The notes beneath the pieces are model-generated. The model made no database searches, was not told where the DNA came from, and was given only the letters and a program-made list of their open reading frames with translations. This document shows positions 1-64,000 of a stretch of DNA of 64,000 bases, piece after piece. The position numbers and the translations under genes were made by a program. This DNA is from Polytrichum commune (Eukaryota > Streptophyta > Polytrichopsida > Polytrichales > Polytrichaceae), in NCBI GenBank assembly GCA_950295325.1, contig OX485804.1, forward strand, positions 2,914,001-2,978,000, read 5' to 3'. Within the stretch, counting starts at the first letter, position 1, and every line of letters begins with the position of its first letter.

Positions 1-211
1 GATGTTGTCATTAAAGACCATTGGAGACAAAACATCTAAGAAAAGTGGACATTTCATGGTCATCATTTCTAATCGAGAAATCCTATTTGAGTGATTGTTG
101 GTTACGTGTGGATTTGAGAACGGACACCAAAACGATATGTGTTCTAAAGAGATTGGGCTTTGTGCTCAAAGTTGTTAACAATTCTAGGTTCAATAGTCAA
201 CATAATTGCTC

Positions 212-255
212 ATGGTGATGGTGATGGTGATGGTGATGGTGATGGTGGTGGTGGG
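212..255. repeat. (GGTGAT)n microsatellite
   Basis: Six or more units of GGTGAT run into GGTGGTGG. The rest of positions 1-630 is AT-rich sequence in which I recognise nothing; the short ORFs there look like chance. Confidence 0.9.
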
Positions 256-633
256 GGATGTCTATGACCAATTAATGTCCACTACAAGAGTATTCACTTT
301 GACATTAAATAAGATGTTCATATATTAAGCTCCAAATGTAACAAATACGATTTCAAATGGGCAATCATATCCTGATAATTACATGTTTCACATCCTAGGA
401 GAAATAGATGCAGAACTAAAAGTGTCCATTTAAGGTTTGGTTACCTTATGAAATAATCGATGGACGATAAGAAATATGGATATACATGGGCGTCGGAGGT
501 GGAATGTAGTATGTGTAGTCGTAACATTACTAAGCAATGTGTGTATGGAAGAAATTGTTGAGCATTCTCTATGTAGCGAGGCTCTCCTAAAGCCACTATG
601 ATGTGCAAAGCCTGGTCAAGATTCATGCTGCTA

Positions 634-1005
634 CACCAAATATGATATTTAGTGTCATATGGCATTTTATGCCACTATGGTAACTTTTTGAATGACACTT
701 TCTTATGAATAAGTGGACAAATATTGTCATGGATGAGGGATGGGTTCATCCATTGGCCAAAACCCTACCTTCTCTTGTCAGCAACTTGTGATGAAGTATT
801 GTCATGGATGATTGAAATTTGGATGAAAATCACTTCCTAACTGACAGTAATTGCAACATTGTAACTATGTAATCATCCAAAAATTTTACAAGGAATGACA
901 AATAATGTTGGGTTAACATTTAGTGTTGATGACACTACACCGCGGTTTACAACAAGTATCGAGCAAGACAATTAGAATTGGTGACACTAAATATAATATT
1001 TAGTG
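634..1005. mobile_element. TA-flanked MITE, family D, copy 1
   Basis: Terminal inverted repeats begin CACCAAATATGATATTTAGTG on the left and end with the complement AATATAATATTTAGTG on the right. TA lies directly outside both ends (632-633 and 1006-1007). A diverged second copy lies at 23229-23594. There is no coding capacity. TA duplication and CAC...GTG termini suggest a Tc1/mariner-type non-autonomous element. Confidence 0.7.
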
Positions 1006-2560
1006 TAGTTTCTGGAGGGGAGTGAACACAAATTTGTTGAATTCATGACATTGGAAGAATATGCGCTTGTAAGAGTCATTTTGGAGCATCATTTGGCACT
1101 CCAAACCCAATGAGACGCAAGGATGGTCAAGTACACAACTTCGTTACCTTGCATAAGTTTAAGTGAAAGTGATTCAAAACTATATGCTAACTTTGAGTTT
1201 TGTGAAGGCCAACATCATTCAAACATCCGTATGGTTGAAAATTCCATGTGTTACCCTTAGATTGCCACCGACAATTGAGTTATCCGTAGAGTTTCTCGAA
1301 GCAGGACGAAACTGTGGGTTCGATGCTTCTTTGAGAAAACCTCCTATTAAGAGCTCGTTAGCTCGTCGTGTATCGGAGCCTTCTTTTGAAAGTTGGTTGA
1401 AACTTTGGGACTTCCCTCTTTCCACCTCTCAACGTTTGAAAGAAATTTAAGATTTAAAATAGGGTACCTTCATGGGACATGTTGTCTTATATCCCGGATC
1501 AACCTATGCAAGGCCAACTTGGTCCACCCATCCTAGTAAAACAAACCTAAAAAAGCAAAATTCAATAACCCGGCACTACTCTTTATATACGATAATTTGA
1601 GCATGAAGAAAACTTAGATAAGTTTGTCTTGGTTTAGGACCTGCTTAACTTTATGGATAACTCTAAGGCGTCAAAAACACAATCCTTTGTCGGGAAAGGA
1701 CACAGTCATTTCGAGGAGAGTAAGGAAAGTTTCTTAGTTTGGGGGAACAATTCCTGGCTAGGTCAGAGAAGTATGTAGCCGGCAGCAGGCCCAAATTACA
1801 CTAACAAGCAGAGAGAGAGAGAGAGATGTCCTTAACCAAAACGTGATGAAGAGGCCATGAGCAGAACTTTCTTCACATGATTGAGTACCTCCTAGTCCTC
1901 TCTACACATGAACACTTCACATGCTTGTCTAACTGGCCCAGATTATGGAGAATATCTGGTGCAGCATTAACCTCTAATTTGCAAAAAAAATCCAAGCGCC
2001 AGGCTCACCCATGCATGCTCAATCTCAGCAGTCCGCAACATGCCATTATGAACCTGAGCTGAGCTGAGCTCCTGGCCTCCGTCGTCATACTCATTGCACT
2101 GCAGCATTCAAACGTGTGTGTGACGCGATTAACTTAGCAGTTGGAACATCTCTCATTACGAGTTGAATCGCAAGTAGCTAGATGGGCTCGGCTGGGCTCG
2201 ATCTTATTTAGTTTCTTCGGTCATGATTGAGAGGCACACTACGCTGCCTTCTTTGTCGCTTAACTTGAGTGGTATTTGAGTTGTGATGTCCATTTGTGTT
2301 TGGACGAGGGAAATTTTTGATAGAGAAACACATTCTTTTTGGCGAGAAATCAAGAAATGCGTGCAATCTTGTTGTTTAATAGCATTTTTAGTGTGGAGTC
2401 CGTGTCCCCGCTAGTGATTTTCCTGTCACTTGCGCACATGGAGTAGACGTAGAGTTTCCAGTAGTGACAGGTGCAATTTTGCATATTCAAATCCATTTTG
2501 AGGTGAGTGTTAGTCACCAACAACCTCTTAGAACTAGAAGGCGGTTTGTAGCTTGGCTTC
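1006..2560. other. AT-rich stretch without recognised genes
   Basis: I see no convincing coding region or element here. There is a short GA microsatellite near 1809-1825. A 95-codon ORF at 1163-1450 overlaps an antisense ORF of similar size and shows no family I know. Confidence 0.5.
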
Positions 2561-2564
2561 AGGT

Positions 2565-2900
2565 ATGTAGGTGTTACACGGTTCGTTTTTCTTGTATTCC
2601 ATCGTCTATCAATCAGTTTTACATTTTCAAATTTCTACGATGAAACATCAATAAAAGATGAGATTGAAAATCGGACCTCCCCTAATTAAGTTATGGTTAT
2701 CGGAAGTGCATGTTTGTTAATTCTTTAGTTGAATACATAGGTCCCCCTAATTATGTTGATCACTATTGAGTGTGGGGTGGTTAATATAATTTGAAGACAT
2801 GATCCAATCCCTTTCAAATATTCATCTTCATGGTGTTTGTTTTTTGATCCTCATCTAACCACACACCAACCAAATATAGGTGTCCAATTAAGAAAAACAA
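2565..2900 (-). repeat. Dispersed repeat B, copy in minus orientation
   Basis: The stretch from a TTTGTTTTTGATCC block to TAGGTGTCCAATTAAG matches, in reverse, sequence at 15095-15560, 18660-18910 and 19095-19345. Shared landmarks are the antisense of GTGTGTGGTTNGGTGAGGAT and TTGATGTTTCATC. No coding function is apparent. Confidence 0.6.
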
Positions 2901-2984
2901 CCAAAGAACATCCAAAATACCTTAATTAGTTTCACTAAATAATGAGAGGCACGTTACCTTATTCTTTGCTCAACTTAACTACAA

Positions 2985-4405
2985 TGATTATCCCAACTAG
3001 TGAGGGTGGTGCTAATTCATGAAGCATGCACTATTTAGCCAAATCTCAAAGTTACTTAGGGTTGAATTTTGTATTGAGTGACACTAAATTCATGAATTCA
3101 TGCTCATTCATCATAGACTTCGAGAATATGAGTTGCATGACACATGCTTGTTAGTGAATAGCACCAAGTGGCAATACTTTCAATGAATACACCCTAACCT
3201 CCGTAATATCGCTCCCTCTCTTATATCTAGAAACCCTACAGAACGGATGTGCTCCGTTTAAATCTCCCTCCTTGTTGCCACATTTCCCTCTCATATATCA
3301 TGGGTTCTGACATTAAAATAATCCACCAAAGAACTCAAACCACACGCTCGCACGCATCATATTGTCATCATTACAATTACTGTCAACACTGCAATGTTGA
3401 CTCTATGTCATTCCATAATGCCACATGCTACACTAACTCTCTATTTATCAGACATCCATATTAATACTACAAACTTCCTTAATATCACGTGCACTGTGGC
3501 TACCACATGCATAATATTAGGGAGGTTAGAGAGTAGTGCTGGTACTTTCAATGAGTAGTGCTCCTATGGAGAGTATATTCAGTGAACATTGTTGTGATGA
3601 ACAATGCTTCCTAGATCTTTTGGTGACACTAATCCCATTGCGTAGAGAAAATTAGTATCACCTTCGCTAGTTTCCCACACTCACCATTAGTCCACCCTCA
3701 TCACTTGGGATTATCAGGTGCAGTTACACATTTGAGCGATGATGCCTTCACTACAAGTATTGTCACTTTGTGTTTGACCGATGAAGGAGTTGATGAGAAT
3801 TGTATTCTCTTAAGTTACTTTAACTCTAGTATTGTTGTTAAATAGTGTTACTATGAAGAGTATTTTCAGTGGACATTGTCGGGATGAACAATGCTTCCTA
3901 GATCTTTTGGTGACACTAATCCCATTGCGTAGAGAAAGCTAGTATCATCTTCGCTAGTTTCCCATTAGCCCACCCTCATCACTTGGGATTATCAAGTGCA
4001 ATTACACATTTGAGTGATAATGACTTCACTACAAGTATTGTCACTTTGTATTTGACCGACGAAGGAGTTGATGAGAATCGTATTCTCTTAAGTTACTTTA
4101 ACACTAGTATTGTTGTTGAATAGTGTTACTATGAAGAGTATTTTCAGTGGACATTGTCGGGATGAACAATGCTTCCTAGATCTTTTGGTGACACTAATCT
4201 CATTGCGTAGAGAAAGTTAATATCACCTTCACTAATTTCCCACACTCGCCATTAGCCCACCCTCATCACTTGGGATTATCAGGTGCAGTTACACATTTGA
4301 GTGATGATGCCTTCACTACAAGTATTGTCACTTTGTGTTTGGCCGACGAGAATCGTATTCTCTTAAGTTACTTTAACACTGGTATTGTTATTGTTGTTGA
4401 ATAAT
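2985..4405 (+). repeat. Repeat E, locally expanded as a ~280-bp tandem
   Basis: This family recurs at 12240-12640 and inverted at 42434-42960. Here the segment containing ACAATGCTTCCTAGATCTTT is present three times, starting at 3601, 3889 and 4166, so the period is 288 and then 277 bp. The left part is interrupted by a family C MITE at 3190-3533. Confidence 0.75.
3190..3533. mobile_element. TA-flanked MITE, family C, copy 1
   Basis: The left end CACCCTAACCTCCGTAATAT and the right end ATATTAGGGAGGTTAGAGAG are inverted complements with a few mismatches. TA flanks both sides (3188-3189, 3534-3535). It is inserted within repeat E, as the uninterrupted relative near 12450 shows. Other copies are at 9580-9936 and 16080-16420. 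Confidence 0.8.
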
Positions 4406-4544
4406 AGCATGGTCGTTGTTGTGGTTCGTGTGGGGTCTGTGTCGCCATTCAATTCCCAATCACATGCGCACATGGACGAAAAGTGGGGCTGCCAGTGGCG
4501 TCAGGAAGGGAAGCCCACACATGCGAGATGTTGATTCCGCTCAG

Positions 4545-4945
4545 GAGCTCACACATGTGGAGGCTAAGGGCCACTTCACACACGAGCCAAGAGCCGTGAC
4601 CATGAAATTGTGAGAGCCCAAACGAAAAGTGTATGTGGAGGCTAAGGGCCACTTCACACACGAGCCAAGGAGCCGTGACCATGAAATTGTGAGAGCCCAA
4701 ACGAAAAGTGTATGTGGAGGCTAAGGGCCACTTCACACACGAGCCAAGAGCCATGACCATGAAATTGTGAGAGCTCAAAAGAAAAGTGTATGTGGAGGCT
4801 AAGGGCCACTTCACACACGAGCCAAGAGCCGTGACCATGAAATTGTGAGAGCTCAAAAGAAAAGTGTATGTGGAGGCTAAGGGCCACTTCACACACGAGC
4901 CAAGAGCCATGACCATGAAATTGTGAGAGCCCAAACGAAAAGTGT
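4545..4945. repeat. 78-bp minisatellite, five units
   Basis: The landmark AGGCTAAGGGCCACTTCACA starts at 4561, 4639, 4718, 4796 and 4874, so the periods are 78, 79, 78 and 78 bp. A 78-bp unit is a multiple of three, which opens long artefactual reading frames on the minus strand (4449-5036 and 4654-4896). The 79-bp unit carries one extra G. Confidence 0.9.
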
Positions 4946-5384
4946 CCAAAGGCCGTCCCAACACACCTCCAACATCATGTATTATCGTCACCGACCCTCG
5001 AGTGTAGTGTGAAGACGTATGTGACCGGGCCCTCAACCAAATGCTATTTCAATGGATTTCTACTCATGCGGGGTCCTCCCACATGATAAAATAGAATGAA
5101 CCAACGGTTATGAGTGTTTAGAGTGCCATGGCCTCCCGGTTTTGTGTTAGGTTTACCTCCAAGAGGTGGTTTTTGAAAATAGACCAAGTGACCATGAAAT
5201 GTGATCCATTGGATGTCATGTAGGAATCCGTGTAGACTTCACATCCATCTTGCATTCACATACTCTGTTGGTCCCTCAAGCGTAGTGTGAAGCGAACTTG
5301 GACCAGCTCCGCCTTTTCCACCAATGAGAGTGCTTGAAGTGCGGTCACGGGCTCTCAGTCTCGTGTGTGAAGTGGCCCTAAGAA
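4561..5384. mobile_element. Foldback-type element carrying the minisatellite
   Basis: The left end (GGGCCACTTCACACACGAG) reappears inverted at 5360-5384 as CTCGTGTGTGAAGTGGCCC. A shorter relative with the same inverted ends is at 27357-27725. The minisatellite therefore looks like amplification of the left subterminal region of a non-autonomous DNA element. Superfamily unknown; no target-site duplication was resolved. Confidence 0.55.
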
Positions 5385-5394
5385 TAATGAACGG

Positions 5395-5615
5395 GGTGAA
5401 CCAACTGCTAGTTGCAGATGAACCGGTTGAGTTTGAGATGTAACTGGTTAAAGTTCACGACTTCGGGAAAACTACCCATCATTTTATGGGAATCTATGGA
5501 ATATACCCTAAATTAATAAGGAAAAAAACCGAAAGATCACAGCATGTAACTGATCGCTTCGACTTTGGATACACTATGACTTTGTTGAACAATTATGCCC
5601 CAAACTCTCCCCCAA
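5395..5615 (+). repeat. Dispersed repeat A, uninterrupted copy
   Basis: This is the reference copy of the most abundant repeat here. It contains CAACTGCTAGTTGCAGATGA, then ACCGGTTGAGTTTGAG, then AAAAACCGAAAGATCAC, then ATTATGCCCCAAA. It serves as the empty site for MITE insertions elsewhere: the TA in GCTAGTTGC is filled at 7602, 20815 and 23229, and the TA in AAATTAATAAGG is filled at 16080. Confidence 0.8.
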
Positions 5616-6944
5616 ACTGGCTAAGAAATGCATCTTGTGAATGTTGAGGTGCAATAGGTACAAGATGGGCGGCTGTTTTCAAAAGCTGGCCAATTAACCT
5701 GGAGGCGCCTGGCTGTTCCATGACTCGACTCTTTATCAGAGAGCCAGGGGTGGGGGGTTTGCATGCAAAATTTGTTTTTGGTTTTTTTTAATTGTTGATG
5801 TTTTTTTGGTATAAGGCCAAATCTTAATTACATCTAATAGAAATTTGATGCAATAAGATGTGTTCAATTTGATGTAACTTTACAATTCATATCTAGTTCA
5901 AGAAACTCTTGGAAAGAGGAATCCAAAAACATAACTTCAAAGACGTCACGAGGATATACAGTAAGAGAATAATGTGTTATAAAGGAAGCTTTAATATTTG
6001 GGGGGGGGGGGACCTCCCCCTACGAGCTATTCAGGGGAGGTAGCTAGATACAGGCAAGGGATTTTTTGGACCTAACCGAAAATTTTTGTTCGCCCTACCC
6101 AACTTCGAAAAAACCATTGCCCTTGCATTTTTGGAGGCCACTTATCCACAAATCCCATATTGAGTGCACTTCACCTTCAAGGTCCAATATCCACTATATA
6201 TATATAGAGAGAGCCTTCTACTTTCACAAGTATTCATACGCATTCAAACTAATCAAGCATGATTAAACTAATTAACCGTTTTCATCTTTGCAATGGATGA
6301 GTGTACGTAAGACACCATGAATCCCTAGCCCCCACATAGGAGGGATGAACCCGGGAATAAATAGTACGTAGAGTGGTGTACTTTAAGTTGCATACGCTTG
6401 GTGCGCCTTGCCGGCATGAGTCTCACGTGCTAAGCATGTGTTTTGAGGATGAGGAATTTGCATGGTCTGCGAGAATCCAACTCTTCCACGTCAACACACA
6501 CATGCATCTTCCAATTCAATGTGACAGTCGAAAATTGGAGCTCCTAATTTCGCCTTTGATTCCTATTGTGGACAATTCCAACTCCACATACAAAAGTTTG
6601 GACCGTTGGATTGGATTGGGAATGGTCTCATTTGGTCAACAATTGCGAATCACTAAGGTTGTCATTTCTTCAAGTTGCACATCTGGAATTGAGGCGCAAA
6701 ATGTTATAAGAGGTCAAAGTGAAGGTTCTCATTCTCTTTACACGGTTACACAAGTCTTGTCAAGTATGTTGATTATTGAACCTAGAACAATAAGTACATT
6801 CTGAGCACGTAGTCCAATCTCACTCTGACACTTGTTTTTTCAATGTCTCTTGTAAATTACAAGTTGTGTCATATACATGAATTCTAGGTGTCCAATTAAG
6901 AAGAGTGACCATAGACAAGTATCAAGGTCCACGTATCTCAAAGT
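5616..6944. other. AT-rich stretch with an unrecognised 143-codon ORF
   Basis: An open frame at 6373-6804 on the plus strand is the longest here, but its composition and lack of motifs give no family. A poly-G run occurs at 6001-6010 and a short TA/GA microsatellite at 6196-6212. Nothing else is recognised. Confidence 0.4.
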
Positions 6945-7250
6945 AGTGCATGCCTCCATTGAAGTGAAACTTGAGAACTGGACGTGTGTTACTTTTTATA
7001 GCTTAACTCCTAGAAGTTGAGAAGGACCTTTTCTATCCAAGCAATCACCTCTGCTTGACCATCCCATAACACACATTTACATCATAATCTTTTGATTCGG
7101 GACACATGAACTGTCGAAAATTTGTGTGAACAATCCTAACTTTACAAAGATGCTATATGTATAGTCATAATCACCATTGAAAGTTTCATATTTTGTCAAT
7201 GAGCTACCGAATTGGGATGAATTGCTCTAAAGGATTTTGGGGAGATTTTG
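6945..7250 (+). repeat. Dispersed repeat G, copy 1
   Basis: Diverged match to 9945-10215. Shared landmarks are ATAATCTTTNGATTNNGACAC, AATTTTGTGTGAACAA, CTNTACAAAG and CAATGAGCT. Function unknown. Confidence 0.55.
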
Positions 7251-7399
7251 TGTGGGCCTGCAGGGGTTAAATTATTGCCATTCCACACTTATCTGAGCTC
7301 CTGATGAAACTTGTTGGCAGGGGAGGTCTATTGTATGGTCACAGCTGCAGTGGCCATCGCTTTTTGTTATGTTGCGATCGGGTCACTCGTGATCGGTGC

Positions 7400-7850
7400 C
7401 AGTGTCCGTGGAGATTTTTAGGCATAATCGGTCAAAACCCTAGTGTTTCCAAGTCCAACTGGTTACATATTGTGATCTTTCGGTTTTTCTTCATTAATTT
7501 TAAGTATATTCCATGGATTCCTTTAAAAGGATAAAAAAATTTCGTGAAATTTTGAACTTCAACCAGTTATTTCTTGAACTCAACCGGTTCATCTTGAACT
7601 ACACTATTTTTTCTAATTAGTGTGGGTTACCATTCGGAGTTATGTGTTGCTGTATTTTTTTACTAATATTATCATTTTAAACCAACTAAGTTATATCATA
7701 TTCTTCGGTGTGCATACTAGCTACTTATGGTAATTGGGCAAAAAATGATATTCTCAATAAAATGTTATAGCAATGCGTAACTTCAAATGGTGACCCACAC
7801 TAATTAGACAAAATAGTGTAGCAGTTGGTTCTCTCCATTCATTGATCGGT
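7400..7850 (-). repeat. Repeat A, minus orientation, split by MITE F
   Basis: Reading leftward it matches 5395-5615. The unit runs from GGCATAATCGGTCAAAACCC to CTCAACCGGTTCATC, is interrupted at 7602-7818 by a foldback MITE, and resumes with GCAGTTGGTTC. Confidence 0.75.
7602..7818. mobile_element. Foldback MITE, family F, copy 1
   Basis: The left arm contains CTAATTAGTGTGGGTTACCA and the right arm its complement TGGTGACCCACACTAATTAG, with inverted similarity continuing about 55 bp inward. TA flanks both ends (7600-7601, 7819-7820). Family F copy 2 (20815-21033) sits at the same site of another repeat A copy but with its centre in the opposite orientation. Confidence 0.8.
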
Positions 7851-9577
7851 GCATAAACTAAGCTAGTCACCAACCTTTTTTTTGAGGGTTGAAAGGGGCC
7901 AAATAGCAACAAAAAAAAATTGGGGACCATGAAAAACATGTGTTAAAACATCCGGGTTCACACATTGGTAGAGGCCATCATTACTCTAGGTGCCAGTTGT
8001 CTAGAGCCACAAAGATCCATGAGTGCTACCCTCCCCTAACCTGGAGGCCCTACATGTCTTCTCTCAGTTGCCGTCATCCTCTACATGAAGCCAGTGACTC
8101 GACACTCTTGCCAAAAAAATTGAGTCCCATTGCCACCTTTGAGATCACATGCGTCCATTTCCCCACTCCCTCAACTTTTAATCGCCATTTGAGTCATCAC
8201 ATATGAGCTCGTCATCACCACAACAAACACAAATTGTCAATCAACATCACCCAAGATGAATGTGCATTGGTTGCTAGTGCTTAGTGGTGGTAATTGCAAT
8301 GACTAATGACCAATGACATGTCTCTTTGTTGATGACTACCCAGTTCAAAATTGCCAAGTTTATGTTCCTTGATGGGGAGTTTGTACTTCATACTTCATGC
8401 TACAGTGGACTGGGGGAGTGGTGAGCAACTGTCATGCAACGGTCACGATCGAAGTTGTTGGAACTTGTGTGATTGTGGGGGATGGATTCAAGGGCCGATA
8501 CCTTGATTACACACAACCGCCTCAACTAAACAAGGAAGCTCAAACCCTCCCTCGTTTATGTTTTCTCTTGTGTTTGCTTTGTTGTGATGTGTGCTTGTTC
8601 TTATGAATGTTATTGGTATATATAATGTGGGATGTGGTTGAATGCGAGGTGAATCTCTCTTTTTGGTATGAATGCAAGCAAGGTGGAACTCACTTTGTTG
8701 GTACTCACGCGCCTCTTAGTGATATGGTTGTCTTGGTAAAATTCTCTCTTGGTAATCTTATCCTCTTGGGTAATTGTGTGTCTGACCCTCCCTCCACGAT
8801 TGACCTTAAATGTGAATCTTGAAGTTGTGTCAATCACAATCATGTCAAAGGAGGGTAAGTTAAAGCGCAATATAGTCCTCGAATTATACTTCAAAAGCTC
8901 AAGGAATGCATACAATCTAAGGCCTTTGGATGTGCCCTTTACTTGCAAGCATGTTCGCTTTGCTCGTGAGTCGGAGACAACCTCCTATGGGACCAAGATT
9001 TATGACCTTGAGTGCTCCACCCCTCCTTGAGCAAATGCCACTATGAAGTGGATATACCCAAGAGGTTCGCCCCTCACACCTAAGCCAACTATAAGAGAAA
9101 TCCATGCTTTTAGCCAATTTTAGGTTTGGCTTTAGGCCCTCATGGCCATTTTTAATCCTCGAGTAATTTATGTATTGCCTCTGGCCACTACTTTTTAATT
9201 ATAAATATCATCATATAATTCAATCACGCTTTTACTGTGTTTAGCCAATGTGTGAAAAATATTAAATTATTTTCATCAAAATATTCTAAATAAACATGTT
9301 TGTCATAGCCACATATGCAACAATCTGCATTTTCCTAAAGCCAACAAATCAATATTCAAATAATCCCCCCTAAAAAAGGCACCTAGTCACATTCTTATTA
9401 CTTACCATCATTCAAGCTCTCATCACACTGGTAGAGTTTAGCAGGAGGAGACAAACACAACACAAGAGGAGTTCATAAGTCAAGAGCTCTTCACAGCCTT
9501 GGAGTAGGTCGGTGCCCACCAATTTAATGAGGTGAGCTTAAAGTGAGTCTAAGTAAAAACATACCAATGTTGGCCAA
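7851..9577. other. No recognised gene
   Basis: Overlapping short ORFs on both strands (for example 8610-8948 minus, 112 codons) have no motif I recognise. Nothing transposon-like was identified with confidence. Confidence 0.4.
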
Positions 9578-9579
9578 TA

Positions 9580-9936
9580 CACTCTAAACTCCGTAATATC
9601 AACCTCCTTAATGTTACTCCTTCTTTTTATCCTGAAACCCTAGGGAACAAATGTTCTTAGTTTAAACCTCACTTCTTATTGTCACGTTTCCCTCTCATAT
9701 GTTATTGGTTTTGACACTAAAATAAACAACCAAAGCATTCAAACCACAAACTCGCACGCATCACGTTTTCATCATTATAGTTATTGTCATTAATGCACTG
9801 TTGACTATGTGTCATTCCATAATGTCACATGCTACACCAAATCTCTTTTGTCACGCATTCATGTTAACATTACATAAATCTTTAATATCACGTGCACTTT
9901 GGTTGCCACAAGTGCGATATTATAAAGTTTAGAGTG
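9580..9936. mobile_element. TA-flanked MITE, family C, copy 2
   Basis: Ends are CACTCTAAACTCCGTAATAT and the complementary ATATTATAAAGTTTAGAGTG, with TA at 9578-9579 and 9937-9938. The interior aligns along its whole length with 3190-3533, including CACGCTCGCACGCATC-like and ATATCACGTGCACTTTGGTT blocks. Confidence 0.8.
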
Positions 9937-9944
9937 TATATAGG

Positions 9945-10215
9945 TGCATGCACAATATTTATTTCTAAAGGTTGAGGAGGATGTTTTTGTCTAAGCAGTC
10001 ATCGTTGCCTGACAATACCAACCAACATCCACGTATACGTTATAATCTTTCGATGTTAGACACGTGGACAACTAAAATTTTGTGTGAACAACCTCAACTC
10101 TACAAAGCTTCTACCCATACGGTCAAATCTACCATAAGAGGTGTCGAGTGTCATCAATGAGCTTCTTGATAGGATTGAATTGTTTTAGATGAATTTGAAA
10201 CAATTTTGTTCTGAT
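9945..10215 (+). repeat. Dispersed repeat G, copy 2
   Basis: Diverged copy of 6945-7250, immediately right of a family C MITE. Confidence 0.5.
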
Positions 10216-10842
10216 TCTTCAGGATTAAAGTACCTATACCAACTGGTATCAAATTTGTAACAATATTGTAATGTTGATACTTGATGGGTATCACGAGATG
10301 AGAGAAGCTTTGGATAACCAAATCATTATTGGGGTCAATATCATCCTATTACCGTAATCATGATAATAGGATTTCTTTACCTTTTCTTTAATATGCATAA
10401 AGCTTTCTAAGGGTATATACAACCATTCAGTATTATAAGAAAATCTACTTCAAAGACCCATACCCTACTTGTATATATAATTTTGCAAAATTTACAATAT
10501 ATATATATATCCGAGAAGTATCGAAAAAATAATAATACCAATCCAACACTAGTGACATGAAACTTGTTGTGGCAATGGGCAACATGGCATCTGGTGCTCT
10601 GGCGTCTTTGCACTTGACGCACTACAATGAGGACAACTCTTGTCAACCTCATTGGAGATCTGATAACACACTCATTCATTGTCACAACTTTATGAAGAAC
10701 AAATCACATCAAAACAAACTTATTTCTGCACCATGTGTTCATGCCAATCCACGTTCCATCTAAGAATAACTCAAATATGACAGCTGACCACATGGTTGTT
10801 TTTCACACGTGAGCAAGGGTTGTGGAAAACAATAATTTAGGA

Positions 10843-11305
10843 TCTCTCGTGGTCATGGTCAATGGTTCAAAGGTCATAACCAAGAGAATTCCACGTCATT
10901 TTTTGAAAGCCTTCGTCATAGGCCATATAATAAAATGGACTTAGATTGGAACGTAGTGTTTTTAATGAAATAAAACTAAAAACTAAAAACAAAGATTTGT
11001 GTAGAATATATATTTTTATTTGATTTAAACTAGAAACGTCACTAAATGGATTTTCTTCTTACATGGTTGAGCCTCATTTTCTGTTGAGACGTCCTTTTTG
11101 GGTCCTCTCTTTTACAAAATCCTAGTGACCACCAAACAATATCCATTTCTGGATGTGTAGGATTTCATGACACTTTCTCATCCATTTTTTTGACATGCTC
11201 ACCCATGGTCACTTTTAATTTTTATGACCTTGTATAAAACGAAGTGGGACCCCCACTCCTTTCTCAACCAATGAGAGATTTTAGAAAGCAGTGGTCATGA
11301 GTCAC
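10843..11305 (+). repeat. Dispersed repeat H, copy 1
   Basis: Shares the ordered blocks CGTGGTCATGGT, AGCCTTCGTCAT, GACCACCAAACAATATCCA, TCATGACACTTTCTCATCCA and GTGGTCAT with 11766-12222, about 920-930 bp to the right. No coding potential. Confidence 0.65.
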
Positions 11306-11765
11306 TAGTCAAATTGGCCTGCACCTTAGTGCATTCAAGAAAGAGGTTGATCCAATCCGGCACCCTCGTGCACATCATGTTGTGGGAATCAACATTTCAA
11401 CTACACATCATGAATGATTTATGTGGGAGACTAGGCTCTAGAGTTGGATCCTAGTTCCATCTATAATTTAGTTGAAGGGGGGTTCCAAACTTTCAGTCCA
11501 ACTACTACCTTTACACTAGACTATGCCTTCCAAAGGCATCACAATTCAATCTGAGACCGGATCTTGCACTACACAAGCCGCATTTTATACTTACCACGTG
11601 GCTGTTGTATCTTATGTTTGTTAGGTGCATGTTTTCTTTCTAGAATGAAGGACAAAGGACACACCTTTTTTATATAATTTTTTATATGAAGTTGGAATTT
11701 CACTTAGCGTATATATGGGGTCATTTAACGCACACGACAAAGGTCCGTGACATACAATGATTTTA

Positions 11766-12222
11766 ACATTTCTTGTGGTCATGGTTGGTGGTCTGAAGCC
11801 ATACCCAAGAGAAACCACATCACTTTTTTAAAGCCTTAGTCATGGGACAAGGTGTAAGAGGACTCAAAGTGGGACATATTGTTTTTCATGAAATCCTCAT
11901 GTAATTGGTGAAGGAGTTTAACAATAAGAAAGTTTTTGATTCATCATAGGGTTTACACAAGCTCAATGTTATCAAAAATAGGTTTTTTTTTCAATGATGA
12001 TCACCTTCATTTTATGCTATGACGATGTATTTTTGAATTGTCTTGCTACAAAAGGTGGGTGACCAACAAACATTATCCACTTTTGGACATGTAGGATCTC
12101 ATGTCACTTTCTCATCCATTTTGTGACATGGTTAATCTTGATATTTGTGACCTTGTGTGAAATGAGGTGGGACTGACACTCAATTTGCAATCAATGAGGG
12201 AATTTAGAAAGTGGTGGTCATT
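11766..12222 (+). repeat. Dispersed repeat H, copy 2
   Basis: Second diverged copy of the ~460-bp unit at 10843-11305. The sequence between the copies (11306-11765) has no recognised feature. Confidence 0.65.
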
Positions 12223-12239
12223 ACATTGATTAACCAATT

Positions 12240-12640
12240 AGTGTGTGTAGTACTAAATCCCGAAACACACAGTATTTTGCCAAGTCTCAAATCAGTGAGG
12301 GCTAAATTTTTCATTGAGTGATACTAACTACATGACTACATGCTCATTTACCATTCATTTCAAGGAAATTAGTGCGTGCTCTAAGGTGCTCGTACATTGA
12401 CAAAAAAATACATGCAAACACATGCTTGCCAATGAATAATGCCAGTGCTTTCAATGAATGATGTTGTTATGAATCATATTCCCAGTGGATAGTGCCGGGA
12501 TGAACAATGCTTCCTAAATCTTTTGGTGATACTAATTTCACAGTATAAGGAAATTTAGTATCACCTTCACGAATTTACCACACACACTATTAGCCCTCCC
12601 TCACTAATTAGGATAGTCAGTGTAATGTAAACATGCCCTT
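12240..12640 (+). repeat. Repeat E, single-copy form
   Basis: Unexpanded relative of 2985-4405. It contains GTGCTTTCAATGAATGATG without the MITE found at 3190, and GATGAACAATGCTTCCTAAA once only. It is the natural empty and unexpanded reference for that locus. Confidence 0.65.
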
Positions 12641-12666
12641 TACTTAAAGTAAGTCCAAAAGGGCTC

Positions 12667-13080
12667 CCCGGGGATTGCACTTAAAGTTAAGATTAGGAAT
12701 ACACGTGAGTGCGTTTTAATGGCATACCCCCTACAATACTTGGCCTTAAAATAGTTCTTAAATTAAGACTTTTTAAGTGCCAAATCATTACGTATATATC
12801 TATCACTTGGTATAAATTTCAGGAAGTAAAGTTTTTAAAAATTATTTTAAAAAATGATAGAAGTTTGAACTAAAATGCGTTGTTTTTTGCTTCAAAAATC
12901 AATTTAAAAATATTTACAATTTAATTTTTTTTGAAATTTATACAACAAGAACTTTAGATTGTGTTTAACAACTTCATATTTTTTTAATAATTTTTAGATG
13001 ATTTTTTAGTACATACATAGGGGGGTCAAAAGTACGCACTCACGTGATTCCTAGTCTTAACTTTAAGTGCACTCCCCGAG
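12667..13080. mobile_element. hAT-like MITE with perfect 8-bp duplication
   Basis: AAGGGCTC at 12659-12666 is repeated exactly at 13081-13088. The left terminal repeat begins CCCGGGGATTGCACTTAAAG and the right end is TTTAAGTGCACTCCCCGAG. The inverted similarity extends about 48 bp, through TTAAGANTAGGAAT and CACGTGAGTGCG. An 8-bp duplication is typical of hAT. It is 414 bp, AT-rich and non-coding. A relative is at 16738-17233. Confidence 0.85.
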
Positions 13081-14066
13081 AAGGGCTCGAACCTTTGCGA
13101 TAGATAGCTAGTGAACACAAATGGATTATTGTGTGGTTGGTCGCCCTTTAATACTTTAAAGTTCTAAGAGGCCCCCACATGGTATAGTGGACTAATTGAG
13201 AAATGTATTGTTGAGGATGGAAATTAATTGCAGGGATGAATGTTCAAGATTAAGAAGCGTGGATGAATGGGAAGTCGAGGGACAAGTGGTTGGATGATAC
13301 TTATCTATGTAAAGCAAAGGGAAAGTGATTTAAGCATATAGATAAGGAGACTTCAGTTTATGTATAGAAAGACTTGAGACTTCTAAAAGTATCTCATAGA
13401 TACTATGTATAAATATGGCTCGGGGGAAGGAGAACACACATTATGTTTTGTGGTGTGTCTCTAGGTTGGGAGGTGAATTTTACTCAATAAATGATTGTTT
13501 TTATGAACTATTAGCGAGGTACGTTACACATGGCTTCTCTTTTGGAGAAGCCACGTGTTTATATCTGAATTATCAGATGTAGCAAGTTAGCAACCTTGCC
13601 ATATGAAGGTTTTTGTGACTATTATGGAGAAGGGAGTATAGGGTTTAGGGTTTAAAGGATTAGGGTAAACCCTAAACCTTATTGTGTAATTGTCAATCTG
13701 ACCCTAGATATTGGCACCAAACTTCGAAGTGCAAGAAGGAATGTTGCAAATTAGTAGAGCTCCTTTGGTTGAAGAGTTTCGCTCTTGAATTGAGCGCATA
13801 CGAGGTTTGCCACCATGTGAGCCATCTTTGAGCTCACTTGAGCTCTGTAAATGAGCTCAAAATTGGTTCTCCACTGTAGGAACTCATCATTGAGCTCACT
13901 TCAGCTCTTCAAAAAGTTTACATGCATTTATAACATATATTTCACGTTTAAATTATTTAACGTATGGCATATTGTAATTGTATTTCATCACCACTTTTAT
14001 CTATGTATTAGCATGGTTGACCTCATTGGAGGCCCCCAATAGGGGGAACATGTAGTGAGGTTGTAT
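13081..14066. other. No gene; telomere-like string and small hairpin
   Basis: GGGTTTAGGGTTTAAAGG and AGGGTAAACCCTAAACC occur at 13639-13680, a short interstitial telomere-type motif facing its own inversion. A hairpin ACACATGGCTTCTC / GAGAAGCCACGTGT sits at 13525-13560. Nothing else recognised. Confidence 0.5.
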
Positions 14067-14342
14067 CACTATATTCGTTAATTGGAGAGTTTTTCATGAT
14101 TTGGAGACTAATCAAGGACTTCAGGTCTGATATCGTGTTTAGTGCATGTTTTAATTATGATATAGATACTTATTATATTTAGAAATAAATAAATAAATAA
14201 ATATATATATATATATATTCCTCATGCATGAATATGTAGAAAGTTCGTTACCAATGTTCCCCACGTTCACAATATTGCATCCCAAACTATGAGTAAATTT
14301 GATTTTGAGACTTTTTGAAGTCTCCAATTAACGAATGTAGTG
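14067..14342. mobile_element. Non-autonomous element with CACTA...TAGTG ends
   Basis: The left end CACTATATTCGTTAATTGGA and the right end TCCAATTAACGAATGTAGTG are inverted complements. The terminal CACTA/TAGTG recalls En/Spm elements, but no clean 3-bp duplication is visible: flanks are TTGTAT and ATTTGT, which would give TTGT if AT belongs to the element. Relatives are at 34107, 57774 and 63124. Superfamily unresolved. Confidence 0.65.
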
Positions 14343-15094
14343 ATTTGTCCAATTGTGTTAAAAAATCACATTAACATAATGATGGTTTTGATCACTTACT
14401 CCCACTTTTTTTATGAAATATTGAACCTAGTGACATGGTCCAGTGGGGTGACCACGTGATCCTTGTGATGTATGGTTTGCATCATTAGGTGGAGAGTGAA
14501 CTCACAACATTTGCAAAGCAAAGCAAAGACGAGTCTTAATCACCCCAACATCAATTTGTTATTGCTTCTCCTCTCTTCCAAAGAATGGAAGTTGATTTGA
14601 GGACTAGGTAATCACCATCCGCATTGTTAGGGGCCTAATATTATACCATTTATTTGAATTGAATGTGGACTTGTAAACGGTGTGGATGTGAGTTAGAGTA
14701 ATTCCTTCACATTAAAGTGGAACCACATGATGTACCACAGACTTAACGAGCAAATCTGTGAAATTCATCACATGCCATGATGTGTTGAGATTCACCTTAT
14801 ATGTATGATTGTAACACATATATTAGTCACATGTGATTCACAACATGTCACATGTGTTTAGGGTGCAAGAAATTGTACAAATTGCTAACATTATTGAATA
14901 TTGTATGTAGGAAATTGTGGGCCTCCAGAGCAAGGGGTGGAAAATGTTGTAATTATGGACTAGGCTTTCATCTAGTTTCACGTAAATGTTAGTCTGATGC
15001 TACCCCTACTATGTTCATCATGAAACCATGATCCAACATTTGCCATGTATTTTAAAACCTTTTCAAATCTGAACGGTTGCTCAATTAGACCCAA
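14343..15094. other. No recognised gene
   Basis: AT-rich sequence with only short chance ORFs; no repeat partner noticed within the window. Confidence 0.4.
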
Positions 15095-15560
15095 TTGTGT
15101 TGGTGTTTAACCCTCAAACAACAAGTATGCATGTGTTATTTGATTGATGAAACACTTACATTTGAATGGTGCATGGTTTGGTGAGGATCTGAGAACAAAC
15201 ACCATGATTAGAAGAGATTAAACTACATCTTCAAACTTCATTAACTATTTTACACTCAGTGGTCAACATTGTTAGGGACATCTATGTATTCATTTTAGAA
15301 TTTAACACAAATGCATGCACTTCTGATAATCAACACTAAATTAAGGGAGGTTTGATTTTCAATCTGATATATGTTGATGTTTCATCATAGATTTACTAAT
15401 TCAAAACAAATTTCAAGAGTTAAATCTAATCATTGCAAGATGGAGAACATGATTAACTAACCGTATAAGGTAGACAACCATTATTTGGTTAATTTTCTTA
15501 TTGAGACACCTATATTTGTGTGGTATGTGATTTGGTGTGGCTCCAAGATGGTGCCAAAAA
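15095..15560 (+). repeat. Dispersed repeat B, plus orientation
   Basis: Contains AAGTATGCATGTGTTATTTG and GGTTTGGTGAGGATCTGAG, shared with 18660-18910 and 19095-19345 and in reverse with 2565-2900. An overlapping minus ORF at 15413-15664 is a by-product of the repeat: its counterpart at 18561-18776 shows related peptides. Confidence 0.6.
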
Positions 15561-15954
15561 AACTTGTGTCCAAAAGAAAATGGAAAATGTGTTGAAAATA
15601 TTCTAACCATTCTAGACTTAATGATTGACATAATTGGGGGGGAGGGGTCTATATGACCATTCAATAATCACAAGGATCTTCACTTCAATAACGAATGAGA
15701 TACCCATATGGCTCCAAAACTGATGAGGAAAGTGGCTACGGCCTAAAATTAGATTTGCCAAACATCTTCTACAAATTGTGTGGTCCATATCTTAAGTGAT
15801 TCAAATGGCTTAGTTGAAAAAAAGGTAACCATTGAAGACCCACCTACCTTAACATTTGCATGATACTAGGTGCTCGTGTTGGTTATTGGAGAGATATCAA
15901 GAGGCACTGGGACAGATGGCTATATATATATATATATATATGAGTAGCTCAATG

Positions 15955-16743
15955 GACAAGAGAAACCAACCGCTAGTTACAGATAAACTGGTTAAGTTTG
16001 AAAATAACCAGATGAAGTTCAAATCTTCAAGAAAGTTACCAATCATTGTAGAGAAATCTATGGAACATGTTTCAAATTACAGCCTAACCTCCTTAATGTG
16101 ACTCTTCCTCTTATATCCCCAAACCCTCGGGAAAAAATGTTCTCAATTTAAATCTTTCTCATTGTCACATTTCTCTCCCCATATATCACGGGTTGTGACA
16201 TTGAAGTAATCCACCAAAACCTTCAAACCACACGCTCGCACGCACCACGTTGTCATCATTGTCATTATTACAATGTTGACTCTATGCTATTCCATAATGT
16301 CACATGCTAAACTAGTTTTTATTTTTACTTTTAATCACGCATCCACGTCAATACTACAAACTTCCTCAATATCACGTGCACTTTGGTTGCCACATGCGGA
16401 ATATTAGGGAGGTTAGAGTGTAATAAAGAAAAAACCGAAAAACCCCAACAAGTAACCGACTGGATTCGAAAAACACTAGAACTTTGATAGATTATGTCCC
16501 AAAAAACCCCGGACACCGATGTAGCTGGTCTTGATCTCCTTATATGTTAACACTACAAACCTCATTAATATCACGTGCACTTTGGTTGCCACATGCGTAA
16601 CAATAGAGAGATTAAAATGTAATAAAACTAAAAAACCCGAAAATCACAACAAGTAACCGGCTGGATTTGGAAACACTAGACCTTTGACCGATTATGTCCC
16701 AAAATTCCCCCAGACACTGATCTTGATCTCCTTGTATCTCAGG
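15955..16743 (+). repeat. Repeat A interrupted by MITE C, then duplicated 3' half
   Basis: Repeat A runs 15955-16077, is split by MITE C (16080-16420), and resumes to about 16545. The chimeric junction unit (right end of MITE C plus 3' half of repeat A) is then repeated at 16546-16737 and again at 17234-17437, so amplification happened after the insertion. Confidence 0.75.
16080..16420. mobile_element. TA-flanked MITE, family C, copy 3, nested in repeat A
   Basis: Ends are CAGCCTAACCTCCTTAATGT and AATATTAGGGAGGTTAGAGTG. TA at 16078-16079 and 16421-16422. The uninterrupted repeat A copy near 5510 reads AAATTAATAAGG where this copy reads AAAT-TA-[element]-TA-ATAAAG, so the TA duplication is confirmed by a paralogous empty site. 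Confidence 0.88.
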
Positions 16744-17233
16744 GAGTGCACTATTCATTAAAACCAAGCATCACGTGCGTGCATGCCCCTTATTAAAATA
16801 CCCCTGTATACATTTTATTTTTGCTAAAATCAAGCAATATACTTACAAATCTCATTGCTTCAAAATACATTTCCATACGTATACAAGGGTCCAAAAACAA
16901 ATACAGAAATTGTATATAACATGTGTACAAATGTTTGGAAATGCAAAAATATGGCCCTATTATATGTATAATATCAAATCATGGATTTTTAGTTATAAAG
17001 TCGTTACTTAGTGGATGAAAAAACACATGATTCTTGGTCCAAGTCTGACTTGAACGCGTAAACGCGTAAATGCGTACTTTACATATATTTTTCTATAGCC
17101 TCATGTATATCTACTTCTTGCTTAATAGCAATATGTCTCTTGTACGTACATTTTGTACATGCTTGTTTTAAATAATACCCCTTTTGTGCACCCACGTGTA
17201 TAAATACAGTACTTGAACAGTGCACTCCCTGGG
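16738..17233. mobile_element. hAT-like MITE with 8-bp duplication, copy 2
   Basis: The left end CTCAGGGAGTGCACTATTCA and the right end TGAACAGTGCACTCCCTGGG are inverted complements. Flanks CCTTGTAT (16730-16737) and CCTCGTAT (17234-17241) differ at one base. It sits between two tandem copies of the repeat A/MITE C chimeric unit. The terminus matches that of 12667-13080. A 78-codon ORF inside shows no transposase motif. Confidence 0.8.
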
Positions 17234-17437
17234 CCTCGTATGCTAACACTACATACCTCCTTAATATCACGTGCACTTTGGTTGCCACATGCATAACATT
17301 AGTGAGGTTAGAACGTAACAAAGAAAAAGCCGAAAAATCACAACAAGTAACCAGCTGGAATCGGAAAACAGTAGACCATCGACCGATTATGTCCCAAAAA
17401 TTCCCTGGACACTGATGTAGCTGGTCTTGACCTCCTC
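17234..17437 (+). repeat. Third copy of the repeat A / MITE C chimeric unit
   Basis: Begins with AATATCACGTGCACTTTGGT (MITE C right end) and continues into AACAAGTAACC and GATTATGTCCCAAAAATTCC of repeat A. Confidence 0.75.
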
Positions 17438-18479
17438 GTATGTATGGTCGTGACACTGTCGCCGCTTGCATGGTCGTTGGAGGTAAATGGCAGATGGGAA
17501 GGGGCTTAAAGGGAAGTGACTTAAATGAAAGAGACCCCACTCCACTCTCTGCCACATCAATCATTCTTGCTTTAACTTACACCAGTCCACACCATTGGGA
17601 TCCACCGACCGCACGGATTCGCACTGGCCCCGGCTCTGCTGCAGTTGCTTGTTTGCTTGCCTGCTTCCCTTGATTAAGTTATCAGATACCCCACCCTTGG
17701 ATTTGGACCTGCGCTTCTGGCAGTTGCTATCATCGGACATGCTGAATATATTCTTCATATTTGAGTATTTATTATGCGAAGGATGCGAAGTGGGTCGGTC
17801 TCGATCGTCCGGGAGTTTCGGTCGAAGGTGACAGCAGATGGGAGGGTTTGAAGGATAGTGAGTCATTGGTATCAATTCTTTGTCACTACAAGGTAGAGAC
17901 AGGTTTCTGAATCTCTCTATTAGTCTCTTAGAATTTGGGAATCTAAAATGTATTTTATAGTGGCAAAGAATCAGTTGCAACAACTTGTGATCTTTGTAGT
18001 GTCGTTGTTGTATGTATGGGTGTGAGGTTTTGTGAGCCTTACGTGGACACTCTTCTTGATTTGAAACATCTTCTTAAGTGGTACATGACAAGGTTTGTAG
18101 TTTGAAAAGTGACACGTGTTGCAATAGGATTGGAATATGTGCTCGGAATATAAACATTGATCATGGCTCGATAATGACATTTAGGAGAACTTATGTGATC
18201 GTTGAAAGAGTAAGAGGATCTTCATTTTGACCTCTTATGATTTTTGCATCTCAGTTTCAGGAGTGCGGTTCATAAAAGTTGAGATGACAATCTTTGTGAT
18301 TTAGCTATTACTTATCGAACAAATCAATTCTCGAATCGATTAGCGGTCGAATATGTATGTGGAGCTGGAAGTGGGCAACTATAGACTACCAATCAAATAT
18401 GATCAAGAACCCCCCGAGTTACGGTGGTTGCAATTCACCTAGTCAAATTGATCAATTTGATGGTAAGGTTAAAAGATGG
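17438..18479. other. No recognised gene
   Basis: Several overlapping ORFs of 60-140 codons occur on both strands (largest 17561-17983 minus), but they mutually overlap and contain no motif I can place. Confidence 0.4.
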
Positions 18480-19345
18480 GAAGGTTGAGTGAAGTGCTAA
18501 CCCTAAAACAAACACCAATTGTAAAGTCGTGAAAATCTTCTCAACTGCAAATCCCTTCCTTCAGTTTAGTTGAAATACAAATCTAGGAGTGTTGTACATT
18601 GGTAACCATTTAAGAAAAATGTTTGCATTAGATTCATATATCTTATTGCCCACAAAAGAATCACGTATTGTAAAGTATGCATGTGTTATTTGATTGTTTT
18701 TCTTAATCGGACACCTATATTTGAATGGTGTGTGATCAAGTGAGACTCTTCGAACAAACATCATAAGGACTGACACGTTTCAAAAAGATTGAACTAGGTA
18801 TGTCGTCAAATTTTAATTAATCACTCTACACTTTACAATCAATGCAATGGAAGGGATCTAATTATTCATTGAAGGCGGCAACAGACACATTGCAATTCCG
18901 ATAATCATGACGAAATAATGGAAGGTCCACTTTCGAATCCGATCATTGTTGATGCGTACAGATAGTAAATTGCAAGTGATCCTTACAAGACGGAAACACA
19001 CAAAAACTAACCGAGTAACACATTCCCCATGACCTCGGTTTCATCATTCGTAGAGGCCCGGGGTGACGGAATTCTCCACTGATGTGGTGTGAGGCATGCC
19101 GGTGTTATTCAGTTACTTTCCTTAGTCAGACACATAGTATATTTGATTGGTTTGTGGTTGGGTGAGGATCAAAGACCAAACACCATAAAATCACATTCTC
19201 ATTGAATGATGAGATTGAATTACATCTTTAAATTATATTAACTATTCCACACTCAACAATGAACACAATTGGGAGGGCCTATGTAATCATTGGTTTAGGC
19301 ACCAACAGACATGCACTTCCAATAACCGTAATCGAATAACTTTCA
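18480..19345 (+). repeat. Repeat B, two tandem-like diverged copies
   Basis: Copies at about 18660-18910 and 19095-19345 share, in order, TTATT(T/C)(G/A)NTT..., GACACNTANTATTTGAATGG-like, and the ACTATTCCACACTCAACAAT / CACTCTACACTTTACAATCA blocks with repeat B at 15095. Confidence 0.55.
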
Positions 19346-19990
19346 ATCCGGTTTTCCTGGTGACATTTCATCACGCTGCATTCTGCTAAGACAAGCCACA
19401 GATTTGAAGCTGTAAATTGGATCAGTAGAGGAAGAAGAAGAAGGTTACTCAAAACTAACCAAATAACTCCCGCATCATTCGCTTAACCTGACATGGCCAC
19501 GTCTACTTCGAATCGAGAAGTGGCCAGCCAGCCGGCCGGTCCTCCTCGCACACCTAATCATATTGATTAAAGGTGACGGGAAGCTTTAAGATGGGAAGTG
19601 CCAACCCCTCGTGTGAGCGAGGGAGAGAGCAGGCAGGCGGCTGCAGGATCCGATCTGATTTGCTCCTCCCCCTCTTGACAGACAGACAGGCCTGACAGAA
19701 GCTAGCTATGACAAGCTACGCTACCTCTCTCTCTCCACATAACTTTTATACGGTGCTTGAAGAGGAGAGCTTGAGGCGTGTACGTGTCCCATGCTCAAAC
19801 CCCCTGCCACCTCTACCTCACCTCACCTTACATATATACTCCCCCCATCATTAACTTCCTTCCTCCTTCCTCCTCCTCCCCCCTCGGCTGCCGCTTTCGT
19901 GTGGCGCCTGCCATAACTTCCTCACTCATCACTGACACACGTCCACCCGCGCATGGGTTCCTCTCCTCCGGCGGTGCCTTCATTTCCGTG
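19346..19990. other. CT-rich, promoter-like but geneless stretch
   Basis: Contains GAGAGAG and CTCTCTCTCTC tracts and CCTCCTTCCTCCTCCTCCCC near 19860-19880, reminiscent of plant 5' leaders, followed directly by repeat A derivatives. The 100-codon ORF at 19778-20080 runs into the repeat and is not supported. The block 19920-20000 recurs in diverged form at 21355-21440. Confidence 0.35.
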
Positions 19991-19991
19991 T

Positions 19992-20780
19992 GCTTACATT
20001 ACACTCTCCAATCACACAGAATCTCCCTCAGGGGAAGAGAATCTTCGAGTCTGGACTGGTGTTGCTGCGTTGTATTTTAACCCTCTCTCCAGCGCAACGT
20101 CCGGAGAGGTTAATTTTTGGGCGTGATCGGTCGAGACTCTAGTGCTTCCCAGTCTGGCCGGTTACATGTTGACATCTTTCGGTTTTCCTATACCAATGTT
20201 CTCTACATTCCTCTAAAAGTGATCAGCATACTCCATCCTTCATTTCTGTCTACTTACATTACACTCTCCAATTACACAGAAATCGTCTTCAGGGAGAGAG
20301 AATCTTTGAGTCTAGACTGGTGTTATGTTGTATTGAACCCTGTATCTGGGGCAGCGTCCGGGAAGATTTTTGGGCATGATCGGTCGAGATCCTAGTGTTT
20401 CCAAGTCCGGCCAGTGACATGTTGACATCTTTTGGTTTTTCTATACCAATATATGGGGAATATTCTTTAAATTCCTCTAAAAGTGATGAGCATACTCCAT
20501 CCTTGATTTCCATCTACTTACATTACACTCTCCAATCGCATCTTCAGGGAGAGAGAATCTTCGAGTCTCGACTGGTGTTACGTTGTAAAGGACCCTGTCT
20601 CCGGCACAGCAGTCCGGGAAGATTAATTTTTGGGCGTGATTGGTTGAGATCCTGGTGTTTCCAAGTCCAGCCAGTTACATGTTGACAGCTATCGGTTTTT
20701 CTTTACCAATATTGGGGAATATTCTCTAGATTCCTCTAAAATGATTGGTATTTTTCGTGAAGTCTGCAACTTCAACTGGT
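19992..20780 (-). repeat. ~262-bp tandem array built from repeat A
   Basis: CTTACATTACACTCTCCAAT starts at 19992, 20253 and 20517. Each unit carries the repeat A segment from GGGCGTGATCGGTCGAGA to ATTCCTCTAAAA. The last unit runs into a fuller repeat A copy that is split by MITE F at 20815. Confidence 0.8.
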
Positions 20781-20814
20781 TATTCCTCAAACTCAACTGG
20801 TTCATTTGCAACTA

Positions 20815-21033
20815 CACTGAATCATCCATTTAGTGCGGGTTACCATTTGGGAGTTACGTATTGCTATGACATTTTAATGAGAGTATCACTTGTTACCCAA
20901 ATAACATTAGTGGTTAGTATGCACACTGAAGAATATGGTATAACTAAGCTGGTAAATAATGATAAGGTCGGTAAAAAAGCTATAGCAACACGTACCTCCA
21001 ACCGGGAACCCACTCAAATGGGACGATTTAGTG
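20815..21033. mobile_element. Foldback MITE, family F, copy 2
   Basis: TA flanks at 20813-20814 and 21034-21035. Arms include TTTAGTGCGGGTTACCATTT and the complement-like GAACCCACTCAAATGGGACG. The central segment (AGTATGCACACTGAAGAATA) is the reverse complement of that in the copy at 7602-7818, so the two copies lie in opposite orientation at the same repeat A site. Confidence 0.78.
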
Positions 21034-21035
21034 TA

Positions 21036-21300
21036 GTTGTAGGTTCACCCTGTTCATTGATCCGGGGATAATTTTAGGCATAATTGGTTGAGACCCTAGT
21101 GTTCTCAAGTCCAACTGGTTACATTTTGACATCTTTCAGTCTTTCTTTATTAATTTGAGATGTTTTCCATAAATTCCTCTGAAATGATGAGTATTTTTCC
21201 TGAAGTCTTGAACATTGACCGGTTATTTCTCAAACTCAACCGGTTGATCTGTAACTAGCTTCGGTCCTCCCTGTTCATTGTTTTAACCCTTATTGGCACC
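21036..21300 (-). repeat. Repeat A, partial copies
   Basis: The tail of the split copy (GTTGTAGGTTCACCC) is followed by another copy from GGCATAATTGGTTGAGACCC to CTCAACCGGTTGATCTG, which has no MITE at the TA site (AACTAGCTTCGG). Confidence 0.65.
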
Positions 21301-21614
21301 AGTTTACAGTTATGTAGCCTAAGCGGTATTTTATTCCAGTATTCCCTAATAATTTTCTCACTCATCACTGACACACGTTCACCTGTGCATGGATTCCACT
21401 CCCCTTTGATGGTGCCTTCATTGTAGTCTACTTACATTATCATTCACCATGGGGAGGTCACTGTTCCAATTTTATTAAACCACATGATAAAAAGTACATG
21501 GTATTCTTAATTCAAGAGAATAAAAGTTCATACAAATTTCAAAATTGTTATAGCTTGGATGAAACAACACATACAATATTATATCTAAAATTGGGTAGGT
21601 GAAAAATATAGGTA

Positions 21615-22606
21615 CAGTCCTACCTCTTTAATACGACACTCGATAATACGACAACCTCGATATTATGACACAAATTTCGTAAACCAAACTTCCTAGTTCA
21701 AATCTACCTCTATACTACGACTATGACAATGTTAATAGGACACTCCTAGACCCCCCAAATGTCATATTATAGAGGTAATAAATGCATTTATATGGTGGGT
21801 CCCACACACTTATATATACATAAATACATAATTTATTTTAAATTCATAAATCTTATACATATGAAGTTTGGATTAAGGAAGTTTAAATGTAAAATGATGA
21901 AATAAACATGAGAACCATGGGAACTAGGTTCTCTTTCTAAAACCCTACTCATGAGGACCAAAGAGAAAAATCGAGATTGATCAAGGAGTCCGAAGACCTG
22001 GCCCTTCTTATATCAAAAGTGCAGCTTGGATCAGATGAGATGCCATTTGAAGAGTATGTGGTAATGGAAGGTGACGACATCATTGAGGCTGAATATTGCA
22101 TGTCAGAGCTGGTTGATATGGCCTTAGGACAGAGAATAGAGCCAGTTAGTTTGGACCTTACTGTTGAGACCGTAAACCCTTTAGGTGTTGATGAGAGACC
22201 TCCACCTATTGTGAAACTGACGGATGCTCAACAACATGCTCAGCTATTAGCTACATCTTTTATGGACAATTCATTAGACTTCACTCCCGCAAATATGATG
22301 AAATTGCAGGGCATAATAGAGAAGCTCAATAAGATATATGTTGCTAACTTGAAGTGGCAACATCAGCGGACTATTGATTCCTTCTTCAAGTCCACATAGG
22401 TTTAGTGAGGAGAATTTGCATATTTGTAATACATTTGAAAGAATACTCATTTTTACATATGGAAAAATATCTCAAGTGTGTTTTTATGAAGTACCTCGTT
22501 ATTGTGACAACCAGGTCCAATTTGTCATATTATTGAATATGTGACACCTCGATAATACGACCTTTTTCTCGTTTCCCAAACGTGTCATATTAAAGAGGTA
22601 GGACTG
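21615..22606 (+). mobile_element. Pogo/Tigger-type element, deletion derivative, intact termini
   Basis: Terminal inverted repeats CAGTCCTACCTCTTTAATAC (left) and TATTAAAGAGGTAGGACTG (right) are near-perfect complements, each directly flanked by TA (21613-21614 and 22607-22608), the standard duplication of Tc1/mariner/pogo elements. Subterminal blocks CTCGATAATACGAC and CCTCGATAATACGACC repeat inside both ends. It is only 992 bp and keeps just the C-terminal coding part of a transposase. Confidence 0.9.
21941..22399 (+). pseudogene. C-terminal fragment of pogo/Tigger transposase
   Basis: The frame is open from 21941, just after an in-frame TAA, to the TAG at 22397; no ATG near its beginning marks a true start. 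The acidic region rich in D/E, the helical segment DFTPANMMKLQGIIEKLNKI and the ending QRTIDSFFKS resemble the C-terminus of Tigger/jerky-type DDE transposases, which often end in a QxTIxxFF motif. The CENP-B-like DNA-binding domain and the DDE catalytic core are absent, removed by internal deletion. Its position inside matched pogo-type termini supports the assignment. It cannot encode an active enzyme. Confidence 0.75.
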
Positions 22607-23204
22607 TAGTCTTATAGTTTTAATCGTAAAGTGAGGTCTATTATATCTCGAGGAATGAGGAGTTTATATGAGGTTCAATGAATGTCTTCGGATTGGATGA
22701 GAAGTTGCCTCGATTGATTAGAAGTCATCGAGTTTAGATTAACCCTAAACTTGGGGTGGTCATTGAGAGTTTCAAGATAGTGCTGGATTTGTTTCAAAAT
22801 AGTGATGCAACTAGGTCCCATTCAATTTGATTTGCAAGTGCCGCTAATGTATTGGAATTTTAAAAAAAAAATTAAAATTTATGGTTTTTGTTTATGGATT
22901 AACATCAATTTATTTTAAAATTCCAATATTTTGATACATGGTGTAGTTTACAAACAAAATTTAAGTCTATAAAATAAGTTCACGGTGTATATAATATTTA
23001 CCTATGGGGTATTTAAAAATACCTCAAAGCACTCTTGTATCTACTAATAGGGTGCCAATTACTTTTTTAAGATAAATAGCCCATCTTTAATTAACCCCTG
23101 ACTGCATGTGGTTTACAAAAGTGTATAGCTTGTGATCTACGTAGGTCTTACAATCTTCATCACACATAATCTCCATCAAGTAGAGAATCTTCAAGTGTAG
23201 ACAA
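22607..23204. other. No recognised gene
   Basis: AT-rich sequence. A poly-A/T patch lies near 22862-22880. No ORF or repeat assignment. Confidence 0.4.
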
Positions 23205-23860
23205 ATGAACGGGGAGAATTGGCTGCTACACTAGATATTGTATTTAGTGTGATATGATATTTTATGTCATTATGGTAAGTTTTTCAATGACATTATGGTA
23301 TTTATATGCATGTACTTGTCACCCAACTTACTTTTAGTTCATCCACTTTTGATACATTCTGCATCCTAACATATCTGTAATGAAATATTGTCATGGATGA
23401 TTGAAATTTGGATGGAAAAACACTTAGTAATTGACAATAATTGCGACATCATAAATCTATAATGCCCAAATTTATGTATAAGGAATGACCAATAATGTTA
23501 GGTTTACATGTAATGTTGGTTACACTACATTGGCAGTTTACAATCAATGTTGAGCAAGACAAATAAAATTGGTGACACTAAATACAATATTAATGAAGAT
23601 GATCCGGTTGAGTTTGAGAAATAACTTATTGAAGTTCAAGACTCCCGGAAAGTTACCCATCATTTAAGAGGAATCTATGAGATTTAATAAAGGAAAACCG
23701 GAAGATGTCAACATGTGACTACTAACTGGGTGGACTTGGAAGTTGAAACCATTGGGATCTCGACTGACTACGCCAAAAAATATTCCTGCACACTGGTCTA
23801 GACTGGTTTTACATTGTATTCAACCCTTATTGGCACCGGTTTTATATGTATAGTTTTCTT
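23205..23860 (+). repeat. Repeat A split by MITE D
   Basis: Begins AACGGGGAGAATTGGCTGC, is interrupted by the MITE at 23229-23594, resumes with GATCCGGTTGAGTTTGAG, and continues through GGAAAACCGGAAGATG to TATTGGCACCGG. Confidence 0.7.
23229..23594. mobile_element. TA-flanked MITE, family D, copy 2
   Basis: The left end CACTAGATATTGTATTTAGTG follows TA at 23227-23228; the right end is eroded (AATACAATATTAATG). The interior aligns with 634-1005, including GTCATGGATGATTGAAATTTGGATG. It fills the same TA of repeat A that MITE F occupies elsewhere. Confidence 0.65.
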
Positions 23861-26800
23861 ATTTGAATCAAAATGTTTGAACTTAAATTTATTTTTAACA
23901 TGCACTCATTTGACAAAGTATTGTTTTAACATTGAAGGGCATGGAATTCAAAATTGTTACAAATTGAACGTAGGCAGATGGTGAAACTCTTCTTTGTTCC
24001 TATCACCGTGCACCAATTTTCTTATTGTTGCACAAGTCATACAATTGAAGAGGAGGTTTCAACCAAGATGCTCCATACTTGGGAAAGAATAGAGCAATAT
24101 AGTAGAGTTGCTTATTCTTGATCAAGATCCCATCGGCAATTTATAAGGTATTGTAATTTCAATCAGGCCAGAACCAATAGTGCCATGACACATGTTGTGG
24201 TTTTGAGTGTTAAAGTGGGGAGGAATGAGCGGTTATGGTAGACTCTAGACATTGCCAATATGTTTAGGCCAACTTTTGGCTTCAAAAATCCACAGTCATT
24301 TCAATTAGAGAAATGAAATTACCAAAGAAATTGTAGTCCTCCTGATTGCTATCTTCCTACATGGGAGAATTTTGCACCGCCTTATACTTCTCCAGACCTA
24401 ATGCATAATCTCTTAAATGATTGGTGGTGCGTGCCTCTACTCTAACTCCTAATCCAAGATATAGGTGCAAAGGGTGCGCAATTATAGGATAATTATGATG
24501 TGCAACAATCATAGATACGCTTACCCTATGTTTTACGCAAGCTACTACAAAGAAGAGGTTCGAATATATCACTAAGACCATCATGCAAGGCATATGAGGA
24601 TTGGATCAAACTTTGACTTTCTCCCAATTTACTATCCAATCCAAATGCATTGAATACGTTCTCCAAAAGTTGGTATTGAAGTTAACTATTTGGTCCAAGA
24701 GAATTCATGAAAATGCATGGTATTAAGTGGCATTGAAACATGGACATAGTTGTCATTGGGCTTTCATGAAAGCTTTCCCCACAATCGGGCAATAAAGGAT
24801 AACATAATTTGATGTTGGTAGATACTACCTGTACACAACAAGTACTTAAGCAAAATTGGGAGAAAAACATATTAAGGTTTTAAGATCGGAAGCCCTTCAA
24901 AAGTAATGAGATCAACCTGCCAACAAGTGCCAGGGTAGTTGATAGATAGTATATAAGTTATATGTAGGTGTTGGAACCTTGAATGCCGACTTATGGGAGC
25001 TCCTTAATCCTCATAATTAGAGCCATGCCACTAGCATTTGAGAGCATTAATCACATCCTCTCTATTCAATTATCATTTCATGTGATTTTGACATGGTTAG
25101 CCACATAATTAATTTTCTACGCCGGCTTGTTTTATTAAAGCACTTGACTGAACTCACAGTCTCCCACCCACCCACACACCACCACTCCTTCATCACAGTG
25201 ATCAAACACCCACTTCTTCTTTTGCAAAATTTTAAGAAAGTCAAAGTGGCGACAATTATTGGAGTGATGAAGCCACATATGGATGATGTTACCTATTTCT
25301 TATATTCTAATGTGAAGGCATTCATCCATATATCATGATTTTCAAAACATTCTGACGATTTATGCATCAAAAATATGATAGACTATTTGGTGTTTGTTTT
25401 TTAGATTTTTATAATATAGCCCTTTCACCAAAAAAAAATTAAGGTTGTCACAAACACAATAAATTTAACAAGGCTAATCATCCAACTTCTGTAGTTATTC
25501 TCTCATAATAGTTTGTGAGAGTGATATTGAGGAGTTGCGGTCAGTTACATCAGTTCCATCATTGTGCAATTACAACCTTACCCTTGACAATCTTTCAACT
25601 CATGTCTAAGCAAGGGGATGGCTAGTATGGAGTCTCATGTATGAACAACCTTCAACTAATGTCTTTTGTTTCTTACATAAAAAAACTGAATTGCATGTGA
25701 GAGAATAACAACATCTTCATGAATCTATGCTTGGTTAGTATGTTGGAATGACTTCAAACAGGGTTGAAGTGTAGATAAAATTTTCATTATGATCCACTTT
25801 GTGGATTTATTATTGCATGCCTTCACATACCACAACATTACTCAGCTCAACCATGGCGTTTTGTGAGCCATGGCTAAGATTCTCGCGTATTTAACAAGTT
25901 CATACTAAACATCAATGCCTCAAATAATACCCTTTTATACATTCATGTTATTTCGTACATTGTATGAGGAGCCCATCCCCCAATATCGTGATAGATCATA
26001 GGGGTGTTTGAATTATGCATTCTTGAGCAAGCCATGTTTAAAATTTATGTGAGCATTGCAGTGCCATTTCGTCCATAGATCCATTGGTTTCTGTATTTTA
26101 TTCACGAGAGCATGTGGCAAACCTCTGGGATTGCCATTATTGCACTCCTCCATGTTTTTCATTTCAATTGAATGTGTGCAACGAAAACTTGGTGATTGTC
26201 ATTGTGGAATTTTGATTTCAATGCATCCTTACTTGTATTTTCATGATGATCAACTTGCATTGCTACACCGCCAAAGGCAGCGGAGCTTCAAGTTGTGCTC
26301 ATCGAGCTCTCCTTCATTGGCAATGGCCTTTGGAGTTGCCACATGCCTAAATCCATGTTTCACGGTGGGAGAACCGGTTGATAGTGGTTGACAGGATTCC
26401 ACTATTATGGCGTGAGGTCCTAGCATTAATTGGCAAGCTTCAAGATACACGTTGGGCCCTTCATTGGCACCTAGGCGGTTGGGACCTTCAGGTGGTACGA
26501 TCCCTGCTTAGGTAGGATTTGAGCAAACCCATGTGACACCAGAGAACATGCTAAGTATGGGTTCCCAACCCCGAGAGGCTCAATTCCTTTCGAGAAGGCC
26601 TAACTGGTGTATCTTTGAAAAAAAAAACCCCTAGACCACAAATCTTACTTGATTGTATAAAAATTGAACCAACGATTCACAAACCGTATAGCACCCAACC
26701 TCCAAATATATCAAAAATTAGGGATCCAATTAAGATTCCCAAAGCCCCAAAAATATATATGCATTTTGGCACAGTTGGACATCTCAAGCATTCGGGGGTT

Positions 26801-27356
26801 AATATCTTACAAAGTGTGACCTCCAGTGGAGAGTTTTAAGATAAATGGGTCCGACATCTTGTACTATGATCATGATTCACAAATGACACGGTTTTTTGAC
26901 GTTCTCATTTATCTTCTTATGCCTCTGCTTGTTGTTCACCGATTCCAAATAGCATCCTCATGAAAGTACATACATAGGCACCTAAAAATTCCCTTGACTT
27001 TCACATGTCCAAAGGTGATGTCATAAGTCCATCGATCTCCATCCAAAACCCGCTTGGTAAAGAGAGGCCACAAGCAGCCGGGGCTGTCTCTCATCATGTG
27101 CTTTGGGTTTGGGCTCAGGTGGTGAACGGAGAGCAAAGGCTGTCACTCGCACGGGAAAGTGAACGAATCTATCATGAACAAATGTATTTTTCGCATACGC
27201 AAGTCTTTCATGTACATGATATCACACTCATCACATGCGCATACTAGGAGTAGATTCATCTTGTGTTGATGCTAGCTATGTTGCTATTATGCATCTAATG
27301 TGTGTGTGCCTATTGTGGGTACTTCGAACTCCACAAACTAATATGACCATTATATC
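23861..27356. other. Long stretch without a recognised gene
   Basis: I read both strands here and found only ORFs under 112 codons without motifs. The ORFs at 26056-26391 (plus) and 26250-26450 (minus) overlap each other. It may hold eroded retroelement sequence, but I cannot name one. Confidence 0.4.
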
Positions 27357-27725
27357 TAAGGACTGCTTCACACATGAGATTAAAGGCCTGTGATCATTTC
27401 ATTCTAAGACCTCACATTGGTCAAAATGGTTGAGACCATCCAAGTTTATGCCACATTAGAAGGTGAAGGCCTAAGGGTCCAAAAGAAATTATCATGGATG
27501 AAATGTCTACACATATTCCTACACGGGAGACTATAGGTAATGTTTCACGGTTTGTCGGGATTTGCATCAGGTCTATCTTTAAGAATTAGGCTTGACGTAA
27601 ATTCCGACAGACCACGTCAAAGTCAAGGGCCTTATACAACTGATGTTGCCTTTTAGTGAGAGTCAAGGGCCCTCACAATTACATGGTCAGAGCCCTTTGC
27701 TCGTGTGTGTGAAGTGGCCCCAAGA
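27357..27725. mobile_element. Foldback element related to 4561-5384
   Basis: The left end GGACTGCTTCACACATGAG and the right end CTCGTGTGTGTGAAGTGGCC are inverted relatives of the ends at 4561 and 5384. CCCTCACAATTACATGGTCA near the right end is the complement of the minisatellite unit's TGACCATGAAATTGTGAG. Here the subterminal unit is single-copy. Confidence 0.6.
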
Positions 27726-29261
27726 CTCTAAGACATGGACATTTAAATGCAATTTGTGACAAGTTTAGTGACCTGAACAATTTGAGGCTTTTTTTCACCA
27801 AAATATGAAACTCGACATACTTTTAACCAATGAGTAGTCAATCCTATCACAATTCAAATGATTTTAATTTATTTTGGAGTTTGATTTCATTAAAGAAACT
27901 GCTTCTAAGATAAATTTGATGGTGATTGAAGGTAATAAATTTTATTCCAACCATACGCATGTGATCTAAATTCTACTCATGCATAACTTTCTCTTGATTC
28001 TCGTCAACTCCAAATAAGGTCCTCGAATTCATGCCACATCTTCAAGTCAAACTAGAACCCCCAGGAATTTTAGATGTCAAGGTTTTAACTACCGTTTTCA
28101 AACGATGGACACCCACCTTTGGTTGATAGGAATCCATGCCATGGTGGGACCCACCCGCCCACATGTGGGCCCCATAGTGGACTTGGGGTTCATCTCTTGA
28201 TTTATGAAGGAGCCCGGATGGCCGCCTGTCCGAGCACGAAACCCATTCACCCCACCTGCCAACTTCCAACTTACCCCCAATCAATATGTTTAAGTGAAGT
28301 AAAGCTCACTTCCTTTCTTGCCATTCCTTCTCGTGTTGCTGCCAGGCTATCAATCCTTGCACATGGCCAGGAGTTGTCATGTCGGGTAGGCTCGTGTCAA
28401 GATCCGATCCTCAGGTGTGGCGCAGTGTCAACCCTTAAATGGAGAGCATTACGAGGGCAGTGGCTACATGGACGATCTGGATTTGTTAATTATCATCTTG
28501 CACTAATTGTTGTGTTTCATATCCTACAAGAAGTGGGTGCAGAGAGAAAAGTGTATGTTTAAGACCTACTTACTTTCCCAGGATACCTACACAACGTTGG
28601 TCAGCAAGATCATTTTAAGATATGTAAGGTAGACAATTCTTTTTCTTTTTGTTGTTTGTTATCTTGTACATCTCATATTCACGACTTTGATTTTTTGTGC
28701 AATTGCAAATATATATGTATATATATATAGAAGTCAACAATAGTTCTAGGAAGTTTTGGAGATAATCTCGAATTGTTATGCATGATTATCAAAGTCCATT
28801 AACAACGAGCTATAAGAAGGCCACATAATATCTTTAGTTTGTGCTTGGGATTCTTGAGGAGCTCCTGTAGCTCTTCAGTTCAATGTATTTGCATATGTCT
28901 ATATATGCAAATGAGTATATCTATTATAAATGAGGCCACAATGTCAAAAATACATTGGCAAACGTTTTGACTAATTTTAGGGTTGTCCGGTTAAAGTTTG
29001 AAAAGAAAAGCATGCCTCAACTTCATAACATTACTAAACGTTAAACTCTCATTATTTGGGCCCTCGACATAGAACAGTGGGATGTTGGAAAAGTTGCGCA
29101 TGGAGAATCAGATTTGGATTGAGCTCCCAACATCCCAATGTTATATTTTGAGGGCCCACGTTGCTTAGTAATGTTATGTTCAACTAGAAATCTAAATGTA
29201 CAATCTCAACATACGCTTGGGATGCTTTCAACCACTCTACTTAAACGTCTGGTTCTATGAT
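27726..29261. other. No recognised gene
   Basis: A 147-codon plus ORF at 28119-28562 overlaps two minus ORFs and has no recognisable domain. A TATATA microsatellite lies near 28712-28730. Confidence 0.4.
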
Positions 29262-29860
29262 TGAGAAAAACCGGCAGTTAGTTACAGATGAACCGGTTGA
29301 AGTTCAAGACTGCATTAAAATTACCGATCATTTGAGAAGAATTTATAGAGTATACCCCAATTTTAACAAAAAACGGTAGAACCGTGAGGCTCTGTCCTTT
29401 GCTATGAAAGACTACAATTGTAGCTGATTACTTTGCTCATGCCAATCCATGGCTATTCACTATACCAAACCTTCTTCTCAAATACGGGTCAAGGATTGAA
29501 GCTACTCATTTATCACCCGAAAATTTTAAAATAAATAATCAAGAACTGCCCAAATCACTATAGTTAACTAGATTTCTTTCAATGCATTTTAGGGAGCACT
29601 TATATATATATATAAACTATAGTTAACATCCACATTACATAAAGTGGACCAAAAATAACAAGAACAAGTAACGTCCAAGTGTGAACACAAAGTGGTTAGG
29701 AAATTTGCTCTTGAAAAGAAGAAGTTGATGCATAGTCTCTGTCCTACAAACAGAGCCAATAAAGGAAAACCGAAGGATATCAACATGTAACTGGTTGGAC
29801 TTGCAAACACTAGGATCTCAACCGATTATGCCCAAAAATCTCCCAGATCACTGGTCTGGT
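29262..29860 (+). repeat. Repeat A split by a ~360-bp insertion
   Basis: Repeat A sequence at 29262-29377 (GATGAACCGGTTGAAGTTC) and 29757-29860 (AAAGGAAAACCGAAGGATAT) is separated by an insertion whose ends, GGCTCTGTCCTTTG near 29394 and TACAAACAGAGCC near 29743-29756, are imperfect inverted repeats. No clear duplication was found, so the inserted element is unclassified. Confidence 0.5.
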
Positions 29861-30171
29861 TAGCAAAATCAGCTTGAGTGTGGATGATCACATGGCTTAA
29901 GGCATAAAAAGAAAAACAGATTTGTTCACAAAAAGACTCAAACTGATCGAGGAGGCAGCAGGAAGGAACAAGCACCTGAATAAGCCTCCAAACAATGATA
30001 AGTTATTGTTAAGTAAATAATTGTTAATTAATTGCACACATAAATTATCCACGCATATTGCTGACAGTAGCTGAAATGTCGGGGCAAGAGACAATAATGT
30101 GCCGTGACCTCTGAGAGTAAACAGAAGTCAATCCGGAATCAGATCAAGCAAGAGGTAAAGAATAGACGAAT

Positions 30172-30775
30172 TCAATCGTCAAGAATGATTGTGGCTTGGA
30201 GAATGAAATCACCTTTCAAATGTGTTGCAATATTTCTTCGGGACAGCCTTCTCTTCAAGTATACTGTCCTGATGTTTCTTATGGCCACATGATTCTTGGG
30301 GCTGCATACTGCCCACCTTGGCCTCCATGGAAACCTTGTCCTTCTAGTTTGAATGATTGATTTGCATGAATTGGAAGACATCCTGGACCGAGTTGTTTTT
30401 TTTTCCCTGTCACACAATGCATGTTTAAGCAACCTTCTTGCAACGTTTGTCAGATGTAGGAGTCTATTTGCAGCTCCCATATAATTTATGTTGCTGCTGG
30501 TAAAAGACTGAGAAGATGGGGTTGATCCCTCAAGCATTTGAATTTGCTCCTTCGATTCACTGGATGGGAAACCTTAGGAATAAATGAGATGGCTTTTTAC
30601 CAGATCTAAGCAGCACTCGAGATTTTTTTCCCCACGTTTCAGAGCTCAATGCAAAGCGTTGCCAAAGATCTGCATATATGCACTCCCGAATTGTCAGAAG
30701 CCACCATTCAAGTCGTCCTGCTTCATCCTCATTTTCACTCAATGGTTTGGATAGTACTTCATTTCTTACTAACAT
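30172..30775 (-). other. Two adjacent unidentified minus-strand ORFs
   Basis: ORFs at 30557-30775 (72 codons, containing LEWWLLTIRECIYADLWQRF) and 30172-30537 (121 codons) follow one another on the minus strand. Their composition is more protein-like than most chance ORFs here, and they lie just downstream of the LRR pseudogene, so they could be exon remnants of the same or a neighbouring gene. I recognise no domain. They may equally be spurious. Confidence 0.25.
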
Positions 30776-31181
30776 CTTGCACTATCGCAAAACCTCACAT
30801 CTCAGAGATTGACCCTTTCTAAGACATTGACAAAGAAGAAACAACAGATTCAGTGGTGTACTGAATTCCTAAACCCCAAACTTTAGGAACTGAAAAGGAA
30901 GGATAACAGCTTCTGCAGCATCAATAAGGCTTCGACACGGACAATAGTTCACACCAAAAATGCAGGAGAAGAGTTGCACCTGTATTTTCCATGAGATCTA
31001 GTATGGTGAGATGACTCTTATTCTTGGATGCTTGATAGGCTCTTTCCGTTTTCTATTTTTCCCATAACTCATCAGGTCATGCAGTTTCTATCTATTTGGG
31101 AATTAATATCGGGAAAAATTAGGTCCCTCCTCACCATTCACCCATTCAAAACCAGGATTGTTGAGTTTAATTTTCTCGATG

Positions 31182-32040
31182 TCATCTGCGCTTAGGTGTA
31201 TTCCATTGTACTCCACTATGAAAATTCTCAATAAACTGTGAGCCCCTAAACTCCGTCAATATGCTGCAATACTTCATATAAACATGACTCAATGCAGGCA
31301 AGGTCACACTACTGGTCCGTCTAGTTAGCAAATTGCATCTTGGAAGCGTGAGTTGTTTCAATCGCAGAAACTTGCTCAGATCTGGTAGATCACTGATTGG
31401 AGAATCGGCGATTTTTAGAATCTGTAGCTGGGGAAGAGTCCCAGAGCTGCCCAGATTTGAAGCTCCAATTGTTCCATATGGCATCGAACCATGACTGGCG
31501 GCACCTTCCCATTCTCTAGACTCCCACAATGCAGGGGCTCAAGTGATTCCAACCTCGAAACTCGATCCAAGTTAGGTAAGTTAGCTTGCAAGTTACCTAA
31601 CTGCAACAAAGTTACAGTGACCTTACTGCAACTGCAACTTGTTGTTGCAAGTTAACTGGAAGTTAGCTTGTTGTACTCTTCAAAATTTAAACTTTGCAAA
31701 TGAAATTAAGTTGCTAAAAAACTGACACATCCCTGAAATCTCATCTCCAAAGCCTTAAGTTCTGCATTCTTGACAAAACGCTCAAGACCTGCCATTTCAT
31801 CCACTCCCATACGTGCGACCACTGATCACAAGGCGCTCCAAACCCATCAACCCAATATTGACACAGAGTAGTCCTTGTGGACTCCATCCCGTAGTCGATG
31901 ATTTCTGCAACTTAGTGAACTTGGGCACAGGATGCCTATCCTGGTTCACCGCGTCAAAGTGAACCCCGAGTTCCCGCAAGGCACTGAACTCATGCAAGCC
32001 CGGTATTTCTACCACCACCACAGACTTCCACCGAGAACAC
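31182..32040 (-). pseudogene. Leucine-rich repeat (NLR-type) pseudogene fragment
   Basis: Minus-strand peptides in three frames show consecutive LRRs. Reading down from 32021: IPGLHEFSALRELGVHFD, GLMGLERLVISG, then in a shifted frame EMAGLERFVKNAELKALEM (about 31795-31740), then LQANLPNLDRVSRLESL (about 31590-31540), then LPQLQILKIADSPISDLPDL and LKQLTLPRCNLL (about 31445-31330). The repeat spacing of about 23-24 residues and the xLxxLxLxxC pattern fit the LRR part of plant NB-LRR or related proteins. No NB-ARC or kinase motif is visible. At least two frameshifts and several stops show it is not functional. Confidence 0.65.
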
Positions 32041-33164
32041 TTTAAAAGGAAAGTAGCTCAGTTTGAATCTTGCATGGAATCTGCACTAGCTATGGCATCC
32101 CATGGTTATATTCTCTCAGGGGCCCATATGAACAAATGCAAACTGCTTAATAATGTTATGTCTAGTAGTGAGTGTATTAGATAATTACAAAAGGTTGTGT
32201 TAGCATAAAATTATTCAGATTCATAACAATATTCTATGGGACTGACAATATTTTGTGGAATATTCCTCACAATCGGTATGAATTTGGGGAATATTGCGCA
32301 TATTATTGTCAGTCCCACATAACATAGGTATGGATTTGAATAATATTATGAGTAATTTTGGTGTACCATATGTTTATTATAATTCAACAAGTGGATGGTT
32401 GGAAGAGTGCTATCCCGTATGATTATCCTCCACATGTGACCAATTCTAGTTGGTTGACTAACCAAGGCTAAACTTCAGCCTACGGCAAAGCCAATAAATC
32501 ATGCAATGTGGTTTAGCCTCAAATTTTCATCCATTATTGGTGGAACGGGGGAATGTATACACTATAACCCTTTTGCAAATAAATCATACCATGGTATCTT
32601 AGAAATAATATAAACCTAATTTCATGGAATTTTTAAGACCCTACATTATTTTAAATTCAAAGTCACATGTTGTGTGGGGCCTATTTTATTTTGAAACCAC
32701 TTCAATATTTTTTGATACCAGCATCAAAAAAGACCCTATCTTTGGCCACACATAGGTTCTAATTTTAGGGGAGTGTTGGCCTTGTGGGAGACATCCTCTT
32801 GAAGAAGGTTGCACTCTCGTTTGTCTCCACACAATTGCTTTCCATTATCAAGCATCTAAGTGTTGCACTGGCTAACCTACTTGAAAATCATATTCCTATT
32901 TGCCATGGGCAAGTATCCACATGAGCACATGTCCATTCAAGTTCAGCTACAAAGAGGTTCTTCTCCCCATGTTCAAATAAATCGGCGACCAATAGGAGTT
33001 TGTTCTCTTCTTTGCTTCTAGTGCCCCCATTTTTATAATAATCCAACTCAGATTGTGGCCATAGCATAATTGGTTAGAAAAGAGGAACTTAGAAGGAAAT
33101 ATAGAAATTTCTACACTAATTTACTTGGTATGTATTTTTTTCTCGTCAAGGTGATGTGTCACTA
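32041..33164. other. No gene; one small foldback
   Basis: Inverted arms TATGGGACTGACAATATT (near 32236) and ATTATTGTCAGTCCCACATA (near 32303) form a hairpin-type repeat of about 110-140 bp. Nothing else recognised. Confidence 0.5.
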
Positions 33165-33970
33165 GAGCTCATCAACATGAGGAAGTCAAATGAAGTCTGG
33201 ATGGCAACCCCAGTGGGTCAGCATCGAATAGGAATTCGGGTGGATACTTGGTGCAGTTGTGAGTTTTTGGCACAATATATGGCCATGGCACATGTGGTCA
33301 CATGGATTGGAAAGCCATATTATTGTGTGGCTTGTTTTAAATAGTATATGAACATAAGCTTAATTAGGTTGCCCCAAATTGTGGTTAGATTGGATCGATC
33401 TTGTCTAGTTGATCTCTTGTGTGGCAATGTAGATGGGTGGTTGGTGGAGTTGTGATGTCGGTGCATGATATGGCCATGGCATATGTGCTCACTTGAAGAA
33501 GGAAGCCATACTATTGTGTGGCATGTTGTTTCACATAGAATATGAACAAAAACTTGATTAGGTTGGCACAAATTGTGGTCAACATTGGATCTCACTTTTG
33601 TCCAATTGAAGTCTCGTATGGCACTCCAAATTGGTAGTCCGCGGAGTTTTGCCATGGCCAACAACTCTAGCATCGGCCACTTGGTGCGAGTGAAAATTTC
33701 CTCTGATAGACCCACCACCCCAACTTGACATTGTTGAATAGCATGGAAGATGAGGTGTGGGAAGTTGTCGCCAATTAGCAAGGTGCTCCAACGCTTGTCA
33801 AAGGACGGATAACGATTTTGTCTTTCAATATCCGAGCACAATTGGTTCGCGATCCAACTTCAATTGGACAAGTGAGATCCAATGCTAACCACAAATTGTG
33901 GCAAAAAGCTTACTGAGTTTGCCACATATTGTGGGTCAGTCTTGGATCTCACTTGTCTACTAGTTGATCT
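33165..33970. repeat. Diverged ~193-bp tandem and inverted repeats
   Basis: Blocks TTGTGTGGCNTGTT and AGGTTGCCCCAAATTGTGG recur about 190-193 bp apart (33323/33513 and 33366/33559). A segment at about 33565-33612 (CATTGGATCTCACTTTTGTC) reappears inverted at 33857-33905 (GACAAGTGAGATCCAATG). The 173-codon minus ORF at 33320-33841 spans these repeats and is not supported as a gene. Confidence 0.6.
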
Positions 33971-34106
33971 CCTTGTGTTACCACAGATCACCCAACTCTG
34001 GAGCCTATACCAAAGGTCTTCCTCAACCACAGTGGTGCCCAAAAAGATCATTCTAATTATATTGTGCGTTATTGAAACGTCTTCGAATGGCTCAGCATGA
34101 CACAAT

Positions 34107-34359
34107 CACTATATTCGTTAATTTGAGACTTTCTCTTGTCTCAAATTAATATATGGACCACAACAACATGGTCTAATGTTTGGGTCATCCTACCTAAACC
34201 ATCTTGATATGAGTTCTTAATTGGGTTCTTGATATGAACACCCGCTTCAAAGTATTTGCATCTTACAACATTCTCCAATATCTGTGTGATTTTATCCACG
34301 TTCTTATATTTGTAACTGTCTCAAAATGCCAAAAAAGTCCCAAATTAACGAATATAATG
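34107..34359. mobile_element. Non-autonomous element, CACTATATTCG family, full copy
   Basis: The left end CACTATATTCGTTAATTTGA and the right end AAATTAACGAATATAATG are inverted complements. A subterminal hairpin TTTGAGAC...GTCTCAAATTAATA follows the left end. The same 60-bp left block recurs at 57774 and 63124. Outside ATCAC...TGAT the flanks ACA/ACA may be a duplication. Confidence 0.65.
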
Positions 34360-34777
34360 ATACATGGAAGAGGTGTTGATGATGACATGAAGAGGCGGGG
34401 GTAAAGCTTGTACAATATCTTGGTTTGATATTATCAATACAAGTAGTTTGTGTGTTTTGTTTGTTTTGTAATTGTTAGACGTGACAACTTTAATGATGCA
34501 TCTCTGAAATGATGCTATAATTAAAAGTTTCACTTAGTCCACTAATATATCAAGAGGTTGGAGAATGTTGGGAGCCTAAGACCATGTACCTGGCATAACA
34601 CCTTGTTGTTGAATATAATGTTTGCAGCTGAAGGGTCTGAAGCGGAATCCACCATTGGAGGACTTGAGTGAGGGTAACAATTTAATCGGCATGCGCGATC
34701 TCTGGTGAGAGTGTTGTGTGATGGAACGAAAGCCGGAGATTCCACATGTCAACGTTGGTTTTACAGGGTGAATGAGT

Positions 34778-35891
34778 TCAAGGATGGCTTGTGAAGAGTG
34801 CAGCTTTTAATTTACGGTAGGGGCTCGAAACACCTGCAAAGAATGGCTTGTCTTTCCCACAGAGAGTATACGGAAAATTGTGCTTGCAGGTGAAGAGAAT
34901 AATCCCTTTGTTACTGCTCAAACCTTCTAGTGCTGATGTTGGTGGACGTAGATGTGAAGGAAAGAGTGTTGGACTAGAGTTCGGTGGTTCAACTGAGGAC
35001 CCTTGAAGTCGTGCACAATGCTGTAGATACTCCACTTGAACTTCAGGAACTTGGTTTGCTGAGGGATCTTTCTGTTCTGATATTGACCCACATATCAAGC
35101 AGTGGATTTTGGTGGTAGGGATGTGAAGAACTTGTAGTTGTTTGGTGGTTGTAGTATGTATAGTGCCTCTAGTTCTCACAGTGATGATGATAGATGGGAG
35201 TATTGTCCATCCTAGTTGGGATAGTAATGGTTGTAGGGTGGCATATTTCTTGAGTTTTATGGCGATAGCTTTGGTGGGGACTCTGTCATTATAGGTAGAT
35301 TCATATATGTGCACTCTAAAGTTTGGGCTTGGGGAAAAGGGTGGTTTGGCCATTGGGGGGCTCCTAATATACATTTTGTGCCTAGTCTTAGGCGGACAAG
35401 GCATATGCTTTTTTGTTTTTTTTAGTACTTACTTTTTAACCTGATTCATTTGCTTATAGAGGCTTTTAGACCACGATGCGCCCCCATAATCATTTTCATG
35501 AGGAATGCAATTACATAGTAATTGCTAAAGAGTGGGGCGAGATTCAGGCTGCGATAAAAATATGGGTTGTGCATTAAAGCTTCATACCTCAGGATTACTC
35601 CTGATGCAGGGTAGGATAGGGGCGTAGCCCTACGGAATTGAATCATATTACATCGCACAACTTCTTAGCCATACTTCCTTTGTGATAATTTTTTTTAAAC
35701 TGATCGGCATTGTGGTAGGTGGCATGTGCATGGGAGTAGCCAGGATGGTATGGCATTGTTCGGGGTACATTCGTTGTTTTTGCTAGCAAGTAGTAATTAA
35801 TGTGAAACATCTTGTTGTGGGATGGGCTAATAGTGTGTTTACTAATGCGTGTGTTGCTTTGTTGTGTTGGTTGGTCCTTAAATTGTTGCAA
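34778..35891 (-). pseudogene. LINE-like reverse transcriptase, C-terminal remnant
   Basis: The 208-codon open frame (34778-35404, minus) contains FRVHIYESTYNDR, LKKYATLQPLLSQLGWTILP and TRGTIHTTTTKQLQVLHI. This layout resembles the region after the RT domain of protist/plant LINE-like proteins: vHiyEigY..D, then a helix with ...LL...GW.v......G..GtI...t...L..LgI. Upstream on the same strand (35643-35891, another frame) HAHATYHNADQFKKNY resembles the His/Cys-rich tail that precedes it in such proteins. The catalytic YxDD region is not present. Frames are broken between the two segments. The match is from memory of family patterns. Confidence 0.5.
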
Positions 35892-37167
35892 GTTCTAGGA
35901 TCAAGCATGGAGATTGATTTATATTGGTATAAAAAAGGAATCAACAATAAGTGGACCTACAATCTTACGCATCATTTGGTGGTAGATTTAGAAACCAAAA
36001 TTACATTAGCTTCTATGACATATATTGTAGACTTAGATGCTTATGAGTTACATCCGGGAATGGAAAAGTCTTAAATGACTTTATCAATGGATGTTAGGGT
36101 TTAACATGATACATATGATAGCGTTTCATTATTATTCAATATTATATTTGTATACTTATGTTAATCATGACTATATATGAAATTAATTTTGTTAATAGAT
36201 GGATATTTTCACTTGCATTTTTATTATTGAAATTGTACGTGTATTGCTTGATTTTACCAAAAAATTAACATAAAAAAACTAGTGTATAGGGGGGTTTTAG
36301 AATGTTGCAAACACACGTGGTCCTTGGTTTTTAATGAAAGGTGCAACCCTAGGGTGAGGGATTACGCTAATCATGCTTATCATGCCATGGGTTGGGTGAC
36401 TTTATCACCTTGGAGCAACTAAGATTGTGTAATTGCAAGCTCCAAAACAGTTGCGTAACCTTGTTAAAAAGCTCACTGATTTGCAAGATATTTGACATCT
36501 TTAGCTGTGAGTTTATTAGAGCAGTGTGGGGAGTCCATTATCATGTGTTTAATGCAAGTCAATAACATCATATTAAACATTATGGGACTTTTGGGAGTCC
36601 CAAAATTGCAAAACATGTACATTTTGACCAAAATTCTACGTGGGAACGTGAATGGGAACGTGCATGGGAACTTGCCAAAGATTATGTGCGTGTGTATGGG
36701 AACGTAGGAACACGGGGGGGGGGGGGGCACTCAATTGGGAACGTCAATACGAGGAGTATGGACGAGATTGGGGAACTTCTATGGGAACCATGGCACATGG
36801 CTGGGCCATAACGTTCGCCAATGTACACCACTTACACACGATATTCGTGATATTCATAAATAGTTGCCTGCGTACAAATTTTCACAGCACATACGTACAG
36901 TGTCCCACCGCACATGTTTGAAATTGCGGGGAAGTTAGGGTTGAAGCTCCCTACATTGAGGTCTGAAAATCCATACATTAATGGGACCACACCATGCATG
37001 ATGATATGACATTGGTTGAAATTTGCACATATAGCAATTAAGGTCGTATCGACAAAAAAATGAGATGTTTGGTTCCAAACGTGCTGCCCTATCACCTACA
37101 GCAGATCACTAGGGTCTTGACACTCGCTCTACTAATCCCGTATCACCTTCAATTCCAGTGTCTTTGA
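35892..37167. other. No gene; G-run and a partial hAT-like MITE end
   Basis: Near 36285-36350, the sequence AGGGGGGTTTTAGAATG...CACACGTGGTCCTTGG...GGTGCAACCCTAGGG resembles the right end of the 12667-13080 element, but the left end was not found. A run of about 15 G lies at 36713-36727. A 90-codon plus ORF at 35802-36074 has no recognised motif. Confidence 0.4.
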
Positions 37168-39150
37168 TCACCGGGATGCGCGTCCCCCAGATTTACGTCT
37201 ACCACCTCCATGTCCACGGCCCCCTCGTTGCCCACTAGACTCCCCGTCGTCCCGCCCACCCTCCCTGTTCCCACGCTCGGCTGTTGAACACCGTCGAAGA
37301 TTATCTTTGGCAAAACCAATTTGCTCTGCTGGGATAGTAACCTTTAATGGCTCCACATCTTCCTGTGCTGGCAGAGGCCAGGCTGCCAAAATGCAATCGA
37401 TCGGCTGCCAGTCGGAAACGGAGTATTTCAAATCTCGTTTCCACTTGAAGTTTGGGTTTGAGTCCCAACCATTCCATTTCTTTGAAAGGTCCCTCGCGGT
37501 TGAAGTGGGAGTGAACCACTGTACAAGTATTTGACGTGGATGATCTCCCGTGACCGCCAAGTTCGGTACAGACACAGCCCGGCATACCCAAATGGGTCTA
37601 TCTATATCTTGTTCTTGGGGACGCAATATTAGCATATGCCCCTCGTGCACATTCTCTGCGATGCGGAAAGCTGCTGCAGGACGAAGGTTTGCTGGACCAA
37701 CATAATGGTCGTCCGGTTGGTGCTCTTCCCGAAGCTCTCCGTTCTGCAAGAAGGGATGTGCATCTGCTTCGACTCTACTTCGTGGCCAGAATCCCTCGCA
37801 TAATGGCAGCCCAACAGTGTATACGTTTCTGAGGGGTGCATCTAATGCCTCCTTCACCCCTATCCAATATTGCAAAATATGCATGTGTGAACCCATATAT
37901 GCTCCTGTTGTGTCATGGTCACATATTGATTGCCAATAATCAATGAACCCTTGCAATCCCACAAGAACCTCCTCCAGCTTGGCCATACCTCGCGGTGGTG
38001 CAGGAAAAGGGTCCCCGGATGGAATACATGGCTCCCCTTTTATATTTGATTTCCACATCTTCACACCGTCTTTGGGCAACCACTCCCCATGCGTGCTTAG
38101 CACTTTGTATTGCATAACTGGCCAACCATCATCTCGGACATAGAATTTGAACTATTGAGCCTTGGTGTGCCCAATGAGTTTCTCCTTACCACTTGGGATA
38201 TGCTCGCTGACGAATGTTCTCCAATCTGGAAGTTCCTCTATCATGTGCGGAATGACATGAACCTTTTCCATGTCCATGTATGATTTCATAAGAAGGGGTA
38301 TAGTGGGATAGTCGTGTTCACGCAGGTCCATACCCCACCTTCCAAATGATGCATCGATGTCATCATGGGTGTGGCCAACCAATAGATAAGATACATGTAC
38401 CTCCGTGAATATTGCTTTCGCCGTGAGCATAGACCAAAATGCCTTTACAAACCTACACTTGTTGTCCTTCCAACAATTATCAAGCTGAACATGCAGAATG
38501 GGTGGAAGAGGAACTGCAGGTGTGGGCTCCGTGGGTGGGGGTTGTAATCCTCCCAAACATACTTCGCTCCCATTGAGAACAACACAATACAGAGGTGCAC
38601 GCCCGAAACCATGAAAAAAACGTTGGGATGATGATATGGGAGGTTCCTCCAAATCGCGTAAAAGTCTCGCGAATGAGCCCACAGTATGGTTGCAATCTCC
38701 AGGGTACATGTCCAGTGCATAGTGCACATATCTCTCATCTCCATATCCATGGGCCATCATGCCTGTTACAGAAAGTGGTAGCTTTATAAACATATCGGTG
38801 TCTTTGTTCTTGGAAGCAAAGCAAGGCGATGCGGTTTTGCCATGGTCCATTTCGTCGTGGATAATCGTCAACACCTTTTGGGGATGCTCAATTGAAAGAG
38901 CCCTCATACATCGGTAAGCGTTGCAAGCCGATTCTTGTTGTGCTAGGTGTTTTTCCAATTGTTTCGAAAACCCTGTGTGTGCGGCTGAACCTTTCACATG
39001 TTGAAGTATAATTGCGGACAACGAATCACACTTCCCACAACGCGCAAAATTATCACCAACCCTCTTCTTTATGTAGTGCTTAAAGTAGGTATTTCGAATT
39101 TTGCTCAGAGTTGAAATAGATATTGGGAGCACTCCGCATTTGTCATTCAC

Positions 39151-39326
39151 CTGCCCATATAGTATTAGTATAACATTAATAATACTTCACATGAACCATG
39201 AACCAAAGTGTATGAAATACGTTCATAATTGCCCCCTCGTGTCTATTAATTATACACAAACCCAACTCGATTGAATGTTTGATCTCCACTATCAATGCGG
39301 GTAATTGGACTATACCAATTGCATAC
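39151..39326 (-). other. Intron unique to the left gene
   Basis: Donor GAG|GTATGC and acceptor GGGCAG|GTGAAT join INE to VNDKCGVLPIS, restoring colinearity with the right paralogue, which is continuous here (DVNAVGEKAGLDPIS). 176 nt. Confidence 0.75.
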
Positions 39327-40286
39327 CTCATTGATTGTAACCAAGAACTTCTTCCATTTGGTTCCGCGAGGCAAGACCATTTCTACAACTCGTGTACCAT
39401 TTGGCAATGTGCGAGCCTTGTGAGGCATCATATCTGCTTTGTCTTCCAGTAGTATCGAAAATGTGGCTGTAGCTTGCTGGGTGGATGTTCGATTCCTTTT
39501 CTTATTTAGGTTCCCATGATCACGTGGACGCATACCATTCTTGAATTCCGACCGGTTTATGTAGAACGTCGTTTTCGAGACGGCAAATATGTGTCTCCAT
39601 GCCTTTTCGCAGACATTGCGCCCACTCAAGGTAACAACTTTCGTTGAACTTACAGGTAGTACATGTAATTGGCCATGGACTTCGAGTTGCTTAACATGTC
39701 TCATCCGTGGCGAACAAGTGTAGAACTCCGTTCGTAGCGCAAGTGCCTCTTCCCTGGGAAAATATCAAGTGCACTCCCTATCACAACACACGCTAGCAAA
39801 TAGTTGGTGGATGCTATTATTATTGAGAATCTGCGATTTCTTTGTCGGTCTGTTCTGCGGCGTCGTGCGTGATGTTACATATGCCCTCTTCCCCTCTTTC
39901 TTACGTCTTTCTAGCAACGTGTTTTGCACACACAACCTGCGTGTGCTCACTAGGAGGTGGTGTGCAAGTGTATACCTCTGTTGGAAAACCCGATCAAGAG
40001 GCCATATTCGCAAGGAGAACATCCATCCCATGTCCATCATTCCCTCTAATGGCTCCATAATAAGCACACCAACATTGTCTATTCCTAGACATTTGTCTTC
40101 CACACAATCCATCGGATTGACGTTGCAGCAGATTCCTTTTGCCACATTTTGTCCACTCACATTTACAAGCATCACAAGACTATGCAGCCATTCCTCCCTT
40201 CTCAGCCCGCTGCAGTCTACATCAATATCCTCTATGCCAGCATCAGTGTCGTCTTCCGTGAACACCGCTTCAGATAGTGAAGATCC

Positions 40287-40382
40287 CTGCATCGTATTAT
40301 CAGGTAAGTATGTTTGCCCGTACTCATGTCAGATACCACAATATGAAGTTACATCACATTGCAAAGTGGGGCAGTAACTGAC
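40287..40382 (-). other. Predicted first intron of the left gene
   Basis: On the minus strand the exon ends GAGGAG before GTCAGT, and the acceptor is GATGCAG before GGATCT. Both sides are in phase 0, joining MEQPEVEHLSSEE to GSSLSEAVFTEDD. Without this splice the second exon could instead start at its own ATG (40292). Confidence 0.5.
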
Positions 40383-40421
40383 CTCCTCGGAGCTCAAATG
40401 CTCTACTTCAGGTTGCTCCAT

Positions 40422-41062
40422 TGCCTTGATAACAACACATAACTTCATTAACCATATTATTGTGCCGCCTACATAAAGCTCTATTACATGAGAAGTATAC
40501 ACGAATATGGAAACCCATACCCAAATATTAAAGCACAACACTGGGCGTGGACATTCAGTAGTTTAGGCGAACATTGATCAACAATAACAAATACACATCA
40601 TATTTTATTGACCATAATCAAACAAATACACATCATATTTCAGCATGCCTTCATCATGGAACAAAGATAATGATGACACTTTCGTTGTTCAAGTGGGTAA
40701 CATTTATAGAGGGGTCCCCATGAAATTATGTGCCTGTTTTCGGAATTCAATGGGGCTTTATCATTACTGATTACACTGCGATCTTGACAGTAGCAATTAA
40801 AGGAGCCCAATTGAATACAAGGATTTTAGACACTATGCTATACGCGGAGGTTAGTATCATTGGAACCTATTCAGAGCACCGATTATAGGTTTATGACAAT
40901 TATGCGTTTATCCGTCTTGTAGATTGAAGATGTGTGCGAGGATGTAAATACCGGTGGCCGCCCTTCAAAACACTTCATTATGTTAAAGGATGAGCTACAC
41001 CTACACCTACACCTACACCTACACTTACACTTACACCTATACCTATTAATGGATTAAATGAT
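40422..41062. other. Upstream region of the left gene with (CTACAC)n
   Basis: A microsatellite of CTACAC/CTACACTTACAC units spans about 40990-41045. No other feature recognised between the gene start and the palindrome array. Confidence 0.6.
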
Positions 41063-41478
41063 TTCTTCTCGGCGGAGAGGAACTTGGCGTGGAGATTCCT
41101 CTCGGCCGAGAGGAAACTTCTCTCCATGGTCTTTACACCCCGCGGGCGCGTGACTGGGACTAGCGGACCATGTCCAATTGCTGATCACATGGAACAGTTC
41201 TCCACTTCAGTCTTCAAAGTTCTCATTTGGATTTAGGTTGGAGCGCAGTTTGGCACCGTAACTCGGCTTTCGGTTCATCCCGCGTCGCCAGTTGTGATAA
41301 CAAAAAATGGCCCAATTGGAGCTCTCATTCGGTGCCAGGGTACAGGGTGTCGGGTTTCCTCTCGGCCGAGAGGAAACTTGGTGCCAGGGTGAAGGGTGTG
41401 AGTTTTCCTCTCGGCCGAGAGAAAAACTTAGTGCGAAGGTGAAGGGTGCCAGTTTTCCTCTCGGCCGAGAGGAAACTT
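41063..41478. promoter_or_regulatory. Palindrome array 1, upstream of the left gene
   Basis: Five copies of a palindrome based on arms TTTCCTCTCG and CGAGAGGAAA around a central GC occur near 41063 (degenerate), 41097, 41355, 41404 and 41454. The last three are spaced 49 and 50 bp, with repeated linkers (CTTGGTGCCAGGGTGAAGGG). The array lies 640-1060 bp upstream of the predicted ATG. Arms match arrays 2 and 3 in the plus-strand cluster. Regulatory or recognition role is inferred. Confidence 0.7.
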
Positions 41479-41518
41479 GGTGCCAGTGTTTATGAGGAAA
41501 ACAGGGCTATGTCAGTTG

Positions 41519-41536
41519 GGCCGTACAACTGTACGG
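41519..41536. promoter_or_regulatory. Separate short palindrome beside array 1
   Basis: GCCGTACA and TGTACGGC flank a central AC, the same arm-NN-arm layout with different arms. It sits 40 bp beyond the array. GTTGTACGGAC follows at 41552. Single occurrence, function unknown. Confidence 0.4.
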
Positions 41537-42433
41537 CTGCCACGTGGATGAAGTTGTACGGACAACTAATCGTAGGATCAACGGCAACAGTAAACATACA
41601 CTACTTGGACCGGCACCTGTAAAAGAGAGCATGTGTTGGGTTCTGAATGCGTGTAGTGTCGACAATGAGAGGTATGGAAATGCCTCAAGAGTGAGAGTCG
41701 GAGACGGTTGTGGGTATGGGCCTTATATAGTAGATGGGAGATTGGTGGTTTTGAAATAGACGGGATCCTCTCTTGTACGGAGAATCAGCAGTTGAGGAGG
41801 TGTAGAGAGAATGATTGTTTGGCGAGTAGATGTGCTTTCTAGTTGATAGTACATATAATGTACATTCTACACTACCTTCCATTGAATGCCACTGATCCGA
41901 AAATTTCGAATTTAGTGTACATATATCCTCTCCAATGTGTTCATTGATTGTTGATCGTGGTTTAGTGTGATGAACTCTCAGTCCCACTGTAGTCCAATCT
42001 CCTATAAACATGTGTCATTATGGTATTTGTTCTTTCACAATCACCGAACCATGCACCGACCAGTGGGCCATGGTGGCAACATGCAATATTTAGTAAATGT
42101 CAAAAATTTTACCCTAAACCCTTAACCAAAAAAACGGCAAGATGAACCATCATTAATATCCATGGGCCCACTATATAATTGCACTCAAAACAATGTGCCA
42201 TTGATATATGAATTTAAGACATTAAAAGGTAGAGTGGAAAAAAAGGCTAACCCCCAACCCTAAACCGTCTTGGAGTGTGAAACTAAACATTGTTGTAACT
42301 TAATATCATGTCACACTTGTCTGTAGCAAACATGATCCAGTGGGTGACTTGTGGCGAATTCCAAAAATCTGGGGTCAATTGCCATTTCGTAGATGCTTCC
42401 ATGTTAAGTTCTTTGTTTGTTAAAATTATGAAT
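41537..42433. other. No recognised gene
   Basis: Short ORFs on both strands without motifs. An inverted TACTAT/ATAATGTA-rich patch at 41845-41865 is too small to classify. Confidence 0.4.
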
Positions 42434-42960
42434 ACAATCACTACACTGATTACCCAAATTGGTGAGGGATGGCTAATAGTGTTGTTGGGAAAGTACACTA
42501 AATAGGATGTTGAGTGTTTAATACACTAAATGAGAACAAATACACTCAATATCAATAACCATTAGTGTTAGTAAAGATATGGGAAAATTTGGGATATAAT
42601 AAGGGATGTGGTAGTCGGGAAGAAAGCGGTACATTTATGTCCAACACTAATGGTTAAAGAATTGAAAATTAGTTTTGAGCAAGGTAGGGTGGTGGTAGCA
42701 AACCCCAAATATAATCAAACACTAAATATCTTATTTAGTGTAGTGATGGTGATACTAAAGTTCTTTATGCTAGGGATTTAGTGGCAGCAAATGACCTAGG
42801 AAGCATTGGTCATCGTGAGTAATATTTATAACATCATTATTCATTTAAAGTATTGGCACTATTCGTTGACAAGCAATGTGTTTGCATACGAAATGTTTAA
42901 TCACACTACTAGCACCTTAGAGCACGCACTAATTTTCTCAAAATGAGCATGTATTTGTGA
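42434..42960 (-). repeat. Repeat E, inverted copy
   Basis: ACACTGATTACCCAAATTGGTGAGGGATGGCTAATAG and GGAAGCATTGGTCATC are the reverse complements of blocks in 12240-12640 and 2985-4405. The copy also contains inserted ACACTAAATA...TATTTAGTGTAG motifs at 42493-42735 resembling MITE D ends. Confidence 0.6.
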
Positions 42961-45539
42961 ATTCAAAGATGTATGTGGAGTTTTAGAATGAGTCTTCGTA
43001 TTATTATAAGATAGCTATGTCCAATTTTGGTTTCTTATCTTAATCAAACACCTAGTATATGTCAGTGATATGTGGTTTGATGTGGCTCCAAGAATGGATA
43101 ATAAAAAGGAGCTTTATTTTAAGGTATGAGGAGCCAAAAAGCTCGCGATGGGACTAGAGGTACATGTTGTCAAAAAGGCTAATTGCGTGGAGTACTAAAG
43201 CACAAGGGCGTCTACGAGATAGCTTCTGATATCAACTTTATGATCCACTCGGAAAAAGACTTGAGAGTACTATGATCTAAAATAGGGACAACGGTCAAGA
43301 TCATCATATGGTCTCCAAAAATGATTAAGAAATGGCTATATCATGACTTGGATAAGGTAACCACTTGTTTCATATCCAACGATAAGTGGGTGCAGAGGTA
43401 AAAAATGTCCATATAAGAAATGCTTAACTTAGCTCACTTACTTATTGACTTTATTAGTTTTTTCGGTAGCTATGATCTCATAATTGACATGATTAAGTAT
43501 GCCTCCTTGATGCCTTTGACCTTGAAATGTGAGTGTATCTAATCCAGTATAACACCACAATGGGCCCACAATATGTGTGAAATAGTGGAAGGGCAAGATT
43601 TAAATGAGATGCATGAAAATGGGAAAATGTTTAATGCACAGCCACATTTTAAGAACTAAAAAGAAAAGAGGATGTGGACCCAAGCAATGGGAATCATTAC
43701 TAACCAACTAGATGATGGTCTCCATAACATTATTTAGTTGTTATTGAGTGTTCCGTTATAATAATAGTAGGGCTCGGAGCAATCACACCCCCCTTCCATT
43801 TCGTTATCGCGTGCGTTTACCGGGTACGCAACTCCCGTATTATGTGGCCCTGATTATAATCACTTACAATGCGTTTTATTCCAATATTGAGTGATGCAAT
43901 TTTTTTTAATGTAGGAACCCCTTGTGGCCCTTCTAACAGAGGATCCAAAAATGTAATTATATGTATGAAACAAATATATTTTGAAGCATATGATTGCATT
44001 GAAAACCTGATTATTTGGTTTTTTTGATACATGTACCATAGGTCAAACTACCCAACTTTTTGGAATTTTTGATAAAATTTCAACATTGTGAACGACTTAT
44101 AATTTTCATGGCAGGCAACTAGTTGTGGTTTATAATTCTAATTGGAGGCAACTATTCGGGTGGATTTTTAGAACTATGTGTAGGCAGTTTTTTTCTCATC
44201 TCATTTTATTTAATTTGGTCTTCAAAAAAATGAGGGGTTGATATAAAACTATTCCCAGTAGGCAATGTTGAGAAGGCATAATTTCAAGCATCACATCCGA
44301 TTTAATGAATTCTTCAAAACGAAGTGCAGCCTCCATGTAACAGCCTCCATGTAACAGGTGAGGCTATATTTACAACGTTACAACATTACACCATGATTAT
44401 AGAGACATGGATGCATTAATGATCAAAGTCGGTTCAACATTTTGCCATTACCATTTTGTAGATGTGATTTTTCCACTCACAACGTGAACTTTGGCCTAAA
44501 TATTATGAGTTGCATGGCATGGATTTTAAAAGAGACATGTGCCCAACTTGGAGGTCATCTCATCATAATCAAAGTGTTGTAAGGTCAAGGTTTTGTGTGC
44601 GAAAAAAAACTATGTGTTACAACTTAATGTATTTCAAGTACCTTCTCTTGCATATTTATCATATGTTCTTAAAGAAAATCTGTTTTGTGTGTTTATTATA
44701 GTCAAATTTCATGAAACAGTTTGGCACGCATATGGAAGATTTACTCATCACTAGTAATGCTTATTTGAATGAAATACTCATGTTTTATAAAGATAGGTTG
44801 AGATAATTTGAATGAATTGCTCATGTTTTATAAAGGCAATAATTTGAAGGGTTGCTTGTATTTCATAGGGAAGGGTAACTCTAAATTTTCCCTTTCAAAA
44901 TGAAGGGTTACCTCAAAAACTGCCTTTCATGTATGTATTGAAGTTTTTGTTGAAAGTGCACATTACCATGTTTATCATTTAAGCGACGTTGAAAACTATA
45001 AAACAAGTAAGACCAAAGAACACACATGGTTAAAAGATAGAACTATTTCATTAATGAAACATGGGTGTTTGAGTACAATAAAACGGTAATGACATCTCAA
45101 CATATTGATATCAATGATAATCTCGAGGACAACAAGAAAGCAGTAGTATAAAGATGTAAGAAACTTACAATCTAAATCACGTTTGAAATCTTTTATGAAT
45201 CATTCATCCACCTCTTCCAAATATCTTTAAAATCAAGAGACTCCATTGGAATCTTCGCCATACTCCATTATGAAGGGTTTAATAAAAATCACCCCTTGTT
45301 TTTTGAAGGGTTGCAAAATTTTTTTGAAGGGAGTGTGAAGTTCTGGACCCCAAGAAAAGGGTAATAGCCATTCAATTTTTGTCCCTGCTTTATATCATGG
45401 TGCTTGCATAATAATTTATCTATCACTTAACAGACGAGGAATTGCCAAAGCGCAAGAAAATAAAATTGTAAGACAAGATCCATGTTCAGGGGTCTCTTTT
45501 GAGGTATGAAGCCCGCCTTTACATAAATATATATATGTT
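42961..45539. other. AT-rich stretch without recognised genes
   Basis: Only ORFs below 72 codons. 43020-43100 resembles the end of repeat B (TTATCTTAATCAAACACCTA, GTGGTTTGATGTGGCTCCAAG). Repeated GAAGGGTTGC phrases occur at 44850-45310. Nothing else. Confidence 0.4.
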
Positions 45540-45639
45540 TGCCTAGGTGCCCCCCCCCGGTCCAAACATACTCTATCGACACATGTCGATTGGAGCTCCC
45601 CTACACGGGCTATTAGTCGGTATAGAGGGTCATCATGGG

Positions 45640-45993
45640 TAGGTGAGATGATCTTGGCCGTTTATAATGACGGCTCAATGTAGGCCGTCGATGCGGGCCA
45701 CTATCCGAGGCCCCCGGGTGGAGTCCCTTCGGAATCATTGCGCCTTTTCATTTGTGGCCGTACCTCCTCCCTCCCCTCCTCCCTCCCTCCCTCACTCCAA
45801 CTCTCTCCCTCACTCACTCCAACTCTCTCCCTCTCTTTTCCTCGCATTTCCTCACATTTCCTCGCATTGACTCACATTGCCTCACATTTCCTCGCCTCAT
45901 TGCCTTTCCACGCAATCTCCCACTACTCCAGGTTTGGGCGCGGAGGTGCATATCAAGCGGCTTCGGAAATCTTCGGCGCGCCTCACAACTTCT
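45640..45993 (+). promoter_or_regulatory. Candidate promoter and CT-rich 5' leader exon of the plus cluster
   Basis: A GC-richer block (45640-45730) is followed by a pure CT tract of CCTCCCTCC and CTCTCTCCCTC (45765-45845) and TTTCCTCGCATTTCCTCACA repeats, as in plant 5' leaders. A good donor (TTCTG|GTGAGT) is at 45993/45994. The next good acceptor before a long ORF is TTGTCTTGCAG at 48741-48751, which would make a 2.76-kb leader intron containing palindrome array 2. Inference; no TATA box was fixed. Confidence 0.35.
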
Positions 45994-46199
45994 GGTGAGT
46001 ATTCCACCACTACACCAGATTTTGCTTAAAACTTCATGTTTGAATGTTGGTATGGAGCGATTTGATGCACATTCTTTGAGTCATTATCAGTATGTTTGTA
46101 TGTGCTTTGAATTTGTTGGTCTTGTGCGATTTCTATGAACATCTGAAAATAACTGGTGCATCTCTCAAGTCAGATTTGTGCTCTCTCCACTTAGAATAT

Positions 46200-46560
46200 G
46201 TGTTTGAGTTATCTATCAGGTTTGAATGTGTTGAGTTATCTATCAGGGTTGAATGTGTTGAGTTGTTGGGTTGAATGTATCGAGTTGTTGAATGTGTTGA
46301 GTTGTTGGGTTGAATGTGTTGAGTTATCTATCAGGGTTGAATGTGTTGAGTTGTTGGGTTGAATGTGTTGAGTTATCTATCAGGGTTGAATGTGTTGAGT
46401 TGTTGGGTTGAATGTATTGAGTTATCTATCAGGGTTGAATGTGTTGAGTTGTTGGTTGGGGTGAAGAAATTTCAGGGTTGAATGTGTTGGGTTGAATGTT
46501 CTGGGTTGAATGTGCTTGGTTGCTGAAATGTCAGGGTTGAATGTCTAGGATTGAAAGATG
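46200..46560. repeat. Minisatellite of TTGAATGTGTTGAG units
   Basis: Alternating blocks TTGAATGTGTTGAGTTGTTGGG and TTGAATGTGTTGAGTTATC + TATCAGGG repeat about ten times, giving a higher-order period near 57 bp. It lies in the putative leader intron. Confidence 0.85.
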
Positions 46561-47331
46561 TGTGATTGCTAATTTGATCTTTTGAATAAGCTGAACTCAA
46601 GTAAGCTGCAATGAGATGTGTTGACCACAACTGTTCTTTTGTGCCAAAGACTATTTTCACACTAACCCTCTGTACTTAGTAAAAGATTTTCTTGGGTGGT
46701 AGGTGGTTTCTCTAAACTTTGGGAGGCGATGCTGATTGCATAGTCTGCTTGCAATAGTGAGAGTGCACTTTCTGCAGATACAGAGAAATCGGATATAAGG
46801 TGGTTATTTAGTTACGTTTGAATGCATCTTACTCCCTCGTCGAAATAAGTAAACATAGTATCTTCAATGTTCTGTTCCTCAACTTCCTCAAATAATGGTG
46901 GATCTAGCTGAATAACAATGTAGCAATTGTAGCTGTAGTGGCATTCATCAATGTAAACACTAAACCCTAGAAACTAAACTAAGCAAATGTTCTTCTTTTC
47001 AATCTCCAGTGACTATATTGTATTTGCTGTTGCCGAACTAGTTCCAAAGTTTGTCTTTCTTCTGCGTTAATTGTTTGTGTGATAATCATGCAGTTTCATT
47101 GAAGAATCACATCTTATTGCAAGAAATTGAGCCATTGCAGTCTGATAGTGCCATTGACACAATACTTATGTTTTGGCATGTGCATTGATATCAATTGCAT
47201 GAATTCAAAGTCGGTCTTTAATGCTTGATTCAACTCAATGTTATAAAACTCAAAATAGTGTCACAAAATAGTGTGGATAACTTATCCCTCACACAAACCC
47301 TCCCTCACAAGCACCAGGATGGGAGGGAAAA

Positions 47332-48621
47332 CTTCCTCTCGGGCGAGAGGAAGATTTCCCTGGTGGTTCACATTTTAAGAGCCCCCCACCCTAAACACTC
47401 ACACTTGAGGAGGGGGAAAACTTCCTCTCGCCCGAGAGGAAGATTTCCCTGGTGGTTCGCATTTTAAGAGCCCCCCACCCTAAACACTCACACTTGAGGA
47501 GGGGGAAAACTTCCTCTCGGGCGAGAGGAAGATTTCCCTGGTGGTTCGCATTTTAAGAGCCCCCCACCCTCACACTCACACTTGAGGAGGGGGAAAACTT
47601 CCTCTCGCTCGAGAGGAAGTTCTCCCCTGTGCTCTCATTTTAGGAGCCCTCCACACCCTCACACACACTTGAGAGTGAAAACTTCCTCTCGCTCGAGAGG
47701 AAGTTCTTCCCTGCGCTCTCATTTTAAGAGCCCTCCCCACCCTCACACACTGACGTCTCCCTAGCCTACAATCCTTTTTTAAATATTCAAAGATGTCCAT
47801 TCTTCGAGTCATTTCTGTCAATATCGTCATCCTTGCACCAGGCAGAAGCACGTTTCAAATCAAGCTCATTGATGATCACATTACAAAGAACTGGATATTT
47901 GGAACCAAGATGTGTAATTACGGACAATCTTGAGTATGTGCTGTGATGAATGCTTAATAGAGAAGTTTTTGATGGAGCTTGCGGCTAAAATTACTGTGGT
48001 ATGCAAACGTCTTCATACATTATTAATCGATTTTGGTGATTTGTGGTTGGAAAATGGCAGGTTCGTTATCTCAGACAATTTCGCGAGTTGCGATTCCGTT
48101 GCCTTGAATTCAACCCTCTTTGCAAGGTACAAGTTCGACTTCAAGAAAATGATAAAAAAAAAAGGTGTCATTGTTATTTACAACTGATATGTGATGTTTG
48201 TTCATCAATTCCTACTCATGGGGAGCATGGGGGCTGGTTTAATGTTTAATTAGTCTATATTATGTTAGTAAATCAAATATGGATGAATGGATGCATGTCT
48301 TTTATTTTGTTTTTGGTTTCCATCAATTTAGAATGATGTGGGTTAGGTATTCGATGACAAACCCCTATCAACATGACAGCAGGAAAGGGAAAACTTCCTC
48401 TCGACCGAGAGGAAGTTTTCCCCTGCTCTCTCATTTTAAGAGCCCCTCCCAACCCTCACACGCAGACTTGAGGAGAGGAAAAACTTCCTCTCGAGCGAGA
48501 GGAAGTTTTTCCTTGCACACTCATCTTATTAGCCCTCTCCTAACCCTCACTCCCTAGACTTCAATCCACCCCTATCAACATATAGCAGGAAAGGGAAAAC
48601 TTCCTCTCGACCGAGAGGAAG
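47332..48621. promoter_or_regulatory. Palindrome array 2, upstream of the ParB-like gene
   Basis: Eight 22-bp palindromes start at 47332, 47421, 47510, 47598, 47682, 48394, 48484 and 48600. Each has arms CTTCCTCTCG and CGAGAGGAAG around a variable dinucleotide: GG, CC, GG, CT, CT, AC, AG, AC. The first five are spaced about 84-89 bp, with linkers containing CACACTTGAGGAGGGGGAAA. The arms are conserved while the centre varies, which is what a site bound by a symmetric dimer would show. It ends 136 bp before the ATG at 48757. Confidence 0.75.
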
Positions 48622-50256
48622 TTTTCCCTTGCACACTCATCCCTCACATTATGTAAACCCTATTTATCAACGTACGCGATAGCCTCAAGGTGCAAGCTCT
48701 CTCAAGCTTGCTTTATTCCACAAATACTAACCATTTCAATTTGTCTTGCAGGTGACATGGACAAGGAAGTGATATGGACAGACCTTGTTGGGACAATGGA
48801 AATAGGGCAGAACGGTGTCTATTGGGAATTAAAAGACACTCACTTGAGACACTGGTCAATTCAGGTACACAGGAGGGATAAGGAATCTCCGTTAAAACTA
48901 ACCCTCGCATACAGGGTAGGAAAAAATTGGATTCCAAACCCAGGAAACGCAATAACCCTGGCATCGGTCGGCGATCGCGACCAGCTTAATGTATCGGTAC
49001 TCGAAGGACTCGAATAACGCACTTTGTCCATCGACTGCAAAAGGCATAGATTTCACCTGGAGCCATTCACCCAATCAATCGAAATGCTTCCTCCTGCGGA
49101 TAAAGAAGAGATGGAGAGAGTGATGGTCTCCGGTGTATCGAAGAAGGCAATTAACTTCCTTCTTGAAGCAATAGGTGATATCAATTCGAGAGAGGCGAAC
49201 GAAATGGAGGCTCTGAGGACGCAAAAGAAGAAACAAGCGGAGACACTTCTGAAATCTAGGACTGATGATAAGGGGAGTAAGAAGAAGAAACAAAAGAAGC
49301 AGAAACCCGGCGATCAAGATGTTGAAGGAACAAGAGAGGTGGCAAAGAAGCCCAAGAAGGCTTCTAGTGAACTCGTTCCCTTGGCGACGCCTACAAACGC
49401 GACGCCAATTATGCAGAGCCATCCCCAAGAGACATCAGGTGCAAGGAAACCTCCAGCCTCAAAGAGGACTACTGATGAGGAGCGGAAGACAAAACCCAAG
49501 AAGGCAAAGGCTGCGGATGAATCGGAAGAAACCCCACTAGTGCTCACCGCAACAGAGAGGGGCAGAGTCATCGCACATGGCGAGGAACCAAGTCTGGAGG
49601 AAGCTGCAGCGGACCGCAAGAAATTCGTCCAATTATTTGGACACTTATATCCTTTCGGTATCGAGAAAGCTTTTCATGTCCACATAAAGAAGATGTTGAG
49701 CGCAAAGTCGTATGAGGTTACTCGCCCATTGGATGATGCCGGAGTAGTTCTCATGAAGAACTACCTTATACAGACCCCACCAGCGTGGCCCCATCACAAT
49801 CTATGTCTCATGCCAAAACTCAATAAGGGTGAGACATGGAGAGAAGGAATGACCTGGGACGATATCAAGGACGGCAATTTTGTGATCATCAACGGTCAAC
49901 ACAGCGTGGCTGCTTCGAGGCAGATTATAGGGCACAAGGATACAGATCAAGCACTGAAGGATAAATTGAAGATTTGGCCTTGTACGATTGTTTGGACCAA
50001 TGATCCAAACATGACAGTTCGTCTCTCCTATACTCTAAACAACTCTAATTCTTTCAACAAGTTCACTCCTACTTAGACAATACAAATTATGTATTGTCGT
50101 AGGGTGTGGGTGAAACTAGGGAGGCCTTCAAAACAACGGATCAACGCTGTGGGGACAACTATAGACCCCAAAATGAAGGAGGCATGGAAAGTAAGTTTTC
50201 ATACACCCACTCCCATTCCAACTTTTATTTTTGCACTCCCACATGCAGACTCCACT

Positions 50257-50372
50257 CTCCCATCCCTCAATCAAGGCTCAAGGGCTTGAGGGAGGGGAGG
50301 GAACTTCCTCTCGGCCGAGAGGAAGTTCCCTCCCCTCCCTCAAGTCCTTGAGCCTTGATTGAGGGATGGGAG
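50257..50372. repeat. 116-bp near-perfect palindrome
   Basis: The centre lies between 50314 and 50315. Each arm is 58 bp, containing CCTCAATCAAGGCTCAAG, GGAGGGGAGGGAACTTCC and TCTCGG, with one mismatch (G in the left arm at CAAGGGC, facing a T in CAAGTCC). The centre is the array-1/2 palindrome with dinucleotide GC. In RNA it could form a 58-bp stem. Confidence 0.9.
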
Positions 50373-50379
50373 GATTGAT

Positions 50380-50409
50380 GGAACTTCCTCTCGGCCGAGA
50401 GGAAGTTCC
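50380..50409. promoter_or_regulatory. 30-bp perfect palindrome in the same intron
   Basis: GGAACTTCCTCTCGG and its exact complement CCGAGAGGAAGTTCC; central dinucleotide GC as in the neighbouring 116-bp palindrome and array 1. Confidence 0.85.
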
Positions 50410-51859
50410 CTCGCCTCTACCCTCCATTCAAAGTTACTTCAACTTGTGTTCTAACACTTCTCCATTGCAGAATTTCACAACAAGCATGGAGGCTTCATTT
50501 ACCGCCATTGCTAGAGGGATCACCTACAACGACCTTAATGCCGAGCTGGCACTCATCATGGCAGATGATGAGACCTCGAGGATGTGGAAGAAGGTATTTC
50601 AAGGTTACGAGAAGGAGACCCTTATTAACCCGGATAAACCAGGCTCCACCTATTTAGAAGAATACCTAGATACGCAGCAGAAACAACGAGCCCGCCACGA
50701 GAAGAAAAAATCGGCAACACCATTCGAGGAGAAGCCGTATGTTTGTAAGCCATTGACCAAGGAAACTTTCAGGGTGATGGCAGGCCTAACACGGCCCGAC
50801 TATCTTCTGTGTGCGAGACATATCCTCGAGGTGAGGCCTGGCGAAGAGGTTCCTAGAGTCTCTCTCCGAGCCACGAAGAACCACGATGTCACGACCTTGA
50901 AGTCGTGGTGTAATTTTAGGAAGTGGAAGAATATTCTTCTACAAGAGTTGTCAGCACACGACCCAAACGATCTTGGCATTTGGGGAAAGGACTCGGAGGA
51001 CAATGAATGCCTTAATAGATCTGTTTGGGACAAATTCAAGAGGGAGCATAGCATCACAAAGGCCAAATGGGTGAAGCTTTATCAGGTTGCAGGTGATGGT
51101 TGGCTGAATAAGAAGCGGTTGCCGAACTACAAAAAACTGGACCCTACCCCGGCATGCTTACGTTTGTTGCAAGAGTGGCTGCAAACACCGGTAGAAGAGA
51201 GTCAAGGACAAGTGATCACTAGATATGTAGATTATAATCCTCTGAAGCGGAAGTTGGTGATCCCTAACCAGGACAAGGTCGACACTGAATGGCTCTCGAA
51301 GTTCACCATTACAGGGGGCTTCATCGACTTTAGATTCATCCCGGGGTGTGTCGATCAGCCAGTGTCATCTTCGGTGGTCGAGTCCTTGGTGAAGTATGTT
51401 GCGGACCCGGTCTGGGCCCCGGGCCTCAAGAAAATCCCCGCTTGGATGATTGTGTCCGATTTGCGCAACCACCCCGCGGTTGAAGAGTTCATCTCCGCCT
51501 TGATTCGTAAGCACCCGGGGACGTTTCTGAACGTTCCGTCAGTTTATCTACCTTGTCACGCTGAGGATCAAACCTTCAACAAGGAAGTAGATTGGCTGAG
51601 GACTACCCCTCTTTTTTATGTGGACTTCCTCACTTGCCGAAGTATCCTCCCGTGCCACAAGCAGTTTCGATGTCCCATGATAGCGCCTGTAACTCGGCGT
51701 TACAATGTGAACCCGAAGGAGTGGTCGGAGCTTTCATACGAAGCGAACAGAGGCGAGTTGCGAATGGAGGTTTACAACTCGTTTCTCAGCAACCTTGGAA
51801 GCTCGGGAGGAGTTGTGATAAATCTATTCGGCGGGTTGAAGCCTATTGCTGCCGCATTG

Positions 51860-51937
51860 GTGAGTACATACAACATCCGCAACCTTGCTTTTATTCGCAG
51901 GCTTGTTTATCTATTTTGATATTTTTCATGTATACAG
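51860..51937 (+). other. 78-nt intron inside the methyltransferase-like motif
   Basis: Donor GCATTG|GTGAGT, acceptor GTATACAG|ATGAAC, phase 0. Removing it joins KPIAAAL to MNEQHVFSC, completing the Gly-rich-to-Asp motif. Confidence 0.8.
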
Positions 51938-53413
51938 ATGAACGAACAACATGTGTTCTCGTGCATGGACTCTAGCTTCATGCACACGCTTCCCGAGAAG
52001 ATAGATCACGTTCGGCGACTTCGGGCTGTGGACTTTCAAGATGACCAAGAAGACCATGAAACTGCAGGTGACAGAGATGACCACCCTCAACCTCAGCAAG
52101 AAGCACCCCCTGCACTGTTGCTGGAGGATGTCTTGCGAGATCCGTCACCCGGTTTGGACATCGACGCCATGGACGTTGATAGAGACGAATCCGAGGGCGA
52201 GTATGAGGAGCCCGAAGATGACGACGACGACAAAGAGGCGCCTAGTGAACATGATACAGAGGAGGCCTCCAGTAGAGGGGAAAGCGCCCATATGGATACG
52301 CAATCGGATGAATGCGAATCCATTCACACACAATCGCCACAACCATAGTCCGCTTCACCTATGCGCGGCAGGGTCCTGGAATTTGAAGAGGACGAGCATG
52401 TCACCTCTCTAACGGAAGGTGACCCGGCTGAAGACCAGTATCACGACGAGGATCACGAGGGAGATGCCAATGAAGAGCAAGATGCCGAGTACTCGGACCG
52501 TGAGGAGGAGTTTGAGGGAACGCTCGAGGGGGAGCTCGAGGGGGGCCTTGACGACGCACAAGAAGGGGCTTGCGAGGGAGCACAAGAAGAACGAGAGGTG
52601 GCTCAAGGAGAAGATGAGCAGGCTCGTGTTCAAGAGGAGGCCGAAGGTGATGCGGCTGAGCTCACACCCGAAGTGGCAACCACCTCCCGGCCTTCCACGG
52701 CGTCACTTGTATCTGAGAGCGAAGAAGAACTGCCACCGCCCAGTGCCCCAAAATCCAAGGCCTCCAAGCGAGGCAAGCACAAAGATCGGCATACGAAAAG
52801 ACATAGTTCTCGGGTTCCAGAGCCTGTGATAGCGGAGTCTGTATTGGAAGACAAGATTGTGGGGATCTTGAGAAGCACACTGCCCAACATGCTGTCGGGC
52901 TTGCTCCAAGAAGCGTTGGGCCTAGCAAAAAATACCCCCCCTCAGCAAGTGCCTACACCAACACCCACAGTGGATGTTGCAGTCGGTGCAGCCGAGACCG
53001 AAAGGGTGAACGATCAGGTGGGCGCATCGATCCCAGTTGGCGTGCAAGCAGTGGATGTCTCCTGCGTGGATGCAGCACCGACCACCATGGACACCTCCGA
53101 CAAGGCCGAGGTTAGTGTAAGTATTCGATCCCCGTGAACATTTCAGTATGCAAGTTTTTCTGTTCAAGTGACTGAATCTCCACCTGGATGTTTGATCCAG
53201 GTCGGTGATGGCGCAGCATCTTGAAGCTAAAAGTGGACTAGGACGAGTAGAATAAATAGAGTTAGGGGTGTTGATTACCCGGAACTCCTCCCTTGTGGGG
53301 AGGAGATGCAATATGTTCGACCATTTATTATAAATAAAGTGGATTCCTTTGTCTAGCACATGTACTTTCTAGTTTGCATTCAATTGTCCTTAATGATGTC
53401 TTGCAATTCACAG

Positions 53414-55385
53414 GCTTGCCTGCACAACCCAGAACGAGTGGATGCATCACACACTGCAATTTTGTCTATTCAAACGTCACTTACCCCAATCGACGACGAG
53501 CACATCAACCCCTTGCCTATTGTGGTTCCCATACACACTTCGGATGCAGCGGTGGTCACCCGCGCTCCACCCACGGCCCCGTCACCGCTAGAACATGTGC
53601 AAGCTCAGGTTCCATCGCCGCGTATGGCACTCTTGCCGACTGGCATCAAACAAGTGGCAAATTCTACAATTAGTGACATCATTCAAGAAGTTATCCAAGT
53701 GCCACATTCTGCGCAGCCTCCACTTGAGCCCTCACCTTTGGAGGTTGTCCAGCTATCGCCGCAAGGTGTGGATGATGATGTTGCCAATGAAGAGGCTTCA
53801 ACTCCACCCGTGGAGTGCCCTCAAACAAAGCCACAGTCGCATGCGACGGCATCGACGAGTGCTGTCAATGTTATCCCATTGGACTCGTCGAATCCAGAAG
53901 CCACCATAAATGCTCCACAAGCAGTTAGGAGGTATTTGACACGTTGGCCACAAGGCGAGAAGGCTCCCCATCAAGTATTAAACAACGTTAGTTGCCAAGA
54001 TTTCCGGACGACGCACAACAACCAAGACGATCAAAGACGGCGTGCCGAGCTTCTAAAAGTGGTGCCTTCACATGTCAAAGTAAGTTTATTCCATCCAATG
54101 CATTCGTTAAAAGGCACGTTAGTTTCGATTGACATATGTGTATTTCGACCTTTTCACCTCCCCATTTATTTAAATTCGCGTAGTTTTGGGTTCAGGCTCC
54201 ACAGCATTCGATAGCGCCTTTGGATGCGCCTCTACCAAAAGACGTCGTCTATGATAAGCTATTTGTTTACGATGACACATACCCAAAGATCAATAGACCT
54301 TGCCAAGTTTTCACAAGGGAGATGGGAATCGCGTGTGCTAAAAGACTAATGTCTAAGTATCCCGAAGATCCTTCCCTAGGGTACTCTGAGCGATGGGAAT
54401 TCAATCCAATACAGTACGAGGTATTGATCGTGGCCCATTTCTCCCTGTCGTTCGAGTTCGCCCATACCACACGTGGTTTGGAGGACTACACAATGAACTA
54501 CTTAATGGTCTAGTCCATCATGCCTAGGTTTGCGAGGTCATTCTATGTTTAATTTATATGTAGCACATGTCAGAAGCTCACAGTGGGTTCATGTCAGCAG
54601 GCGCCTGCTGCTACACCCAGTCGAAGGTTCATTGTGGTGTTCGATTTAAACGGCATATTTTGCTACTGTTCCCGACGTAACCCGGGTATGGTGACTGTGC
54701 CCACTTGGATAACTTACGATAAAGCACCGGACAAACCTCCGGCCTTGGTAGGGCCCAAGGTTGTCCTACCTAGACTAGGATACAAGGTGTTTTGGTTGCG
54801 GATGTCCTCCATGTTCCATGTTTGCATATGGTCATCCATGAAAAAATCCACTGTAGACCTTGTGGTGGAGTATCTATTTGCCGGGGGCCCAAAACCCGCA
54901 TTAGTACTTGGCCAAGAGGATTGCACCTTGTTCAAGGACATGTGGAACAATGTCGTCATGAACCCTTTGAAGCCAGAAGCCCCTTTGTTTTTGAAAAGTT
55001 ACTCAACAAGTTTTGGTGGCCGCCTATATCCTTCGATTCTGGAAGGATCACAGTTGCACCCTCCAACACCATTCTAGTAGACGATTGCCCTTACAAATCT
55101 GTTTGCAATCCGGACGAGTGTGGTATCTTTCCCAACCCATTCACATCCAATCGGGTGCAAGACGCAGACATGACAAAGGTCCTCCTTCCTTACTTTCAAT
55201 CATTGTTCTACTCACCAATGTTCGACGCACGCGACTTTGTGGTCAGCCGTAGGTTTGGGCAACAACCTGCACGGCATAACGATGCAGTCAAGGTGGCAGT
55301 TTTGAAATCCAACGGGCTTGAAGAAACCGACTCGGAAATTGTAGAAAAGTTGCAAATCGATCGAATAGAAGTAGCAAAGAAATAA
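53414..55385 (+). pseudogene. Pro-rich region plus FCP1-type HAD phosphatase-like domain
   Basis: Exon 53414-54079 (acceptor ATTCACAG, donor AAA|GTAAGT) is Pro/Thr/Ser-rich. Exon from 54196 (acceptor GGTTCAG) gives PKDVVYDKLFVYDD. After an uncertain intron (perhaps 54421-54573) the domain follows: RRFIVVFDLNGIF (54625-54660), YKVFWLRMSSMFHVCIWSS (motif II), ILVDDCPYKSVCNP (55070-55115) and DARDFVVSRRF near the C-terminus, ending at 55385. This is the order of FCP1/NLI-interacting phosphatases. Two oddities: motif I reads DLNG where active members have DxDx[TV], so the second Asp is missing; and the frame changes by -1 near 54975-54995, in runs of C, T and A, so the gene is broken or the base run is misread. 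It may be fused to the upstream gene, since 53116 and 53414 are both phase 0. Confidence 0.6.
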
Positions 55386-55547
55386 GCAGGATTGTATGTC
55401 TAGTAACATTGTATTTTATGGTATCTTCAGCTTCCTCTTGCTGGGTACACACCATCCAGTTCCACGCCATCAGCTTTTGCGTGCCCCACTTCGGGGCTCT
55501 CACGCGGTCCAATAGAGGCGAAACAAGTTTCAGAGTCGCACAACCCA

Positions 55548-56491
55548 ATGGAGGTTTCACCAGTGAAGAACAACTTGCACCATGTGCAATGGACTGATGG
55601 ATCAACTCTGGTAATTTATTATTGTCATTTATTATTATTGTGTCATTTATTGTTTCGACAATGTTATTGTGTAAAGGTTATTGTAATATCAAACACACAT
55701 TTCATTACCAATTCAGGGTCATTAGCATAAGTATACTTGAATCTGTATAAATCCAGACTCGCTTGAGCGTGCATGTGTACGCAATTTTGGTTCAGTTGCT
55801 ACCGCATATGCGAGTTATGAAATCATGATAAGTTGCAAACATATATATGTATGGGTGTATATGTGTATATGTGTATGGGTGTATATGTGTATATGTGTAT
55901 GGGTGCATATGTGTATATGTGTGTATGAGTGTATATGTATGCATGAGTGTATATGTATGCACGAGTGTATGTAAATTAGTAAGCCAAATAAATGCGTGTC
56001 ACTTTGTCACCGTGCAGGGTGTTGATCTCAATATGGAACCCGCAGTGGAAGATTGTGCATCCCCTTGTGAAACATTGCCCGTCCTGCGCTCTATCTCTAC
56101 ACGCGACCACCAAATCTCCCTCATTGAATCAAGAGGCCCTAACTCAAGGGGTGTTCACATGTTACGTGCGGGATTGGCGAGCATTGGCAAAACTTATGAC
56201 CCACAACCTATCACGACCACAGTGCCAACGATTCTTTTGAACGCGCAAGGTGCTGACTTCAATATGAAACCATTGGGACCACCTTCCACCCGCGAGCATC
56301 AAATAGAGCTTATTGAGTCAAGAGGTCCTAATTCAAGAGGCGTCAATCTATTGCATGCGGGGTTGGCTGACCTCGCGACACACACAGAGCACGGTTCGGA
56401 AACGGTTAGCCTCCCCTTGGAAGGCCCAAAACACCACAATCAATGTGATGGACAGATGATTTGTCTGTACCCTAAATATGCTAGAAGTTAA
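55548..56491 (+). CDS. Small protein with a duplicated ~40-residue module
   Basis: A plausible ATG at 55548 (CCCAATGGAGG) opens a 21-codon exon to 55610 (donor CTG|GTAATT). The second exon starts at 56018 (acceptor CACCGTGCAG) and ends at TAA 56491; both phase 0, about 179 residues. The module NMxP...STRxHQIxLIESRGPNSRG followed by GVxxLxAGLA occurs twice, at about 56030-56185 and 56260-56375, so an internal duplication is clear. I do not recognise a family. The first intron contains a GTGTAT minisatellite. No in-frame stop is seen in the second exon, unlike its neighbours. Confidence 0.45.
55848..55975. repeat. GTATATGTGTATGGGT minisatellite
   Basis: Units of GTATATGTGTAT and GTATGGGT repeat through this stretch. 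It opens a false N-terminal extension of the next exon (Tyr/Cys/Val-rich peptide). Confidence 0.9.
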
Positions 56492-57329
56492 ACAATCCCG
56501 TGACCAATTGTGCGGGCATTCATATGTGTACACAATATTTAGTGCAATACTCAATATATAAAAGTGGCCAGACACTCCCAATACCCAACGCATTGTCTTA
56601 TATAAAGTCAGTTCACATGTCAACCATGCTCTCATTTTGCTTACCATATCCACTTGCTTGTTTGCACCCAATGTATGGTTCTTGCTTGTCTTTCGTAAAT
56701 CCATCATCGAGCACTCCCCCATGTATGGGTGGAACATGTAGTGCATAAACGATACGGCGGAAGCTCCATGTGAATGTTTTCGTTCTGTCTTGCATAACTG
56801 CTTCATGGGAAGCTGCCCCTTCATGTAACCTATTTGTCCTGCCCAAACTTTTCTATGACTGGACACAACGCGTAGGGCGCCTTTGTCTTGAATGCACACT
56901 CCCAGAGGAACAACCCATGTGTGCACCATGTAAATCCGCCCTTAAGGTATAGACACCCTATAACCAATAACGATCCCATCACCGACAAGTAGAGTAGCTC
57001 ATAAACGCGCATGGCTTTACTAGAAGTCGTTATGAATATATATAAAACGCGAGGACAATATGACTGGAGGGGAAGTTGTTTCCCATAGATATTGTCGGTC
57101 ATGTGTGAAGCTATGTGTTAGTCATGGGCTCTGACCGACTTTCGCACAAAGAAATTTTACACAATCAATTTTGAAAAAAGGGTCATTATTCATGAACCTT
57201 ATTTTCCTACGCACAAAAAATAACTCCTTGATATTCCAAGATATGCTATGTTGAAATGCTTAAGATTTCGGTTATAGGTATCTGTACCTTACATGTTGAA
57301 GCGTTATTCACACTTGTCCGTACTACTCA
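56492..57329. other. Spacer with a possible small zinc-binding exon
   Basis: On the plus strand at about 56878-56948, RLCLECTLPEEQPMCAPC has a CxxC-x8-CxxC spacing followed by a donor (CTTAAG|GTATAG). It could be an exon of the flanking cluster, but no acceptor or start is convincing. The rest is AT-rich; the minus ORF at 56348-56929 (193 codons) overlaps it antisense and has no recognised motif. Confidence 0.3.
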
Positions 57330-57794
57330 ATGCCGTGTCAGGATGCCCCTCCCAACCCGGCCAGTTCCCCCCCAGCTCCCCAGCCAACTGGGTTCGGGGA
57401 GGTGATTGTGAGAATGCAAACAGCTGAGCTGGAACGCCCGTTAGGCCTCCCAATGGAAAGGAGGAGTATGGACGACGAGTTTAACAACTTAGCTTCAGAT
57501 ATTGATGTGTGCATGGAACGGTTCATGCAACTACAATCATTTATGACCACTGCTTTAGATAGATATAAAGGATGCCGCTTGGTTGGAATGGATGCACACA
57601 TGCTTGGGAGATTGGTGGTATACAGTGCCGATATAGGGCTCACCATCCCACAAGTGGAGGCACTCCAACAACGTCTCCCAGAGTTGCACTTAATAGAGAA
57701 CGATATGTGGGAAGCTACGCAAGCAATCGAGCCCCATTTAGATGACTTACTCCGCCGTGATTCAAAAGACATAACACTAAATTCGTTAAATTGA
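57330..57794 (+). CDS. Helical ORF truncated by an element end
   Basis: ATG 57330, or an exon from 57343 after GTGTCAG. About 154 residues: a Pro-rich start (PNPASSPPAPQP), then heptad-like helices (DIDVCMERFMQLQSFMTTAL, VEALQQRLPELHLIENDMWE). I recognise no family. The last six codons and the stop TGA (57792-57794) lie in an element end that begins at 57774 (CACTAAATTCGTTAAATTGA), so the original C-terminus is probably missing. Orientation and spacing place it as the last gene of the plus cluster, convergent with the right DUF7869-like gene. Confidence 0.45.
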   Translation: MPCQDAPPNPASSPPAPQPTGFGEVIVRMQTAELERPLGLPMERRSMDDEFNNLASDIDVCMERFMQLQSFMTTALDRYKGCRLVGMDAHMLGRLVVYSADIGLTIPQVEALQQRLPELHLIENDMWEATQAIEPHLDDLLRRDSKDITLNSLN

Positions 57795-57833
57795 GACTTT
57801 CTCTAGTCTCAAATTAATATATGGATCAAACAA
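57774..57833 (+). mobile_element. Left end of a CACTATATTCG-family element
   Basis: A 60-bp block CACTAAATTCGTTAAATTGA...GTCTCAAATTAATATATGGA is nearly identical to 63124-63185 and similar to the full copy at 34107. It contains the hairpin TTGAGAC...GTCTCAA. No matching inverted right end was found downstream, so this is a fragment or a diverged longer element. Confidence 0.65.
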
Positions 57834-58304
57834 CATTCCGTGTTCCGAAACTATATTGAGAACGATCTCAAATATATTATATGTTCTAATATCCCAAATC
57901 TATTATGTGTGGACATAAGCACATGTGGTAGAGCACTCAACACCAACTTCATCTACAAAAACACTTTGGGTAGAGCACTCCAAACTAGTTTCACCCAAGA
58001 AACATATAAAATGATTTCTATTATTAGCATGGTCAATAAAATATAGACATTGCAACATACAAAGTGCATGCAATAAATGCATTTTTCTTCAATGGAAAAT
58101 TTAGTCCCAAACTTAATAAAAAAAATGAACTTCACAACTGTATTGAAATATAGTAAATGGATATTCATCCAACCCCAAACAATATAGCATTCGCAAGTTC
58201 TACCCAAACTTTGCCCCAAGTTTGAGGAGCACACATATGAGTAATATATATTCGTCGAATTACATATTACACTATAATCATGCTAACACAATCCTACCAA
58301 CTTC
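57834..58304. other. Convergent intergenic spacer
   Basis: AT-rich 3' flank between the plus cluster and the right minus-strand gene. Two GGTAGAGCACTC phrases occur at 57930 and 57970. No terminator-like feature can be called. Confidence 0.4.
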
Positions 58305-61300
58305 TCATTCAACGTGGGTTGCTTCTTCTGCGATCCGAGCAAGGTTGTCTTTTGCAAAAGTTATGTACTTTTGAGGGATGGACACTGATCCACTATGATT
58401 TTTCCGTGGTTTCCATGCTATGAATATGGAATCTGTATCTACCCAAGATGGACCATGCTCAGAATCCACCTTCCACCGAAAGTTAGGGTTTGTATCCCAG
58501 CCTGTATAATGCCGAACAACATCTTCATTCCGTGCTGTCGGTCGGTAGTACTCTACTTGTATTTGTCGAAAATGAGGGCTGGAAGTTACAAAATTTGGTT
58601 TGGACAAAGCTCTTGCCACCCACACTGGCTTTGCATATGTCTCATCTCCAGGACGCAAAATGAGCATATAACCTTCATGACAATCCACTGCAATGCGGAA
58701 AGATGGTGGCGGACGACTACTAGCAGGCCCCACGTAATGGTCGTCCACATCAAACTCCTCTCGAACCTCTCCATTTCCCAAAAGACTAGCCTCCGAAGCT
58801 TGTACATTGACACGTGTTTGTGGCCAAAACCCATGCCTTAAAGTAAGGGGTGTATCTTGATGAAGGTTTGCCAAAGCGCCACGAACACGTGTCCAATATT
58901 GTATCCAACTTCCGTAACGAAGCCAACACGATCCACCAACATCCGCTACCCTCAAACTCTCCCAATATTGTATGAAGCCTGATATGCCTTTACAAATGTC
59001 CTCCAAATTCTTCATGGGTATTGGTTTGCAAGGCTTAGGCTCTCCGTCAGGCAACATCGTCCTTCCTTCCCCATCAACACGCCATACAAGGAGACCCTCC
59101 GGCGGGCTCTAGTCTTGTGATGTGCACAACAACTTATATTGCATGGCGGGGACACCATCGTCACGCACGTAGAACCGAAATTGTCGTGCCTTCGTATGCC
59201 CGATCAATCGGTGAGCTCCGCTTCGAATATACGGTTCTATAAATGCCTTGAAGTCTGGAACCTCCTCGATCATATGGGGGATTACGGGAATGTTCTCCAA
59301 ATCCATGTACGACTTCATCAACAATGGGATTGTTGGAAAATCCTCCTCGCGCAACTTCATGCTCCACCGCCCAAAGGACGCATCAATGTCATCGTGCGTG
59401 TGGCCTACCAATAGAAAGGACACAAAAACCTCCTTGAAAATGCCTTTCGCAACCAACAACGACCAATATGCAAAAACATATCTACTTTTATTGTCCTTCG
59501 CACAATTGTCCAATTGGACACGCAGAGTTGGGGGCAAATTCTTGGCAATCACATCTTCACTTGGTGGCTCCGGCAATGAGTGCACGCATACATCTCTTCC
59601 ATCCAAGACCGCTTCATATAGAGGTGTTGATCCCGAGTTTTCAAATAACAATCTTGATGAATAGGACGGCGGTTTCTCCAAATCACGTAAAAGCTTTGCA
59701 AATGACCCTATCGTGTGGTTTGAATCCGCCGGATACAAATCAAGAGCATAATGAGCATATTTGACATCACCATGCCCATGTGCAATCATTCCTGCAAAGG
59801 CAACCCAATGGTTTAATATTCAACTATAACACCAAAAAATTCACATGGTGTACATGTATGGCCCCAATTACAAACCTAAACACACAAATTTGTGTTTAGG
59901 TAATGCAATGCAATTGTTATCAAAATCACCTGTAACCGAAACAAGAAGCTTAAAAAGGCCGTCCGTGGCTTTGATTCGATTTGCAAAACATGGTGAGGCT
60001 GTTTTGGCATGGTCCATCTTGTCATGGATGATTGTAAGGACTTCCAAAGGCCTGGAGATGGACAAAGCTCTATTTGTGTAGTAATCATTACGGTGTGCCT
60101 CTTGCATGTTCACATGCTTGAAATAGTTCATTTGATGTGCGGCATAGGACTCTGTCCCCATCGTATGTGCATCTCGAAGGCGTTTCAACTTCTCGCATTT
60201 GGAACAACGGGCAAATTTGTCGCCTCGTCTTTTTGTGATGTATTTGCTAAAGTGAGATTTTTTGATAGCACTCAGTTTCGACAACGAAATTGGGTCCAAC
60301 CCGGCCTTCTCGCCAACTGCGTTTACGTCCAACAATATGTCTTTCCATTTCGTGCCTGTAGGAAGAACCTTCTCCACAACCTTTTCACCGGTTGCGAGTG
60401 TGCGTGTTTTGTGCGGCATTGCATCGGCAAGGGGGACAATGATGGTTGCCAGAGTGGCTGTTGCTTGTCTCGTTGTTTCTCTTGGTTTCTTTAAGCCCAT
60501 GTTCCCATGGTGACAGGCACGGCAGCCTTCATTGGCATACGCGGCTTGTCTATAAAATTTCGCTTTCGACACACCATGAATGGTGTACCATGCCGTACAA
60601 CACACGTCTATGCTCTCAAGGGTGATGACCTTGCGACCCGCTCCGTTCACATGTATCGCCCTATGGACATCAAGTTTTTTGGTGGATCTTAGACGGAAAT
60701 CTCCAAGCCACATTTCTTCACGGATGGCCTTCAATTTATCTCTTGGGAACAATTGGCAACAACGATGTACACAACAATCCTTCGTAGCAACTTCTCTAAT
60801 AGACTCCTCACAGAGCAACCTTTGACGTTTACACTTATTTGCAAACGGAGTAGGACGTGTCAATGTTTCGTACTTCCGAAGGCCTTTGCGTGGCCGAATG
60901 TTTGCTTGGAGCTCCTGTTGGATTTGGACGTGTCGTCGCTCATGGTCGCGCAAGCTAACCCCCTCAATTGTCACATTCCTCAACGGCCACCTTCGCAACG
61001 AGAACCTATGAGTTGGATTAACTTCCGAATGTACGAGTGATTCTAATATAACAACTCCAGCGTCCTCGGTGCCAAGGGGGTGTTCATCAATGCAATCTTA
61101 TGGATGTGTGTTACGACAAATACCCTCCGCCACAGCAACTCCACTGTCATTAACAAGTACCACATCCAAATTCACCCATGAAGCTCGTGAAAGCCCCGCA
61201 CATTCCACAATGGGGCAAAAAGGGTCAGATGTCGAATGACTCCCCAAATGACCTTCATCTGCACTGTCATCAAAACTATCCTCCCCGACAATGTCTAGCT

Positions 61301-61394
61301 CATCCCCAGACAGAGATTGGGTGCTGCCCATGTCTTCAGAGAAGGAATCCCCTCTTCCACCAACTCCCTCCATTACGCCTACACACATGCACAT
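58305..61394 (-). pseudogene. DUF7869-like transposase-type gene, right copy
   Basis: Paralogue of the gene at 37168-40421. Earliest start in frame is ATG 61394; a later ATG (MEGVGG) is possible. Intron 59929-59792, last exon to the stop at 58305. Order: acidic N-region; DCCVHRCCQLFP (Cys-rich, ~60760); FARCSKC (CxxC, ~60190-60220); IHDKMDHAKTASP (~60000-60030); VQLDNCAKDNKSRY (~59490-59530); GHTHDDIDASFGRW (~59365-59405); an SH3-like region (GYMLILRP...KPVWVARAL, ~58600-58690); end ARIAEEATHVE without the Gly/Arg tail of the left copy. The three conserved Asp blocks fit an RNase H-type core with Zn-binding modules. In-frame TAA (61098-61100) and TAG (59109-59111) break it. The TAA faces Met and the TAG probably Trp in the left copy. 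Confidence 0.7.
59792..59929 (-). other. Intron unique to the right gene
   Basis: On the minus strand, donor TTACAG|GTGATT and acceptor CTTTGCAG|GAATGA join SVTG to MIAHGHGD. The left paralogue reads SVTGMMAHGYGD without interruption. 138 nt. Confidence 0.8.
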
Positions 61395-61573
61395 GAAACC
61401 TCAACAAACATGGACACAACGTAAGGGTCCAAAAGAATCAAATATTGGAAAATGCAAAACATCACGATGAATGGGGACACTGAGGATCAAGACATTTGCA
61501 ACACAAATGCAATGTGAGCTCCCAATACTGTGCGCCAGTCCACAAAATGTTCCACAAAATATTTTGGGTGGGA

Positions 61574-62420
61574 GTTTGGGTCGGCCGACCTAAACCATGT
61601 GGCACCAGGGATTGAGGGCCATCCACACCTTGCCCGTGGGATAGGGTCGGGTTCCGGTCGACCGACTCAAACCTTGTACAATGATGGGTTGAGGGCCATT
61701 TAGAATTCCATCACGCTGTGGGGAAAACTTTGGGTCGACCGACCCAATCCTTGTCATGGTCAACTACAACCGCCGAAACTGGGGAAGGGGTTTGGGTCGA
61801 CCGACCCAAACTTTCACAGGGTAAACCCACCCACACTCGGAAGGGGTTTGGGTCGGTCGACCCAAACTTTCACAGTGTAAATCCACCCACACTGGGATGA
61901 GGTTTGGGTCGCTCGACCCAAACATTACATATGATGGGATAAGGTTCCTACTCTGTCCGTCCAAACCTTCTGAGTACCTTGGGTAAGGGCCATTAACAAT
62001 TCGTTCACGATGTGCGAAAAAGTTTGGGTCGACCGACCCAAACCTTCTAAAAGGTTTTACGATAAACGCCCACAGTGGGGTAGGGGTTTGGGTCGACCGA
62101 CCCAAACCTCACAAGGGTCAGAGTAGACCCCCCCCCCCCCCCCAACACTAGTGAAGGGGTTTGGGTCGACCGACCCAAACCTCACAAGGGTCAGAGTAGA
62201 CCCCCCCAACACTAGTGAAGGGGTTTGGGTCGACCGACCCAAACCTCACAAGGGTCAGAGTAGACTCCCCCCAACACTAGTGAAGGGGTTTGGGTCGACC
62301 GACCCAAACCTCACAAGGGTGAGACTAGAACCCGCCCACACTACTGGAGGGGTTTGGGTCGACCGACCCAAACCTCACAAGGGTCAGACTGGAACCCGCC
62401 AACACTAGTGTCGACCGACG
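61574..62420. promoter_or_regulatory. Palindrome array 4, upstream of the right gene
   Basis: Twelve palindromes start at 61574, 61651, 61728, 61790, 61846, 61902, 62022, 62086, 62159, 62223, 62288 and 62352, plus a partial at 62408. Arms are GTTTGGGTCG and CGACCCAAAC around a dinucleotide (mostly AC; GT at 61846, CT at 61902, GC at 61574). The last six units are 64-73 bp apart, with linkers ACCTCACAAGGGTCAGAGTA + GACCCCCCCAACACTAGTG; a C run at 62128-62143 varies in length. It lies 180-1030 bp upstream of the gene start, the same place as array 1 relative to the left gene. Confidence 0.75.
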
Positions 62421-62462
62421 TATAATACAGCGTATAATGCGGCGTATAATGCAGCGGATATT
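62421..62462. repeat. Short GCGTATAATNCG tandem
   Basis: GTATAATACAGC, GTATAATGCGGC and GTATAATGCAGC follow one another directly after the palindrome array. Confidence 0.75.
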
Positions 62463-63054
62463 GAGAGGTGTGTGGAATTTCAGCTCATTGCAAAGTTCAC
62501 TGCGGACTTGCATGCTGTGGATAGGTCCTCATGAACAGCAACGTGAACGAACCTCGAAGTACAGCTCCGACTAAGAGTTCTCTCTACGAATTCAGGAGTG
62601 GGAGAAGAGCAAAAAAGAACCAACTTTTGGGGGGTGCGCCCCTTTATACTATCCACCTCCACTTGCCCGACTTCCTCATTGGATGCCTTTCCCGCCTTGT
62701 TATTTCAAACCTCCTGACAGAATTCCCCGTTTTCTGTTTATTGTAGAAAATGCGCATCTTTCAATGCCCCTCTCATACCCCAGCCGTCATATGATTTAGT
62801 CTATGATATTTTATTTTATTTTGGTTTTGTGTGTATATGACATACGACATTGGGAGGAAGGGTGGCGGCCACATTAATTTTTTCAAGTGTGACAACGGTA
62901 TATTTTAACCAATATGTATACCCAACCACAACTCCATTCAATGCTTTCAAGTGCAAACCTATTTCGGTGGGGTTGGGGCCATTTGGAGGCTGCAATTATG
63001 AGAGAGTTTCCAAGGCTTGAGGCCATTGTCATGATGAATAAAATTATTTATTTG
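62463..63054. other. No recognised gene
   Basis: Short overlapping ORFs only; AT-rich right of 62790. Confidence 0.4.
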
Positions 63055-63122
63055 TCTCCCCTAAACCCTAAACCCTAGAACATTGCTCTATTATCTCGCA
63101 TGGAAGTGTGGCAATGATAAAC
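63055..63122. repeat. Direct repeat with telomere-like motif, copy 1
   Basis: CCCTAAACCCTAAACCCTAG followed by a conserved tail (TCTCGCATGGAAGTGTGGCAATGA) recurs at 63488-63555, about 433 bp to the right. Confidence 0.75.
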
Positions 63123-63123
63123 G

Positions 63124-63185
63124 TATGTAACACTATATTCGTTAAATTGAGACTTTCTCTAGTCTCAAATTAATATATGGATCAA
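63124..63185 (+). mobile_element. Left end of a CACTATATTCG-family element, second fragment
   Basis: Near-identical to 57774-57833, in the same orientation; the two diverge completely afterwards. No inverted right end was found in the remaining 800 bp. Confidence 0.6.
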
Positions 63186-63487
63186 ACAAAAACTTCTACA
63201 ATGTCACCCTAATGCATCATATACATATTAAATGATGATATTGATCTACTTTAACTCAAACATTACGGTATGGCATTAACCAATATGTAGACAAAAGAAG
63301 TCTAAACATTGTGTAACGCCTTATGGTAAGAGTCACTAAATACAATAGTTAAAGTGGTTATGAAGATCCTCGCAAGGGGAATTATTAATTTTGAAATCAA
63401 ATTATGTCATGACAAAGTTCATTTATTGTTCCAAATCTGAATTTGCAACAATGCAAGTGACAAGAGCTTTTATATATAATATGTTAT

Positions 63488-63555
63488 CATCCCTAAACCC
63501 TAAACCCTACAATATTGTCCTCTTCTCTCGCATGCAAGTGTGGCAATGACGAATG
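63488..63555. repeat. Direct repeat with telomere-like motif, copy 2
   Basis: CCCTAAACCCTAAACCCTAC followed by TCTCGCATGCAAGTGTGGCAATGA. The remaining sequence to 64000 is AT-rich with further AACCCTAAACCC phrases (63686) and no gene. Confidence 0.75.
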
Positions 63556-64000
63556 TATGTGGACGTCGATAAGGGGATACTAACTACCAATGTGGCTTTT
63601 TAGTTCAATATTTCCATGCTAATTGAATCCATCCTCAAGTTCACTTCAAGCTTACTAATGTGTGTGAACAAAACATCCAAAGTTGAACCCTAAACCCTTA
63701 TAACATCCACAACATGAAATTATACGTATTGACTAAACCATACACCAATTAGTATATCATGTTTAGACGTTCCAAATAACATATTCACATGATCAAGATT
63801 GTGGTCACTATAACCTTCCTATTAGACTCTTCTTAATATATAAACAACATTTCTTATATATTTCTCCATTATCTAATATACGTGGAGGGAACAATGAACA
63901 ACAACACGATTGCTTGCATGGCTTCATTTGATGTTGTGCTTAACCGATTTACGTTTATATCACATTCCATATATTAAATACATCACGAACCATAGTTTAT

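Follow-up and report, generated by a model that had tools for sequence, protein, structure and literature searches.

Arrays of family-specific palindromic sites at the DUF7869 and ParB-like genes of giant DNA transposons in Polytrichum commune

Two nested transposons and their genes

The window, i.e. the whole 64-kb stretch of Polytrichum commune DNA analysed, contains two giant DNA transposons with inverted ends, e1 and e2. Element e1 starts at 36564 and measures ~21.7 kb in its C1 copy; in the window it is split at 57773 by the nested insertion of e2, which measures ~15.9 kb in its C6 copy and runs past the window end. The features of both elements are given below by window position and strand.

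36564..36590, + strand: e1 left terminal inverted repeat (AACATCATATTAAACATTATGGGACTT), a boundary common to the C1 copy
37168..40328, - strand: e1 DUF7869 gene (putative transposase), several ORFs; PF25273 E=1e-35 on 38152-39186
41095..41475, no strand: e1 array A, four palindromes (TTCCTCTCGGCCGAGAGGAA type), upstream of the DUF7869 gene
47332..47703, no strand: e1 array B1, five perfect CTTCCTCTCG-NN-CGAGAGGAAG sites, spacing 84-89 bp, upstream of the ParB-like gene
48394..48621, no strand: e1 array B2, three perfect sites, upstream of the ParB-like gene
48757..50076, + strand: first large coding part of the e1 gene with a predicted ParB/Srx-fold domain (motif NGQHS); homologous to e2, F3, F4 and F5 proteins
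50191..50470, + strand: putative e1 intron (GTAAGT ... TTGCAG) with splice-type borders, holding array C
50304..50405, no strand: e1 array C, two sites, centre GC, within the putative intron
50486..51919, + strand: 'MT-like' region of the e1 ParB-like gene, its second conserved domain, by homology to the e2 and F4 domains
54553..55385, + strand: e1 NIF/FCP1-type phosphatase-like ORFs; PF03031 E=6.1e-4 and 0.028, both below cut-off
57300..57772, + strand: e1 last ORF, cut by e2, unbroken in the C1 copy
57773..57799, + strand: e2 left terminal inverted repeat (AACACTAAATTCGTTAAATTGAGACTT), a start common to other copies
58305..61400, - strand: e2 DUF7869 gene (putative transposase), broken into ORFs in the window; PF25273 E=4.8e-43
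61574..62373, no strand: e2 array A, 12 sites (nine perfect) of GTTTGGGTCG-NN-CGACCCAAAC, upstream of the DUF7869 gene

Concerning the ends, the right end of e1, as seen in other copies, is the inverted match of its left end, with the 4-bp duplications GGAT (C1:15.66 Mb) and AATG (C1:57.8 Mb). The start of e2 falls at window 57762-57776 in 21/21 other copies scored, and the C6 copy has both ends and the duplication AACA. Terminal inverted repeats and 4-bp target duplications are present in all three e1 and e2 copies read at both ends (a fourth, L036, whose left end lies beyond the stretch examined, is outside this count); the two elements have the inverted ends and target-site duplication of cut-and-paste DNA transposons. 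Sola elements make a 4-bp target duplication, which that of e1 and e2 fits. A small GGGACT/AGTCCC hairpin comes after the e1 left terminal inverted repeat, and a plant-type CCCTAAA repeat is also present in the sequence.

The DUF7869 model PF25273 scores 123.5 bits in e1 and 147.4 bits in e2 against a curated cut-off of 26; in the genome-wide search for DUF7869, the best 150 of 1,490 candidates were scored. Two parts of the e1 protein show 62% and 45% identity to the e2 protein, whose ORFs are longer in the C6 copy than in the window copy. Both elements possess, besides this gene, a divergent gene with a predicted ParB/sulfiredoxin-fold domain. The divergent orientation is seen in 10 of 11 nearby DUF7869/ParB-like pairs, a count drawn from 19 ParB and 23 DUF7869 matches hand-picked from the best 150 + 150. 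Stops interrupt the window copy of the e1 ParB-like gene, and the fold evidence for it comes from the e2 homologue. The NIF-type homologue of e2 matches PF03031 at E=3.5e-13. Among 20 whole or partial element ORFs scanned with Pfam, DUF7869 and NIF alone scored above cut-off. PDB-sequence searches with DUF7869 gave no useful match, viral contigs scanned for DUF7869 and ParB-like proteins gave no lead, and no paper on DUF7869 was found in the open-licence literature.

Distribution of the sites across families and positions

In the window, 14 places match CTTCCTCTCG-NN-CGAGAGGAAG with up to three mismatches (10 perfect, at 47332-50405; four variants, at 41095-41475) and 13 match GTTTGGGTCG-NN-CGACCCAAAC at the same threshold (nine perfect; 12 make up the array at 61574-62373, and the remaining one lies by itself at 34178), the shuffle expectation being 0 for either arm pair (n=100). 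Perfect palindromes whose arms measure 10 or more around a 2-bp centre number 21, compared with a mean of 0.12 and a maximum of 2 in 100 dinucleotide shuffles of the window; none is found in bases 1-34000. These palindromes are genuine and well beyond chance, which confirms the observation of an earlier, sequence-only reading of this DNA. That reading had put the copies at about 27: 26 are counted within arrays, and the four variants fell outside the range it had claimed. The copies at 41095-41475, 50304 and 50384 are unbroken palindromes because their centre is GC, and the first site of array C sits in a 60-base perfect palindrome (50285-50344).

Ten other DUF7869 loci, sampled for diversity, yielded three more palindrome families (F3-F5), with arms of ~10 bp and a 2-bp centre as in e1 and e2 and with different arm sequences. 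Since the layout is alike and the arms are not, TCG-NN-CGA, which the same reading had taken as the common core, is not a common rule: a universal core of this kind was rejected, as it fails beyond e1 and e2, the cores of the other families being GTG/GCG, ACG and GCA. Sites are present in the first-examined stretch at eight of the ten loci (L013-L017, L019, L021 and, with two sites only, L020). L018 was considered as an array-less family and rejected, its array (L018/L033) being located beyond the first stretch, 7.4 kb upstream; L022/L032, with no array within 13 kb, is the sole exception among the ten.

Every family repeats a symmetric site of its own, ~22 bp long, in tandem at both genes. 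Arrays are found upstream of the DUF7869 gene in 5/5 families and upstream of the ParB-like gene also in 5/5 (e1, e2, F3, F4 and F5); that of F3 lies ~1 kb beyond the matched ParB-like part, where the gene start is undefined. The e2 arrays at the ParB-like gene were seen at L001 and L010, and the ParB/MT-like gene of F3 was found past the distal array, on the strand predicted. Three of the five families (e1, e2 and F4) have an array between the exons of the ParB-like gene; F3 has one after the second-domain match, and none was seen between these exons in F5 (L025). The proposed tie of the arrays to both genes is supported, and the guess that one of them is ParB-like is backed by a fold match of moderate strength.

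These positions bear on two alternatives. The first is that the DUF7869 protein binds the palindromes for assembly of a transposition complex, as at CACTA subterminal repeats. The arrays lie near the DUF7869 gene, and F3-F5 were discovered via DUF7869 loci; however, the arrays are at least 4.5 kb from the left end in e1 (the first at 4.5 kb, the remainder at 10.8 kb or more) and 3.8 kb from it in e2, the last e2 array is ~3 kb from the right end (C6 copy), and arrays track gene starts and introns (the ends were examined in e1 and e2, not in F3-F5). Because of this array position subterminal transposase sites are disfavoured, and we regard them as distinctly unlikely. CACTA/EnSpm elements have CACTA termini, a 3-bp duplication and subterminal arrays of binding sites. 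Arrays of short sites within a plant DNA transposon are a shared trait (binding being putative here), whereas e1 and e2 have termini beginning with AAC, a 4-bp duplication and internal arrays. The second alternative is that of plain operators or enhancers, through which a host or element factor would drive or repress the divergent gene pair without contributing to silencing escape. The upstream and intron positions suit it, and KorB, among the fold matches given below, is titled a transcriptional repressor in its entry. A host factor, however, poorly explains at least five codes at equivalent positions, and the 16 sites in a single array at L004 exceed usual operators; we consider this somewhat unlikely.

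Perfect sites of the five codes number 284, 9,731 (the e2 code), 1,063, 1,310 and 155 genome-wide, with 0 for each reversed-pattern control. The association with the genes holds for most of the first 100 listed e2-arm sites, 81 of which are found in three clusters with a ParB-like gene, but not for the other 19, which lie in four clusters in all, partly in another repeat; the sites also occur outside DUF7869/ParB elements. In the sequences around 16 of the 19 (L029-L031, 5.5-9 kb), none of the DUF7869, ParB-like, MT-like and NIF proteins had a match, a comparison from which the cluster at C1:462876-462991 (three sites) was left out. With other sequences around these 16 sites, either another repeat borrows them or the reader is not element-specific. 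The second repeat type of L031 has a SWIM match below cut-off (E=0.076) and is 'Mutator-like' only as an impression by eye.

Site constraint and the candidate reader

Looking at the site itself, perfect arm lengths vary from 9 to 29 bp; arm conservation among the picked sites is set by the selection procedure and is not evidence. A pyrimidine-purine centre is found in 0/23 sites of e1, 0/107 of e2, 0/33 of F3, 13/13 of F4 and 13/13 of F5, and arm changes over the five codes comprise 27 paired (symmetric) versus 410 unpaired ones, many in decayed copies; neither set of counts is independent, because tandem copies and a local duplication (L012) are included. Each family holds to one class of central dinucleotide step. 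The centre, described from the window as variable, is not free. Such a family-specific class would be the expected result of a protein sensing the central step. In L037, a relative (91.7% identity over 144 DUF7869 residues and 86.5% over 1.7 kb of DNA), the array retains its sites while little else aligns by blastn (longest piece 46 bp), and the sites carry symmetric changes at the tenth base and, in one site, at an inner base pair.

Two further explanations were weighed. As RNA hairpins, the arrays would act after transcription as stems in 5'-leaders or introns (decoys, small-RNA sources or processing signals). The perfect arms and the location in putative introns or near gene starts are consistent with this; the central step would form the loop, however, which leaves its family-specific class unexplained, and we find the idea very unlikely. 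Neutral satellite growth, in which palindromes are copied passively within transposons, agrees with the fixed periods of several arrays, which are tandem repeats whose copy number varies among elements. Against it, the e2 site occurs in units of differing spacing (~32, 57, 64 and 78 bp, plus 45 bp), the L037 site is kept in an array that otherwise hardly aligns, and families with different arms use equivalent positions. Satellite drift is disfavoured on these grounds and appears most improbable; the suggestion that these are sites of the symmetric-dimer type is supported.

Concerning the ParB-like protein, the domain model of the e2 homologue has a mean pLDDT of 62 (62-84 by blocks in residues 51-140). 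Its thirteen best-ranked VIA-align entries are chains of ParB, Noc, PadC and KorB (Z 7.4-9.1; best rmsd 2.4 over 97 residues), followed by sulfiredoxins (Z 5-6). Best Z values of 7-8 are common for models without a clear match, so that support for the fold is limited to the eight entries exceeding 8 and to the uniformly ParB make-up of the list; on this basis, the domain is assigned to the ParB/Srx fold with moderate strength. Foldseek gave nothing at E<=0.001 for this model, and Pfam, NCBIfam, PHROGs and PDB-sequence searches gave no ParB domain or useful match in the protein. An AF2 model covering the entire ParB exon reached a pLDDT of 40; its Foldseek search likewise gave nothing at E<=0.001, although PadC ranked second there. 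Beyond the ParB/Srx domain the domain model has low confidence. ParB carries a GxxRR-type motif, and the equivalent motif reads GQHS, GQHT or GQHV in these families. The second ('MT-like') domain shows, among e1 and F4, 30-38% identity to that of e2 and ends in a conserved FGG(S/T/L)K...AA; it has no Pfam and no convincing PDB-sequence match. A methyltransferase motif read by eye in this domain gained no support.

Proposed role and comparison with known systems

We propose, with about even confidence, that the arrays are family-private self-addressing sites of giant DUF7869 transposons, bound by an element-encoded dimer. A dimeric protein of the element would bind the palindrome of its own family, the ParB-like product being the leading candidate reader. 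Binding would mark the element's own regulatory regions, with continued expression or escape from host silencing as the possible outcome. Silencing escape is modelled on VANC at VANDAL elements, and operator-like autoregulation would be the alternative. Points against docking of this kind are the moderate fold match, the 19/100 outside sites, the one array-less locus and the few symmetric changes.

A more far-reaching version, which we think unlikely, is a parS-like system in a eukaryotic transposon lineage. The ParB-fold protein would load on the palindromes of its own family, possibly spread as a clamp, and mark and shield the whole element against host silencing; codes would diverge among families so that elements give each other no help, and other repeats would copy a successful code (that of e2) to borrow protection. 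Bacterial ParB-parS, Noc and KorB systems use short palindromic sites, often several per region. Such sites and the ParB/Srx fold (predicted here) are shared traits; the sites described here are longer and family-divergent.

If self-addressing is true, these elements add, independently, a second example of transposons whose DNA addresses are private to a family, different from the first in site symmetry and in the ParB-fold protein. Self/non-self recognition by selfish DNA would become testable, as would the joint change of dozens of sites and the protein that binds them, and the five or more codes that coexist in this genome, all with a candidate reader of their own, form a ready specificity panel. 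It would also offer a possible role for the ParB/methyltransferase genes of algal transposons, whose DNA targets are not named in the available part of the source (PMC12477816).

The best reading, by analogy, is that the sites would act like the anti-silencing targets of VANC at VANDAL elements. VANDALs belong to the Mutator-like class; neither a Mutator-like transposase nor a DUF1985 VANC was found among the 20 ORFs and parts scanned, where only DUF7869 and NIF exceeded the cut-off. The VANC proteins of Arabidopsis VANDAL elements are anti-silencing (PMC5735166, PMC10398659), and VANC21 targets are tandem repeats upstream of VANA21 and in VANB21/VANC21 introns (PMC5735166). Based on the accessible text, the common traits are family-specific short motifs in dense tandem arrays of noncoding DNA, arrays situated before the transposase gene and within the introns of accessory genes, rapid repeat gain and loss, and an accessory protein less conserved than the transposase (PMC5735166). 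The VANDAL motif is 9 bp and directional and VANC has DUF1985 (PMC5735166), whereas the site described here is a perfect palindrome of ~22 bp and the accessory protein, encoded beside a DUF7869 gene, has a predicted ParB/Srx fold.

ParB domains fused to DNA methylases are found in prokaryotes and their selfish elements, in phage and plasmid fusions and in polyvalent proteins (PMC5512222); those in the accessible portion of that paper are prokaryotic and are described as nucleases or NTPases, with palindrome arrays not mentioned, whereas the arrays here are eukaryotic. At the level of titles and abstracts, the open-licence literature gave no palindrome arrays in such elements. In Ectocarpus, Sola1-1_Ec32 is a giant 21.5-kb Sola-1 DNA transposon with a ParB and DNA-methyltransferase gene, and its authors suggest that such proteins may bind and modify their own transposon (PMC12477816). 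It resembles e1 and e2 in being a giant element with a ParB-like gene on the strand opposite the transposase; in the text available, 'palindrom' occurs 0 times and no arrays are mentioned (PMC12477816), in contrast to the arrays seen here. The likeness is one of size and gene layout. As far as the accessible parts of these papers go, the nearest parallels identified are VANDAL/VANC (PMC5735166) and the Sola-1 element of Ectocarpus with its ParB-methyltransferase gene (PMC12477816).

Elements e1 and e2 and their palindromes

The window contains two palindromes in 26 array copies, for which the shuffling expectation is 0. Counting only perfect palindromes that have a 2-bp centre and arms of 10 or more, the window has 21, where shuffled sequence averages 0.12; bases 1-34000 have none. 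The studied type is absent from the tandem repeats at window 3556-4349, 4555-4945 and 19977-20745 (units of 278, 78 and 260 bp).

The two palindrome codes belong to two nested giant DUF7869 transposons, e1 and e2. Element e1 spans window 36564 to the e2 start and is 96-97% identical to a C1 copy (L005-L007) in the three longest aligned blocks; other copies extend to the inverted end. Its length, measured on the C1 copy, is ~21.7 kb, and target duplications flank that copy (GGAT) and a second one (AATG). Element e2 starts at window 57773, inside the last ORF of e1, which is unbroken in the C1 copy. This start is common to 21 other scored e2 copies within ~10 bases (identity 96-98%), and a C6 copy of ~15.9 kb has both ends and the duplication AACA. 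The layouts of e1 and e2 are related, but their DNA has diverged: in translated comparison the main DUF7869 blocks show 48-56% identity, the ParB-like and second domains a weaker match.

A short element at window 34104-34360, whose inverted ends resemble by eye the e2 terminal repeat CACTATATTCGTTAATTTGAGAC, is probably non-autonomous. At window 63128-63189 the e2 terminal repeat recurs internally (98% over 62 bp), with short CCCTAAA runs (the plant telomere motif) nearby. From about position 2400 of L010 (C2:2984900) the window's e2 copy diverges from the C6 copy, and the ORFs that follow resemble retrotransposon gag by eye. Three equal-score e2 ParB genes on C3 (10603590, 10687365 and 10771207) follow one another at intervals of ~83.8 kb, as do e2 copies, which suggests a large tandem segmental duplication. 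L012 (C4:4565500-4575499) has part of an e2 copy, ParB-like gene and arrays included, repeated at 5.3 kb, and this suggests that the segment was duplicated locally in tandem.

Codes of other families and their conservation

Ten DUF7869 loci were fetched, selected for differing ORF lengths and scores among 150 listed. Eight of them have sites in the first fetched stretch, with arms unlike those of e1 and e2.

Palindrome codes at the sampled loci
CCCACGGG(T/C)G: L013, L014, L015, L021
TTTACGGACG: L016, L017
GGGTGAGGCA: L019; L020 (two sites)

At L018 the GGGTGAGGCA code is found 7.4 kb upstream, beside a ParB-like gene 95% identical to that of family F5 (352 residues); L022 has no sites, including in 6.5 kb of extra upstream sequence. 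Across the genome (408 Mb, 64 contigs) the codes of e1, e2 and three further families, F3, F4 and F5, have 284, 9,731, 1,063, 1,310 and 155 sites, respectively. The same patterns read backward, as control palindromes of equal composition, give 0 for all five. Another palindrome, GAGGCCTCGG-AT-CCGAGGCCTC, forms an array adjoining an F4 element (L027 165-1414, C7:5152164-5153413), with one similar copy in L030.

Concerning conservation, L037 matches e1 at 91.7% over 144 DUF7869 residues and, at the DNA level, at 86.5% over 1.7 kb. Scarcely more than the sites aligns by blastn within its array (longest piece 46 bp). These sites retain TTCCTCTCG-NN-CGAGAGGAA. Their tenth base is G paired to C, against T or C paired to A or G in e1, and one site has an inner pair altered on both arms. 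The e2 site is found in repeat units of ~32, 57, 64 and 78 bp, and also of 45 bp. Over the five codes, 27 arm changes are paired and 410 unpaired, many in decaying copies; this mostly one-sided change counts against selection on the site. A pyrimidine-purine centre step occurs in 0/23 sites of e1, 0/107 of e2, 0/33 of F3, 13/13 of F4 and 13/13 of F5, and these classes agree by eye among the matches listed (first 100 for each of the five codes).

Array positions and gene content

The sequence-only reading asked whether such palindromes adjoin DUF7869-like or ParB-like genes, and the outcome is intermediate. Among the e2-arm matches listed (first 100, all within the first 2.16 Mb of C1) the association is strong, 81 lying in three clusters with ParB-like genes, but it is not exclusive, the other 19 forming smaller clusters elsewhere.

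Clusters of e2 sites on C1
616089-626109: ParB-like gene at 622217
1180628-1190830: ParB-like gene at 1187021
2115506-2125785: ParB-like gene at 2118801

Sixteen of the 19 lie in L029-L031, which have no DUF7869, ParB-like, MT-like (second-domain) or NIF protein match and have other repeated sequence in common. L030 and L031 carry a second palindrome, CCCTGTGCGT-TA-ACGCACAGGG, which in L031 lies within that shared sequence. L031 (C1:2152000-2161000), L029 and L030 hold a different repeated element with e2-code arrays near its ORFs; those of L031 have a sub-threshold SWIM match.

The presence of a DUF7869 gene in the elements is certain. In a hand-picked sample of 19 ParB and 23 DUF7869 hits, which is no census, 11 pairs lie within 20 kb, 10 of them divergent. 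The divergent gene of e1, e2, F3, F4 and F5 contains a domain with GQH(S/T/V). The e2 domain was modelled with five family members (mean pLDDT 62). Of 323 chains re-aligned to it, the thirteen ranked highest belong to ParB, Noc, PadC or KorB (Z 7.4-9.1), and sulfiredoxins come next; models with no true relative among the chains, too, often reach a best Z of 7-8. The Foldseek E-values by themselves were not significant, and a Pfam search of the protein found no ParB domain; given these limits, the evidence for the predicted ParB fold is moderate. A second conserved domain follows, for which family searches gave no convincing match, and after it comes a phosphatase of NIF type (E=3.5e-13 in e2, below cut-off in e1; F4 has an ORF similar by eye). 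Identity to e2 is 45-66% in DUF7869 parts, 21-40% in the ParB domain and 30-38% in the second domain.

Families e1, e2, F3 and F4 have arrays upstream of their DUF7869 gene; F5 has one array between the two genes, nearer the ParB-like one. All five families have an array upstream of the ParB-like gene, so that the putative ParB-fold protein is the best candidate reader of the sites. The F3 array lies ~1 kb beyond the matched part of this gene, whose start is undefined. The first 20 kb of F3 contain no ParB-like match; the stretch beyond the distal array has ParB-like (E 9e-11) and MT-like (E 1e-15) matches on the expected strand, and sites follow the second-domain match, none lying between the two. 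Within genes, e1 has two sites in the putative intron 50191-50470, an e2 site starts 9 bases from the beginning of a putative splice donor GTGAGT, and F4 has sites in the gaps that separate ParB exon, second-domain exon and following ORF. The F5 gene stretch (L025) contains none.

Proposed function and known systems

Three features suggest that a dimer would bind the sites as duplex DNA: the symmetry of the arms, the 2-bp centre with its family-specific step, and the density of the arrays, which stand at regulatory positions. The reader of each code would be encoded by the element itself, since a host factor does not readily account for the use of five or more codes in corresponding places. 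The main rival is that the sites are plain operators. We favour self-addressing, by which the element may serve its expression or counter silencing, because of the site features, the analogy with VANC and a relative in Ectocarpus.

VANC is the nearest functional analogue. Its binding is demonstrated by ChIP and EMSA, and arrays of its motif occupy introns of VANB21/VANC21 and the region upstream of VANA21 (PMC5735166). The parts of the open-licence literature searched yielded no family-private palindrome codes for such elements. Among the published elements found, the nearest structural relative is Ectocarpus Sola1-1_Ec32, which is 21.5 kb long, carries a ParB plus methyltransferase gene and is proposed to bind its own DNA (PMC12477816). 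Among giant transposons that carry ParB-type accessory genes, the present elements appear to be a new variant.
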